Of a stretch of 40,298 bases of DNA, positions 1 to 40,298 are shown in pieces. Origin of the DNA: Synechococcales cyanobacterium S06 (GTDB taxonomy: Bacteria > Cyanobacteriota > Cyanobacteriia > Cyanobacteriales > JAABRE01); contig JAABRE010000047.1 of assembly GCA_011391125.1 (NCBI GenBank), positions 1 through 40,298 on the forward strand. Reading direction: 5' to 3'. Numbering within the stretch: the stretch's first letter is position 1; the number at the start of each line of letters is the position of its first letter. The notes below the pieces were generated by a model. It saw only the letters and a list, made by a program, of their open reading frames with translations. It had not been told where the DNA came from and searched no databases. The position numbers and the translations under genes were made by a program.

Positions 1-181
1 ACTACACATTGTTTATTTTTTTTATAAACCATTTTGATTTGAATGTAAGGTTTTTTTCTATTTTAAGGGCCAATCCTAGCATTTTTTGAAAAATTTTTGA
101 ACCGTAACTCTTTGATTAGTAAGGCTTTTGACTATCTTTCAGCAAGCCCTATTTAGTCATTAGATTTTTGATCATCTGTAA
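1..181. other. Gene-free left edge
   Basis: I see no coding frame with gene-like content here. An imperfect inverted repeat lies at about 110-152, where AAGGCTT on one side matches AAGCCCT on the other. It reads like the degenerate end of an insertion sequence or MITE, but no transposase or target duplication is visible. With the terminator at 182-220, the gap before the first gene is 296 bases. Confidence 0.4.
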
Positions 182-220
182 TAAAAAAACAGAAAGATTA
201 ATATTTCTTAATCTGTTTTA
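182..220 (-). terminator. Terminator after the kinase operon
   Basis: On the minus strand an imperfect stem (ACAGATTAA pairing with TTAATCT plus CTGT, with a two-base TT bulge) is followed by a run of seven T. It lies about 80 bases past the stop of the last operon gene at 297. It looks like a Rho-independent terminator closing the minus-strand cluster. Confidence 0.65.
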
Positions 221-296
221 TGGGCAATCTTTATTTCATAAAATTCAGAGAAAACCGAGAAAATCAGAAATAAATTGTTTAGAAAATGATAAAATA

Positions 297-2504
297 TTAA
301 TGAATTGTTAATTGTTCGGGGGAAGTAATATTAATAATATTTTTCCCATTTATTAAACTAGGTTTTAAATCATATATTTCTATTTTTCTTCCTTTTAATG
401 TCTGAGGTGGAGGAGCAGTAGGTAATTGGTTAAGAATTTCTCTTGTTGTTCTAATTGTATAAGCTCCTGTTTGATCCATTATAAATATCTCAACTTGGTT
501 GTTTGAACTAATAGTGTAACCATCAATTGTGTCACTTAAAGTTATTTTTTTCCCTTCAGTTGGGGGAATTTGACTTGAATCAATGGGACGAGGTTCTGGT
601 GTTATTGTTGTTGGTGGGGATGTAATTAAACCAATTAAACCGAAGGAAATTACTCCACCTATTACCCCACCTGTAATTGGTAATAATGGTCGTTTTTTAA
701 GCTCCTTGATAAGCTTATTAATTATGTTTTTTATTTTCTCTATTCGTCCTCCTGAATTAGTTAGTGATGATTTTTTTAAATCAGTAAGAATATGAGAAGC
801 AGATTGATAACGTTGTGTAGGTTCAGTTTTCACCATTTTCTCAATAATTGAAATTAAATTGGGGTCAATTTTTTTTGGTAAAAAAGAAGTCAAATTCCAC
901 TGATTATCTTGATATAATTTTCCCAAATGTTTATTCTGATTAACAGTATTAGGAAAATAACCTGTTAATAAACTAATGCAGGTAACGCCCAAACTATAAA
1001 TATCACTACTATAAGTTATTTTAGTATTAAAACTCATTTGTTCAGGAGAAGCATAATATTCTGTGCCAATCATTTTAGAAGTGGTGGGATTTTGATTACT
1101 CAATTGTTTAGAGATACCAAAATCAATTAAAAAGTATTTATTATCTTTAGTTTTAATAATATTTTCTGGTTTGATGTCACGATGTATGACATTTTCTTGA
1201 TGTATAAACTCTAAAATTTCTGACATTTGTTTTAAGAAATCTCTAATTTGTTCTTGAGAAAATGAACCTTCTAAATCATAAAGATCAGATAAATTTTTCC
1301 CTTCAATAAATTGTTGTACAATGTAATATCTATTTTCTTCTTCAAAATACGCAATTAACCGGGGAATTTGAGGATGTTCTCCTAATAGTTCCAGTTGTAT
1401 AGCTTCTTGTTCAAATAACTGAGAAATCTGGGAAAATTGAGAATCGGTAACATTAAAAATTAATTGTTTTATTATACAGGGCTTATTCAAAGCATCTAAA
1501 TTCAGAGCCTTAAATACTTTACCAAAGCCTCCTTCACCTAAGAATTGTATAGGTTGATATATATTTCTTAGTAATAAGTGATTACCACAGAAAATGCAAT
1601 AGTTTTGAGGATTATTAATGGTTTTACCACAGTTAGGATTAAGACAAATAGTCGGAGTAGTTGTTATCTTACTGTTAGGTTTTTTCTGATTTTTGGAGAT
1701 TAAATTAACAGCATTTTGTTGCATTAATATTTGTGTTTTTTGTTTTTGAGTAGTGGTCTTTTGATAGGCCTTTTGTTGTAATTGTTCGTATTTTTCTTTA
1801 ATTTGATTTAACTCATATAATTCTTTTTGTAAATTTTTAATCTGATTATTTAAGAGAATATTTTTCTGAGCTTGTTTTTGTAATTGTTCTAATTCAGCTT
1901 GAATTTCTGGTATTAAGGAATTTTCTTGTTCTAATTGATTTAATTGCTGTTGTAACTGAGCGATTTCTTCTTGGGATTGGGATTTAAGTTCAGCTTCTTT
2001 TTGAGCTTTATTCCATGCTTTTAATTCATTAAAACGACTTTGTTCTGCTTCTTGTCTTAAACGCATTAATTCTTGTTTTAATTGATTAGTTTCTTCTTCA
2101 GGGTCTAATGGAGGAATAAAAGTTAAAGATTGATAATTAGAATTAATAAAACTCTGATAATACCAAATCGCTAAATTTCTGCTATTTTGTAACATTTTTA
2201 AAGCAATTTCATAATTGCCCATATCTCCATGTACCGCATCATTACCAGCTTTTCTAATATCATGAAACATATCTTCAATATTATCAGGTAAATGTCGGCT
2301 TAATCTATTTAATAAATCTAATTGTTTCTCTCTTTCTGATGTATAAATACCAAGTTGTGCGGCTACAGATTGAGCTAAGATTTCCCCAAATCTTCGTAGT
2401 AAAAATAAAGTAACTACAGGGTAAGTTCTAAAAAATAATTCTGCTGAACTAGCCAAAGATACTAAATTCTCATCAGGTAAAAAACTAAAATTTGGTGATT
2501 TCAT
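297..2504 (-). CDS. DUF4145-like / Ser-Thr protein kinase, transmembrane, with extracellular tail domain
   Basis: 735 aa. Residues 1-120 resemble the DUF4145-type domain at the N terminus of type I restriction HsdR subunits (RRFGEILAQ near 37-45, IRKAGNDAVHG at 83-93). Residues about 135-265 are a Gln/Glu/Leu-rich coiled coil. Cys287, 292, 303 and 306 form a zinc-ribbon pattern. The kinase domain spans about 318-580, with the Gly loop GEGGFGKV (323-330), Lys346, HRD (441-443) and DFG (461-463) all present, so it should be active. One membrane span (605-627) puts the last 105 residues outside the cytoplasm. That tail resembles the C-terminal domain of the PhnD-like protein upstream and of the 942-aa kinase. 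The ATG overlaps the stop of the PhnD-like gene by 4 nt, which suggests translational coupling. The kinase call is firm. The substrate, the ligand and the role of the N-terminal domain are unknown. Confidence 0.93.
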   Translation of the reverse strand: MKSPNFSFLPDENLVSLASSAELFFRTYPVVTLFLLRRFGEILAQSVAAQLGIYTSEREKQLDLLNRLSRHLPDNIEDMFHDIRKAGNDAVHGDMGNYEIALKMLQNSRNLAIWYYQSFINSNYQSLTFIPPLDPEEETNQLKQELMRLRQEAEQSRFNELKAWNKAQKEAELKSQSQEEIAQLQQQLNQLEQENSLIPEIQAELEQLQKQAQKNILLNNQIKNLQKELYELNQIKEKYEQLQQKAYQKTTTQKQKTQILMQQNAVNLISKNQKKPNSKITTTPTICLNPNCGKTINNPQNYCIFCGNHLLLRNIYQPIQFLGEGGFGKVFKALNLDALNKPCIIKQLIFNVTDSQFSQISQLFEQEAIQLELLGEHPQIPRLIAYFEEENRYYIVQQFIEGKNLSDLYDLEGSFSQEQIRDFLKQMSEILEFIHQENVIHRDIKPENIIKTKDNKYFLIDFGISKQLSNQNPTTSKMIGTEYYASPEQMSFNTKITYSSDIYSLGVTCISLLTGYFPNTVNQNKHLGKLYQDNQWNLTSFLPKKIDPNLISIIEKMVKTEPTQRYQSASHILTDLKKSSLTNSGGRIEKIKNIINKLIKELKKRPLLPITGGVIGGVISFGLIGLITSPPTTITPEPRPIDSSQIPPTEGKKITLSDTIDGYTISSNNQVEIFIMDQTGAYTIRTTREILNQLPTAPPPQTLKGRKIEIYDLKPSLINGKNIINITSPEQLTIH

Positions 2505-3664
2505 ATTTTTATTTGATTACTATTGTTAATAATTAATACTTTTTTCCCTTCTTTAATTACTGGTTCAATCTCAAAAATCTTAATTGGTTTATTAATTAAA
2601 TTATCGGGATTATCAACTAAAGATTTAGATACAATAACTGTATAATCTTCTGATTCAATACTTTTAATAGAGAATTCAATCGAATCATTAGTGACTAATT
2701 TATAAGACTTTATTTGACCAGTAATTATCTTATTACTAGCTGATTCTGAACAAAATAAGGACACGACGGGAGCATCAAAATCTGTACAGGATAAGGCATT
2801 TTCTACTTTACGAGCTATTTTAATAAACTCGGTATAATCTAATTCTTTATCCTCAGCCGGATTTTTTCCTGGTCCATAATTAGCCATTGATTGTGTTAAA
2901 TATGAAGCATTAATTAAGACATCTTTAATTATTTTCTGGTCTTCTTTGTTTAATTCAGGAGATAAATAAACTCCTCCCCCCGGAATATCTCGACTAACTT
3001 GTAATATTTTTAATTCTTTTTGAAATTTAACATTGTTGTTGTAAAAATTATTATATAAACCAACGCCAACATCATATTCGCCAGATTTTACTTTCTCAAA
3101 AATGCCATTAATATTAACATCAATGTTAGCTTTAACGCCATATAAATCATAAATAGGCATATAAAAAGTTCCTGTTGAATTTATGTCTCCTAAAGCGATT
3201 TTTGTCTCTTCTTTTATATCCTGAATCGACTTAATATTACTATCCTTTTTCGTAAAAATAGCTGATTTATAATATTTGGGACTATTAGGATAAGTTCTAG
3301 TAGCAAAGGTATAATTATTATCCTTAGAGGCGATCGCCACCATGGGAGAAGCAGCAAAAGCAATATCCCAATTTTTCTGTGCTATTTGACTTTTGGCATC
3401 TTGATAACTATAACGGTTATCACCAACTAAGGTAATTTGAACATTTTTAAGGTTACATTTTAAGTGAGAAATTAAAGGATAAAAGAAGATTTGAGGCATA
3501 TAAATGCCAATAGTTAAGTTATTTTTACTAATAGTTTGTTTTCCCTTAAACCATGTATTTACTGGACAAATACCAATACCTGTTATTGCCCCTCTTATTA
3601 ATCCGATAGCAGCTATTGAACCTAATGAGGCGATCGCTATTTTCACAATTTTATTTTGAAACAT
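2501..3664 (-). CDS. PhnD-like substrate-binding protein, membrane-anchored, with C-terminal beta domain
   Basis: 387 aa. A hydrophobic segment at about 8-32 should act as an uncleaved signal anchor. Residues 48-290 have the PhnD/SsuA/TctC-type periplasmic binding fold, with landmarks WDIAFAASP (99-107), IALGDINSTGTFYMP (156-170) and GGGVYLSPEL (229-238). Similar proteins bind phosphate, phosphite or phosphonate for ABC importers, but no importer ATPase or permease gene is next to it. Cys293 and Cys305 match a Cys pair in the 942-aa kinase and could form a disulfide. Residues about 313-387 are a small beta-rich domain shared with both kinases. It is most likely the extracytoplasmic sensing partner of the kinase encoded immediately downstream (4-nt overlap). 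An AAGGAGA ribosome-binding site lies 9 nt before the ATG. Confidence 0.85.
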   Translation of the reverse strand: MFQNKIVKIAIASLGSIAAIGLIRGAITGIGICPVNTWFKGKQTISKNNLTIGIYMPQIFFYPLISHLKCNLKNVQITLVGDNRYSYQDAKSQIAQKNWDIAFAASPMVAIASKDNNYTFATRTYPNSPKYYKSAIFTKKDSNIKSIQDIKEETKIALGDINSTGTFYMPIYDLYGVKANIDVNINGIFEKVKSGEYDVGVGLYNNFYNNNVKFQKELKILQVSRDIPGGGVYLSPELNKEDQKIIKDVLINASYLTQSMANYGPGKNPAEDKELDYTEFIKIARKVENALSCTDFDAPVVSLFCSESASNKIITGQIKSYKLVTNDSIEFSIKSIESEDYTVIVSKSLVDNPDNLINKPIKIFEIEPVIKEGKKVLIINNSNQIKI

Positions 3665-3684
3665 AAATAAAGTCTCCTTAAATT

Positions 3685-3801
3685 TTAATTAATAACTAAT
3701 TGTTTTTCACTGGTAATAATTAATTGAGCCGAATTATCTTGAATAACAGGTTGAACACCATAAACTTTAACTATACCATCTAATAAGTCATCATAATCTT
3801 T
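3685..3801 (-). pseudogene. Remnant of a third PhnD/kinase C-terminal domain
   Basis: Between the Excalibur gene and the PhnD-like gene, one minus-strand frame is open for 38 codons from KDYDDLLDGIVKVYG to a TAA at 3685-3687, ending TSEKQLVIN. It matches the tails of the three neighbouring proteins: LLDGIVKVYGVQPVI against LINKPIKIFEIEPVI of the PhnD-like protein and LKGRKIEIYDLKPSL of the kinase. An in-frame TAA at 3802-3804 precedes it and there is no start codon. It is best read as the stub of a lost tandem copy. Its spacing to the next ATG resembles that of a real upstream cistron. Confidence 0.6.
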
Positions 3802-3815
3802 TTATTGAACATAAA

Positions 3816-4040
3816 TTACCTCTTAGATTCACAACCAATTCCATCCTTATCACTATCAAATTTATGGGGGTCATTACCAATAACTTTGAAATTACGATAA
3901 GTTATATCTTTACAGTTTAAATCTGGTGGTGGCGGAGGAATACAAACATCAGGATAACTAGCATCACATTTATTAGATGCCAAGATCATTGGTGGAAATA
4001 ATAAGAAAAAACAAATAATTAATAGTAATAACTTTTTCAT
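3816..4040 (-). CDS. Small exported Excalibur-motif protein
   Basis: 74 aa. A basic start (MKK), a hydrophobic run to about residue 17 and a likely cleavage after ILA (about residue 21) form a signal peptide. The mature part has a short Pro run followed by the Excalibur calcium-binding pattern, NCKDI then DPHKFDSDKDGIGCES, with two conserved Cys and the D-x-D-x-DG loop. Excalibur domains are often joined to, or encoded beside, secreted thermonuclease-like enzymes and surface proteins. Here the gene starts 1 nt after the nucleotidase stop codon in the same direction, so it is almost certainly co-transcribed. A calcium-dependent accessory role for the secreted enzymes is plausible but unproven. 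Confidence 0.8.
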   Translation of the reverse strand: MKKLLLLIICFFLLFPPMILASNKCDASYPDVCIPPPPPDLNCKDITYRNFKVIGNDPHKFDSDKDGIGCESKR

Positions 4041-4041
4041 T

Positions 4042-4983
4042 TTATTTCGCCCAAATAATTAAATTACGTCGTCTTTCACTATCTTTTTGGTCAGGGGTTA
4101 ATTCATACCATTTTTTAACATTAAACTTTTCAGTTTGATATAAATTAGCTTCCCATGAACCATATAATGGGTTAGGTAAAACCACTAAAGTAGGTAATGA
4201 TTTATTTTGAGAAATACCAAATTGATTTTGTAATTTTTCCACTTCTTTAATTTTAGTTGAGTTAGTTTGAGCAGTTTCTAAAGAGTCTGATAAATCATTG
4301 AGATTATCTCCCATTAAAACGACAATATTATGTTTTTTCCCATCTACTAAACCATCACTAATAGCTTTTCTACGCCATTCTTTAGCCTGAGAAACTTTAC
4401 CATTAATCTCCTTAGTAAATTCACCTTGTAAGATTACAGTTTTATCATTAACTCCTGTAAAACCGACTTTTTTTAAATTATCAATAGTCATTTTTTCAAG
4501 ATCATTTTCCTGAGCATTTTTAGTTTTAACTTCCCGATTAGAAACAAAAAAGACTGTACCCTGATTATTATTAACATAATTAATAAAATCTACTGCACCG
4601 GGTAAAGATTGAGCTTTTGCAGCTAAGACCCATTGATTCCATGTCTCACTAGAAAACCCATTTTCTTGACCGATTAAAGAAGCTTGATAAGGACTATTAT
4701 CAAGGATAGTTTCATCTATATCCACTACAACAGCTGGGTTTTCAATACCTTGTAATTTAGCATTATCAAAAGCAATTTTAGCTAAATTAAAAGCTTGATA
4801 GGATAAAGCTTTTAATTCGCCGGATTGTTGATACCAATTTAAAGATAATAAAGATTGATCATTAATTTCTTTACCAGTAATTTTACTAATGATTTGTTCC
4901 TTAGCAAAAGTTTTAAAACTGATTAAAGCTGAAGTTGTTAATAGTAATCCAAAGAAAGTATAAATTAAGTTTTTTCTTTTCAT
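4042..4983 (-). CDS. Secreted 5'-nucleotidase, lipoprotein e(P4) / HAD acid phosphatase family
   Basis: 313 aa from the ATG at 4983. A longer frame reaches 5109 but would overlap the nuclease 3' end and bury the signal peptide (MKRKNLIYTFFGLLL), so I reject it. The HAD class C acid phosphatase motifs are present: VVVDIDETILDN with Asp88 and Asp90, FFVSNRE with Ser148, and GDNLND at 225-230. Family members dephosphorylate 5'-nucleotides and other phosphomonoesters outside the cytoplasm. There is no lipobox Cys, so unlike e(P4) itself this one is probably soluble in the periplasm or released. It lies 46 nt after the nuclease gene, and its product would act on the nucleotides the nuclease releases. 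The family call is secure; the exact substrate is not. Confidence 0.9.
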   Translation of the reverse strand: MKRKNLIYTFFGLLLTTSALISFKTFAKEQIISKITGKEINDQSLLSLNWYQQSGELKALSYQAFNLAKIAFDNAKLQGIENPAVVVDIDETILDNSPYQASLIGQENGFSSETWNQWVLAAKAQSLPGAVDFINYVNNNQGTVFFVSNREVKTKNAQENDLEKMTIDNLKKVGFTGVNDKTVILQGEFTKEINGKVSQAKEWRRKAISDGLVDGKKHNIVVLMGDNLNDLSDSLETAQTNSTKIKEVEKLQNQFGISQNKSLPTLVVLPNPLYGSWEANLYQTEKFNVKKWYELTPDQKDSERRRNLIIWAK

Positions 4984-5029
4984 GGTAATTTTTTTCTTTA
5001 TTTTTAATAGAAACCAAACATTAAAATAA

Positions 5030-6739
5030 TTATAAATTAATTTTAACGATAACAGGATCATGGTCACTAGGGGAGTTGGTAAATTCAGTATTAATATGTA
5101 TCTGTTCATATTTTACTTGATTTTCTAAATTTTTAGTGACAAAAATATGATCAATTGTTTGAGCATTTCCCTCGTAAATATAGGTATATCTTTGATTAGG
5201 CTTAATAGTTTCTGTTAAGTTAACCAAAAGATTTCCTTTTAATACTTTAAGGGGATTATTAAACTCAAAGTCGTTAAAATCACCTAAAACTATTACTTGA
5301 GAATTTTGATTGTCATTAACTAATGTTTGAATATAGTTATTAACTACTTTTGCTTGCATAAGACGCTCGTTTTCTTGTCCATTAAGGGGGGGTTGGCTTA
5401 TTCCGAATAAAGAACTACTACCACCTTTGGAGCTAAAATGATTATTAATTAAGGTGATTTCTTGTCCTTGAAATTTAAACTTTGTTACCAAAGGTTTACG
5501 AGTATCTTTAAAGGCAATATCGTCTATTTTAGTAACAGAATTATTAATTAATTCTACTCTATTAGGATTATAAAGATAACCTACTCTAATATTAGCTCCG
5601 GGTTCACCACCATCTTCATTATTATTCGGGGGAATATCAATAAATTGATAATTGATCTTAGCTAATTGACTAATTTCTTTGATTAAAGTTTGATAAGTTA
5701 AATTAGCTTCAACTATACCATTATCTTCTGAACCACTATTATCTTGAATTTCTTGTAAAGCAATAATATCGGGAGATTTAAGATTATTGACTATTTGTGA
5801 TGCGATAGTTTTAAATTGTCCTTTTTCTATATCTTTATCACCATCATTATCATTAGTATCTAAATTATGGACATTATAACTAGCAATAGTTAACTGATTT
5901 TTTTGAGGATGTAAAGAGGTTACTTGAGGAACTAATTTAGAAGATTTAACAGTAAAAGGTTGACTGATATAAACTTCATAATTACCGAAGTTATAACTCA
6001 TAATTCCAGTAATATTACCTAAATAATCACCGACTTTAATATTAGATGGAATCTCTTTTAATAACTCCTTATCTAACTGAAGTTGTATTCTTTCGGGGTT
6101 AAAATCTTTTTCACCAATAACAAGTGTTTGACGTGAACTTAAATTGTCGGTTTTTCTACCTTTATCCGTAACAGTAAATATTTCTCCATATTTATTAAGA
6201 GGACTAATAGCCATGGTATCTTTTATTGTCACTCTCATTCCTTCTAAACTTTCGTAAAAATCAATGCCATCTTCTGTGGGGTCAAAGATAGTTAAATTAT
6301 CATTATCTATTATTTCTGTAGGGGGTTTATATCCTTTTTCGCCGATAATTATAGCTGGGGGTAAAGGATTATTTTTTGATAAGATAGAAAGGGAATTGAG
6401 GTTAAGTGTAGTAACAGAAAGATTATTTTCTTTAGGAGTGTATTCTGTTACTTTACCCTCCACTATTACCTCGTCACCAATATTTATTTTTGATTTTGAT
6501 TTGGTGAATACAAAAATACCTTCAGATGTTAACTGATTATTATCAGAGAGGGGATTTTGGAGATAAAACCCATTCTGATTAATTTCGGTAACAATTCCTT
6601 TTGTTGTTACTTCCTGATTAAGATAAGGAGAAATATGGGTTTGACCTTGAATCTCAGGAATGGCTGTATAATTCTGAGCTACACTTTTACAACTTAAACA
6701 AAGAGAAAATAAACTGAAAATCAGTAATTTAAATTTCAT
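5030..6739 (-). CDS. Secreted nuclease, endonuclease/exonuclease/phosphatase family (ExeM/NucH-like)
   Basis: 569 aa. There is an N-terminal signal sequence; Cys14 and Cys17 lie in a weak lipobox context (CLSC). An OB-fold-like region (about 30-120, QNGFYLQNP) precedes the EEP domain at about 283-569. Its catalytic set is visible: Asn289 (SYNVHNL), Glu330 (LQEIQ), His434 (NNHFSS), Asp487/Asn489 (LGDFND) and Asp559-His560 (SDHDP). Proteins of this layout are extracellular DNases or sugar-non-specific nucleases used to digest extracellular DNA. The gene lies 24 nt downstream of the kinase-PhnD fusion and 46 nt upstream of the nucleotidase, which points to co-expression. I am confident of the fold and export, and less so of DNA over RNA preference. 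Confidence 0.9.
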   Translation of the reverse strand: MKFKLLIFSLFSLCLSCKSVAQNYTAIPEIQGQTHISPYLNQEVTTKGIVTEINQNGFYLQNPLSDNNQLTSEGIFVFTKSKSKINIGDEVIVEGKVTEYTPKENNLSVTTLNLNSLSILSKNNPLPPAIIIGEKGYKPPTEIIDNDNLTIFDPTEDGIDFYESLEGMRVTIKDTMAISPLNKYGEIFTVTDKGRKTDNLSSRQTLVIGEKDFNPERIQLQLDKELLKEIPSNIKVGDYLGNITGIMSYNFGNYEVYISQPFTVKSSKLVPQVTSLHPQKNQLTIASYNVHNLDTNDNDGDKDIEKGQFKTIASQIVNNLKSPDIIALQEIQDNSGSEDNGIVEANLTYQTLIKEISQLAKINYQFIDIPPNNNEDGGEPGANIRVGYLYNPNRVELINNSVTKIDDIAFKDTRKPLVTKFKFQGQEITLINNHFSSKGGSSSLFGISQPPLNGQENERLMQAKVVNNYIQTLVNDNQNSQVIVLGDFNDFEFNNPLKVLKGNLLVNLTETIKPNQRYTYIYEGNAQTIDHIFVTKNLENQVKYEQIHINTEFTNSPSDHDPVIVKINL

Positions 6740-6763
6740 ATTTTTATTAACTTTTTTCTTGTA

Positions 6764-9592
6764 TTAATTAATAATTTTAATTTGTTGAATTTGAGTAATT
6801 TTAATGGCTAAACCCTGAGCAGTTTTCTGAGGATCATTGGGAACTTGTATATTAATTTGTTTTCCTTGTAAAGCATTTAATTCACCATTTACTAACTTGT
6901 TAAATACTTTTTTATCAAGAGTAACAAGATAAATATTAGAATCCTGACCAGTAACTTTTAAAAGATAATTATCTCCTTGTGTAGAAATACCATTAACAGT
7001 ACCCGTCATTTCGTAAGGAATAAAACCTTCGGGACAATATAATTTAACAGGATTTTTGCTAAAATCTGTACAAATAGTTATTAATTCTACCCGTTCAATA
7101 ATTTTCTCAAATTCAGTATAATCAACTTCTTTGCCTTCACCATAATTGGTCTGTTCATAACTTTTAATTTGAGGGGAAGCAGATAACATTACTTTTTTAA
7201 TTGAGTTTTGATCTTGTTCACTTAAATTGGGAGAAATATAAACTCCTGAACCTGGTAACTTTCTACTAACACCAATTAATCTTAAATCAGGGTATTTCTT
7301 ATTAATAATATCACCAACGGCTGCTGAACCAATATCGACTTCTTTATTAATAACCATCTTTCTAATTTCTCCTCCTTTATGTCCCATATTTACAGAAATA
7401 GTTTTTCCGTATAAATCATAAACGGGCATATAAAAACTAGAGGATGAATTAAAATCACCTAAAGCAATTGTTGTACTGGGTTTTAGATCATCTAATGATT
7501 GAATGGGGGAATCCTTATGAACAATCAAACCAGCTTCATAAAAAGGTTTACCAGGGAACATATCAGCAATATGTTGATAACCTTCTTTTTTAGAATGAAT
7601 AGAAATAATGGGAGATAAAGTAAAAGCTACATCCCATCTTTTATCAGAAATTCTATGCATAGCTTCCTGATAAGAAAGAGTTTTATCACCATTAATACTT
7701 ATGGTAATTTTATTCCCTTTTAAATATTTAAAATAATTACTAGGAATTAACTCAGATTCTAAATGTTGTCGGAGTTCTGTATATCTTTCAGGTTCACCCA
7801 ATGTACCAATAGTAAGAGTATCAATACTAACTTTGGCTTTAGTAAAATAGGGGATAGATTTAATAAATAATCCTAAAAATACTACTCCTATTACACCACC
7901 CGCTATTAATAATCCTAATGGTAATGGTTTAGGTTTAGGTTTAGGTTGATTAGATTCTGATTTATCTGATTGAATACCTTTTTCAATATCTTCGGATTGT
8001 GATTCAATAGAAGAGGTAGTTTTCTCAGATGGATTGGTATTAGTATCTAAACCTTGTTGTGTAGTGTCCTCAGTTATTGGTGAAATTTCTGTCGTTTTTG
8101 GTTCATTTATGGGGTCTTCTATTATTTCTGTCTCTTTAGGTTCAGAGTTTAAATCATCTAAAATTTCTTGAGTCAAAGTATATCTTTGTTGATATTGAAT
8201 AGCGGTCATTTTCTCAAGAATTTGAATTAGTTTAGCTGATAAATGATTAGCTTTTAATTGCCATTCACCTTCATTTAAATTACTAATTCTTAATCCCGTA
8301 GCTGCTTGAATAGCAATTATTCCTACCGCATAAATATCACTACTGAATTGAGGTTGACCTTGTAATTGTTCAAAAGGCATATAACCTTTTGTACCAATAA
8401 CAATAGTTCCCTTTGTTGTATTATTAACAACTTCTTTAACTGCGCCAAAATCAATTAAATATATTTGTTGATCATTAATATTTCTAATGAGATTAGAAGG
8501 TTTTATATCTCGATGAATAATAGATAGAGAATGAACATTTTGAAGAGGCTTTAAAATATCTTTTAACAAATTAATAATCTCAGATTCAGTGAGTTTATTA
8601 CCTACTAAAATTTCTTCTTCTAAAGTATAGCCATCAATAAATTCTTGTACTAAAAAAAACTGATTATTTTCTTCAAAATAAGCTTTTAAATCGGGAATAC
8701 CCTCAATTTTATTTAATTTATCAAGACTGCGAGCTTCTCTTTCAAATAAATTTTTAGCACTATTAATAGTTCCTTCATCAGAAAATTGGGGTCGAAACTG
8801 TTTAACAACAACTTTTTTGTTAAAAGAATCAGTGTCCTCTGCTAAATAAGTTTGTCCAAAATTACCCGCTCCCAAAATATCAGTAATTTTATAATGATTA
8901 TTTATAATTGAACCAATAGATAATAAATTAATATTACTAAATTCTGATTCTGATTCACCGGATTCTAATTTTATTTGTTCAGCTTCATTTTGAGCAATAA
9001 TAATTGTTTGATTAACTTGGTTTGTATCTTTAGGTTTATTTTGAATATCATTGATTTCTTGAATGACATTTTTATAGTTAGAATCTAAAGTTTCTAATTC
9101 TAATATAGTTTCCTCTTTTTTCGGTATTTTATTCGGTTTAGGAGGTTCACTAAAAGCAGGAATAGGAATATTTTCCTTATATTTTCCATTTAATTTTAAA
9201 TACCAAATACTTAATTTATGACAGTTATTTAATTGTTTTAATGCTATTTTATAATTTTTATAGTTTTCTATTTGATTACTACCACTGACTTCGTGATTAG
9301 CTTTATTACCCGCTATTCTAATCTGATGAAATAAATTAACAACATTACTTTTAATAATGCCCTTTTCTTCTAGCTTATTTAATAAAATATATTGACTCTC
9401 TCGTGGATTAGTATAGAGTGAAATAGAAGCGGCTAATTCTTTCGCTAATAATTCCCCAAATTGTCTAATTTTCATCAAAGAAGTAATCGGGTCTTGATGA
9501 ATATATTTCTCGGCAAATATACAAAATTCCGCTAATTCGGGATAGCTATTTTTAAATATTTGAAAATTAATTGTTTCGTAAGTATCTATCAT
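6764..9592 (-). CDS. Ser/Thr kinase fused to PhnD-like binding domain (DUF4145-like, kinase, membrane span, PhnD, tail domain)
   Basis: 942 aa. Residues 1-135 are a DUF4145-like domain (IRQFGELLAKELAA, IRIAGNKANHE). The kinase domain spans about 233-480 with Gly loop GAGNFGQT (241-248), Lys264, HRD (360-362) and DFG (381-383). An acidic, Ser/Thr/Pro-rich linker (480-556) leads to one membrane span (557-580). Outside the cytoplasm are a PhnD-like binding domain (591-840; WDVAFTLSP, IALGDFNSSSSFYMP), a Cys841/Cys853 pair and a C-terminal beta domain (862-942). The layout is that of a one-component receptor kinase: ligand binding outside, phosphorylation inside. It carries in one chain what the 735-aa kinase and 387-aa PhnD-like protein carry as two. 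It starts 13 nt after the HTH gene and 24 nt before the nuclease gene. No clear Shine-Dalgarno is seen. The ligand is unknown; phosphate, phosphite or phosphonate is a family-based guess. Confidence 0.92.
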   Translation of the reverse strand: MIDTYETINFQIFKNSYPELAEFCIFAEKYIHQDPITSLMKIRQFGELLAKELAASISLYTNPRESQYILLNKLEEKGIIKSNVVNLFHQIRIAGNKANHEVSGSNQIENYKNYKIALKQLNNCHKLSIWYLKLNGKYKENIPIPAFSEPPKPNKIPKKEETILELETLDSNYKNVIQEINDIQNKPKDTNQVNQTIIIAQNEAEQIKLESGESESEFSNINLLSIGSIINNHYKITDILGAGNFGQTYLAEDTDSFNKKVVVKQFRPQFSDEGTINSAKNLFEREARSLDKLNKIEGIPDLKAYFEENNQFFLVQEFIDGYTLEEEILVGNKLTESEIINLLKDILKPLQNVHSLSIIHRDIKPSNLIRNINDQQIYLIDFGAVKEVVNNTTKGTIVIGTKGYMPFEQLQGQPQFSSDIYAVGIIAIQAATGLRISNLNEGEWQLKANHLSAKLIQILEKMTAIQYQQRYTLTQEILDDLNSEPKETEIIEDPINEPKTTEISPITEDTTQQGLDTNTNPSEKTTSSIESQSEDIEKGIQSDKSESNQPKPKPKPLPLGLLIAGGVIGVVFLGLFIKSIPYFTKAKVSIDTLTIGTLGEPERYTELRQHLESELIPSNYFKYLKGNKITISINGDKTLSYQEAMHRISDKRWDVAFTLSPIISIHSKKEGYQHIADMFPGKPFYEAGLIVHKDSPIQSLDDLKPSTTIALGDFNSSSSFYMPVYDLYGKTISVNMGHKGGEIRKMVINKEVDIGSAAVGDIINKKYPDLRLIGVSRKLPGSGVYISPNLSEQDQNSIKKVMLSASPQIKSYEQTNYGEGKEVDYTEFEKIIERVELITICTDFSKNPVKLYCPEGFIPYEMTGTVNGISTQGDNYLLKVTGQDSNIYLVTLDKKVFNKLVNGELNALQGKQINIQVPNDPQKTAQGLAIKITQIQQIKIIN

Positions 9593-9605
9593 AAATTAAA
9601 TTATC

Positions 9606-9851
9606 TTAGTAATTTTTTAATAAATCTTGACCTTTTTGACCCAGATTCTTTATCTGTTCTTCAATTAATTTAATCGCCATTTTTGAGGGATTATTATGAC
9701 CATTTTCCCAACGATTAACGGTAGGAAAAACTACACCCAAAGAATTAGCAAATTCTTCCTGAGTTAATTGTAGTTCTTTTCGTAATTCTCGTATGATTTC
9801 ACCAATAAATGGTTGTTTTGTATATTTTTTCTCCAGATGTATATAAAACAA
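9606..9851 (-). CDS. Small XRE-type helix-turn-helix regulator (TTG start proposed)
   Basis: About 81 aa from a TTG at 9849-9851. No ATG exists between the tRNA and the HTH; the only longer reading runs back through the tRNA-Pro gene and is artefactual. The core is a Cro/C1-type HTH: GEIIRELRKELQLTQEEFAN, then LGVVFPTVNRWENG, where the recognition helix is followed by the typical WENG. The gene begins about 20 nt past the 3' end of tRNA-Pro and ends 13 nt before the kinase-PhnD fusion, so it probably heads the operon and may regulate it. The start is uncertain: an alternative is a 5' truncated gene that survives beside the tRNA. Confidence 0.7.
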   Translation of the reverse strand: MFYIHLEKKYTKQPFIGEIIRELRKELQLTQEEFANSLGVVFPTVNRWENGHNNPSKMAIKLIEEQIKNLGQKGQDLLKNY

Positions 9852-9870
9852 TATACAATAGTTGAATAAA

Positions 9871-9944
9871 TCGGGATGACAGGATTTGAACCTGCGGCTT
9901 CCGCGTCCCGAACGCGGCGCGCTACCAAGCTGCGCTACATCCCG
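9871..9944 (-). tRNA. trnP: tRNA-Pro (anticodon CGG)
   Basis: The minus strand folds as a full cloverleaf: acceptor CGGGATG pairing with CATCCCG, D arm with AGCTTGGTAGC, anticodon stem CCGCG/CGCGG with loop TTCGGGA (anticodon CGG), and T arm with GGTTCAAATCC. The discriminator is A and no CCA is encoded. The operon with the HTH gene and the kinases starts just past its 3' end, a usual position for integrated elements, but no second copy of the tRNA 3' end occurs in the window. Confidence 0.97.
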
Positions 9945-9953
9945 TTTAATGGC

Positions 9954-9959
9954 ATTATA
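9954..9959 (-). promoter_or_regulatory. Probable -10 box for tRNA-Pro (and perhaps the operon)
   Basis: TATAAT on the minus strand, 9 nt upstream of the tRNA 5' end. No good -35 hexamer is seen at 16-18 nt. Since there is no obvious separate promoter between the tRNA and the HTH gene, read-through from here into the operon is possible. Confidence 0.4.
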
Positions 9960-10292
9960 ACCCATTCGTAAACAATTATTAATTAATTCTGCTAAATTGT
10001 CAATAACTTGGTTAACATTGCCAAAATAAGTGCAATCTTTGTCCTAGTTTGCAAATAATAGCAACGAGCAATTTGCTTCCCTTGTTACGCAGGGTGTTTT
10101 CATGCTAAATTTTTGATGGGGAACAAGGACTCCTAAACAAGGAGTTAGGGAGTTAAGAATATCGTTCCTCTAATCCCCCAATCCCCCAATACCCTAAGTC
10201 TCTACCGTTTTTACTTCCGAGAAAGAAAACGCCCTGCTTGTTACGGTGATTGCTAAACTTGAGCTAATCTTACGGAATTATTGCTTAATCAG
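9960..10292. other. Intergenic region between divergent tRNA-Pro and permease
   Basis: Apart from the -10 box of the tRNA and the MITE copy at 10090-10236, I see no gene. Sequence 10246-10292 leads to the permease start and has no strong Shine-Dalgarno. Confidence 0.6.
10081..10245. mobile_element. MITE-like element, copy A (with 9-bp target duplication)
   Basis: Element 10090-10236 (147 bp) has inverted ends CAGGGTGTTTTC and GAAAACGCCCTG (11 of 12 matched). It is flanked by a perfect 9-bp direct repeat CTTGTTACG at 10081-10089 and 10237-10245. Reverse-complemented, it matches copy B at 36544-36731 over both ends, including the stretch ACTTAGGGTATTGGGGGATT. It contains no coding frame, so a transposase must act in trans. 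Confidence 0.8.
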
Positions 10293-11321
10293 ATGAATTT
10301 TGGTCAATGGCTTGGTTTAATTACCCTTATTATTTGTTTTTATATTATTTGGCAGATTCGACAAATAATATTATTGCTTTTTACTGCTGTTATTTTAGCT
10401 ACTGCTTTAAATCGTTTAGTCAGAAAATTACAAGTTTGGGGAATTAAACGCAAATTTGCGATTCCGCTGATTCTTTTTGGCTGTTTTATCTTCGCTATTT
10501 TGGTGTTTAATTTACTTATTCCTCCTTTTATTGATCAGTTTCAAGAATTACTTAAACTTCTCCCTAAAGGGTTTGAACAGTTATATGCTAAATTGCACAA
10601 CTTAGAATCACAAAATTTTGACTGGCTTCCTCCTCTACCTGCTACCTCAGAAATTATAAATCAGTTACAATTAACCGATTTATTTCAAAATTTTCTCTCC
10701 TTTTTCTCTAATTCTTTCAATGCTTTTTTACAGGTATTACTGATTTTAATCTTAACAGTAATGCTTTTATCTAATCCTTTTGCTTATCGTCGCGCTTTTC
10801 TATTACTTTTTCCCTCTTTTTATCGTCGTCGCACTGATGAAATTTTATCGGAATGTGAGTTGGCTTTAGGTAATTGGTTAACGGGAATTACTATTACTTC
10901 TCTGTTTATCGGTGTCTCATGTGGTTTGGGTTTGTCGGTTTTACAAGTTCGTTTAGTCTTAGCTCATTCTTTTATAGCAGGTATGCTTAATTTTATTCCC
11001 AATATTGGTCCAACTACCAGTCTTATTTTTCCGATTATGATTGCTTTATTGGATGATCCTTGGAAAATTATTCCGATTTTTATTTGGTATTTTATTGTCC
11101 AAAATCTTGAAAGTTATTGGCTTTCACCTACTATTATGGCTAAACAGGTTTCTCTTTTACCTGCGATTACTTTATCAGCTCAAATTTTCTGTGCTTCTAC
11201 TTTAGGTTTGTTAGGTTTGATATTAGCTTTACCCCTTACTGTGGTTGCCAAAACTTGGATTGAAGCTCTTTTATTTGAGGATATTCTTGATAAATGGGAA
11301 GTGGATAAAATTAATTCTTAA
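10293..11321 (+). CDS. AI-2E / PerM-family membrane permease
   Basis: 342 aa from ATG 10293 (MNFGQWLGLITL); a TTG at 10281 would add four residues. Several hydrophobic segments are visible: about 8-40 as a near-continuous pair, 55-75, 140-165, 205-235, 240-265 and 295-325. The C-terminal region has the family hallmark FIPNIGPTTSLIFP followed by IVQNLESYWLSPTIMAK. The family (UPF0118, PerM/TqsA) includes proposed autoinducer-2 exporters and Na+/H+ antiporters; the substrate cannot be told from sequence, and cyanobacterial members are mostly uncharacterised. It is a single-gene unit, followed directly by a terminator that overlaps its stop codon. Confidence 0.9.
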   Translation: MNFGQWLGLITLIICFYIIWQIRQIILLLFTAVILATALNRLVRKLQVWGIKRKFAIPLILFGCFIFAILVFNLLIPPFIDQFQELLKLLPKGFEQLYAKLHNLESQNFDWLPPLPATSEIINQLQLTDLFQNFLSFFSNSFNAFLQVLLILILTVMLLSNPFAYRRAFLLLFPSFYRRRTDEILSECELALGNWLTGITITSLFIGVSCGLGLSVLQVRLVLAHSFIAGMLNFIPNIGPTTSLIFPIMIALLDDPWKIIPIFIWYFIVQNLESYWLSPTIMAKQVSLLPAITLSAQIFCASTLGLLGLILALPLTVVAKTWIEALLFEDILDKWEVDKINS

Positions 11322-11343
11322 ACTCAGACTAAGGAGTTTTTTT
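11320..11343 (+). terminator. Terminator of the permease gene
   Basis: AAACTC and GAGTTT form a 6-bp stem around an 8-nt loop, followed by T residues. The stem begins inside the TAA stop codon (11319-11321). Confidence 0.6.
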
Positions 11344-11689
11344 ATGCTCTATTTATGTTGTGATGTTTGTTTCAATTGAAATAGCAATAACTTTAGGGAT
11401 TAGTTTCTCTCAAAATTTGTGAGGGTAAATCTAATTATAGCACTTGCCAAATTTATGAGGACTCTTTTCCCCCTCTCCCTTTGGGATGAGGGGGGTAGGG
11501 GGGTGAGGGGTTGTATCTCATTTAATCTGAAAATGCTATAGTTAAAAAATTGACGAGTATTTAACTAATTAGAATAATTGTTAGGGATAACAACTATTGT
11601 TAATGGTGAAAACAAACTAATCTTAGTGTCCTGATTTAAAGAAGTGCAAAATGCCAATTTTATCAGCGTATTCTGCACTAAAAAAATAA
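11344..11689. other. Intergenic region between convergent permease and methyltransferase
   Basis: It contains the small repeat at 11436-11540 and a weak inverted repeat AAGTGCA (11642-11648) / TGCACT (11674-11679) that could help terminate the methyltransferase transcript. No gene is seen. Confidence 0.5.
11436..11540. repeat. Possible second small MITE-like repeat with G-rich core
   Basis: TATAGCA at the left and TGCTATA at the right form inverted ends about 105 bp apart. The core holds CCCCCTCTCCCTTTGGG and several runs of four to six G. A terminal TA would fit an IS630/Tc1-type target duplication. Only one copy is seen in the window, so mobility is not shown. Confidence 0.35.
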
Positions 11690-12709
11690 CTAAATTTTCA
11701 CTCCTTCAATAATACAAATGTCCTCAGAAGTACGCACAATTTTAGTTAATTTTAAACCAGATTGTGCAAATAAAGTCTTAAATTCTTCCTCTGTTCTTTC
11801 CTTACCACCCGGACACATGACTAACATATTCAAATCTAACATTTTAGCCGCAGAAGGCTTATTACCATGGGGAACAACCATTTCCATAACTAAAATTTTC
11901 CCATGATCTGGCAAAACTTTGCGACAATTTTTCAGAATTTTAATTGACCTTTGATCATCCCAATCATGAATAATATGTTTTAACAAATATGCATCTCCTC
12001 CCGTTGGAATTTCTGCAAAAAAACTGCCACTAACTTTTTGACAACGATTAGTAATTCCGTGTTTTTCCAAAGTAGAATCACAATGATCAATTACATATTT
12101 TTCATCAAAAAGAATACCCTTATTATCCGGATATTTTTGCAATAAAGTTCCTAACATTTCACCATAACCACCTCCCACATCAACTAAGATTTTAAATGGT
12201 GAAAAATCGTAACTCGTCATAATGGCAGCTTCCTCAGAGTATGAAAAACTATTCATTGCCTGCTCAAAAATTTCTGCATCTTCGGGATGAGATTTAAAAT
12301 ATTCAAATACCGGCATATCGAAATAATCATCAAATGCAGGTTTTCCTGTTTTAATACTATATAGAAGCTTACCCCAAGGTTGATAATGGGGAGATTCTCC
12401 TAACATAATTGATGTCGCTTTCAAAGATTGAGGATGATCAGTGCATAAATATTCAGCTAAAGGGGTTAAAGAAAATTGTTGCTCGGCATTTTCGCTGAAA
12501 ATACCAACACCGGCTAAACCTCTCATAAGTCGATATAAAGCAGAGGAATTACTATTAGTAATCGTAGCTAATTCATCGCAAGATTTAGGATTTTCTTTCA
12601 GTAAATCTGCGATTCCTAACTTAGCAACGGCAGAAATTGATTGAGCGATCCAATAACCAGAAATCATTTGCATTAATTGAGTGTGAAGTGTCAATTCAGG
12701 TGTTTTCAT
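11690..12709 (-). CDS. SAM-dependent O-methyltransferase (COMT/ASMT/CrtF type)
   Basis: 339 aa, the usual length for this class. Residues 10-90 are the winged-helix dimerisation domain (ALYRLMRGLAGVGIF). The SAM-binding motif is DVGGGYG at 177-183. HIIHDWDD at 245-252 carries the likely catalytic His248, and KILVMEMVVP follows. Relatives methylate hydroxyls of plant phenolics, polyketides, carotenoid intermediates (CrtF) or acetylserotonin; the substrate here cannot be assigned, and no biosynthetic neighbour is present. It is divergent from the S9 peptidase gene and seems to be monocistronic. Confidence 0.88.
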   Translation of the reverse strand: MKTPELTLHTQLMQMISGYWIAQSISAVAKLGIADLLKENPKSCDELATITNSNSSALYRLMRGLAGVGIFSENAEQQFSLTPLAEYLCTDHPQSLKATSIMLGESPHYQPWGKLLYSIKTGKPAFDDYFDMPVFEYFKSHPEDAEIFEQAMNSFSYSEEAAIMTSYDFSPFKILVDVGGGYGEMLGTLLQKYPDNKGILFDEKYVIDHCDSTLEKHGITNRCQKVSGSFFAEIPTGGDAYLLKHIIHDWDDQRSIKILKNCRKVLPDHGKILVMEMVVPHGNKPSAAKMLDLNMLVMCPGGKERTEEEFKTLFAQSGLKLTKIVRTSEDICIIEGVKI

Positions 12710-12736
12710 AGTATAATTATTGGCAATATTGTGAAT

Positions 12737-12754
12737 AAGTTAAATTATAACTTA
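12737..12754 (-). promoter_or_regulatory. Palindrome in the methyltransferase promoter region
   Basis: An 18-bp near-palindrome (GTTAAATTATAACTTAAC, 16 of 18 symmetric) lies 28 nt upstream of the methyltransferase ATG, and its minus-strand reading contains TATAAT. It may be a -10 box overlapped by an operator. AT-rich sequence produces such palindromes by chance. Confidence 0.25.
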
Positions 12755-12916
12755 ACAAAAAAAATAATCAGTAAATTTTACCCATAAACTTTACAATTCT
12801 CAAAATAATTATCACTGATCTGGTTAATTGTTATATACTTATTAAGTAGAGTTGCCACTCTCAAAAAATTTTTTACCTTTAAGTGAGATAAATTACAACA
12901 AAATTCTGAAAAAAAT

Positions 12917-14842
12917 ATGACTCAAATTAAAGAATACGGAAGCTGGAAATCCCCAATAACGGCTGATTTAATAGTAGCAGGAAGTATCGGTTTAGCTGAA
13001 CCAATATTCGATGGTGACGATATTTATTGGTTAGAAAAAAGACCGACGGAAGGAGGTAGAAATGTCATTGTCAAAAGGCAAAAAGACGGGACAATAAAAG
13101 ATATAACTCCTGCTCCTTTTAATGTTAGAAACCGAGTCCATGAATACGGGGGAGGTGCATTTTTAGTGGTTAATGGTGACATATTTTTCTCTAATTTTCA
13201 GGACCAAAGACTCTATAAACACCGAGAAAATACGACACCTCAACCCCTAACTGAAGAATCGAAAAAACGTTTTGCAGAATTTATTTTTGACAAAGAAAGA
13301 AGTCGTTTAATTTGTGTTTGTGAGGATCATTTTAAGCAAAATTCTGAACCTAAAAATAGTCTGGTAACAGTCGATATAAATACAGGAATTATTACTACTT
13401 TAATTTCGGGACATGACTTTTATTCTGCTCCTGTTTTATCCCCCAATGGTCAATATTTAGCTTATGTTACTTGGGATCATCCGAATTTACCTTGGGATAA
13501 TACCCAACTATGGTTAGGGGAGTTTAATTCTCAGGGAAATTTAACTAATATTAAACTAATTGCTGGAGAAAATGAGTCCATTTGTCAACCCCAATTTGCT
13601 CCAGATAATACCCTTTATTTTAGTAGTGATAGAAATAATTGGTGGAATTTTTATCGTTACAATTCCCACCAAGAAATTGAGCCAATTTTTCCTAAAAATG
13701 CGGAATTTGGCTTTCCTCATTGGGTTTTCGGGGAGTCAATTTACGGGTTTTTAGACTTAGAAAATATCCTCTGTACTTACACTGAAAATGGTAGTTGGTT
13801 TTTAGCAAAAATTAATACTAAAAGTAAGCAATTAACTCCCCTTGAAACTAACTTTAATTACCTTGCTTATTTACAGGTAAAAAGTAATCAAGTCCTGTTT
13901 TTAGGAGCATCCCCCCGTCAATATAGCGCCATAATTAAACTCGATTTAAGCAGCAATACCAGCGAAATTTTGCGCGAATCTAGCACCTTGGCGATAGATT
14001 CAGGCTACATTTCCTCACCGGAGGCGATCGCCTTTGCCACTGAATATGGTTTAATAGCTTATGCATGGTACTATCCGCCGACAAATAAGGACTATATTGC
14101 GCCGAAAAATAGCCTTCCTCCCCTGTTAGTTAGGAGTCATGGAGGACCCACCGCAGCTACCTCCGCAAGCCTTAATTTGAAGGTACAATATTGGACAAGT
14201 CGAGGTTTTGCCTATATTGATGTAAACTACGGCGGTAGCACGGGTTATGGTAGAGAATATCGTCAAAGGTTGTCGAAAAACTGGGGTATTGTCGATGTCA
14301 ACGACTGTATAAATGCAGCTAAATATTTAGTCAAACAGGGAAAAGTTGACCCTGAAAAATTAGCAATTGCGGGGGGAAGTGCGGGAGGTTATACTACTTT
14401 AGCAGCCTTAACTTTCCATGATACATTTAAAGCGGGAGCGAGCTATTATGGTATTAGTAATTTAGAAACTTTGGCGACAGATACCCATAAATTTGAAGCG
14501 AGATATTTAGATAATTTGATCGGGAAATATCCAGAGGAAAAAGCAATTTATGAACAGAGATCACCGATTAATTATACTAATAAATTATCCTGTCCCATAA
14601 TCTTTTTCCAAGGATTAGAAGATAAAGTCGTGCCACCAAATCAAGCGGAAATAATGGTGGAAGCTTTGAAAAATAAGGGTTTACCCGTTGCTTATTTAGC
14701 CTTTGAAGGAGAGCAACATGGTTTCCGTAAAGCGGAAAATATTAAGCAGGCCTTAAATAGCGAATTTTATTTTTATAGTCGTATTTTCGGTTTTCAAGTA
14801 GCAGATGAAATAGAGGAAGTGGAAATCTTTAATCTTGATTAA
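12917..14842 (+). CDS. S9 family peptidase (prolyl oligopeptidase / acylaminoacyl-peptidase type)
   Basis: 641 aa. The N-terminal 370 residues have the repeated pattern of a beta-propeller (YSAPVLSPNGQYLAYVTW, ICQPQFAPDNTLYFSSDRN). The C-terminal alpha/beta-hydrolase has Ser488 in GGSAGG, Asp569 in GLEDKVVPP and His601 in GEQHGF, a complete catalytic triad. SHGGPT at about residues 411-416 supplies the oxyanion region. No signal peptide is visible, so it is probably cytoplasmic and degrades short peptides or removes blocked N-terminal residues. It is transcribed alone and divergent from the methyltransferase. The family assignment is firm; peptide specificity is not. Confidence 0.93.
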   Translation: MTQIKEYGSWKSPITADLIVAGSIGLAEPIFDGDDIYWLEKRPTEGGRNVIVKRQKDGTIKDITPAPFNVRNRVHEYGGGAFLVVNGDIFFSNFQDQRLYKHRENTTPQPLTEESKKRFAEFIFDKERSRLICVCEDHFKQNSEPKNSLVTVDINTGIITTLISGHDFYSAPVLSPNGQYLAYVTWDHPNLPWDNTQLWLGEFNSQGNLTNIKLIAGENESICQPQFAPDNTLYFSSDRNNWWNFYRYNSHQEIEPIFPKNAEFGFPHWVFGESIYGFLDLENILCTYTENGSWFLAKINTKSKQLTPLETNFNYLAYLQVKSNQVLFLGASPRQYSAIIKLDLSSNTSEILRESSTLAIDSGYISSPEAIAFATEYGLIAYAWYYPPTNKDYIAPKNSLPPLLVRSHGGPTAATSASLNLKVQYWTSRGFAYIDVNYGGSTGYGREYRQRLSKNWGIVDVNDCINAAKYLVKQGKVDPEKLAIAGGSAGGYTTLAALTFHDTFKAGASYYGISNLETLATDTHKFEARYLDNLIGKYPEEKAIYEQRSPINYTNKLSCPIIFFQGLEDKVVPPNQAEIMVEALKNKGLPVAYLAFEGEQHGFRKAENIKQALNSEFYFYSRIFGFQVADEIEEVEIFNLD

Positions 14843-14910
14843 TGATCTGGATTTTTCATGGGATTATCATGTAAAAAGGGTTCCTTGTTTGAAGCCAAAA
14901 AAAAGCGCTA

Positions 14911-14947
14911 AAACGCAAAACATAGACTTGTTATTGCGTTTTTTCTT
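14911..14947 (+). terminator. Terminator downstream of the S9 peptidase
   Basis: AAACGCAA (14911-14918) and TTGCGTTT (14934-14941) form an 8-bp stem followed by T residues, about 70 nt after the peptidase stop codon. Confidence 0.6.
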
Positions 14948-15032
14948 TTCCGTTTTTAATAATGGTGTATTTAAACTTTCATGGAGATTAAACAAATATT
15001 CAATGCGATCCATAGCATGAATCTACGGATTT

Positions 15033-15056
15033 GTCAAGGTTTTGATGTGCCTTGAC
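15033..15056 (-). terminator. Hairpin after the first SBBP gene
   Basis: GTCAAGG and CCTTGAC make a 7-bp perfect stem with a 10-nt loop, 4 nt beyond the stop of the minus-strand gene ending at 15061. There is no T-run, so terminator activity is uncertain. Confidence 0.35.
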
Positions 15057-15060
15057 TAAA

Positions 15061-17922
15061 TCAAGTGGCATAGTTAAGGGGAATTTCTCGATCAAAAATA
15101 CCTAAACCAGCGCGTAAAATTAAAGAAGAATCTAAACCTGAAATTGTTTGATCTTCGGTGACATCACCCAAAATAACAGGATCAATGCGGGGAAAAGCAT
15201 CAAAACCAGTCACATAATCCACCGTAATTAAAGAATTAAGCGTAGCTTGATCTAAACCGCTATAAGAGCCATTTCCGGTGACATCTCCTAAATAGGTAAC
15301 TTGATGAACTGCTCGATCGCCCACTGTCTTAATGGAGGTATTATTATTAATTAAAACATCAGTAATTTCGATTAAATCAGTGGAATTATAAACAGCAGTG
15401 GGTAAAACTTCGGCATCTAAAAATAATAAATCTTGGTAATTTTCCGTGATTAAATTATCACCTACATTATTACCAGATAGAGTAATTTTAGCGATTCCTG
15501 AAGTAGCTAAATCAGAGTTTATAGTCCATTGATCAAATAATTTATCATTAAGATTAACCCCATTTATCTTAATAGTTTCAGGGTTATAAATTAAGGAAAA
15601 TTCGACACTATTAACCTCTTGATTGGTTTCCAAACTAATAGGAAGACCAGTGTTTAAATCATTAGCAGGAACATCAATTATTTGGCTAGGACCACGACTA
15701 AAATCAGGTAAAATTAAAGCAACTTCTTCCTTTTGAACTGTCAAAGGATCCTCATCACTAGCTCCAGTTTCTGTAATGGTAAAAGAAGTAGTATAATTAT
15801 CCCCTGGAGTACCATCACCATTACCATCAAGAAGAGAACCTAAAATACTAACAAAAGCAGATGATCCACTAATTAATGTTACCTGATATTCACCTGCTTC
15901 TAATAACCCTCCAGTGGCCACAAAAGTTATCTTATCAAGGGATTCATTCAATAATAATGAACCATTGATATTATTACCATTAGGAGCTGTTAAAATAACA
16001 TCAGGTTCTCCATAAGGAAAAGGTGGAGGTGCTGTTTGTGGTCCTGAATATAAATTCAGTACATAAGGATTTAAACTACGAGGAAAAGTAACCTCAAAAC
16101 CTGTATTATTAGGGGTAAAGGCAAAGGTATCCACTTGTAAAATATCAGGTTGGATGAAAATATTTGCGTTTGCAACAGTTGTTTCAAAACCATTTTCATT
16201 AAGTGAAACAGAGGATAAAGTTAAGGGACTTTCCACATTGGAAGGAGCGTCAGGAGCTACTAGAAAATTTAGTTCGACTAAACTACCCGAACTAATGGGA
16301 AGAGGATTACTACCAAAAACACTAAAATTAATTTTACCTTTATCTTCTTGATGATTAGCTGTAATATACCAATTATTATCAGCAGTTAAAGTACCCAAGT
16401 TTATTCCTTCTAATAAGATTGTTTCTCCTCCTATTCCAATTCCAACCGTAGGTAAAAGACGATCTGGTACTAATATCAATTCACCATTAGATATATCTTC
16501 ACCTGGTGTTAGAGAAGGAATATCTATAGATATAGCTGGACCAGAATAAAGAGTAAAAAGATTAGCATCATAATCAAGAACAAAATCTGCTGATAATAAT
16601 CCTGCTGCATTATTTAAGTCAAGATAAACCGTAAAAACCTGATTCGGACTAACTTTATAATCATATAAGTCAGGATTATCGGCTACAACATCACGAATAC
16701 TAACAATTCTTGTATCAGAAGGTAAACTTCCGGGGTCTGGAATCTCTACCCAAATATCTTCCGCACCTTGATTTTCAGATTCAAGATTACCAGAAGTTGC
16801 TCCTGCTACATAAATTTGATTAAGATTATTTACCGTAATAGCATTAGCAAAATCATCGCCATTGGTGCTATATTTTTCCTGTTCAATGGATAGTTTTGTA
16901 CCATTAGGACCATATTGCAAAACAAAAGCATCAAAACCGCCTTCATTTGCGCCATTTTCTAACCCTAAATAACCTAAAGTATGACCAGAAATAATGATAT
17001 TACCCTGACTATTTACGGTGATACTTTCAGCTGTGTCATAACCTTCACTGGCAATTTGTTCCACCTTTTTTTCCGGTGTTAACCAAACTTGATTACCGTC
17101 AGGGGTAAAACGGGTTAATAACACATCAAAACTGTTAGGATTATCTTTTTCCTTAACCAAACCTGCGGCATAAATATTACCTTTTTCATCTATCGTAATA
17201 CTTTTTGTATAACCGTTGGCGAGGAGATTATTATTATCTAAAATGTCATTTTTCCAAGCTAAAGTACCATTATTTTGATACTTAGCAATCCAACCATTAT
17301 AACTACCAGCTCCTAAATCTTGATAACCAGTAAGATAGATATTATTATTATCATCTAACACTAAATCCAAAGCTATATCATCATTAGAAGTGCCAAATTG
17401 TTTAAGCCAAATTTCTTCACCAGAACTGTCATATTTAGCTACCCAAGCATCTCTTCCACCGTTATTAATACCATTTAAACTGCCTTCGGTATAACCAGTT
17501 AAATAAAAATTACCCCGACTATCTACTTGGAAACCCTTAACTTCATCATCAAAAAAACTGCCAAATTGATATGCAGTAATTGGTGTACCTGTGCTATCAT
17601 ATTTCGCAATAAAAAAGTCAGTATTGCCGTAATTTCTATTACCTAAAATCCCTTTTGTATTACCAACAAGATAAATATTACCGTCATTATCAACGGAAAT
17701 ACTATCAGCTATATCCTCAAAAAGTTTGCCAGATTGTTTAAGTAAAACTTGAGTACCGTTTTGGTCATATTTAGCAATAAAAAAGTCTTTGTCAACTTTA
17801 TTATCAGGTAAACTCCTTTCCATAAAACCAGTGAGATAAACATTACCAAGTTTATCTACGAAAATATCAAGAGCTTGATCAATTTTATCGCTACCAAATT
17901 GTTTAATAGTTAAGTCAGTCAT
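15061..17922 (-). CDS. Large SBBP propeller / cohesin-like / Ig-like / dockerin-like protein (paralogue 1)
   Basis: 953 aa. Seven SBBP-type repeats cover about 1-395, each with a core like DGNIYLVG or RGNFYLTGYTEG, as expected for one seven-bladed propeller. They are followed by a cohesin-like domain (about 403-590), an Ig-like SbsA/Big_5-type region (592-720, ending at EAGEYQVTLISG), a second cohesin-like domain (735-875) and a dockerin-like pair of calcium loops (GDVTGNGSYSGLDQ and GDVTEDQTISGLDS, about 876-950). No N-terminal signal peptide or membrane span is seen, yet all these domains are typical of extracellular proteins, so export by a type I or other non-Sec route is likely. The next gene upstream is a diverged paralogue. 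The region just before the ATG is a heptamer array with no clear ribosome-binding site. The function is unknown; adhesion or matrix assembly is plausible. Confidence 0.82.
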   Translation of the reverse strand: MTDLTIKQFGSDKIDQALDIFVDKLGNVYLTGFMERSLPDNKVDKDFFIAKYDQNGTQVLLKQSGKLFEDIADSISVDNDGNIYLVGNTKGILGNRNYGNTDFFIAKYDSTGTPITAYQFGSFFDDEVKGFQVDSRGNFYLTGYTEGSLNGINNGGRDAWVAKYDSSGEEIWLKQFGTSNDDIALDLVLDDNNNIYLTGYQDLGAGSYNGWIAKYQNNGTLAWKNDILDNNNLLANGYTKSITIDEKGNIYAAGLVKEKDNPNSFDVLLTRFTPDGNQVWLTPEKKVEQIASEGYDTAESITVNSQGNIIISGHTLGYLGLENGANEGGFDAFVLQYGPNGTKLSIEQEKYSTNGDDFANAITVNNLNQIYVAGATSGNLESENQGAEDIWVEIPDPGSLPSDTRIVSIRDVVADNPDLYDYKVSPNQVFTVYLDLNNAAGLLSADFVLDYDANLFTLYSGPAISIDIPSLTPGEDISNGELILVPDRLLPTVGIGIGGETILLEGINLGTLTADNNWYITANHQEDKGKINFSVFGSNPLPISSGSLVELNFLVAPDAPSNVESPLTLSSVSLNENGFETTVANANIFIQPDILQVDTFAFTPNNTGFEVTFPRSLNPYVLNLYSGPQTAPPPFPYGEPDVILTAPNGNNINGSLLLNESLDKITFVATGGLLEAGEYQVTLISGSSAFVSILGSLLDGNGDGTPGDNYTTSFTITETGASDEDPLTVQKEEVALILPDFSRGPSQIIDVPANDLNTGLPISLETNQEVNSVEFSLIYNPETIKINGVNLNDKLFDQWTINSDLATSGIAKITLSGNNVGDNLITENYQDLLFLDAEVLPTAVYNSTDLIEITDVLINNNTSIKTVGDRAVHQVTYLGDVTGNGSYSGLDQATLNSLITVDYVTGFDAFPRIDPVILGDVTEDQTISGLDSSLILRAGLGIFDREIPLNYAT

Positions 17923-17926
17923 TTCA

Positions 17927-17996
17927 GTTACCAGTTATCAGTTATCAGTTATCAGTCATCAGTCATCAGTTATCAGTCATCAGTTATCAATTAACA
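17927..17996. repeat. Heptamer array (CAGTTAT/CAGTCAT) upstream of the SBBP gene
   Basis: About nine tandem 7-bp units, mostly TTATCAG and TCATCAG, start 4 nt upstream of the ATG at 17922. They occupy the place where a ribosome-binding site would be. Confidence 0.85.
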
Positions 17997-18000
17997 GTAA

Positions 18001-18020
18001 GGGTTAACGGCCGTTAACCC
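18001..18020. repeat. Perfect 20-bp palindrome
   Basis: GGGTTAACGGCCGTTAACCC is fully symmetric and sits right after the heptamer array. It could be an operator, a hairpin or the end of a small repeat element; only one copy is present. Confidence 0.6.
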
Positions 18021-18142
18021 CTACACCGCTTTTATACGGTAGCTTAACATAAGGAATATTTTTATTATTTCCCCTGGCAAGGAGGAGTATGAGATTAATT
18101 TTAAGCAATTTCTACCCTTTCGCCACCGTTGAAAAATTTAGC

Positions 18143-18180
18143 GGTTTCAAGTACAACCCAAAAAGAATGTACTTGAAACC
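18143..18180 (-). terminator. Strong hairpin after the second SBBP gene
   Basis: GGTTTCAAGTACA (18143-18155) and TGTACTTGAAACC (18168-18180) pair perfectly over 13 bp with a 12-nt loop, 10 nt past the stop of the gene ending at 18191. On the minus strand the stem is followed by GCTAAATTTTTC. It is a likely terminator separating the two SBBP genes. Confidence 0.55.
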
Positions 18181-18190
18181 AAAGTGAAAA

Positions 18191-21190
18191 TTACACCACG
18201 GGAGTTTCAGGGGTAATAAATTCAAAACCCGGAATATTGGGGATTAAAGGTTCATCTTTCAAACGGGATGCTTCAGAAGCCAAAAGTGCCGCATCAAAAG
18301 CAGTAATTCCTTGAGTTCCGGTAATATCACCAATCAGTTTGGGTTCAATTAAAGGGAATTGGGGAAAACCAGTTAAAGCTCCTACCCCAACTAGGGCAAT
18401 TTGGGCTGCATCTCCCGAGTCATACCAAATTTTCTGCTCAGAATTATCAACATAAAAGCCATTAGCATCACCCAAATAATTTACTTGATGAAGGCCCTTA
18501 TGAACACCAAAATTTCCAGTCACATCACCATCATTTAACACAATGGACTCTAAATCTAAGAGATTCGTGACACCATAGGGAGCATCATTACGAACCGTAG
18601 CATCAATCTTAAGTAAATCAGTTTCTCCAGTAAAGTTTAAAGGTGTAGTACCGGTCAAAGTAACATTCACTTTTCCTAAATCTTTGTCCGTGGTTTTGAC
18701 TTGACTTAATTCCCAGCCTGCTTGGAGAAGACTATCGTCTAAAACTAAGTTAAGTTTTTCTTGATCTAAAACATCGGCGTTATAAGTGAGGGAAAATTCT
18801 ACTTTGGTCAAGCCCCGAATATTATTAATACTTAAGGCCAGGGGCGTTGTGATTCCTTGTTCATCGGGAATTTCCAATAATTGACCAGGACCACGGGTAA
18901 TCTCATCAATGGTGAAGATGCGATTATAGTTCGGAACGACAAAAGTACCAACAAAATCGCCGCTAGGTTGATCATCTCTGATGTCACCATCCAAAGGTTT
19001 GCCTAAAGGACTGATTAAGCCACCAGTAATGGGGTTGCCTTCAGCATCGAATGTTACGGCCGTAGTACCATCCAAAAAGAGATTATAGGTTCCGGGGGTA
19101 AAACTATTGCCAGATTTGACAAAAGTAAGCAGATCGGTAGCTTTATCCCAGACTAAAGAGCCTTCAATATCTTGACCATTGCTGCTAGTTACCCGGACAT
19201 CTTTTGTGGTTTCAAAAAATTCAGTATCACCAATTTGTCGGGAATAGAGATTCAGCACATCAAGATCAATACTGCGACTTAATTGGATATCCACACCATT
19301 GGCAAAAACCGCATTGGCTTCCATCACATTGGTCTCGCTAGTATTAACTACCTGCAATAAATCAGGTACAATGGCCATATTCGTAGTGGAATTATTTCGA
19401 GGTTCCTCGTTAACCAAAACATTAGTCAGGGTAAAAGGACTTGGTTCAGCATTTGGTGGTGTAATCGCAGCTTCATCACCAAAAACCGTAAAATTTAAAA
19501 TTGCGAAGACTCCATCTAACTTGTCTTGGTCTTCGGGTTGAGGTAAAGGTTCACCGCCATCTTGGGGAGGAGGTATATCTTCGACGTTATTAAACAAATT
19601 AACCTTAATTCCTTTATCGGTGGGATAAACATTAATCGTCCAATTAGTAAGTAGATTGGCTGGACCATTTGCCTGAAGTAAAGCGCCAAGTTGAGTTTGG
19701 GGGTCTTCGGGTTGATTGTAGCTAAAAAAGGAGCGGGCAAAATCGATCTCAAAATCAATGGAGCGAACACCGATCGCATCTTCAATTCTAATGGGAACAG
19801 AAAATACTTCAGTGGGACTAACCTTATATTTATCTTGTGAAAAAGAAATTTTGGCAGCTCCTAAAGTAATATCTCCTTCGGTGGGAAGTTCCACTCCTTG
19901 ATCTTCGGTGGTATATTTGATGAAAAAAGAATCACTTAAACCCGAATTCTTTAGGTCAGTGGACAATGAACCGTAGGTCGAACCCGCGACTAAAACATTA
20001 TAATTAACCACACCTTCAGAGTCAGGAGTATCTGCTTTAATAGCGATAGCTTGGGGAATATCAGTGGAATTACTACCATACTGTCGAATGCTTTTCTGAT
20101 CTTCGGCATTTTTAACGATCTCACCGCTGGGTAAATATTCAGCGACCCAAATATCATCGACTTCACCCACAAAATCTAATTTGTCTTCATCACTGATAAT
20201 ACCAACGGTTCGACCAGTAACAAAAATGTTACCAACATCATTAATCGCAACGGCAAAAGCATCATCATTACTGGAACTAGAAATATCTTTTTGAGTTTTC
20301 CAAATTTCGTTGCCATTGGTATCATATTTTACGAGAATACTATCCCATTTACCGGCATTACTTCCAGCTAATGAACCATCGGAATAACCCACCAGATAAA
20401 CATTATCACTGCTATCAACTACTATATCCCTGATTTCTTCGCGTTTTTCCGTCCCAAATTGTTTAACCCAGTCTTTTTCGCCATTTGTATTGTATTTGGC
20501 AACGAAAGCATCTAAACTACCTTGGCTCGTATTATCAGGTAAAGCTCCCTCCGTATAACCAGTAATATAGACATTACCATCACTATCGACTGTAACAGAG
20601 TTAGCGACATCATTACTACTACTTTCGAGAGTGGTCAACCATTGTTGACTCGGTGCTGAAGTTCCGTTGGGGGTATATTTTGCTACCCAAATATTGGTAT
20701 CACCATTAGTAGTATTACGAGTACCGGTCAGATAAATATTACCCTGAGCATCGACAAAAATATCGTTAGATTTATCATCATTAGAACTATTAACGGTATT
20801 TGTCCCCGTCGGTTGAAGTAGCCAAACTTGATCGCCGTTGGTATTGTATCGAGCCAACCAAACATCAGAACCACCTGCGTTTGTGCCACCTAAATTACCA
20901 TAAGTATTACCAGTAAGATAGAGATCGCCATTGCTCCCTGTAAATATTCCTTTTGTTTGATCAATTCCACTGGTCCCAATTTGTTTGCGCCAATCTTCTT
21001 GTGGTTGACCTTCTGTATCTTCAGAATATTTAGCTAACCAAACATCGAAATCTCCCTGATTTGCTCCCTCTAATAAACTGCCTTGGGTATCACCAGCAAT
21101 AAAATAATTACCATTAGCATCCAGGGCAATATCGATGGCCGTATCAATACGACTCGTACCGAACTGAGTTACCCAGTTAAAATATAGCAT
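18191..21190 (-). CDS. Large SBBP propeller / cohesin-like / Ig-like / dockerin-like protein (paralogue 2)
   Basis: 999 aa, with the same domain order as its neighbour. Seven SBBP-type repeats cover about 1-425 (cores such as QGNIYLTGTR, DGNVYITGYTEG and DNVYLVGYSDG; the seventh is drawn out). A cohesin-like domain (about 440-605, KVSPTEVFSVPI) is followed by an Ig-like region (607-757), a second cohesin-like domain (760-900, GLTKVEFSLTYN) and a dockerin-like region (903-975). In the dockerin the first calcium loop is expanded (GDANGFYVDN, then DSGDAAQIAL) and the second is GDITGTQGITAFDAAL. No signal peptide is visible. A hairpin follows the gene, so the two paralogues may be separate transcripts. 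The head-to-tail arrangement points to tandem duplication; the proteins have since diverged strongly. Confidence 0.82.
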   Translation of the reverse strand: MLYFNWVTQFGTSRIDTAIDIALDANGNYFIAGDTQGSLLEGANQGDFDVWLAKYSEDTEGQPQEDWRKQIGTSGIDQTKGIFTGSNGDLYLTGNTYGNLGGTNAGGSDVWLARYNTNGDQVWLLQPTGTNTVNSSNDDKSNDIFVDAQGNIYLTGTRNTTNGDTNIWVAKYTPNGTSAPSQQWLTTLESSSNDVANSVTVDSDGNVYITGYTEGALPDNTSQGSLDAFVAKYNTNGEKDWVKQFGTEKREEIRDIVVDSSDNVYLVGYSDGSLAGSNAGKWDSILVKYDTNGNEIWKTQKDISSSSNDDAFAVAINDVGNIFVTGRTVGIISDEDKLDFVGEVDDIWVAEYLPSGEIVKNAEDQKSIRQYGSNSTDIPQAIAIKADTPDSEGVVNYNVLVAGSTYGSLSTDLKNSGLSDSFFIKYTTEDQGVELPTEGDITLGAAKISFSQDKYKVSPTEVFSVPIRIEDAIGVRSIDFEIDFARSFFSYNQPEDPQTQLGALLQANGPANLLTNWTINVYPTDKGIKVNLFNNVEDIPPPQDGGEPLPQPEDQDKLDGVFAILNFTVFGDEAAITPPNAEPSPFTLTNVLVNEEPRNNSTTNMAIVPDLLQVVNTSETNVMEANAVFANGVDIQLSRSIDLDVLNLYSRQIGDTEFFETTKDVRVTSSNGQDIEGSLVWDKATDLLTFVKSGNSFTPGTYNLFLDGTTAVTFDAEGNPITGGLISPLGKPLDGDIRDDQPSGDFVGTFVVPNYNRIFTIDEITRGPGQLLEIPDEQGITTPLALSINNIRGLTKVEFSLTYNADVLDQEKLNLVLDDSLLQAGWELSQVKTTDKDLGKVNVTLTGTTPLNFTGETDLLKIDATVRNDAPYGVTNLLDLESIVLNDGDVTGNFGVHKGLHQVNYLGDANGFYVDNSEQKIWYDSGDAAQIALVGVGALTGFPQFPLIEPKLIGDITGTQGITAFDAALLASEASRLKDEPLIPNIPGFEFITPETPVV

Positions 21191-21426
21191 TTGCGTTCAT
21201 CCTCACCACAATGGGATTCAAATTACTTTTAATTTTAAACTTATTTGTATGGTAATAAATCAAAAATTATCCCAATAAGATTAATTTTTGTAAAAAAATC
21301 CCCGAGGAAATGCGATAAATTATTCATGGTTAATTGTCAAGTGTCAGTAAACTTAAACATTAAATCCGTTCATAACTAAGCAATAACTTATAAAATAGTC
21401 TTGACTTAAATCGTACAGGAAAAAAT

Positions 21427-24400
21427 ATGCCCCGTCGCCAAGACTTAAAGAAAATCTTACTTCTAGGAGCAGGTCCCATCATCATTGGTCAAGCCTGCGA
21501 ATTTGACTACTCCGGCACTCAAGCTTGTAAAGCCTTACGAGAAGAGGGGTACGAGGTTATTTTGGTTAACTCAAATCCGGCTTCCATTATGACCGATCCA
21601 GAAATGGCCAATAAAACCTACATTGAGCCTTTAATCCCAGATATTCTCGAAAAAATTATTGCCAAGGAAAGGCCAGATGCACTTTTACCCACCATGGGAG
21701 GCCAAACTGCGCTTAATTTAGCGGTCAATTTAGCTGAAAGTGGGGTTTTGGATAAGTACAACGTCGAGTTAATTGGCGCTAAATTACCGTCGATTAAAAT
21801 GGCGGAAGATCGAGACTTGTTTAAGCAAGCGATGGCAAGGATTGGCGTTCCCGTCTGCCCTTCTGGTATTGCTAAGAATATCAAGGAAGCGATGGAGGTA
21901 GCCCATGAAATCGGTAGTTATCCCCTCATTATTCGCCCAGCTTTTACCCTTGGCGGGAGCGGAGGCGGAATTGCTTATAATCAAGAGGAATACGAAGAAA
22001 TGGCGAAATATGGCTTGGAAATGAGCCCAGTTTCCCAGATTTTAGTCGAAAAATCCCTTTTAGGTTGGAAGGAATACGAACTTGAGGTAATGCGGGATTT
22101 GGCCGATAATGTGGTGATTATCTGTTCCATTGAAAATTTCGACCCCATGGGTGTTCACACAGGAGATTCCATCACGGTTGCTCCCGCTCAAACCCTTACA
22201 GATAAGGAGTATCAGCGTTTACGAGATTATTCCTTGGCGATTATTCGGGAGATTGGCGTAGAAACTGGTGGTTCTAATATTCAGTTTTCCGTTAATCCCC
22301 AAAATGGCGATGTCATCGTCATTGAAATGAATCCTCGGGTGTCTCGTTCTTCGGCGTTGGCTTCCAAAGCTACGGGCTTCCCGATCGCCAAGTTTGCGGC
22401 CAAGTTAGCTGTAGGTTATACTTTGGACGAAATTAAGAACGATATTACCAAGAAAACTCCCGCTTCTTTTGAGCCAACCATCGACTATGTGGTTACCAAA
22501 ATTCCTCGATTTGCGTTTGAAAAGTTCCCCGGTGCTCAACCAGTTTTGACTACTCAAATGAAGTCGGTGGGTGAAGCCATGGCGATCGGTCGTACTTTCT
22601 GCGAATCCTTCCAAAAAGCGTTAAGATCGTTGGAAACTGGTCGTTATGGCTTCGGTTGTGACAAAAAAGAGAATTTACCCACTCTAGCTCAAGTTTCCTC
22701 TAGTTTGCGCACTCCTAATCCCGATCGCGTCTTCTCGATTTATCAAGCTTTCCAATTGGGGATGTCTGTTGAAGAAATTCACGATTTGACGGCGATCGAC
22801 ATTTGGTTTTTAGACAAGTTAGAGGAGTTAATTAGTACCGAAAAATTCCTCAAACGTAATCCCTTAAAGAGTTTAACCAAAGCACAATTACGCTTTGCGA
22901 AACAGCAGGGTTTTAGCGATCGCCAAATTGCCTTTGCTACCAATACCACGGAAGATGAAGTGCGAGCTTTTCGCCAAAGTTTAGGTATTAATCCAGTTTA
23001 TAAATTAGTCGATACCTGCGCAGCGGAATTTGAAGCGTTAACCCCGTATTATTACTCGACCTACGAGGAGGGAGAATCGGAAGTTCTCCCCTCAGAAAAA
23101 CCGAAAGTGATGATTTTAGGAGGTGGTCCGAACCGCATTGGTCAAGGGATCGAGTTTGACTATTGTTGCTGTCATGCGGCGTTTGCCCTTTCAGACCAAG
23201 GTTTTGAGACAATTATGGTCAATTCTAATCCCGAAACTGTCTCTACTGACTACGATACCAGCGATCGCCTCTATTTTGAGCCCTTAACCAAGGAAGATGT
23301 GCTGAATATCATCGAAACTGAGCAACCTGCGGGGATTATCGTTCAATTTGGGGGGCAAACTCCTTTAAAATTGGCTGTACCTTTGCAAAACTATCTTAAT
23401 AGTCCTAATTGTCCCGTTTCTACCAAAATTTGGGGAACTTCCCCCGATTCCATTGATACTGCTGAAGATAGGGAGCGTTTTGAGAAAATTCTGCGGGAAT
23501 TGGACATTAAACAACCGGCTAACGGTTTAGCTAGAAGTTATGAGCAATCTCTCACGGTTGCTCGTCGTATCGGTTATCCTGTGGTAGTTCGGCCTTCCTA
23601 CGTTTTAGGTGGTAGAGCGATGGAAATCGTCTATTCTGATGAGGAATTAAAGCATTACATGACATTCGCGGTTCATATTGAACCAGATCACCCGATTTTG
23701 ATCGACAAATTCCTTGAAAATGCCATCGAAGTGGATATTGATGCCCTCGCCGATCATACTGGTGCGGTGGTCATCGGTGGTTTAATGGAACACATTGAAC
23801 AGGCTGGCATTCACTCCGGAGATTCCGCTTGCTCCATTCCCCACACTTCCCTCCCTGACTCGGTTTTAGCTACCATTCGCGAATGGACTGTTAAACTGGC
23901 TAAGGCTTTAAACGTCATTGGGTTGATGAATATTCAGTATGCAGTGCAGGGCGATCAAGTCTATATTTTAGAAGCAAATCCCCGCGCTTCTCGTACTGTT
24001 CCCTTTGTTTCTAAAGCTACGGGCCGTCCTTTGGCGAAAATTGCTTCAATTGTCATGTCGGGGCAAACTTTAGAGTCTTTAGGTGTAACTGAGGAAATCA
24101 TCCCCACTCATATTGCCGTTAAAGAGGCTGTCTTGCCCTTTGACAAGTTTGCGGGCGCGGATACTATCCTCGGTCCAGAAATGCGCTCTACTGGCGAAGT
24201 AATGGGCATTGACAGCGATTTTGGTAAGGCCTTTGCCAAGGCAGAATTGGCGGCAGGAGTCAGGTTGGCGACTTCGGGAACGGTGTTTGTTTCTATGAAC
24301 GACAGGGATAAGGTGGCTGCTGTTCCTGTGGTCAAGGATTTGCAGGAATTGGGCTTTAAAATCATGGCCACTTCTGGCACTCGTCATGCTTTGATGGAAA

Positions 24401-24669
24401 ATGGTGTTCAAGATGTGGAGTTGATTTTGAAGGTGCATGAAGGCCGCCCCCATGTCATTGACGCAATTAAAAATGACCAAATTCAGTTCATTGTTAATAC
24501 TCCTTCTGGGGAAGATTCCCAATTTGATTCCCGTCAAATCCGTCGTAGTGCGATCGATTATAAGTTGCCGATTATTACGACGCTCGCCGGCGCTAAGGCC
24601 ACGGTGGCCGCAATTCGCTCTTTACAGTCGCAACCCCTTGAAGTGAAAGCTTTACAGGAATATTTTTAA
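21427..24669 (+). CDS. carB: Carbamoyl-phosphate synthase large subunit
   Basis: 1080 aa, normal for CarB. The protein has the internal duplication of the family: a first half with the phosphate-binding [22 protein letters not shown] at the N terminus and an ATP-grasp domain (about 128-330), then a second half starting near residue 560 ([18 protein letters not shown]) with a second ATP-grasp (about 675-890) and a C-terminal MGS-like allosteric domain from about 945. It makes carbamoyl phosphate from ammonia delivered by CarA, bicarbonate and two ATP, for arginine and pyrimidine synthesis. carA is not in the window. An AGGA sequence lies 7 nt before the ATG. Codon use is more GC-rich than in the accessory operon, as expected for a highly expressed core gene. 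Confidence 0.98.
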
Positions 24670-24797
24670 TAGATAGTTGATAGTTGATAGTTAATAGTTG
24701 ACTGTTGATAGTTGATAGTTGATAGTTGATAGTTTATACCTATTACCTATTACCTATTACCTATTACCTCTTACCGCGACTTGGTGCAAGAAGTCTA
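24665..24797 (-). repeat. Composite repeat, copy 1 (stop codon + 17-bp block + two heptamer arrays)
   Basis: Read on the minus strand: TAGACTTCTTGCACCAAGTC (24797-24778), then GGTAAGA/GGTAATA units (about 24775-24738), then ACTATCA units (about 24737-24671) up to the carB stop. The initial TAG is the stop codon of the hybrid histidine kinase gene. The same order is found at 30159-30332 on the plus strand. Confidence 0.85.
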
Positions 24798-27700
24798 TTG
24801 ATTTAACGCTTGTTTTAACTTTTCTAAATTGATTGGTTTGGTAAGATAGTCATTCATGCCAGCCTCTAAACATAATTGACGATCTCCCTCCATTGCATTA
24901 GCCGTCATGGCAATAATTCTAGGTTGTTGATTCAGGTTTTTTCTAATCCATTTAGTTGCGGCTAAACCGTCCATTTCTGGCATTTGTACATCCATTAAAA
25001 TGAGATCATAATGTTTTTGTTGTAAAATTTCAATTACTTCTAAACCATTGTTGGCCAGCTCCGCTTGATAACCAAGTTTTTTTAAAGTAAATAAAGCTAC
25101 TTTTTGATTGACTATGTTATCTTCTGCTAATAGAATTTTTAGAGAATTATTATTTTGGTGGCGGATATTGAGCTGAGAAAACGTTTTTTGCTCGCCTTCA
25201 TTTATCTTTCTCAGAGTAGCAGGTAAAATAATGGTAAAATAAAAGGTTGAACCCAAATTTTCTTCGCTTTCTACCCACATTTCACCCTCCATAATTTCGG
25301 CTAAACGCTTACTAATAGCCAATCCTAGACCTGTTCCACCATAATTACGGGATGTGGAGCTATCTACCTGACTAAATGCCTGAAATAAGCGATTTTGCCG
25401 GTCTTTGGGGATGCCAATTCCGGTATCTTTAATAACAAATTTGAGTTCATATTTATTACTATTTTCGGAGTCGATTTTCTGACTAGAAATACTCAAAGTT
25501 ACTGCTCCTTTTTTCGTAAATTTAATGGCATTTCCCAAAAGATTAAGTAAAATTTGGCGGATTCTATTCACATCACCTCGGAAATTTTTAGGTGTTAATT
25601 GCTCTTCTATATAGATTAATTTAATTTGTTTCTTATGGGCTTGAAATTGTAATAAGTTTAAAACATTTTCAATACATTGTGAAATATTAAAGGGGTTTTG
25701 TTCTAATTCTAATTTTTCTGATTCGATTTTAGAAAAATCTAAAATATCATTAATAATTGTCAGTAAACTATCACCACTACTGCGAATTGTTTGGACAAAA
25801 TCTCGTTGTTGTTCGCTTAATTCCGTATCTTCTAATAAGTTTGTCATTCCCATGACTCCATTCATGGGAGTGCGGATTTCATGACTCATCATTGCTAAAA
25901 ATTCACTTTTAGTGTTATTGGCTAAATCAGCTTCCTGTCTCGCTTTTTGTAAGTCTAAATTATACTTTACTAATTCTTCTTGAATTTGTTTTTCTTGTTT
26001 TAAAAGACGAGCTTGAGCAATGGCAATTCCTAATTGTTCAGCGAGAGATTCTAATAATTCGATTTCATCTTTTGTCCAATGATGAAAATTATCACAATGA
26101 TGTAAACCAATAATTCCATTAACTTCTCCCTGATAAAAAGTGCATACTGTTAATAAAGATTTAAGCTGCATTAATTCTAATAAAGATTGACTGGAAGTTA
26201 GTAAGGGATGATTATAAATATTATCCACAGGAATTGCCCCTTCTTTTGTTACTAAAGTTTCCATATAGGGATTACCAATAACGGGAATTTCTAGGTTTAA
26301 TAATGGTGCATAATTTCCCTTAATATATTCGGCAACACAGATAACTTTTATGGTTTTAATATCAGTTTGATTCGGAAAAGATTCACAGGTATAAATTAAG
26401 GCCTGATTCACATTAAAAGCTTTTCCTATTTCAATGGCTGCAGTTTGATAAATTTGTTCATAATCTAAGCTTTGACGAATTTGATTAGTTATTTTTCGGA
26501 AAAGAATCATTTTATTTAATTCTTTTTGTAAAGAATCTTCCGCTTCTTTTCTCGCAGTAATATCGATAAAAGTAACCACTACTTGTTTAATTTTACATTC
26601 AGAAGTAAACTCTGGAAAAGCATTAACTAATACCCATACTTTTGAGTTATCAATTGGTCTATTAATACCGATAATTAAGTTTTCTAAAGGCTGTTTTGTC
26701 CCTATTACTTGATTAACCGGATAGAATTCAAAAGGTATAATTTTACCATCTTCGTAAAAGAAATGCCAAGCAGGATCAAGGGCAGTTTTTCCAAACATTT
26801 GATCCCGAGTTAATCCTAATAGTTCGCAAGCGGTATTATTACATAAAGAAATGCTAGTATCAGCATGATGAACTACCACACCAGCGTGTAAATTATTAAT
26901 TAAAGATCGATATTTATTTTCACTATTTTGTAATGCTTCTTCGGTTTCTTTGCGATCGGTTATATCATTTAAAGTAGCGATTACTTGCTTAAGTTCTCCC
27001 TGTTGATCAAATTCAGGGAAAATACTAATTAAAAGCCAAGCTAATGACTTTTTAGGCGCTGAATAAATCCCGATAATCGCATTTTTAACTGGTTGATGGG
27101 TGGCAAAGGTTATATTAGTGGGATACTCATCAGGAGACAAAATCTGACCCTGTTCTGAAAATAGTTGCCATTTGGGATCAATTACTTGTTTTCCTAACAT
27201 TTGATCCATGGTCAATCCCATTAGTTCACAAGTGGCATAATTACAGAAGATAATACTTTTATCTTTACCATGAACCACTACACCTGTGGCTAAATTGTTA
27301 ATTAAAGAACGATAGTTTTCTTCACTCTCTAGTAAAGTTTGTTCTACTTTTTTACGCTCTTTTATTTCTTTATTTAATAAATAATTGCGTTGTTGAGATT
27401 TTATTAATAAATAAATAATCCATGCTAAAAGCCAAGAAATTATGATTCCTGTAATTAAAAAAACTATGGGTAAGGATGATTGCTGCTGTTTGATAAAGGG
27501 CAAATTCGGAATTAAAATAATGTGCCAATTCAGGCCTTTATAGTTTAATTTTTTTTCTTGTCTCCAGATCAAATTATCTTTTTCTTTGTCTTTAGTTGTA
27601 CTATAAATTAAATGGGATTCTTCATAAATAAAAATTTGATAACCTTTAACTGCTTCTGGTAATAAAAGTTTATATAATAAGGAATTATTATTGAAAATAC

Positions 27701-28241
27701 CGGTCATAAAACCCTCAAATTTATTGTCAATAAAAAGAGGAATATTAACTAAAAAACCTGGTCCTCCCTGCACAAAATTAATATTTTTACTAATGAAAGT
27801 TTTACGGTTATTTTTAGCGTAATCTAATGATTGTTTACGATTTTTTTCCCAAGTTAAATTTAAGTTAATTGCCTTTTCAGTTCCTTTTTTTTGCACAATC
27901 CAACGAACATAATAATTACGATCTATCCATTGGATGGCTTGATAGCCTGGATAATCATTAAAATGATGACTGGCATCTTTCTCCCATTCAGCTTGAGATA
28001 TTCCTCCTTTAATTTGCCAACCTTGAGCCATCCTTTCTAAAGCAAGTATTCTTGTTTCAATGTGCTCTTCTATTTTATTTTCAATAGTTATTAATTCCGT
28101 GTCAATTATTTGCTCAATTTGTTTCGTTTCTTTGGTAATTAATAACTGAAAAATAAACAGGGTAATTCCTGTCATTGTCAATCCAATAACTGTGGGAATT
28201 AATGCTTGATATTTAATTAAATACTTATGAACAAAATTCAT
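24795..28241 (-). CDS. Hybrid sensor histidine kinase / response regulator (CHASE-PAS-PAS-GAF-HisKA-HATPase-REC)
   Basis: 1148 aa. A membrane span at about 14-34, a CHASE-like extracellular domain (about 55-220), a second span (about 255-280), two PAS domains (about 300-435 and 440-565, both with the GVVVH...CNN/CNY..CELLGL pattern), a GAF domain (about 585-755), a HisKA domain with phosphoacceptor His787 in [12 protein letters not shown], an ATPase domain with DTGIGIP and [13 protein letters not shown], and a C-terminal receiver with phospho-acceptor Asp1084 in [13 protein letters not shown]. It should sense a small extracellular ligand and relay phosphate to its own receiver and on to an unidentified partner. 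No output regulator is adjacent. The stop codon TAG is part of a repeat element. Confidence 0.95.
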
Positions 28242-28253
28242 AGAAATTAATTA

Positions 28254-28275
28254 AGAGTGGGGTTTAACCCACTCT
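28254..28275 (-). terminator. Hairpin between the Psb35-like gene and the histidine kinase
   Basis: AGAGTGGG and CCCACTCT form an 8-bp perfect stem with a 6-nt loop, 18 nt after the stop of the Psb35-like gene. The T-richness after the stem is only moderate. It could terminate or attenuate transcription into the histidine kinase gene, which begins at 28241. Confidence 0.5.
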
Positions 28276-28292
28276 AATAAGATAATTGAGAA

Positions 28293-28490
28293 TTATTTAG
28301 TTTTTTCCTCGTTCTTGATTTTAGGAATATAATCGGGACGATCTTGATCTTCCCAGCCAGCCGGTCGTTTTGAGTTATACCAAGCAAGAGAACCCAAAGT
28401 CACCGCAGCAATAAAACCAACCACATAAACAGCAGTAAAATAAACAGGAAACTTAGCACCACTGGCGGCTACTTCCATTAATATGTGCAT
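28293..28490 (-). CDS. psb35: Psb35-like small membrane protein (photosystem II assembly)
   Basis: 65 aa with one membrane span (about 15-38), followed by a conserved-looking hydrophilic tail, SLAWYNSKRPAGWEDQDRPDY. From memory this matches Psb35, a small cyanobacterial protein that associates with the CP47 assembly module and high-light-inducible proteins in thylakoids. I recognise the RPxGWED motif but could not align it. The start ATG at 28490 has AAGGAG 9 nt upstream; a second Met at residue 5 is a weaker start. The gene stands alone with its own terminator-like hairpin. Confidence 0.7.
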   Translation of the reverse strand: MHILMEVAASGAKFPVYFTAVYVVGFIAAVTLGSLAWYNSKRPAGWEDQDRPDYIPKIKNEEKTK

Positions 28491-28578
28491 CTTTTTAAAC
28501 TCCTTAATTTAAGCAAAGACGGGGAAACCGTGCTTCGATTAAATTGTATCAAAGTTTGGAGGGGCAAAAACAACCACC

Positions 28579-29268
28579 CTATTTTTTGGGTAATTTGGGT
28601 ATTTTTAATTGACCTTGAAATTCACAAGCAAAACCTTGTTTATACCAATCATTTAAGTTAACTTCAGTTAATTGAGTAATCTTGTTACATTGGGGAGTAA
28701 TTATTTGACTCAAAGGAGACCAAAATATCATTCTCGTAACATCTAAAAAGGTTTTTAGGGGAAATTCTCGATTACCCGGCACACCTTTTTCGGGTACAAT
28801 ATCTAATTCTAAGGCAATTCCATTAACATTTAAAATAATTTCGGCCATTAATTTTGCTCTGGGTAAATGACTTTGGGAAGTAATTAATTTAACTTTATGT
28901 ATTCCCCATTGACGCATAATGGGAACACCAAAATAAAAATTACCAAAAGTATTTTTACCACATAATTCCAACCAAACGTTATCTAAAATCGCTTTTTCTC
29001 TCTGAAAAAGTAACAGGATGCAAGGTTCTTTGGAACCCTGAGAGATTAAGATAGGAATATGGGGTACTTGTTGCCTTAATTTGGCGACATAAATTTCCCT
29101 GTTGATACTGCCGCCTAATACCCAAAAGGCCTCCACGGGATAAGATTTAGCTGTTTGTAAACGGGCATAATTCCACCATAACCAACTACAGCTAAGGGTC
29201 AGGATAAACGAAATAATACCCAGAATCAGCCATCGACCTCTAATTAATTTAAACAAATTTAAACCCAT
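28579..29268 (-). CDS. YdcF / DUF218 family membrane-anchored protein
   Basis: 229 aa. One N-terminal membrane anchor (about 13-34) is followed by a DUF218-type fold: EAFWVLGGSINRE (start of the Rossmann-like core), ILISQGSKEPC, VKLITSQSHLPRAKLMAEII and a terminal IFWSPLSQII. The family includes SanA and YdcF of Escherichia coli, linked to envelope integrity and cell-wall precursor supply, with no proven enzyme activity for most members. It is divergent from the pentapeptide-repeat gene with a 65-bp shared intergenic region, and 88 bp upstream of the Psb35-like gene on the same strand. Confidence 0.8.
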   Translation of the reverse strand: MGLNLFKLIRGRWLILGIISFILTLSCSWLWWNYARLQTAKSYPVEAFWVLGGSINREIYVAKLRQQVPHIPILISQGSKEPCILLLFQREKAILDNVWLELCGKNTFGNFYFGVPIMRQWGIHKVKLITSQSHLPRAKLMAEIILNVNGIALELDIVPEKGVPGNREFPLKTFLDVTRMIFWSPLSQIITPQCNKITQLTEVNLNDWYKQGFACEFQGQLKIPKLPKK

Positions 29269-29333
29269 TTTGTGAATCTGTTATAACCTATTTATGTATT
29301 TTGAAATATTTTTGAACTAAGGACAATCTAATT

Positions 29334-30161
29334 ATGGATACGGGTGAGTTAATCGAAAGATATACAGCAGGTGAACGCAATTTTGCTAATCTTCAGTTAA
29401 AGGGGGCTTTTTTAGGTGGTGTTTGTTTAGATGGTGCTAATTTAAGGGGTTCTGATTTTACCGGGACAAATTTAACCGGAGCTTCTTTGATTCGCGCTAA
29501 TTTACGAGAAGCTAATTTAAGCCATGCTAATTTAGAAGCTGATTTAACTCAAGCTAATTTAATTACCGCTAATCTTACCAAAGCAATTATGACTAATGCT
29601 ATTTTAGTCGATGCTAGTTTAAGAGCTGCTGATTTAAGTAATGTTAATTTAATTGCTGCTAATTTAACTAATGCTATTTTAAATGAATCTATTTTAAAAC
29701 AAGCTAATTTAACTAAGGCCAATTTAAGTCACGCTAGCTTACCAAGAGCTAATTCCACACAAGCTATTTTCACGGATGCTAATTTACAAAATGCTAATTT
29801 AACTAATGCTATCCTCATTGAAGCTCATGTGGATGGCGCTAATTTTTCCCAAGCTATTTTACAGGGAGTTAATGGTATTAAAGTTAGTGGAATTAAGGCT
29901 AATTTTAGTTTAGCTAATCTTAATGGTTCTAATTTTAGTCAAAGTAATTTTCATTGTGCTAATTTTAAATCCGCTAGTATGACTTGGACCAGTTTAAAAA
30001 GTTGTGATTTAAGTGAATCCATTTTATATGGGGTTAAGTTCTGTTGGTCTAATTTAAGTTCTGCTAATCTTAAAAATGCCATTCTCTCCCATGCTAATTT
30101 AGATGATGTTAATTTACTTCATGCTAATTTACAAGGAGCCGTTTTACCCGTTGATAATTAG
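29334..30161 (+). CDS. Pentapeptide-repeat protein
   Basis: 275 aa, almost entirely pentapeptide repeats of the A(N/D)LXX type from about residue 17 to the end, which predicts a right-handed quadrilateral beta-helix of roughly 12 coils. One residue is missing at ANLEADLTQ (about residue 69), so the five-residue register shifts there and the helix must kink or loop. No signal peptide or catalytic domain is present. Cyanobacteria carry many such proteins, mostly of unknown function; gyrase-protecting members (Qnr/MfpA) are a minority. The TAG stop codon is the first three bases of a composite repeat that runs towards chlI. Confidence 0.92.
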   Translation: MDTGELIERYTAGERNFANLQLKGAFLGGVCLDGANLRGSDFTGTNLTGASLIRANLREANLSHANLEADLTQANLITANLTKAIMTNAILVDASLRAADLSNVNLIAANLTNAILNESILKQANLTKANLSHASLPRANSTQAIFTDANLQNANLTNAILIEAHVDGANFSQAILQGVNGIKVSGIKANFSLANLNGSNFSQSNFHCANFKSASMTWTSLKSCDLSESILYGVKFCWSNLSSANLKNAILSHANLDDVNLLHANLQGAVLPVDN

Positions 30162-30332
30162 ACTTCTTGCACCAAGTCAGGTAAGAGGTAAGAGGTAATA
30201 GGTAATAGGTAATAGGTTTTTAGGTAATAACTATCAACTATCAACTATCAACTGTCAACTATCAACTATCAACTATCAACTATCAACTGTCAACTATCAA
30301 CTGTCAACTGTCAACTGTCAACTGTCAACTAA
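30159..30332 (+). repeat. Composite repeat, copy 2 (stop codon + 17-bp block + two heptamer arrays)
   Basis: TAGACTTCTTGCACCAAGTC (30159-30178), then about seven GGTAAGA/GGTAATA units to about 30226, then about fifteen ACTATCA/ACTGTCA units to about 30332. The TAG is the stop codon of the pentapeptide-repeat gene. Same layout as the copy at 24665-24797, in the opposite orientation. Confidence 0.88.
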
Positions 30333-30370
30333 TGACCTTAATATGGCAAAATTGTTAGGTTATTAAAGTT

Positions 30371-30376
30371 TATAAT
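30371..30376 (+). promoter_or_regulatory. Possible -10 box of chlI
   Basis: TATAAT ends 11 nt before the chlI ATG at 30388, which would give a leader of only about five bases. No -35 hexamer at the right spacing is seen, and no Shine-Dalgarno precedes the ATG, so a near-leaderless message is possible. Confidence 0.25.
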
Positions 30377-30387
30377 TATATTCCCCC

Positions 30388-31458
30388 ATGACTGCAACAC
30401 TCCAAGCTCCCCCTAAAACTCGTCGTTTAGTATTTCCCTTTACGGCCATTGTCGGCCAAGAAGAAATGAAGTTGGCTTTATTGCTCAATGTGATTGACCC
30501 CAAAATCGGTGGTGTCATGATTATGGGCGATCGCGGGACGGGAAAATCTACCACCATTCGCGCTTTAGCTGATTTATTGCCCGAAATAGATGTGGTAGCC
30601 AATGATCCTTTTAATAGTCACCCAACTGATTTCGATTTGATGGGAGATGAGGTGAAACAAAAGGTCGAAAACCAAGTTCCCCTGCAAATTGTCCCCAAAA
30701 AGGTCCAAATGATTGATCTTCCTTTGGGAGCTACTGAAGACCGCGTTTGCGGCACTATTGACATTGAAAAGGCACTTTCTGAAGGGGTAAAGGCTTTTGA
30801 ACCCGGTTTGTTGGCTAAAGCTAATCGTGGTATTCTCTATGTGGATGAAGTAAACCTGCTTGATGATCACTTGGTGGATGTACTCCTCGATTCCGCCGCT
30901 TCCGGTTGGAATACCGTGGAAAGGGAAGGTATTTCCATCCGTCACCCCGCTCGTTTTGTGTTGGTAGGTTCAGGCAACCCCGAAGAAGGTGAATTACGCC
31001 CTCAGTTACTTGACCGTTTCGGAATGCACGCTGAAATTCGTACGGTGAAAGAACCTGATTTACGCGTCCAAATTGTGGAACAACGCTCCGATTTTGACCA
31101 AAATCCCCCGGTTTTTTGTGAAAAATACCAAACTCAACAGGAAGCTTTACAGGAAAAAATCGTCAATGCTCAGGAACTTTTACCCTCGGTAAATATGGAT
31201 TATGAGTATAGGGTCAAAATTTCCGAGGTTTGTTCCGAATTAGATGTGGATGGTTTGCGCGGCGATATTGTGACTAATCGTGCAGCAAAGGCGATCGCCT
31301 CCCTTGAAGGACGCACCGAGGTTACAGTTGACGATATTCAGCGAGTTATTACCCTTTGTTTACGTCACCGACTCCGCAAAGATCCTTTAGAATCCATTGA
31401 TTCTGGTTACAAAGTCCAAAAAGCGTTTGGCCGAGTTTTTGGCATCAATATCGAGTAA
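30388..31458 (+). CDS. chlI: Magnesium chelatase ATPase subunit I
   Basis: 356 aa, typical for cyanobacterial ChlI. Walker [10 protein letters not shown] at about 49-57, Walker [11 protein letters not shown] at about 149-158, sensor-1 region [22 protein letters not shown], and the Arg-rich C-terminal AAA+ lid with [13 protein letters not shown] are all visible. ChlI forms the hexameric AAA+ motor with ChlD that drives Mg2+ insertion into protoporphyrin IX by ChlH, the first committed step of chlorophyll synthesis. chlD and chlH are not in the window. Heptamer arrays lie on both sides of the gene. The assignment is very secure. Confidence 0.98.
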
Positions 31459-31518
31459 TTGATAGTTAATAATTGATAATTTTTAATTGATAATTTTTAA
31501 TTATTAATTATTAGCTAA

Positions 31519-31673
31519 TTTTCAACTATCAACTGTCAACTATCAACTGTCAACTATCAACTGTCAACTATCAACTGTCAACTATCAACTGTCAACTATC
31601 AACTGTCAACTGTCAACTGTCAACTATCAACTGTCAACTGTCAACTGTCAACTATCAACTGTTAACTGTCAAT
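31519..31673 (+). repeat. Heptamer array (TCAACTA/TCAACTG) between chlI and the MlaF-like gene
   Basis: About 22 tandem 7-bp units that differ mainly at one position (TATCAAC or TGTCAAC), often alternating so that the effective period is 14 bp. The array ends about 10 nt before the ATG at 31683. The 60 bases after chlI (31459-31518) are AT-rich degenerate versions of the same unit. Confidence 0.88.
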
Positions 31674-31682
31674 GGTTTATTT

Positions 31683-32471
31683 ATGTTAGAAAAAAAACCT
31701 CTGATCGAATTAAAAGGGATTTCTAAATCCTTTGGTAATAATGTTATTGTTGATGACATTGATCTGACTATTTATCAGGGGGAAGCGTTAGTAATTATTG
31801 GACCTTCTGGTACAGGAAAATCGACGATTTTACGGATTATTGCTGGTCTTCTTGCACCTGATTACGGTCAAGTTTATATTAAAGAAAAACTCAGACAGGG
31901 CCTGATTGAGGATGGTAATGATCCCATGGGTATTGGTATGGTTTTTCAACAAGCCGCTTTATTTGATTCTTTGACCGTGGCAGAAAATGTTGGTTTTATA
32001 TTATATCAACATTCCCGTTTATCCCGTCGTCGGATTCGCGAATTGGTGGAAGAAAAGCTGGATATGGTGGGTTTAAGGGGTGTGGGCGATCGCTATCCAT
32101 CCCAATTATCAGGAGGAATGCGCAAAAGAGTCAGTTTTGCGAGGGCAATTATGGCCAATCCTGACAATGATCAATATAACCCCGAAGTTATTTTATATGA
32201 TGAACCCACCGCCGGTTTAGATCCGATCGCCTCCACGGTAGTTGAGGATTTAGTGAGAAACTTGCAACAGTCCCAAGGAGTTTGCGCTACTTATGTGATG
32301 GTATCGCACCAAGATAGCACCATTCGCCGTACTGCGGATCGAGTAATATTTCTCTATGGAGGTAAAGTACAATGGGAGGGCACAGTAACCGAAATTGAGA
32401 CCACGGATAACCCTTTAGTCAGACAATTTTTCAGTGCTAGTGTTGAAGGTCCAATTCGAGTCATTGATTAA
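31683..32471 (+). CDS. ABC transporter ATPase, MlaF (Mce/Ttg2A) type
   Basis: 262 aa. Walker A GPSGTGKST (about 39-47), Q-loop VFQQAALFDSLTV, signature LSGGMRKRVSFARAI and Walker B VILYDEPTAGLDP are all present. The LSGGMRKR signature and AALFDSLTV are typical of MlaF-like ATPases that power lipid transport between the inner and outer membranes. An MlaD/MCE gene follows 62 nt downstream, which supports this. The MlaE permease gene is not in the window. In cyanobacteria this system probably moves lipids to or from the outer membrane or thylakoid envelope; the direction is not known. Confidence 0.93.
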   Translation: MLEKKPLIELKGISKSFGNNVIVDDIDLTIYQGEALVIIGPSGTGKSTILRIIAGLLAPDYGQVYIKEKLRQGLIEDGNDPMGIGMVFQQAALFDSLTVAENVGFILYQHSRLSRRRIRELVEEKLDMVGLRGVGDRYPSQLSGGMRKRVSFARAIMANPDNDQYNPEVILYDEPTAGLDPIASTVVEDLVRNLQQSQGVCATYVMVSHQDSTIRRTADRVIFLYGGKVQWEGTVTEIETTDNPLVRQFFSASVEGPIRVID

Positions 32472-32474
32472 ATA

Positions 32475-32518
32475 TCCATTAACAATTAATAACTGTTAAC
32501 TGATAACTGTTAACTGAA
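32475..32518 (+). repeat. Short degenerate heptamer stretch upstream of mlaD
   Basis: Units of TAACTGT/TAACTGA, about five in a row, in the 62-bp gap between the MlaF-like and MlaD genes. An AGGGGGGG ribosome-binding site follows just before the ATG at 32534. Confidence 0.6.
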
Positions 32519-32533
32519 TAAAGGGGGGGAAAA

Positions 32534-33808
32534 ATGAGATCGCGAATGATGCGAGAAGGAACAGTCGGTTTATTTATCATATTTGGCGTGGCCGTTTTTG
32601 CCGGTTTAAGTGTCTGGTTAAAAGGGTTAGAAATCGCCAAAAATGCCTATACATTTAAAGTACAGTTTGCTAATGCCAATGGCATGAAAAAAGGCGCAGC
32701 GGTGCGTTATCGTGGGTTTGAAGTGGGGAAGATTGTCGCTGTGGACCCCGGAGCTAATGGCGTAGATGTGACAGTGGAAATTACTGCACCTAATTTAAAA
32801 ATACCAAAAGACACCTTGGTGGAAGCAAATCAAGCGGGATTAATTGGGGAAACTGCTATTGATTTGATGCCCAAAAGTGACCTCAAAAGTGAAGCGCAAA
32901 ACTTGGATCCAGCGGCCGAAAATTGTAATTCTGAGGTTATTATTTGTGCTGATGATAATCTGAATGGCCAAATTGGTGTGAGTTTTGATTTATTATTGAG
33001 AAGTACCGCCAAATTAACAGATCTTTATACAGATCCGACCTTTTTTGCTAACCTTAATAATACCGCTAAAAATGCTGGTTTAGCAGCGGGAGAAATAGCG
33101 GTTTTGAGTAAAGAATTAACCATGTTATCTAAAGCGGTAAGAACGGAAATTAAAACCTTTTCTAGTGCGGCTAATTCCGTGACTCAAGCAGCAGAAAAAA
33201 CCTCTAATCAACTAACCGTAACAGCGAGTAAAATTGATAATACAGTAACACAATTTGGCGATACGGCTCAGGAAATTAGTGTTTTAACTAAAAATTTAAA
33301 TGGTTTAGTTACGGAAAATCGTAGTAATATTCAAGCCAGTTTAAATAATATTAGTAACTCGAGCAAAAGTATTAGTGATACCAGCCAAAAATTGCAGACA
33401 CTTTTAGTGACATCTAACCAAACTATGACGAAAGTTAATCAGACTTTAGATCAGGTTAAATTAGAAAAAACGGTTCAAAATTTAGAAGTATTAACCGCAA
33501 ATGCAGCGGAAGCTTCTGCTAACTTAAGAGATATTTCTAAAAGTGTGAATGATCCGACTAATATTGTTGTATTGCAGCAAACATTAGATGCGGCTAGAGT
33601 TACCTTTGAAAATGCCCAAAAAATAACCTCAGACTTGGATCAACTTACTGGAGATCCGAAATTTAGAACTAATTTACTTAACTTAGTTAATGGTCTTAGT
33701 AGCCTAGTTTCTTCCACTGAAAACTTAGAAACACAAATTGAAACAGCCCAAGTTTTAGAAACTATAATTGCCGAAAAAAATATAGATAAAAATATAGATA
33801 AAAAGTGA
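32534..33808 (+). CDS. MlaD / MCE family lipid-transfer protein
   Basis: 424 aa. A single N-terminal membrane anchor (about 10-28), one MCE domain (about 38-120; ANGMKKGAAVRYRGFEVGKI, QAGLIGETAIDL), then a long Ser/Thr/Asn-rich helical region (about 160-400) likely to form a coiled tube or barrel extension, as in PqiB/LetB and plant TGD2-type proteins. The protein binds lipid outside the cytoplasm and works with the MlaF-type ATPase upstream. Its stop codon overlaps the GTG start of lptB by 4 nt. It is longer than E. coli MlaD (183 aa), as is common in cyanobacteria. Confidence 0.92.
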   Translation: MRSRMMREGTVGLFIIFGVAVFAGLSVWLKGLEIAKNAYTFKVQFANANGMKKGAAVRYRGFEVGKIVAVDPGANGVDVTVEITAPNLKIPKDTLVEANQAGLIGETAIDLMPKSDLKSEAQNLDPAAENCNSEVIICADDNLNGQIGVSFDLLLRSTAKLTDLYTDPTFFANLNNTAKNAGLAAGEIAVLSKELTMLSKAVRTEIKTFSSAANSVTQAAEKTSNQLTVTASKIDNTVTQFGDTAQEISVLTKNLNGLVTENRSNIQASLNNISNSSKSISDTSQKLQTLLVTSNQTMTKVNQTLDQVKLEKTVQNLEVLTANAAEASANLRDISKSVNDPTNIVVLQQTLDAARVTFENAQKITSDLDQLTGDPKFRTNLLNLVNGLSSLVSSTENLETQIETAQVLETIIAEKNIDKNIDKK

Positions 33809-34533
33809 CTATTAGATTAGAAAATATCCATAAATATTACGGAAAAAGATTAGTAGTTAACCGGGTTAACCTGCAAGTTAATCAAGGAGAAATTGTCGGT
33901 TTATTAGGACCAAATGGTGCGGGAAAAACTACGACATTTTACATTACTACAGGTTTAATTAAACCAAATCAAGGTAAAGTTTGGCTTCATGATTATGATA
34001 TTACCAAATTAACCATTGATAAAAGAGCACTTTTAGGAATCGGCTATTTAACGCAGCAACCCAGTATTTTTCGTCGTTTAACTGTGAAAGAAAATCTCCA
34101 ATTAGTCTTGGAACAAAATCCTATTTCTTACCAGGAAAAAAGAAAACGTTTGCATTATTTATTAACCGAATTTCGCTTAGAAAAAGTCGCTAATACTTTG
34201 GGAGCTTATGTTTCTGGCGGTGAGCGTAGAAGAACTGAACTAGCAAGAGCTTTAGCTGTCGGCGAAAATGGTCCACAATTTTTATTATTAGATGAACCTT
34301 TTGCCGGAGTTGATCCCATCGCCGTGTCAGAAATTCAAAAAATTATTGCTAATTTATGTGATCATCACCGCGGTATTTTAATTACCGATCATAACGTGAG
34401 AGAAACCTTAGAAATTACCGATCGCGCTTATATTATGCGGGATGGTGAAATTCTTGCCAATGGAACATCTGAGGAACTTTATAATAATAGTTTGGTCAGA
34501 CAATATTATTTAGGTGACAAATTTAAAATATAG
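33805..34533 (+). CDS. lptB: LPS export ABC transporter ATPase LptB
   Basis: 242 aa from a GTG that overlaps the mlaD stop (GTGA), so the two are probably translationally coupled. Walker A GPNGAGKTT, Q-loop YLTQQPSIFRRLTV, signature VSGGERRRTELARAL and Walker B LLLDEPFAGVDPIA fit LptB closely (GERRR rather than the usual GQ is typical of LptB). It should power LPS extraction with LptF/LptG-type permeases; one is encoded 0.9 kb downstream, past a toxin-antitoxin pair. Confidence 0.93.
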   Translation: MTIRLENIHKYYGKRLVVNRVNLQVNQGEIVGLLGPNGAGKTTTFYITTGLIKPNQGKVWLHDYDITKLTIDKRALLGIGYLTQQPSIFRRLTVKENLQLVLEQNPISYQEKRKRLHYLLTEFRLEKVANTLGAYVSGGERRRTELARALAVGENGPQFLLLDEPFAGVDPIAVSEIQKIIANLCDHHRGILITDHNVRETLEITDRAYIMRDGEILANGTSEELYNNSLVRQYYLGDKFKI

Positions 34534-34618
34534 GAGTAATAAATTTTAAATTTAATTTGTCATAAGCTCAAAAATTAGTTATCATTATGTTAAAAATCAT
34601 GACCAGGAAAAAAATCTT

Positions 34619-34864
34619 ATGAGTATTACTATTCCCCATGAAATATTAAAAGCCGCTGAACTTAGTGAAGATGAATTAAAATTAGAACTTGCCCTCTTAT
34701 TGTATCAACAAAAAAAGATTAGTAGTGGTCAAATTAGAGCTTGGTTAGGTTTAACTGTTTTGGAATTTCAACATGAATTGGCACTCAGAAATTTAACTCT
34801 CAATTATGATATTGATGATCTCGAAGCTGATATTAAAACCCTAAAATCAATGGGAGTTTTATGA
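34619..34864 (+). CDS. UPF0175 family antitoxin
   Basis: 81 aa. It starts MSITIPHEILKAAELSEDE and has the UPF0175 pattern of ELKLELALLLYQQKKISSGQIRAWLGL followed by a ribbon-like tail ending in LKSMGVL. The family members are small DNA-binding antitoxins paired with PIN-like toxins. The stop overlaps the start of the DUF3368 gene by 4 nt (ATGA), the classic toxin-antitoxin arrangement. An AGGA sequence lies about 10 nt before the ATG. Confidence 0.88.
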   Translation: MSITIPHEILKAAELSEDELKLELALLLYQQKKISSGQIRAWLGLTVLEFQHELALRNLTLNYDIDDLEADIKTLKSMGVL

Positions 34865-35361
34865 TTATTATTAGCGATACTTCTCCTCTTACTAATCTAG
34901 CGGCCATTGGACAATTAGACTTGTTGTATCAGCTTTATGAAGAAATTATTATTCCCAAAGCTGTTTATAATGAATTAGTAAAAGCAAAAACTAATAAACC
35001 TGTTCCTGGAGCATTAGAAGTACAATCTTTATTATGGATAAAAACACAATCTATTAACAACGATTTTCAACTTATTGAACTACTTTCAAATTATAATAAT
35101 ATCCATCAAGGTGAAGCAGAAGCAATTATTTTAGCTCTTGAATTAGGAGCAAATATATTATTAATGGATGAAAAAAGAGGTCGGGAATTGGCAGTTTTTT
35201 ATAATTTAAAAGTAACAGGTTTATTAGGTATTTTATTACAAGCTAAACATCAAAAAATTATTGTTTCAGTAAAACCAGTCCTCGATGAATTAATACAAAA
35301 AGCAGATTTTCGTATTAGTAAAATCCTTTATCAAGCTCTTTTAAAAGAAGCAAATGAATAA
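34861..35361 (+). CDS. DUF3368 / PIN-like toxin
   Basis: 166 aa. The PIN-like acidic residues are visible: ISDTSPL near the start (Asp6), GEAEAIILALELGANILLMDEKRGRELA in the middle (Glu and Asp residues), and LLGILLQAK after it. DUF3368 proteins are putative RNases of the PIN superfamily. The pairing with UPF0175 and the 4-nt overlap support a type II toxin-antitoxin module. The pair lies inside what is otherwise an lptB-permease cluster. Confidence 0.87.
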   Translation: MIIISDTSPLTNLAAIGQLDLLYQLYEEIIIPKAVYNELVKAKTNKPVPGALEVQSLLWIKTQSINNDFQLIELLSNYNNIHQGEAEAIILALELGANILLMDEKRGRELAVFYNLKVTGLLGILLQAKHQKIIVSVKPVLDELIQKADFRISKILYQALLKEANE

Positions 35362-35394
35362 AATATTTATCTTTAATAATAATTTTTTGTGCTA

Positions 35395-36540
35395 ATGAAA
35401 ACCAATAAATTTAACATTTTTAGCTTAATGGATCGCTATATTTTTAGTGAATTAATTGCCCCTTTTCTTTTTGGAATGGGTTTATTTACTTCCCTAGGAG
35501 TGGCGATCGGCACATTATTTGATTTAGTCAGGAAAGTAACAGAATCAGGGTTATTATTCGATGTTGCAATTAAAGTTTTAATGCTAAAAATGCCAGAATT
35601 TGTAGTATTAGCTTTTCCCATGTCGATGTTATTAGCTTGTTTAATGTCCTATAGTCGACTTTCTAGTGATAGTGAAATTATTGCTTTACGTAGTATGGGA
35701 ATAACTGTTTATCGGTTAGTAATTCCGGCGATAATTTTAAGTTTACTGATTACCGGATTAACTTTCTTTTTTAATGATTATATTAGTCCCAAAGCGAATA
35801 ATCAAGCAGAAATCATTTTAGATCAAGCCTTAAAAAATGATAGCAATAAATTTAAACAAAAAAATATTATTTACCCTCAATATGGCAAAATAACGGTGGA
35901 AAATGGGGAACAAAAATACGCCTTAACTAGGTTATTTTATGCCGAAGAATTTGATGGTACAAAGATGACAGGTTTAACTATTTTAGATCGTTCTCAACCG
36001 AATCTGACTCAAATTATTATTGCGAAATCAGCGACTTGGAATATTGCTGATAATAAGTGGGATTTTTATAATGGATCAGTTTATTTATTAGCTCCTGATG
36101 GTTCTTATCAAAGTATAGCAAGTTTTGAACAACAACAATTAGATTTACCGCGAACTCCCATTGATTTAAGTAAGAAATGTAAAGACTATAATCAAATGAC
36201 AATTCGCGAATCTTATCAATGTTTAAATACCTTAAAAGATAGTAAAGATGACAAAAAAATTCTCAAATTACAAGTACGTATTCAAGAAAAATTTGCTCTT
36301 CCTTTTGTGTGTTTAATCTTTGGATTGTTAGGAGCCGCATTAGGAATTAGTCCGCAAAATCGGGGTAAAGCTACCAGTTTTGGGATTTGTGTTTTAGTGG
36401 TTTTTTCCTATTATTTACTAGCTTTTTTAAGCAGTGCATTAGGAGTTAGCGGAGTCTTATCTCCCATTTTGTCAGCTTGGGGACCGAATTTATTAGGACT
36501 AGGAATCGGGGTATCATTGCTAATAAAATCAGCCCAATAA
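35395..36540 (+). CDS. LptF/LptG (YjgP/YjgQ) family permease
   Basis: 381 aa from ATG 35395; a GTG 6 nt upstream is possible. Membrane spans are visible at about 20-40 and 60-80 (N terminal), 105-130, and three at the C terminus (about 300-375). The LIAPFLFGMGLFTSLG start and RLSSDSEIIALRSMGITVYRL motif are hallmarks of the family. The central part is the periplasmic beta-jellyroll-like domain. It should form the membrane part of the LPS exporter with LptB. Its TAA stop lies inside the 9-bp target duplication of a MITE copy, so the sequence right after the gene is recent. Confidence 0.92.
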   Translation: MKTNKFNIFSLMDRYIFSELIAPFLFGMGLFTSLGVAIGTLFDLVRKVTESGLLFDVAIKVLMLKMPEFVVLAFPMSMLLACLMSYSRLSSDSEIIALRSMGITVYRLVIPAIILSLLITGLTFFFNDYISPKANNQAEIILDQALKNDSNKFKQKNIIYPQYGKITVENGEQKYALTRLFYAEEFDGTKMTGLTILDRSQPNLTQIIIAKSATWNIADNKWDFYNGSVYLLAPDGSYQSIASFEQQQLDLPRTPIDLSKKCKDYNQMTIRESYQCLNTLKDSKDDKKILKLQVRIQEKFALPFVCLIFGLLGAALGISPQNRGKATSFGICVLVVFSYYLLAFLSSALGVSGVLSPILSAWGPNLLGLGIGVSLLIKSAQ

Positions 36541-36740
36541 AAACAGGGCGTTTTCATTCTCGGAGGTGAAAACGGTGGGGACTTAGGGTATTGGGGGATT
36601 GGGGGGATTTTTCATCCTAATTAAAAGTCATAAAATTCTCAATTTGTGGCTATAAATTATCAAAAAAGATTGCTTATTCACTGTTTAGGGTTCCTTGTTC
36701 AAAATAAAAAATTTAGAATGAAAACACCCGGCAATAAAAG
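36535..36740. mobile_element. MITE-like element, copy B (with 9-bp target duplication)
   Basis: Element 36544-36731 (188 bp) has ends CAGGGCGTTTTC and GAAAACACCCGG. The flanking 9-bp repeats are CAATAAAAA (36535-36543) and CAATAAAAG (36732-36740), 8 of 9 identical. It matches copy A in both ends but has a different and longer centre. The left duplication contains the stop codon of the permease gene. Confidence 0.78.
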
Positions 36741-36897
36741 CTCCTTAAAAGAGAACTCGGATTGCTCAATTTTAAACCAAGTTTATTTACTTAAATTGCT
36801 CACCAAAAAAATCGACTACTAAAATTTTTCTTAAGTTTTTAACCAAAATTTAATTTTTCAGTTACAATTGAAAACACAGTTACTTTTGGTTGTCATT
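36741..36897. other. Intergenic stretch upstream of the Asn-rich protein
   Basis: No gene is seen here. Together with the MITE it makes a 357-bp gap between the permease and the next gene. A TTG at 36868 could start the following frame earlier, but I prefer the ATG at 36898. Confidence 0.5.
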
Positions 36898-37899
36898 ATG
36901 TCATCTGGTCAAAAAAACTCAGCCAATTTACATTATACCAAAGCAAAAATTAAGCCTTTCTTAAATCCTTTATTTTGGGTCAGTTCAGCTTTTATTGCTC
37001 TATTTTTCTATGGGTTGTGGCAATACGGGAAGAATCCGGAGCTTTTTTCGAGGGAGACGGGAAAACCTGCGACTTCGGAACTTGAAACAACAAATCTAGC
37101 CGAAAATAATCTCAATGAAGATAAGTTAGATGAAAATGAATTAGCAATTTTAGTGGATATTGATAATATTAATGATCTGTTTAAACAAGTGGAACTTAAG
37201 TCTGTCGTTAAGGGAAAACCCGCCGAAAATAGGAAATTTGCTCGTGAAAGTTCCTCAGATTTTACCGATTTTGAGAATCTAGTTTCTTCATTTGAAGAGG
37301 TTAAACTTAATCCCCTGTTAACGAAGACAAAAGCTAATTCCAATAATAAAAATAAAGACCAAAATAACTTGTTTCAAGAATTATTAAAATCGGAAAATTT
37401 TGGCCTTAATAATTCTTTATTCACCACTAATCCTAAACCTAAGACAGAACTCAAGAACATTCAAGTTATCAGACCGAGCGTTGAATTACCTACCATGCAA
37501 GATTTAATGAGACGTCAAAAATCAGCTATGGAGCAAGATCCTCTTAAAAAAGCTTTACAAAATAGACAAAATCTGAACCAGAATTTAGGAGGTTTAGGTG
37601 TTAATAATGGCCTTACTAACAATTCCATAACACCAAATTATAGAGGTATTCAAGAAAGTAATATTAATCGCAATACTAATAGTTATGTGTCTCCTTATTC
37701 TTCGTTTACTTCGGGGAGAACTGTGTCACCGACTTTAGGTCAAAATAATATTAAGAGTAATCTGGAAACTAACCCCAATAATACCTATCAAAACAATAAT
37801 GTTAATAACAATTCTTCAGTAAATACGAATCCAAATAATAATCAACAAACCCCACAACCACCAGCTAATAAATCATCAGGTTTTGCTTCTTATTATTAA
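36898..37899 (+). CDS. Hypothetical membrane-anchored protein with Asn/Gln-rich tail
   Basis: 333 aa. I do not recognise the family. One membrane span (about 22-42, LFWVSSAFIALFFYGLW) is followed by a hydrophilic, acidic stretch (Glu/Asp/Asn), a central block with ELPTMQDLMRRQKSAMEQDPLKKA and an Asn/Gln/Ser/Pro-rich low-complexity C terminus. It is probably a bitopic protein with most of its mass on one side of a membrane. Its last 35 bases overlap the 3' end of the convergent P-loop kinase gene. Confidence 0.7.
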   Translation: MSSGQKNSANLHYTKAKIKPFLNPLFWVSSAFIALFFYGLWQYGKNPELFSRETGKPATSELETTNLAENNLNEDKLDENELAILVDIDNINDLFKQVELKSVVKGKPAENRKFARESSSDFTDFENLVSSFEEVKLNPLLTKTKANSNNKNKDQNNLFQELLKSENFGLNNSLFTTNPKPKTELKNIQVIRPSVELPTMQDLMRRQKSAMEQDPLKKALQNRQNLNQNLGGLGVNNGLTNNSITPNYRGIQESNINRNTNSYVSPYSSFTSGRTVSPTLGQNNIKSNLETNPNNTYQNNNVNNNSSVNTNPNNNQQTPQPPANKSSGFASYY

Positions 37900-38401
37900 T
37901 CAGATTTATGATTAATAAACTTTCTTGATTAGATTTTAGTTCTAATTTTTGACCTGAAAAAGAATTAAAGAATAATTGATGTTCGGTTAAGGAAAATTCA
38001 TCTTCTCTAGTTTCATATTCCTTAACCCAATTTATTAACATGGTCAAATTATCATCCTGTTCTTTTTTTGATTTATATTTATGTTTTTCCCAAGGCCTTA
38101 ATTGACAATTTTTAACACAAGTTTCAATTCCAGGATTTAAGAATATTAACAGATCGCAGTGTTGAGAAACTACGGTTAATAAACTGGTGTAACAACCTTC
38201 AATTACCCATTTTTCAGACAAAAAAATAAATTTTTCAATCTGATTAATACTAATATTTAAAATTTCTCTCACTGTGGGTTGAACTTCTTGCCAGGCGATG
38301 GTATCTAAATCTAAATAGTTAAGATTTAACTTATTTGACAACTTTTTAGCTAGGGTGGATTTACCGGATCCAGAATTTCCGAAAATAACTATTTTTTGCA
38401 T
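37865..38401 (-). CDS. P-loop kinase-like protein (adenylate-kinase / topology-modulation type)
   Basis: 178 aa. MQKIVIFGNSGSGKSTLAKKL has a clear Walker A (GNSGSGKST, 8-16), then LNYLDLDTIAWQ and KWVIEGCYTSLL (Walker B-like and substrate region), and a lid-like CQLRPWEKHKYKSKKE. This matches small AAA-type or shikimate/adenylate-kinase-like proteins in databases, often named FlaR or topology-modulation proteins, with no proven substrate. The 3' end overlaps the convergent Asn-rich gene by 35 bp. It is 53 nt downstream of icd on the same strand, with a strong hairpin between them. Confidence 0.75.
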   Translation of the reverse strand: MQKIVIFGNSGSGKSTLAKKLSNKLNLNYLDLDTIAWQEVQPTVREILNISINQIEKFIFLSEKWVIEGCYTSLLTVVSQHCDLLIFLNPGIETCVKNCQLRPWEKHKYKSKKEQDDNLTMLINWVKEYETREDEFSLTEHQLFFNSFSGQKLELKSNQESLLIINLINNKKQNLMIY

Positions 38402-38416
38402 CTAAAAAACTTCCTC

Positions 38417-38449
38417 AGAAATCCGATTTTTTCAAAAAATCGGATTTCT
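38417..38449 (-). terminator. Strong hairpin after icd
   Basis: AGAAATCCGATTTTTT and its exact reverse complement AAAAAATCGGATTTCT are separated by a single base, a 33-bp near-perfect palindrome 6 nt past the icd stop. On the minus strand the lower stem is GC-containing and the upper part is T-rich then A-rich. It is a likely terminator for icd. Confidence 0.65.
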
Positions 38450-38454
38450 AAACC

Positions 38455-39876
38455 TTAAAAATTATTAATGATTGCTTGGGCAAATTCAGAACATTTTAAA
38501 GGTGGTTCAACAGGAGGAGTCATCATTCGGGCTAAGTCGTAGGTAACTTCACCTTTGGCGATCGCCTCTGAGATACCTTTTTTGATCAAATCTGCGGCTT
38601 CTTGCCAACCCATGAATTCCAACATCATGACACCGGAAAGGATAACCGAACCGGGGTTAATGCGGTCTAGACCTGCGTGTTTTGGGGCTGTTCCGTGGGT
38701 AGCTTCAAAAATTGCGGCATAATCACCAATATTAGCACCGGGACCCATTCCTAAACCACCAACAACAGCGGCCGCTGCATCGGAGAGATAATCACCATTG
38801 AGGTTCATGGTAGCTAAGATGGAATATTCATCAGGACGAGTTTGGATTTGTTGGAAGATACTGTCAGCAATGCGATCGTTGACCATAACCTTATCTTTCC
38901 ACTTACCTTCACCGTGGGTATCCCAAATAGTATCTAAAACTGACTGAACTTCCCCATTGATTTGGGCTTGTTTTTCGGGAGTTAAAGAATCATAACCGGG
39001 GTCAATTTGGCGGGCATTTTCTTCCATGGTAAGGTTAGGATGGCTTTCTTTGTTGCTTAAAATCCAAGATTCCCTTTCGGTGACACATTCGTGACGAAAT
39101 TCCCTAGTTGCAACTTCATAACCCCAATCGCGAAAAGCTCCTTCGGTATATTTCATAATATTACCTTTGTGAACTAAAGTCACTTGTTGCTTATCTTTTG
39201 GCAATTTTAAGGCCGCTTGAATTGCTCGACGAACCAATCTTTGTGAACCGGTTTTGCTAATCGGTTTAATACCGATACCAGAATCAAGGGGAATTTGCTT
39301 TTTACCGTGTTCAGGAGTTGCTGGAATTAACTCATCATTGATATATGCAATCAATTTTCGTCCAATTTCGCTACCTTCTTTCCATTCAATGCCTAAATAG
39401 ATGTCCTCAGTGTTTTCTCTATAGACGATAACATCGAGTTTTTCGGGATTTTTATGGGGAGAAGGTGTACCGGGGTAATAACGACAGGGGCGAACACAGG
39501 CATAAAGGTCAAAGATTTGCCGTAAAGCGACATTTAAAGAGCGAATACCACCACCAATGGGGGTAGTTAAAGGACCTTTAATGGCGATACCATATTCTTT
39601 AATAGCAGTGAGAGTGTCTTGGGGTAAATATTGGTAAGTGCCATATTTTTCGCAAGCTTCATCTCCAGCGTAAACTTTAAACCAATGGATTTGGCGTTGA
39701 CCATTGTAAGCTTGAGCAACGGCCGCATTAAAGACCTTTTCCGCAGCAGGCCAAATGTCAACACCGGTACCATCACCTCGAATAAAAGGAATAATGGGTT
39801 GATCGGGAACTTGGGGTTGGCCGTTTTCAAAGGTAATTTTTGCGCCGGTGGTGGGAGGAATTAATTTTTCGTACAT
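38455..39876 (-). CDS. icd: NADP-dependent isocitrate dehydrogenase
   Basis: 473 aa from ATG 39876 ([11 protein letters not shown]), the normal length for cyanobacterial Icd; an upstream ATG would add 20 residues encoded by the transposon end and is rejected. Visible landmarks: [29 protein letters not shown] with the substrate-binding/phosphorylatable Ser, [42 protein letters not shown] and [12 protein letters not shown]. It oxidises isocitrate to 2-oxoglutarate in the cytoplasm, which links carbon flow to nitrogen sensing (NtcA, PII). The usual promoter region has been replaced by an IS200/IS605-type end within 33 bp of the start codon. Confidence 0.98.
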
Positions 39877-39908
39877 AATTGTTAATAGTTTTCTGGGTCT
39901 TGGTTTTA

Positions 39909-40060
39909 GTGAACTACCCCGACCTAACTGAAACAAAGGCCTTCGCCTTCGTTTGCTAAGGTCGGAGCTTCTTGTCTCATAGGGGAATGCCGCAAAACAG
40001 ATTTACGTCCGCCTTTTGGTCTTATTTCCCCTCCACAAGCAGAAACGGGCGTTCCTCCCG
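39909..40060 (-). ncRNA. Possible TnpB guide RNA (reRNA/omega RNA) region
   Basis: In IS200/IS605 elements the guide RNA overlaps the tnpB 3' end and extends to the right end of the element. Here CCGACCT (39919-39925) and AGGTCGG (39959-39965) pair as an outer stem around an inner AGGC/GCCT hairpin and are followed by GGGGTAGTTCAC, a typical end. The RNA itself is inferred from the family, and its 5' limit is a guess. Confidence 0.3.
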
Positions 40061-40298
40061 TCTGTAACATTCTCAGTCCTTCTGCTCTAATGTTCATCGC
40101 TGCGTTACCATCTCGATCATGGACAGTTTCACAACTAGGACAAGTCCATGACCTGATCTTAAGTGGCATTTCGCCTATTTGATACAAGCAGTTGGAGCAG
40201 ATTTTAGAACTAGGAAACCATCGGTCAATTTCTATTAGCAAACCACCTTTTTCTTTGAGCTTGTAATCTATAAAATTGACAAACATTCCCCAACCTAC
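39924..40298 (-). CDS. tnpB: RNA-guided nuclease TnpB / OrfB, C-terminal part
   Basis: The window contains the last 124 codons; the frame is open to the edge (VGWG before MFVNFIDYK), so the gene is partial. It shows the last RuvC-like segment and a zinc ribbon: SSKICSNC and WTCPSC give two CxxC pairs, and [11 protein letters not shown] carries the RuvC-III Asp. The tail [17 protein letters not shown] is typical of IS605 OrfB. No frameshift is seen in this part. The stop codon falls inside the end stem-loop. Confidence 0.92.

Follow-up and report, generated by a model that had tools for sequence, protein, structure and literature searches.

The window, by which we mean the whole stretch of 40,298 nucleotides analysed from Synechococcales cyanobacterium S06 (contig JAABRE010000047.1), carries a block of seven open reading frames, all of them present on the minus strand between positions 297 and 9851. 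An earlier note on this DNA had described seven same-strand genes with very short spacing, and this description held, the intergenic gaps along the block being 13, 24, 46, 1, 151 and -4 bp. The catalytic motifs of the encoded proteins were found intact using regular expressions, and the five terminator-like sites located by a consensus scan in 1-10300 were every one on the plus strand. The block begins with a small XRE HTH regulator (9606..9851, TTG start, profile match), whose open frame extends upstream into a tRNA-Pro gene (CGG; 9871..9944, minus strand). Its subfamily is that of the HTH genes in other loci whose receptors join a PhnD-like domain to an OB fold (PhnD-OB loci), being found in 12 of 92 focal loci, a count in which L102 and L194 are a single locus, and in 0 of 20 control regions.

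The second gene encodes a protein of 942 aa (K1, 6764..9592) in which Pfam, motifs and a structure model revealed a DUF4145 domain, a Ser/Thr kinase, a transmembrane segment, a PhnD-like domain and an OB fold, in that order. The DUF4145 domain (residues 27-102, 9287..9514; 32.3 bits, cut-off 23.1) is HsdR-N-like and belongs to a family assigned to the HEPN clan in passages of PMC3710099. It is followed by the kinase domain with its catalytic motifs (residues 234-472, 8177..8893; Pfam and regular expressions), the single predicted transmembrane segment (residues 559-577, 7862..7918), the ectodomain with its periplasmic-binding fold (PF12974, 7103..7792; Pfam and structure model) and the C-terminal OB fold seen in the structure model (6767..7051). 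The sixth gene (PBP, 2501..3664) encodes a transmembrane segment, a PhnD-like domain (PF12974) and an OB fold without a kinase (Pfam and transmembrane prediction), and overlaps by 4 bp the seventh (K2, 297..2504), which combines a DUF4145-like domain (20 bits, under the cut-off of 23.1), a long linker, a zinc-ribbon-like element, a Ser/Thr kinase, a transmembrane segment and an OB fold. PF12974 scored 68.5 and 70.3 bits in K1 and PBP, over a cut-off of 27. The earlier note is to be corrected in that K1 has a binding domain of its own, so that the block contains two PhnD-OB receptors. The “restriction-like” N-terminus noted there corresponds to matches of the HsdR-type model NF008521 to K2 (7e-34) and K1 (3e-31); both scores lie far under its cut-off. 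The R-x4-6-H motif of HEPN RNases was not found in the two DUF4145 regions, where RIAGNKANH and RKAGNDAVH space R and H by 7. PADLOC models of PD-T4-6 match the kinase part only, at 1e-89 and 1e-80, and these models are matched as well by one ORF from the control regions.

Between the receptor genes lie those for the predicted exported proteins. The first is an EEP-family nuclease (5030..6739), ExeM/NucH-like and predicted to be secreted, with PF19580 and PF03372 over cut-off and the expected motifs, which reached 212 bits against the ExeM/NucH family NF033681, under the cut-off of 300. The second is a HAD acid phosphatase or e(P4)-like nucleotidase (4042..4983; PF03767, 138.9 bits, cut-off 27), for which the ORF list gives a start at 5109, within the EEP gene, and a signal-peptide-like start is found at 4983. 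It has the HAD IIIB fold and a D-x-D-E-T motif (DIDET at 88), and scored 205.4 bits over model positions 22-261 of 273 in TIGR01533, the e(P4) family, with a cut-off of 216.05. The record of one plasmid-borne relative gives it the label e(P4). A lipobox was not found by regular expression in the first 45 residues of the window copy. The third is a free-standing exported Excalibur protein (3816..4040; 19.3 bits, under the cut-off of 22); in Nostoc linckia the Excalibur domain forms the C-terminus of an SNase. A fragment recognized by eye inside the 151-bp gap (3685..3790, limits approximate) resembles the OB end of a further receptor and may be a gene remnant.

The block has a GC content of 28.4%, against 36.2% from 10281 onward, and starts right behind the 3′ end of the tRNA-Pro gene. 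With this step in GC, the tRNA is a possible island boundary and a putative insertion site, the opposite end, left of 297, being off the contig. A tRNA-flanked island was rejected as a general rule, since no tRNA was found in 20 related loci scanned. The low-GC block at the tRNA, the remnant and the presence of two receptors would also be explained if unrelated exported enzymes and duplicated kinases had simply gathered there without acting together, as would an EEP linkage that is unique to the window and a closest relative of K1 (L091) that has no such partners and whose DUF4145 part is read in a frame of its own. Against such accretion, which we regard as quite improbable, stand the tight spacing on one strand and the linkage of receptor, phosphatase and nuclease in 12 genomes in varied gene order.

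That linkage, which the earlier note had made one of the tests of its proposal, proved to be conserved for a receptor, a phosphatase and a predicted exported nuclease, but not for the EEP enzyme. Eleven of the 12 genomes show it directly, with 14-2487 bp between the phosphatase and receptor genes, and the twelfth (G249) by inference, the linkage being read across two contig ends; together the loci span at least three receptor clades. EEP relatives occur in 22 of 60 genomes, yet a PhnD-OB gene was near them in 0 of 8 annotated neighbourhoods, and at 1e-8 the EEP protein matched nothing in 92 focal loci (the window not among them), so that EEP linkage was rejected as a conserved core. Outside the window an SNase takes the place of the EEP enzyme, in many cases as part of the receptor protein, which is as expected if the breakdown of nucleic acid on the outside is what matters. 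Among 145 Nostocaceae genomes the phosphatase is found in 6 (8 copies, of which two in G601 are identical over 4784 bases, leaving 7 distinct) and PhnD-OB in 18 (20 copies); five of the distinct phosphatases are linked directly, one by inference and one not at all. In the order sample the phosphatase occurs in 5 of 195 genomes: it is linked in the window and G082, unlinked in G049 (on a 9.9-kb contig), and unreadable as to linkage in G030 and G163, where it sits at the edge of a contig or on a short one. Independent pairs on the tree gave 5 pairs for phosphatase-nuclease co-linkage (median p 0.125), too few for significance. A NERD, UvrD, HEPN or SNase gene is fused or within 3 kb in 30 of 73 PhnD-OB loci and in 0 of 20 controls, a contrast inflated by probes drawn from the focal loci themselves, and around 20 of the 73 the 3 kb searched contain no partner of any kind looked for. 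The recurrence in 12 genomes, with SNase in the position of EEP, supports the view that the co-encoding of receptor, phosphatase and nuclease is not accidental.

The part of the receptor that would face the cytoplasm varies. The PhnD-OB ectodomain has been fused repeatedly to Ser/Thr kinase, NERD, Swt1-type HEPN or CHAT domains, and elsewhere adjoins UvrD helicases; in a tree of 68 rows the inner-module label changed 18 times, with a minimum of 7. The Ser/Thr kinase control proposed earlier is one variant, other loci having a NERD protein or a histidine kinase and response regulator instead. A Nostoc plasmid protein of 815 aa has the order NERD-PhnD-OB-SNase, an arrangement that would put a nuclease on either side of the membrane, and in other loci NERD and PhnD-OB-SNase are separate genes. 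Four plasmids in PLSDB carry the ectodomain; the phosphatase adjoins it in three, and the fourth has NERD and PhnD-OB-SNase without the phosphatase. A phage-borne system was rejected, as a scan of viral contigs confirmed no relative (33 pattern stretches).

Phosphorus scavenging was the purpose first proposed for the system. Here the nuclease would cut extracellular DNA (eDNA), the phosphatase would free phosphate, the receptor would read phosphate or nucleotide, and the kinases would tune expression or uptake. It is supported by the conserved pairing of nuclease and phosphatase, such as eDNA degraders also have (in passages of PMC8289736), and by the ectodomain itself. The latter was modelled with a pLDDT of 92.9, and its nearest folds, in a VIA list limited to the PhnD part (the OB domain was modelled by itself), were PtxB (5lv1; Z 21.9, rmsd 2.8, 240 aligned), PhnD, ArrX and the ATP-bound XAC2383; ligands of the nearest folds include phosphite, phosphonate, phosphate, ATP and G1P. 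Of 44 ectodomains, 27 have the whole oxyanion motif S-x-S...H as given in passages of PMC5700983, K1 among them and the window PBP not, and none of the 44 has Asp at the column taken as E. coli PhnD D205. OB-fold matches were weak (best E 2e-3), and some were to domains without known nucleic-acid binding. Against scavenging, Pfam found no ABC permease, ATPase or other transporter among the seven genes, and no Pho-box-like repeat stood above 2-base-block shuffles in 11 upstream regions, two of which overlap (in the window); the best repeat, sought with a consensus pattern, was matched by 12% of shuffles, and Pho-box control was rejected. An ordinary ABC binding protein was likewise rejected for PhnD-OB, given the missing transporter and transporter-family scores under cut-off (TIGR01098, 36.7 and 48.5 against 112.05; TIGR03431, 31.4 and 42.6 against 261.1). 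The distribution is moreover patchy and partly plasmid-borne, and the NERD, HEPN, CHAT and UvrD partners are hard to fit into a feeding pathway. As the purpose of the system, scavenging was not upheld, and we consider it doubtful.

Those same partners fit better the defence or competition role that the earlier note had offered as an alternative, though restriction genes stand beside only some loci. Restriction and other defence-type genes, picked by eye, were seen near cassettes in G082, G589, G601, G561, G249, C052 and SO-36. For a comparison using PADLOC at 1e-30, ORFs of 150-1300 aa were drawn at random from 17 of 20 loci on each side, 115 out of 128 eligible ones for the focal set and 115 out of 149 for the control set, after exclusion of focal loci that were near-duplicates and of families belonging to the system itself, the control regions having been set by hand at arbitrary coordinates. 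Defence genes were not significantly enriched, with an estimated 7-9 focal matches against at least 3 control matches, the latter counted from 25 of 30 families listed (Fisher p 0.14-0.33). The HsdR of L189 fell outside the random draw, and one control ORF was a very strong GajB match. At 1e-6 no match was found in the three right-hand neighbours scanned in the window or in four neighbours of L184, where none of five ORFs scanned in all gave one. In FACHB-104 (L095/L188) one of three neighbours had a partial, specificity-type match and two had none. Also without a match were two by-eye ORFs of L224 and one each of L185, L152 and L198, in scans that left out L098. The GajB control, the non-significant contrast and the matchless window neighbours weigh slightly against defence and make scavenging and accretion a little more likely than they would otherwise be.

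With a probability of about 0.42, our leading reading, drawn from the sequences, is that the block represents one version of a system in the cyanobacterial envelope, built of exchangeable modules, which would detect and destroy nucleic acid from outside, most likely as a defence against foreign DNA; it is favored over phosphorus scavenging. An exported nuclease, EEP here and SNase elsewhere, would cut DNA outside the cytoplasm, the PhnD domain might then bind the product nucleotide, or the OB domain the chain itself, or both, and binding would be relayed across the membrane to the inner effector, in the window through K1 and the PBP-K2 pair. The phosphatase could end the signal by stripping nucleotides, and the HTH protein would govern expression. 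More tentatively, such loci may form a new class of bacterial surface immunity, in which a receptor reads foreign nucleic acid or its products outside the cytoplasm and carries or recruits nucleases on both faces, with interchangeable NERD, HEPN, CHAT or kinase effectors and a nucleotidase as off-switch. Bacteria that feed on eDNA usually have this same pair of secreted nuclease and nucleotidase, and the partnerless loci, the window-only EEP linkage, the weak OB matches, the R/H spacing in DUF4145 and the incomplete oxyanion motifs weigh against defence or surveillance as well. One outer sensor with many outputs (kinase, histidine kinase/response regulator, CHAT) could also mean that eDNA or nucleotides are a signal of kin lysis, biofilm or competence that adjusts uptake, growth or death, with the nuclease and phosphatase creating and then erasing it; annotated neighbours, a minority of all neighbours and hence a weak point, include no competence or biofilm genes, and we think this unlikely. 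If a guard against incoming DNA is correct, the envelope would contain a nucleic-acid sensor with nucleases on both membrane faces, for which no description was found in the literature covered, and a role would be suggested for cyanobacterial genes annotated as “PhnD/SsuA/transferrin family” and for orphan Ser/Thr kinase genes. If DNA is fed upon instead, cyanobacteria would have a way to recycle phosphorus under the control of a receptor. Both readings can be put to experiment, since a single type of ectodomain occurs with different inner effectors.

Among known proteins, PhnD, PtxB and HtxB (PF12974) and the sensors ArrX and AioX share the fold of the ectodomain, and K1 also the S-x-S...H motif, whereas the window proteins are membrane-anchored, fused to an OB domain, often joined to cytoplasmic effectors and without an ABC transporter. 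The lipoprotein 5′-nucleotidase e(P4) has the HAD IIIB domain and DIDET in common with the phosphatase, which differs in its sub-cut-off TIGR01533 score and in having no lipobox in the window copy. Gene sets for eDNA catabolism also bring a secreted nuclease and a 5′-nucleotidase together, in some genomes with nucleobase or phosphate transport genes (passages of PMC8289736), whereas the window has a transmembrane receptor with kinase or nuclease effectors in a unit without a transporter. The same effector domains are found in the HEPN, NERD and CHAT conflict proteins (PMC3710099, PMC8195603, PMC12839542), where passages describe fusions of DUF4145 with helicase or restriction modules as well as membrane-associated HEPN proteins, and the main texts are without the words periplasmic and phosphonate. 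A PhnD-like ectodomain with NERD, HEPN, CHAT or kinase and nuclease partners was not found described in the literature covered, mostly without subscription papers and without preprints, including the parts drawn on of these three papers and of PMC2176072. A further parallel is SNIPE, a nuclease bound to the membrane, where it cleaves phage DNA as this is being injected (passages of PMC13190303); it likewise holds a nuclease at the inner membrane and has a variable partner region, the shared target being likely DNA that crosses the envelope. SNIPE consists of DUF4041 and GIY-YIG, neither of which Pfam reported for any of the seven window proteins at E up to 0.1, and the window has in addition an ectodomain of the binding-protein/OB type along with a phosphatase and an exported nuclease.

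Judged from the gene content of the genomes compared, the set of receptor, phosphatase and exported nuclease is a real, conserved module, and is predicted to act as an envelope system for nucleic acid that is centred on the receptor. The receptor in question, PhnD-OB, is a membrane protein with a PhnD-like (PF12974) ectodomain and a C-terminal OB fold, and it is linked directly with a phosphatase and a predicted exported nuclease in 11 genomes, the window's included. The linkage that the earlier note had proposed held more widely and in a different form; the EEP nuclease is linked only in the window. In G082 (locus L059) a receptor kinase, a histidine kinase, a response regulator, the phosphatase and an HTH gene are followed 3 kb on by an SNase lipoprotein-like gene, and in Nostoc linckia FACHB-104, Nostoc FACHB-892 and N. 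paludosum FACHB-159 PhnD-OB stands with a DUF4145-kinase-OB protein, a convergent phosphatase and an SNase. Genomes G610, G589, G601 and G561 have a sensor-NERD protein, a PhnD-OB-SNase fusion and the phosphatase, and the remaining direct cases are on plasmids, from Nostoc C052 and from N. commune SO-36. G249 is by inference the twelfth linked genome, one of its contigs ending in PhnD and another starting with an SNase tail and the phosphatase; owing to relatedness, the 12 genomes cannot be counted as so many independent events, and the pairs were too few for an independent-pairs test of linkage. A predicted exported nuclease was present in 12/12 (G249 by inference), as EEP in the window and as SNase in the others, two of which also have an S1/P1 nuclease. 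This third secreted nuclease family at these cassettes is encoded divergently from the cassette HTH gene in two Nostocaceae loci (L223:3256-4218 and L184:2663-3622).

The distance between the phosphatase and receptor genes is 14 to 2487 bp. Among 145 Nostocaceae genomes it was found in 6, as 8 copies of which 7 are distinct (the two of G601 being identical); five of the distinct copies are linked directly, one by inference, and one is unlinked. PhnD-OB was found in 18 of the same 145 genomes (20 copies). The order sample of 195 genomes yielded the phosphatase in 5, linked in two, unlinked in one and not assessable in two. Phosphatase, SNase and HTH genes of these families were absent from 20 hand-placed 16-kb control regions of the same genomes. 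The linked groups vary in gene order, strand, fusion state and nuclease family, and their receptors occupy at least three places on the receptor tree. Four PLSDB plasmid records carry the ectodomain (one conjugative, one mobilizable and two non-mobilizable).

In the window, all seven same-strand genes named in the earlier note were found, on the minus strand at 297-9851: an HTH gene, the kinase K1, the EEP nuclease, an e(P4)-like HAD phosphatase, an Excalibur protein, the receptor PBP and the kinase K2, separated in that order by 13, 24, 46, 1, 151 and -4 bp. K1 reads DUF4145, kinase, transmembrane segment (TM), PhnD-like, OB; PBP reads TM, PhnD-like, OB; and K2 reads DUF4145-like (below the cut-off), long linker (in which a zinc ribbon is matched weakly), kinase, TM, OB. 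The N-terminus previously called restriction-like was correct in kind, K1 and K2 both matching the N-terminus of HsdR-type proteins. Kinase, EEP and HAD motifs were all recovered by regular expression; export and membrane topology of the block proteins are predicted. A short fragment between the Excalibur and PBP genes resembles, by eye, the OB end of a receptor that has been lost. The GC content is 28.4% in 1-9870, up to the contig end that forms the window's left edge, versus 36.2% from 10281 onward. The HTH gene starts with TTG at 9851, immediately behind a tRNA-Pro (CGG) at 9871-9944, whose last 25 bases are common to a tRNA-Pro (TGG) of genome G000 (C33 75190-75310; L220:1452-1570); the 3′ end of the latter is duplicated 45 bp downstream, and this repeat might be an old attachment site. 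Elsewhere in the window, inspection by eye found two large proteins that are related to each other and contain 'GNVYLTGYT'-like repeats (15061-17922 and 18191-21190), a small PIN-like (VapC-type) protein flanked by ABC ATPase and LptF/G-like genes (34861-35361) and, at the right contig end, a fragment that ends in a zinc finger as is typical of TnpB/IS605-type proteins (39924-40286).

The K1 ectodomain was matched at 1e-10 in 59 of 195 genomes of the order; identity was at least 36% in 26 of these, the window's included, and about 30% or lower in the others, and the order-level examination of receptors covered those 26. In the contigs of 84,980 species, a degenerate-pattern scan led to 45 confirmed loci, every record title being cyanobacterial. 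The nearest relative of K1 (L091:6940-9696, Planktothrix paucivesiculata PCC 9631; ectodomain identity about 75%) has no recognised partner gene adjoining, and a short frame of its own encodes its DUF4145 part. The ectodomain model was confident (pLDDT 92.9), with PtxB, PhnD, ArrX and XAC2383 as the closest solved folds, one XAC2383 entry having ATP bound. Two cysteines are invariant in 44/44 ectodomain sequences, which would fit an oxidising compartment. The S-x-S...H signature, described for PtxB as binding phosphorus oxyanions (PMC5700983), occurs in K1, and 27 of the 44 sequences have it in a relaxed form; the window's PBP lacks its histidine. A separate model of the C-terminal domain gave an OB fold (pLDDT 88.6), whose structural matches are weak (E 2e-3 upwards) and at their best mostly nucleic-acid-binding OB folds (Stn1-Ten1, LysRS, Teb1, HIN, RPA), with some complement domains.

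The module possibly feeds on nucleic acid, in keeping with the earlier proposal of phosphorus scavenging from extracellular nucleic acid under Ser/Thr kinase control. The pairing of nuclease with phosphatase and the ectodomain's nearest folds, which bind phosphorus compounds, favor this, but 11 upstream regions had no Pho-box-like repeat above shuffles, and the seven block genes include no transporter.

The module is probably one for conflict, the alternative raised at the outset, and what weighs most is the exchange of predicted inner modules (NERD, HEPN, CHAT) behind the same ectodomain. Fusion partners of PhnD-OB are a DUF4145-containing kinase (window, L059), kinases whose N-termini differ (L056-L058, L069-L071), Swt1-type HEPN (L061, L102), NERD (L068, L116, L224), CHAT (L067, L076) or DUF4145 alone (L197); some ectodomains carry a TM only, and several receptors are adjoined by UvrD-type helicases. 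Active-site motifs were retained in the examples checked (HEPN 2/2, NERD 4/4, CHAT 1/2). On a quick tree of 68 receptor rows, on which two long branches join at the window's PBP and leave its position unsure, the inner-module label changes 18 times, the least possible being 7; none of 200 shuffles gave a count as low (HEPN 2 changes, kinase 5). A NERD, UvrD, HEPN or SNase gene was fused or within 3 kb at 30/73 loci versus 0/20 control regions, and with kinase, CHAT and phosphatase genes counted as well the figures were 53/73 versus 2/20, contrasts that are inflated because the probes were drawn from the focal loci themselves; 20 of the 73 loci had none of these partners. The 815-aa protein of the N. 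commune SO-36 plasmid reads NERD, PhnD-like, SNase, and since a TM lies between NERD and PhnD in the related protein of L068, it should, by its domain order, place a predicted nuclease on each membrane face.

At L059:10578-11537 and L097:6193-7149 a gene neighbouring those of a histidine kinase and the receptor encodes a response regulator whose C-terminal end is ParE-like (23.3 bits in L097; by similarity and by eye in L059), and the receptor-adjoining UvrD helicases of L056 and L058 have a ParE-like N-terminus. Some receptors have histidine kinases beside them, and the outer sensor part of these kinases recurs with NERD at its C-terminal side in place of the kinase (L103:3442-5391, L184:5073-7736, L223:6155-8821) and, in L111, joined directly to PhnD-OB. 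A tubulin-like protein gene directly adjoins the PhnD-OB gene at L198:4241-7495 and L226:10880-14179.

Neighbours picked by eye speak for defence: the G561 cassette is accompanied by type I HsdR and by a candidate defence gene, type IIG genes adjoin those of G601 and G082, a DruE-like gene adjoins L102, HerA lies near the G589 cassette, NERD-UvrD near the G249 phosphatase, a Snf2/DrmD-like helicase beside the SO-36 cassette and a DpdF/GajB-like helicase near that of C052. A random draw of 115 neighbour ORFs gave matches at 1e-30 to JetC (2), JetD, type IIG, Dsr2, BnzB, mad3, PDC-S54 and PDC-S55, some of which may be one and the same ORF; among 25 listed families of 30, the control set (also 115 ORFs) matched GajB very strongly, as well as a kinase and a GlgB-type protein. 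The draw was not decisive (Fisher p 0.14 to 0.33). No defence match was obtained for three genes to the right of the block in the window or for four L184 neighbours, and one of three FACHB-104 neighbours had a partial one. SNIPE, whose domains were not found in the window's block proteins and which differs in this respect, is described (PMC13190303) as a membrane-held nuclease able to cut phage DNA during injection, and so gives a precedent for a mechanism with a nuclease at the membrane.
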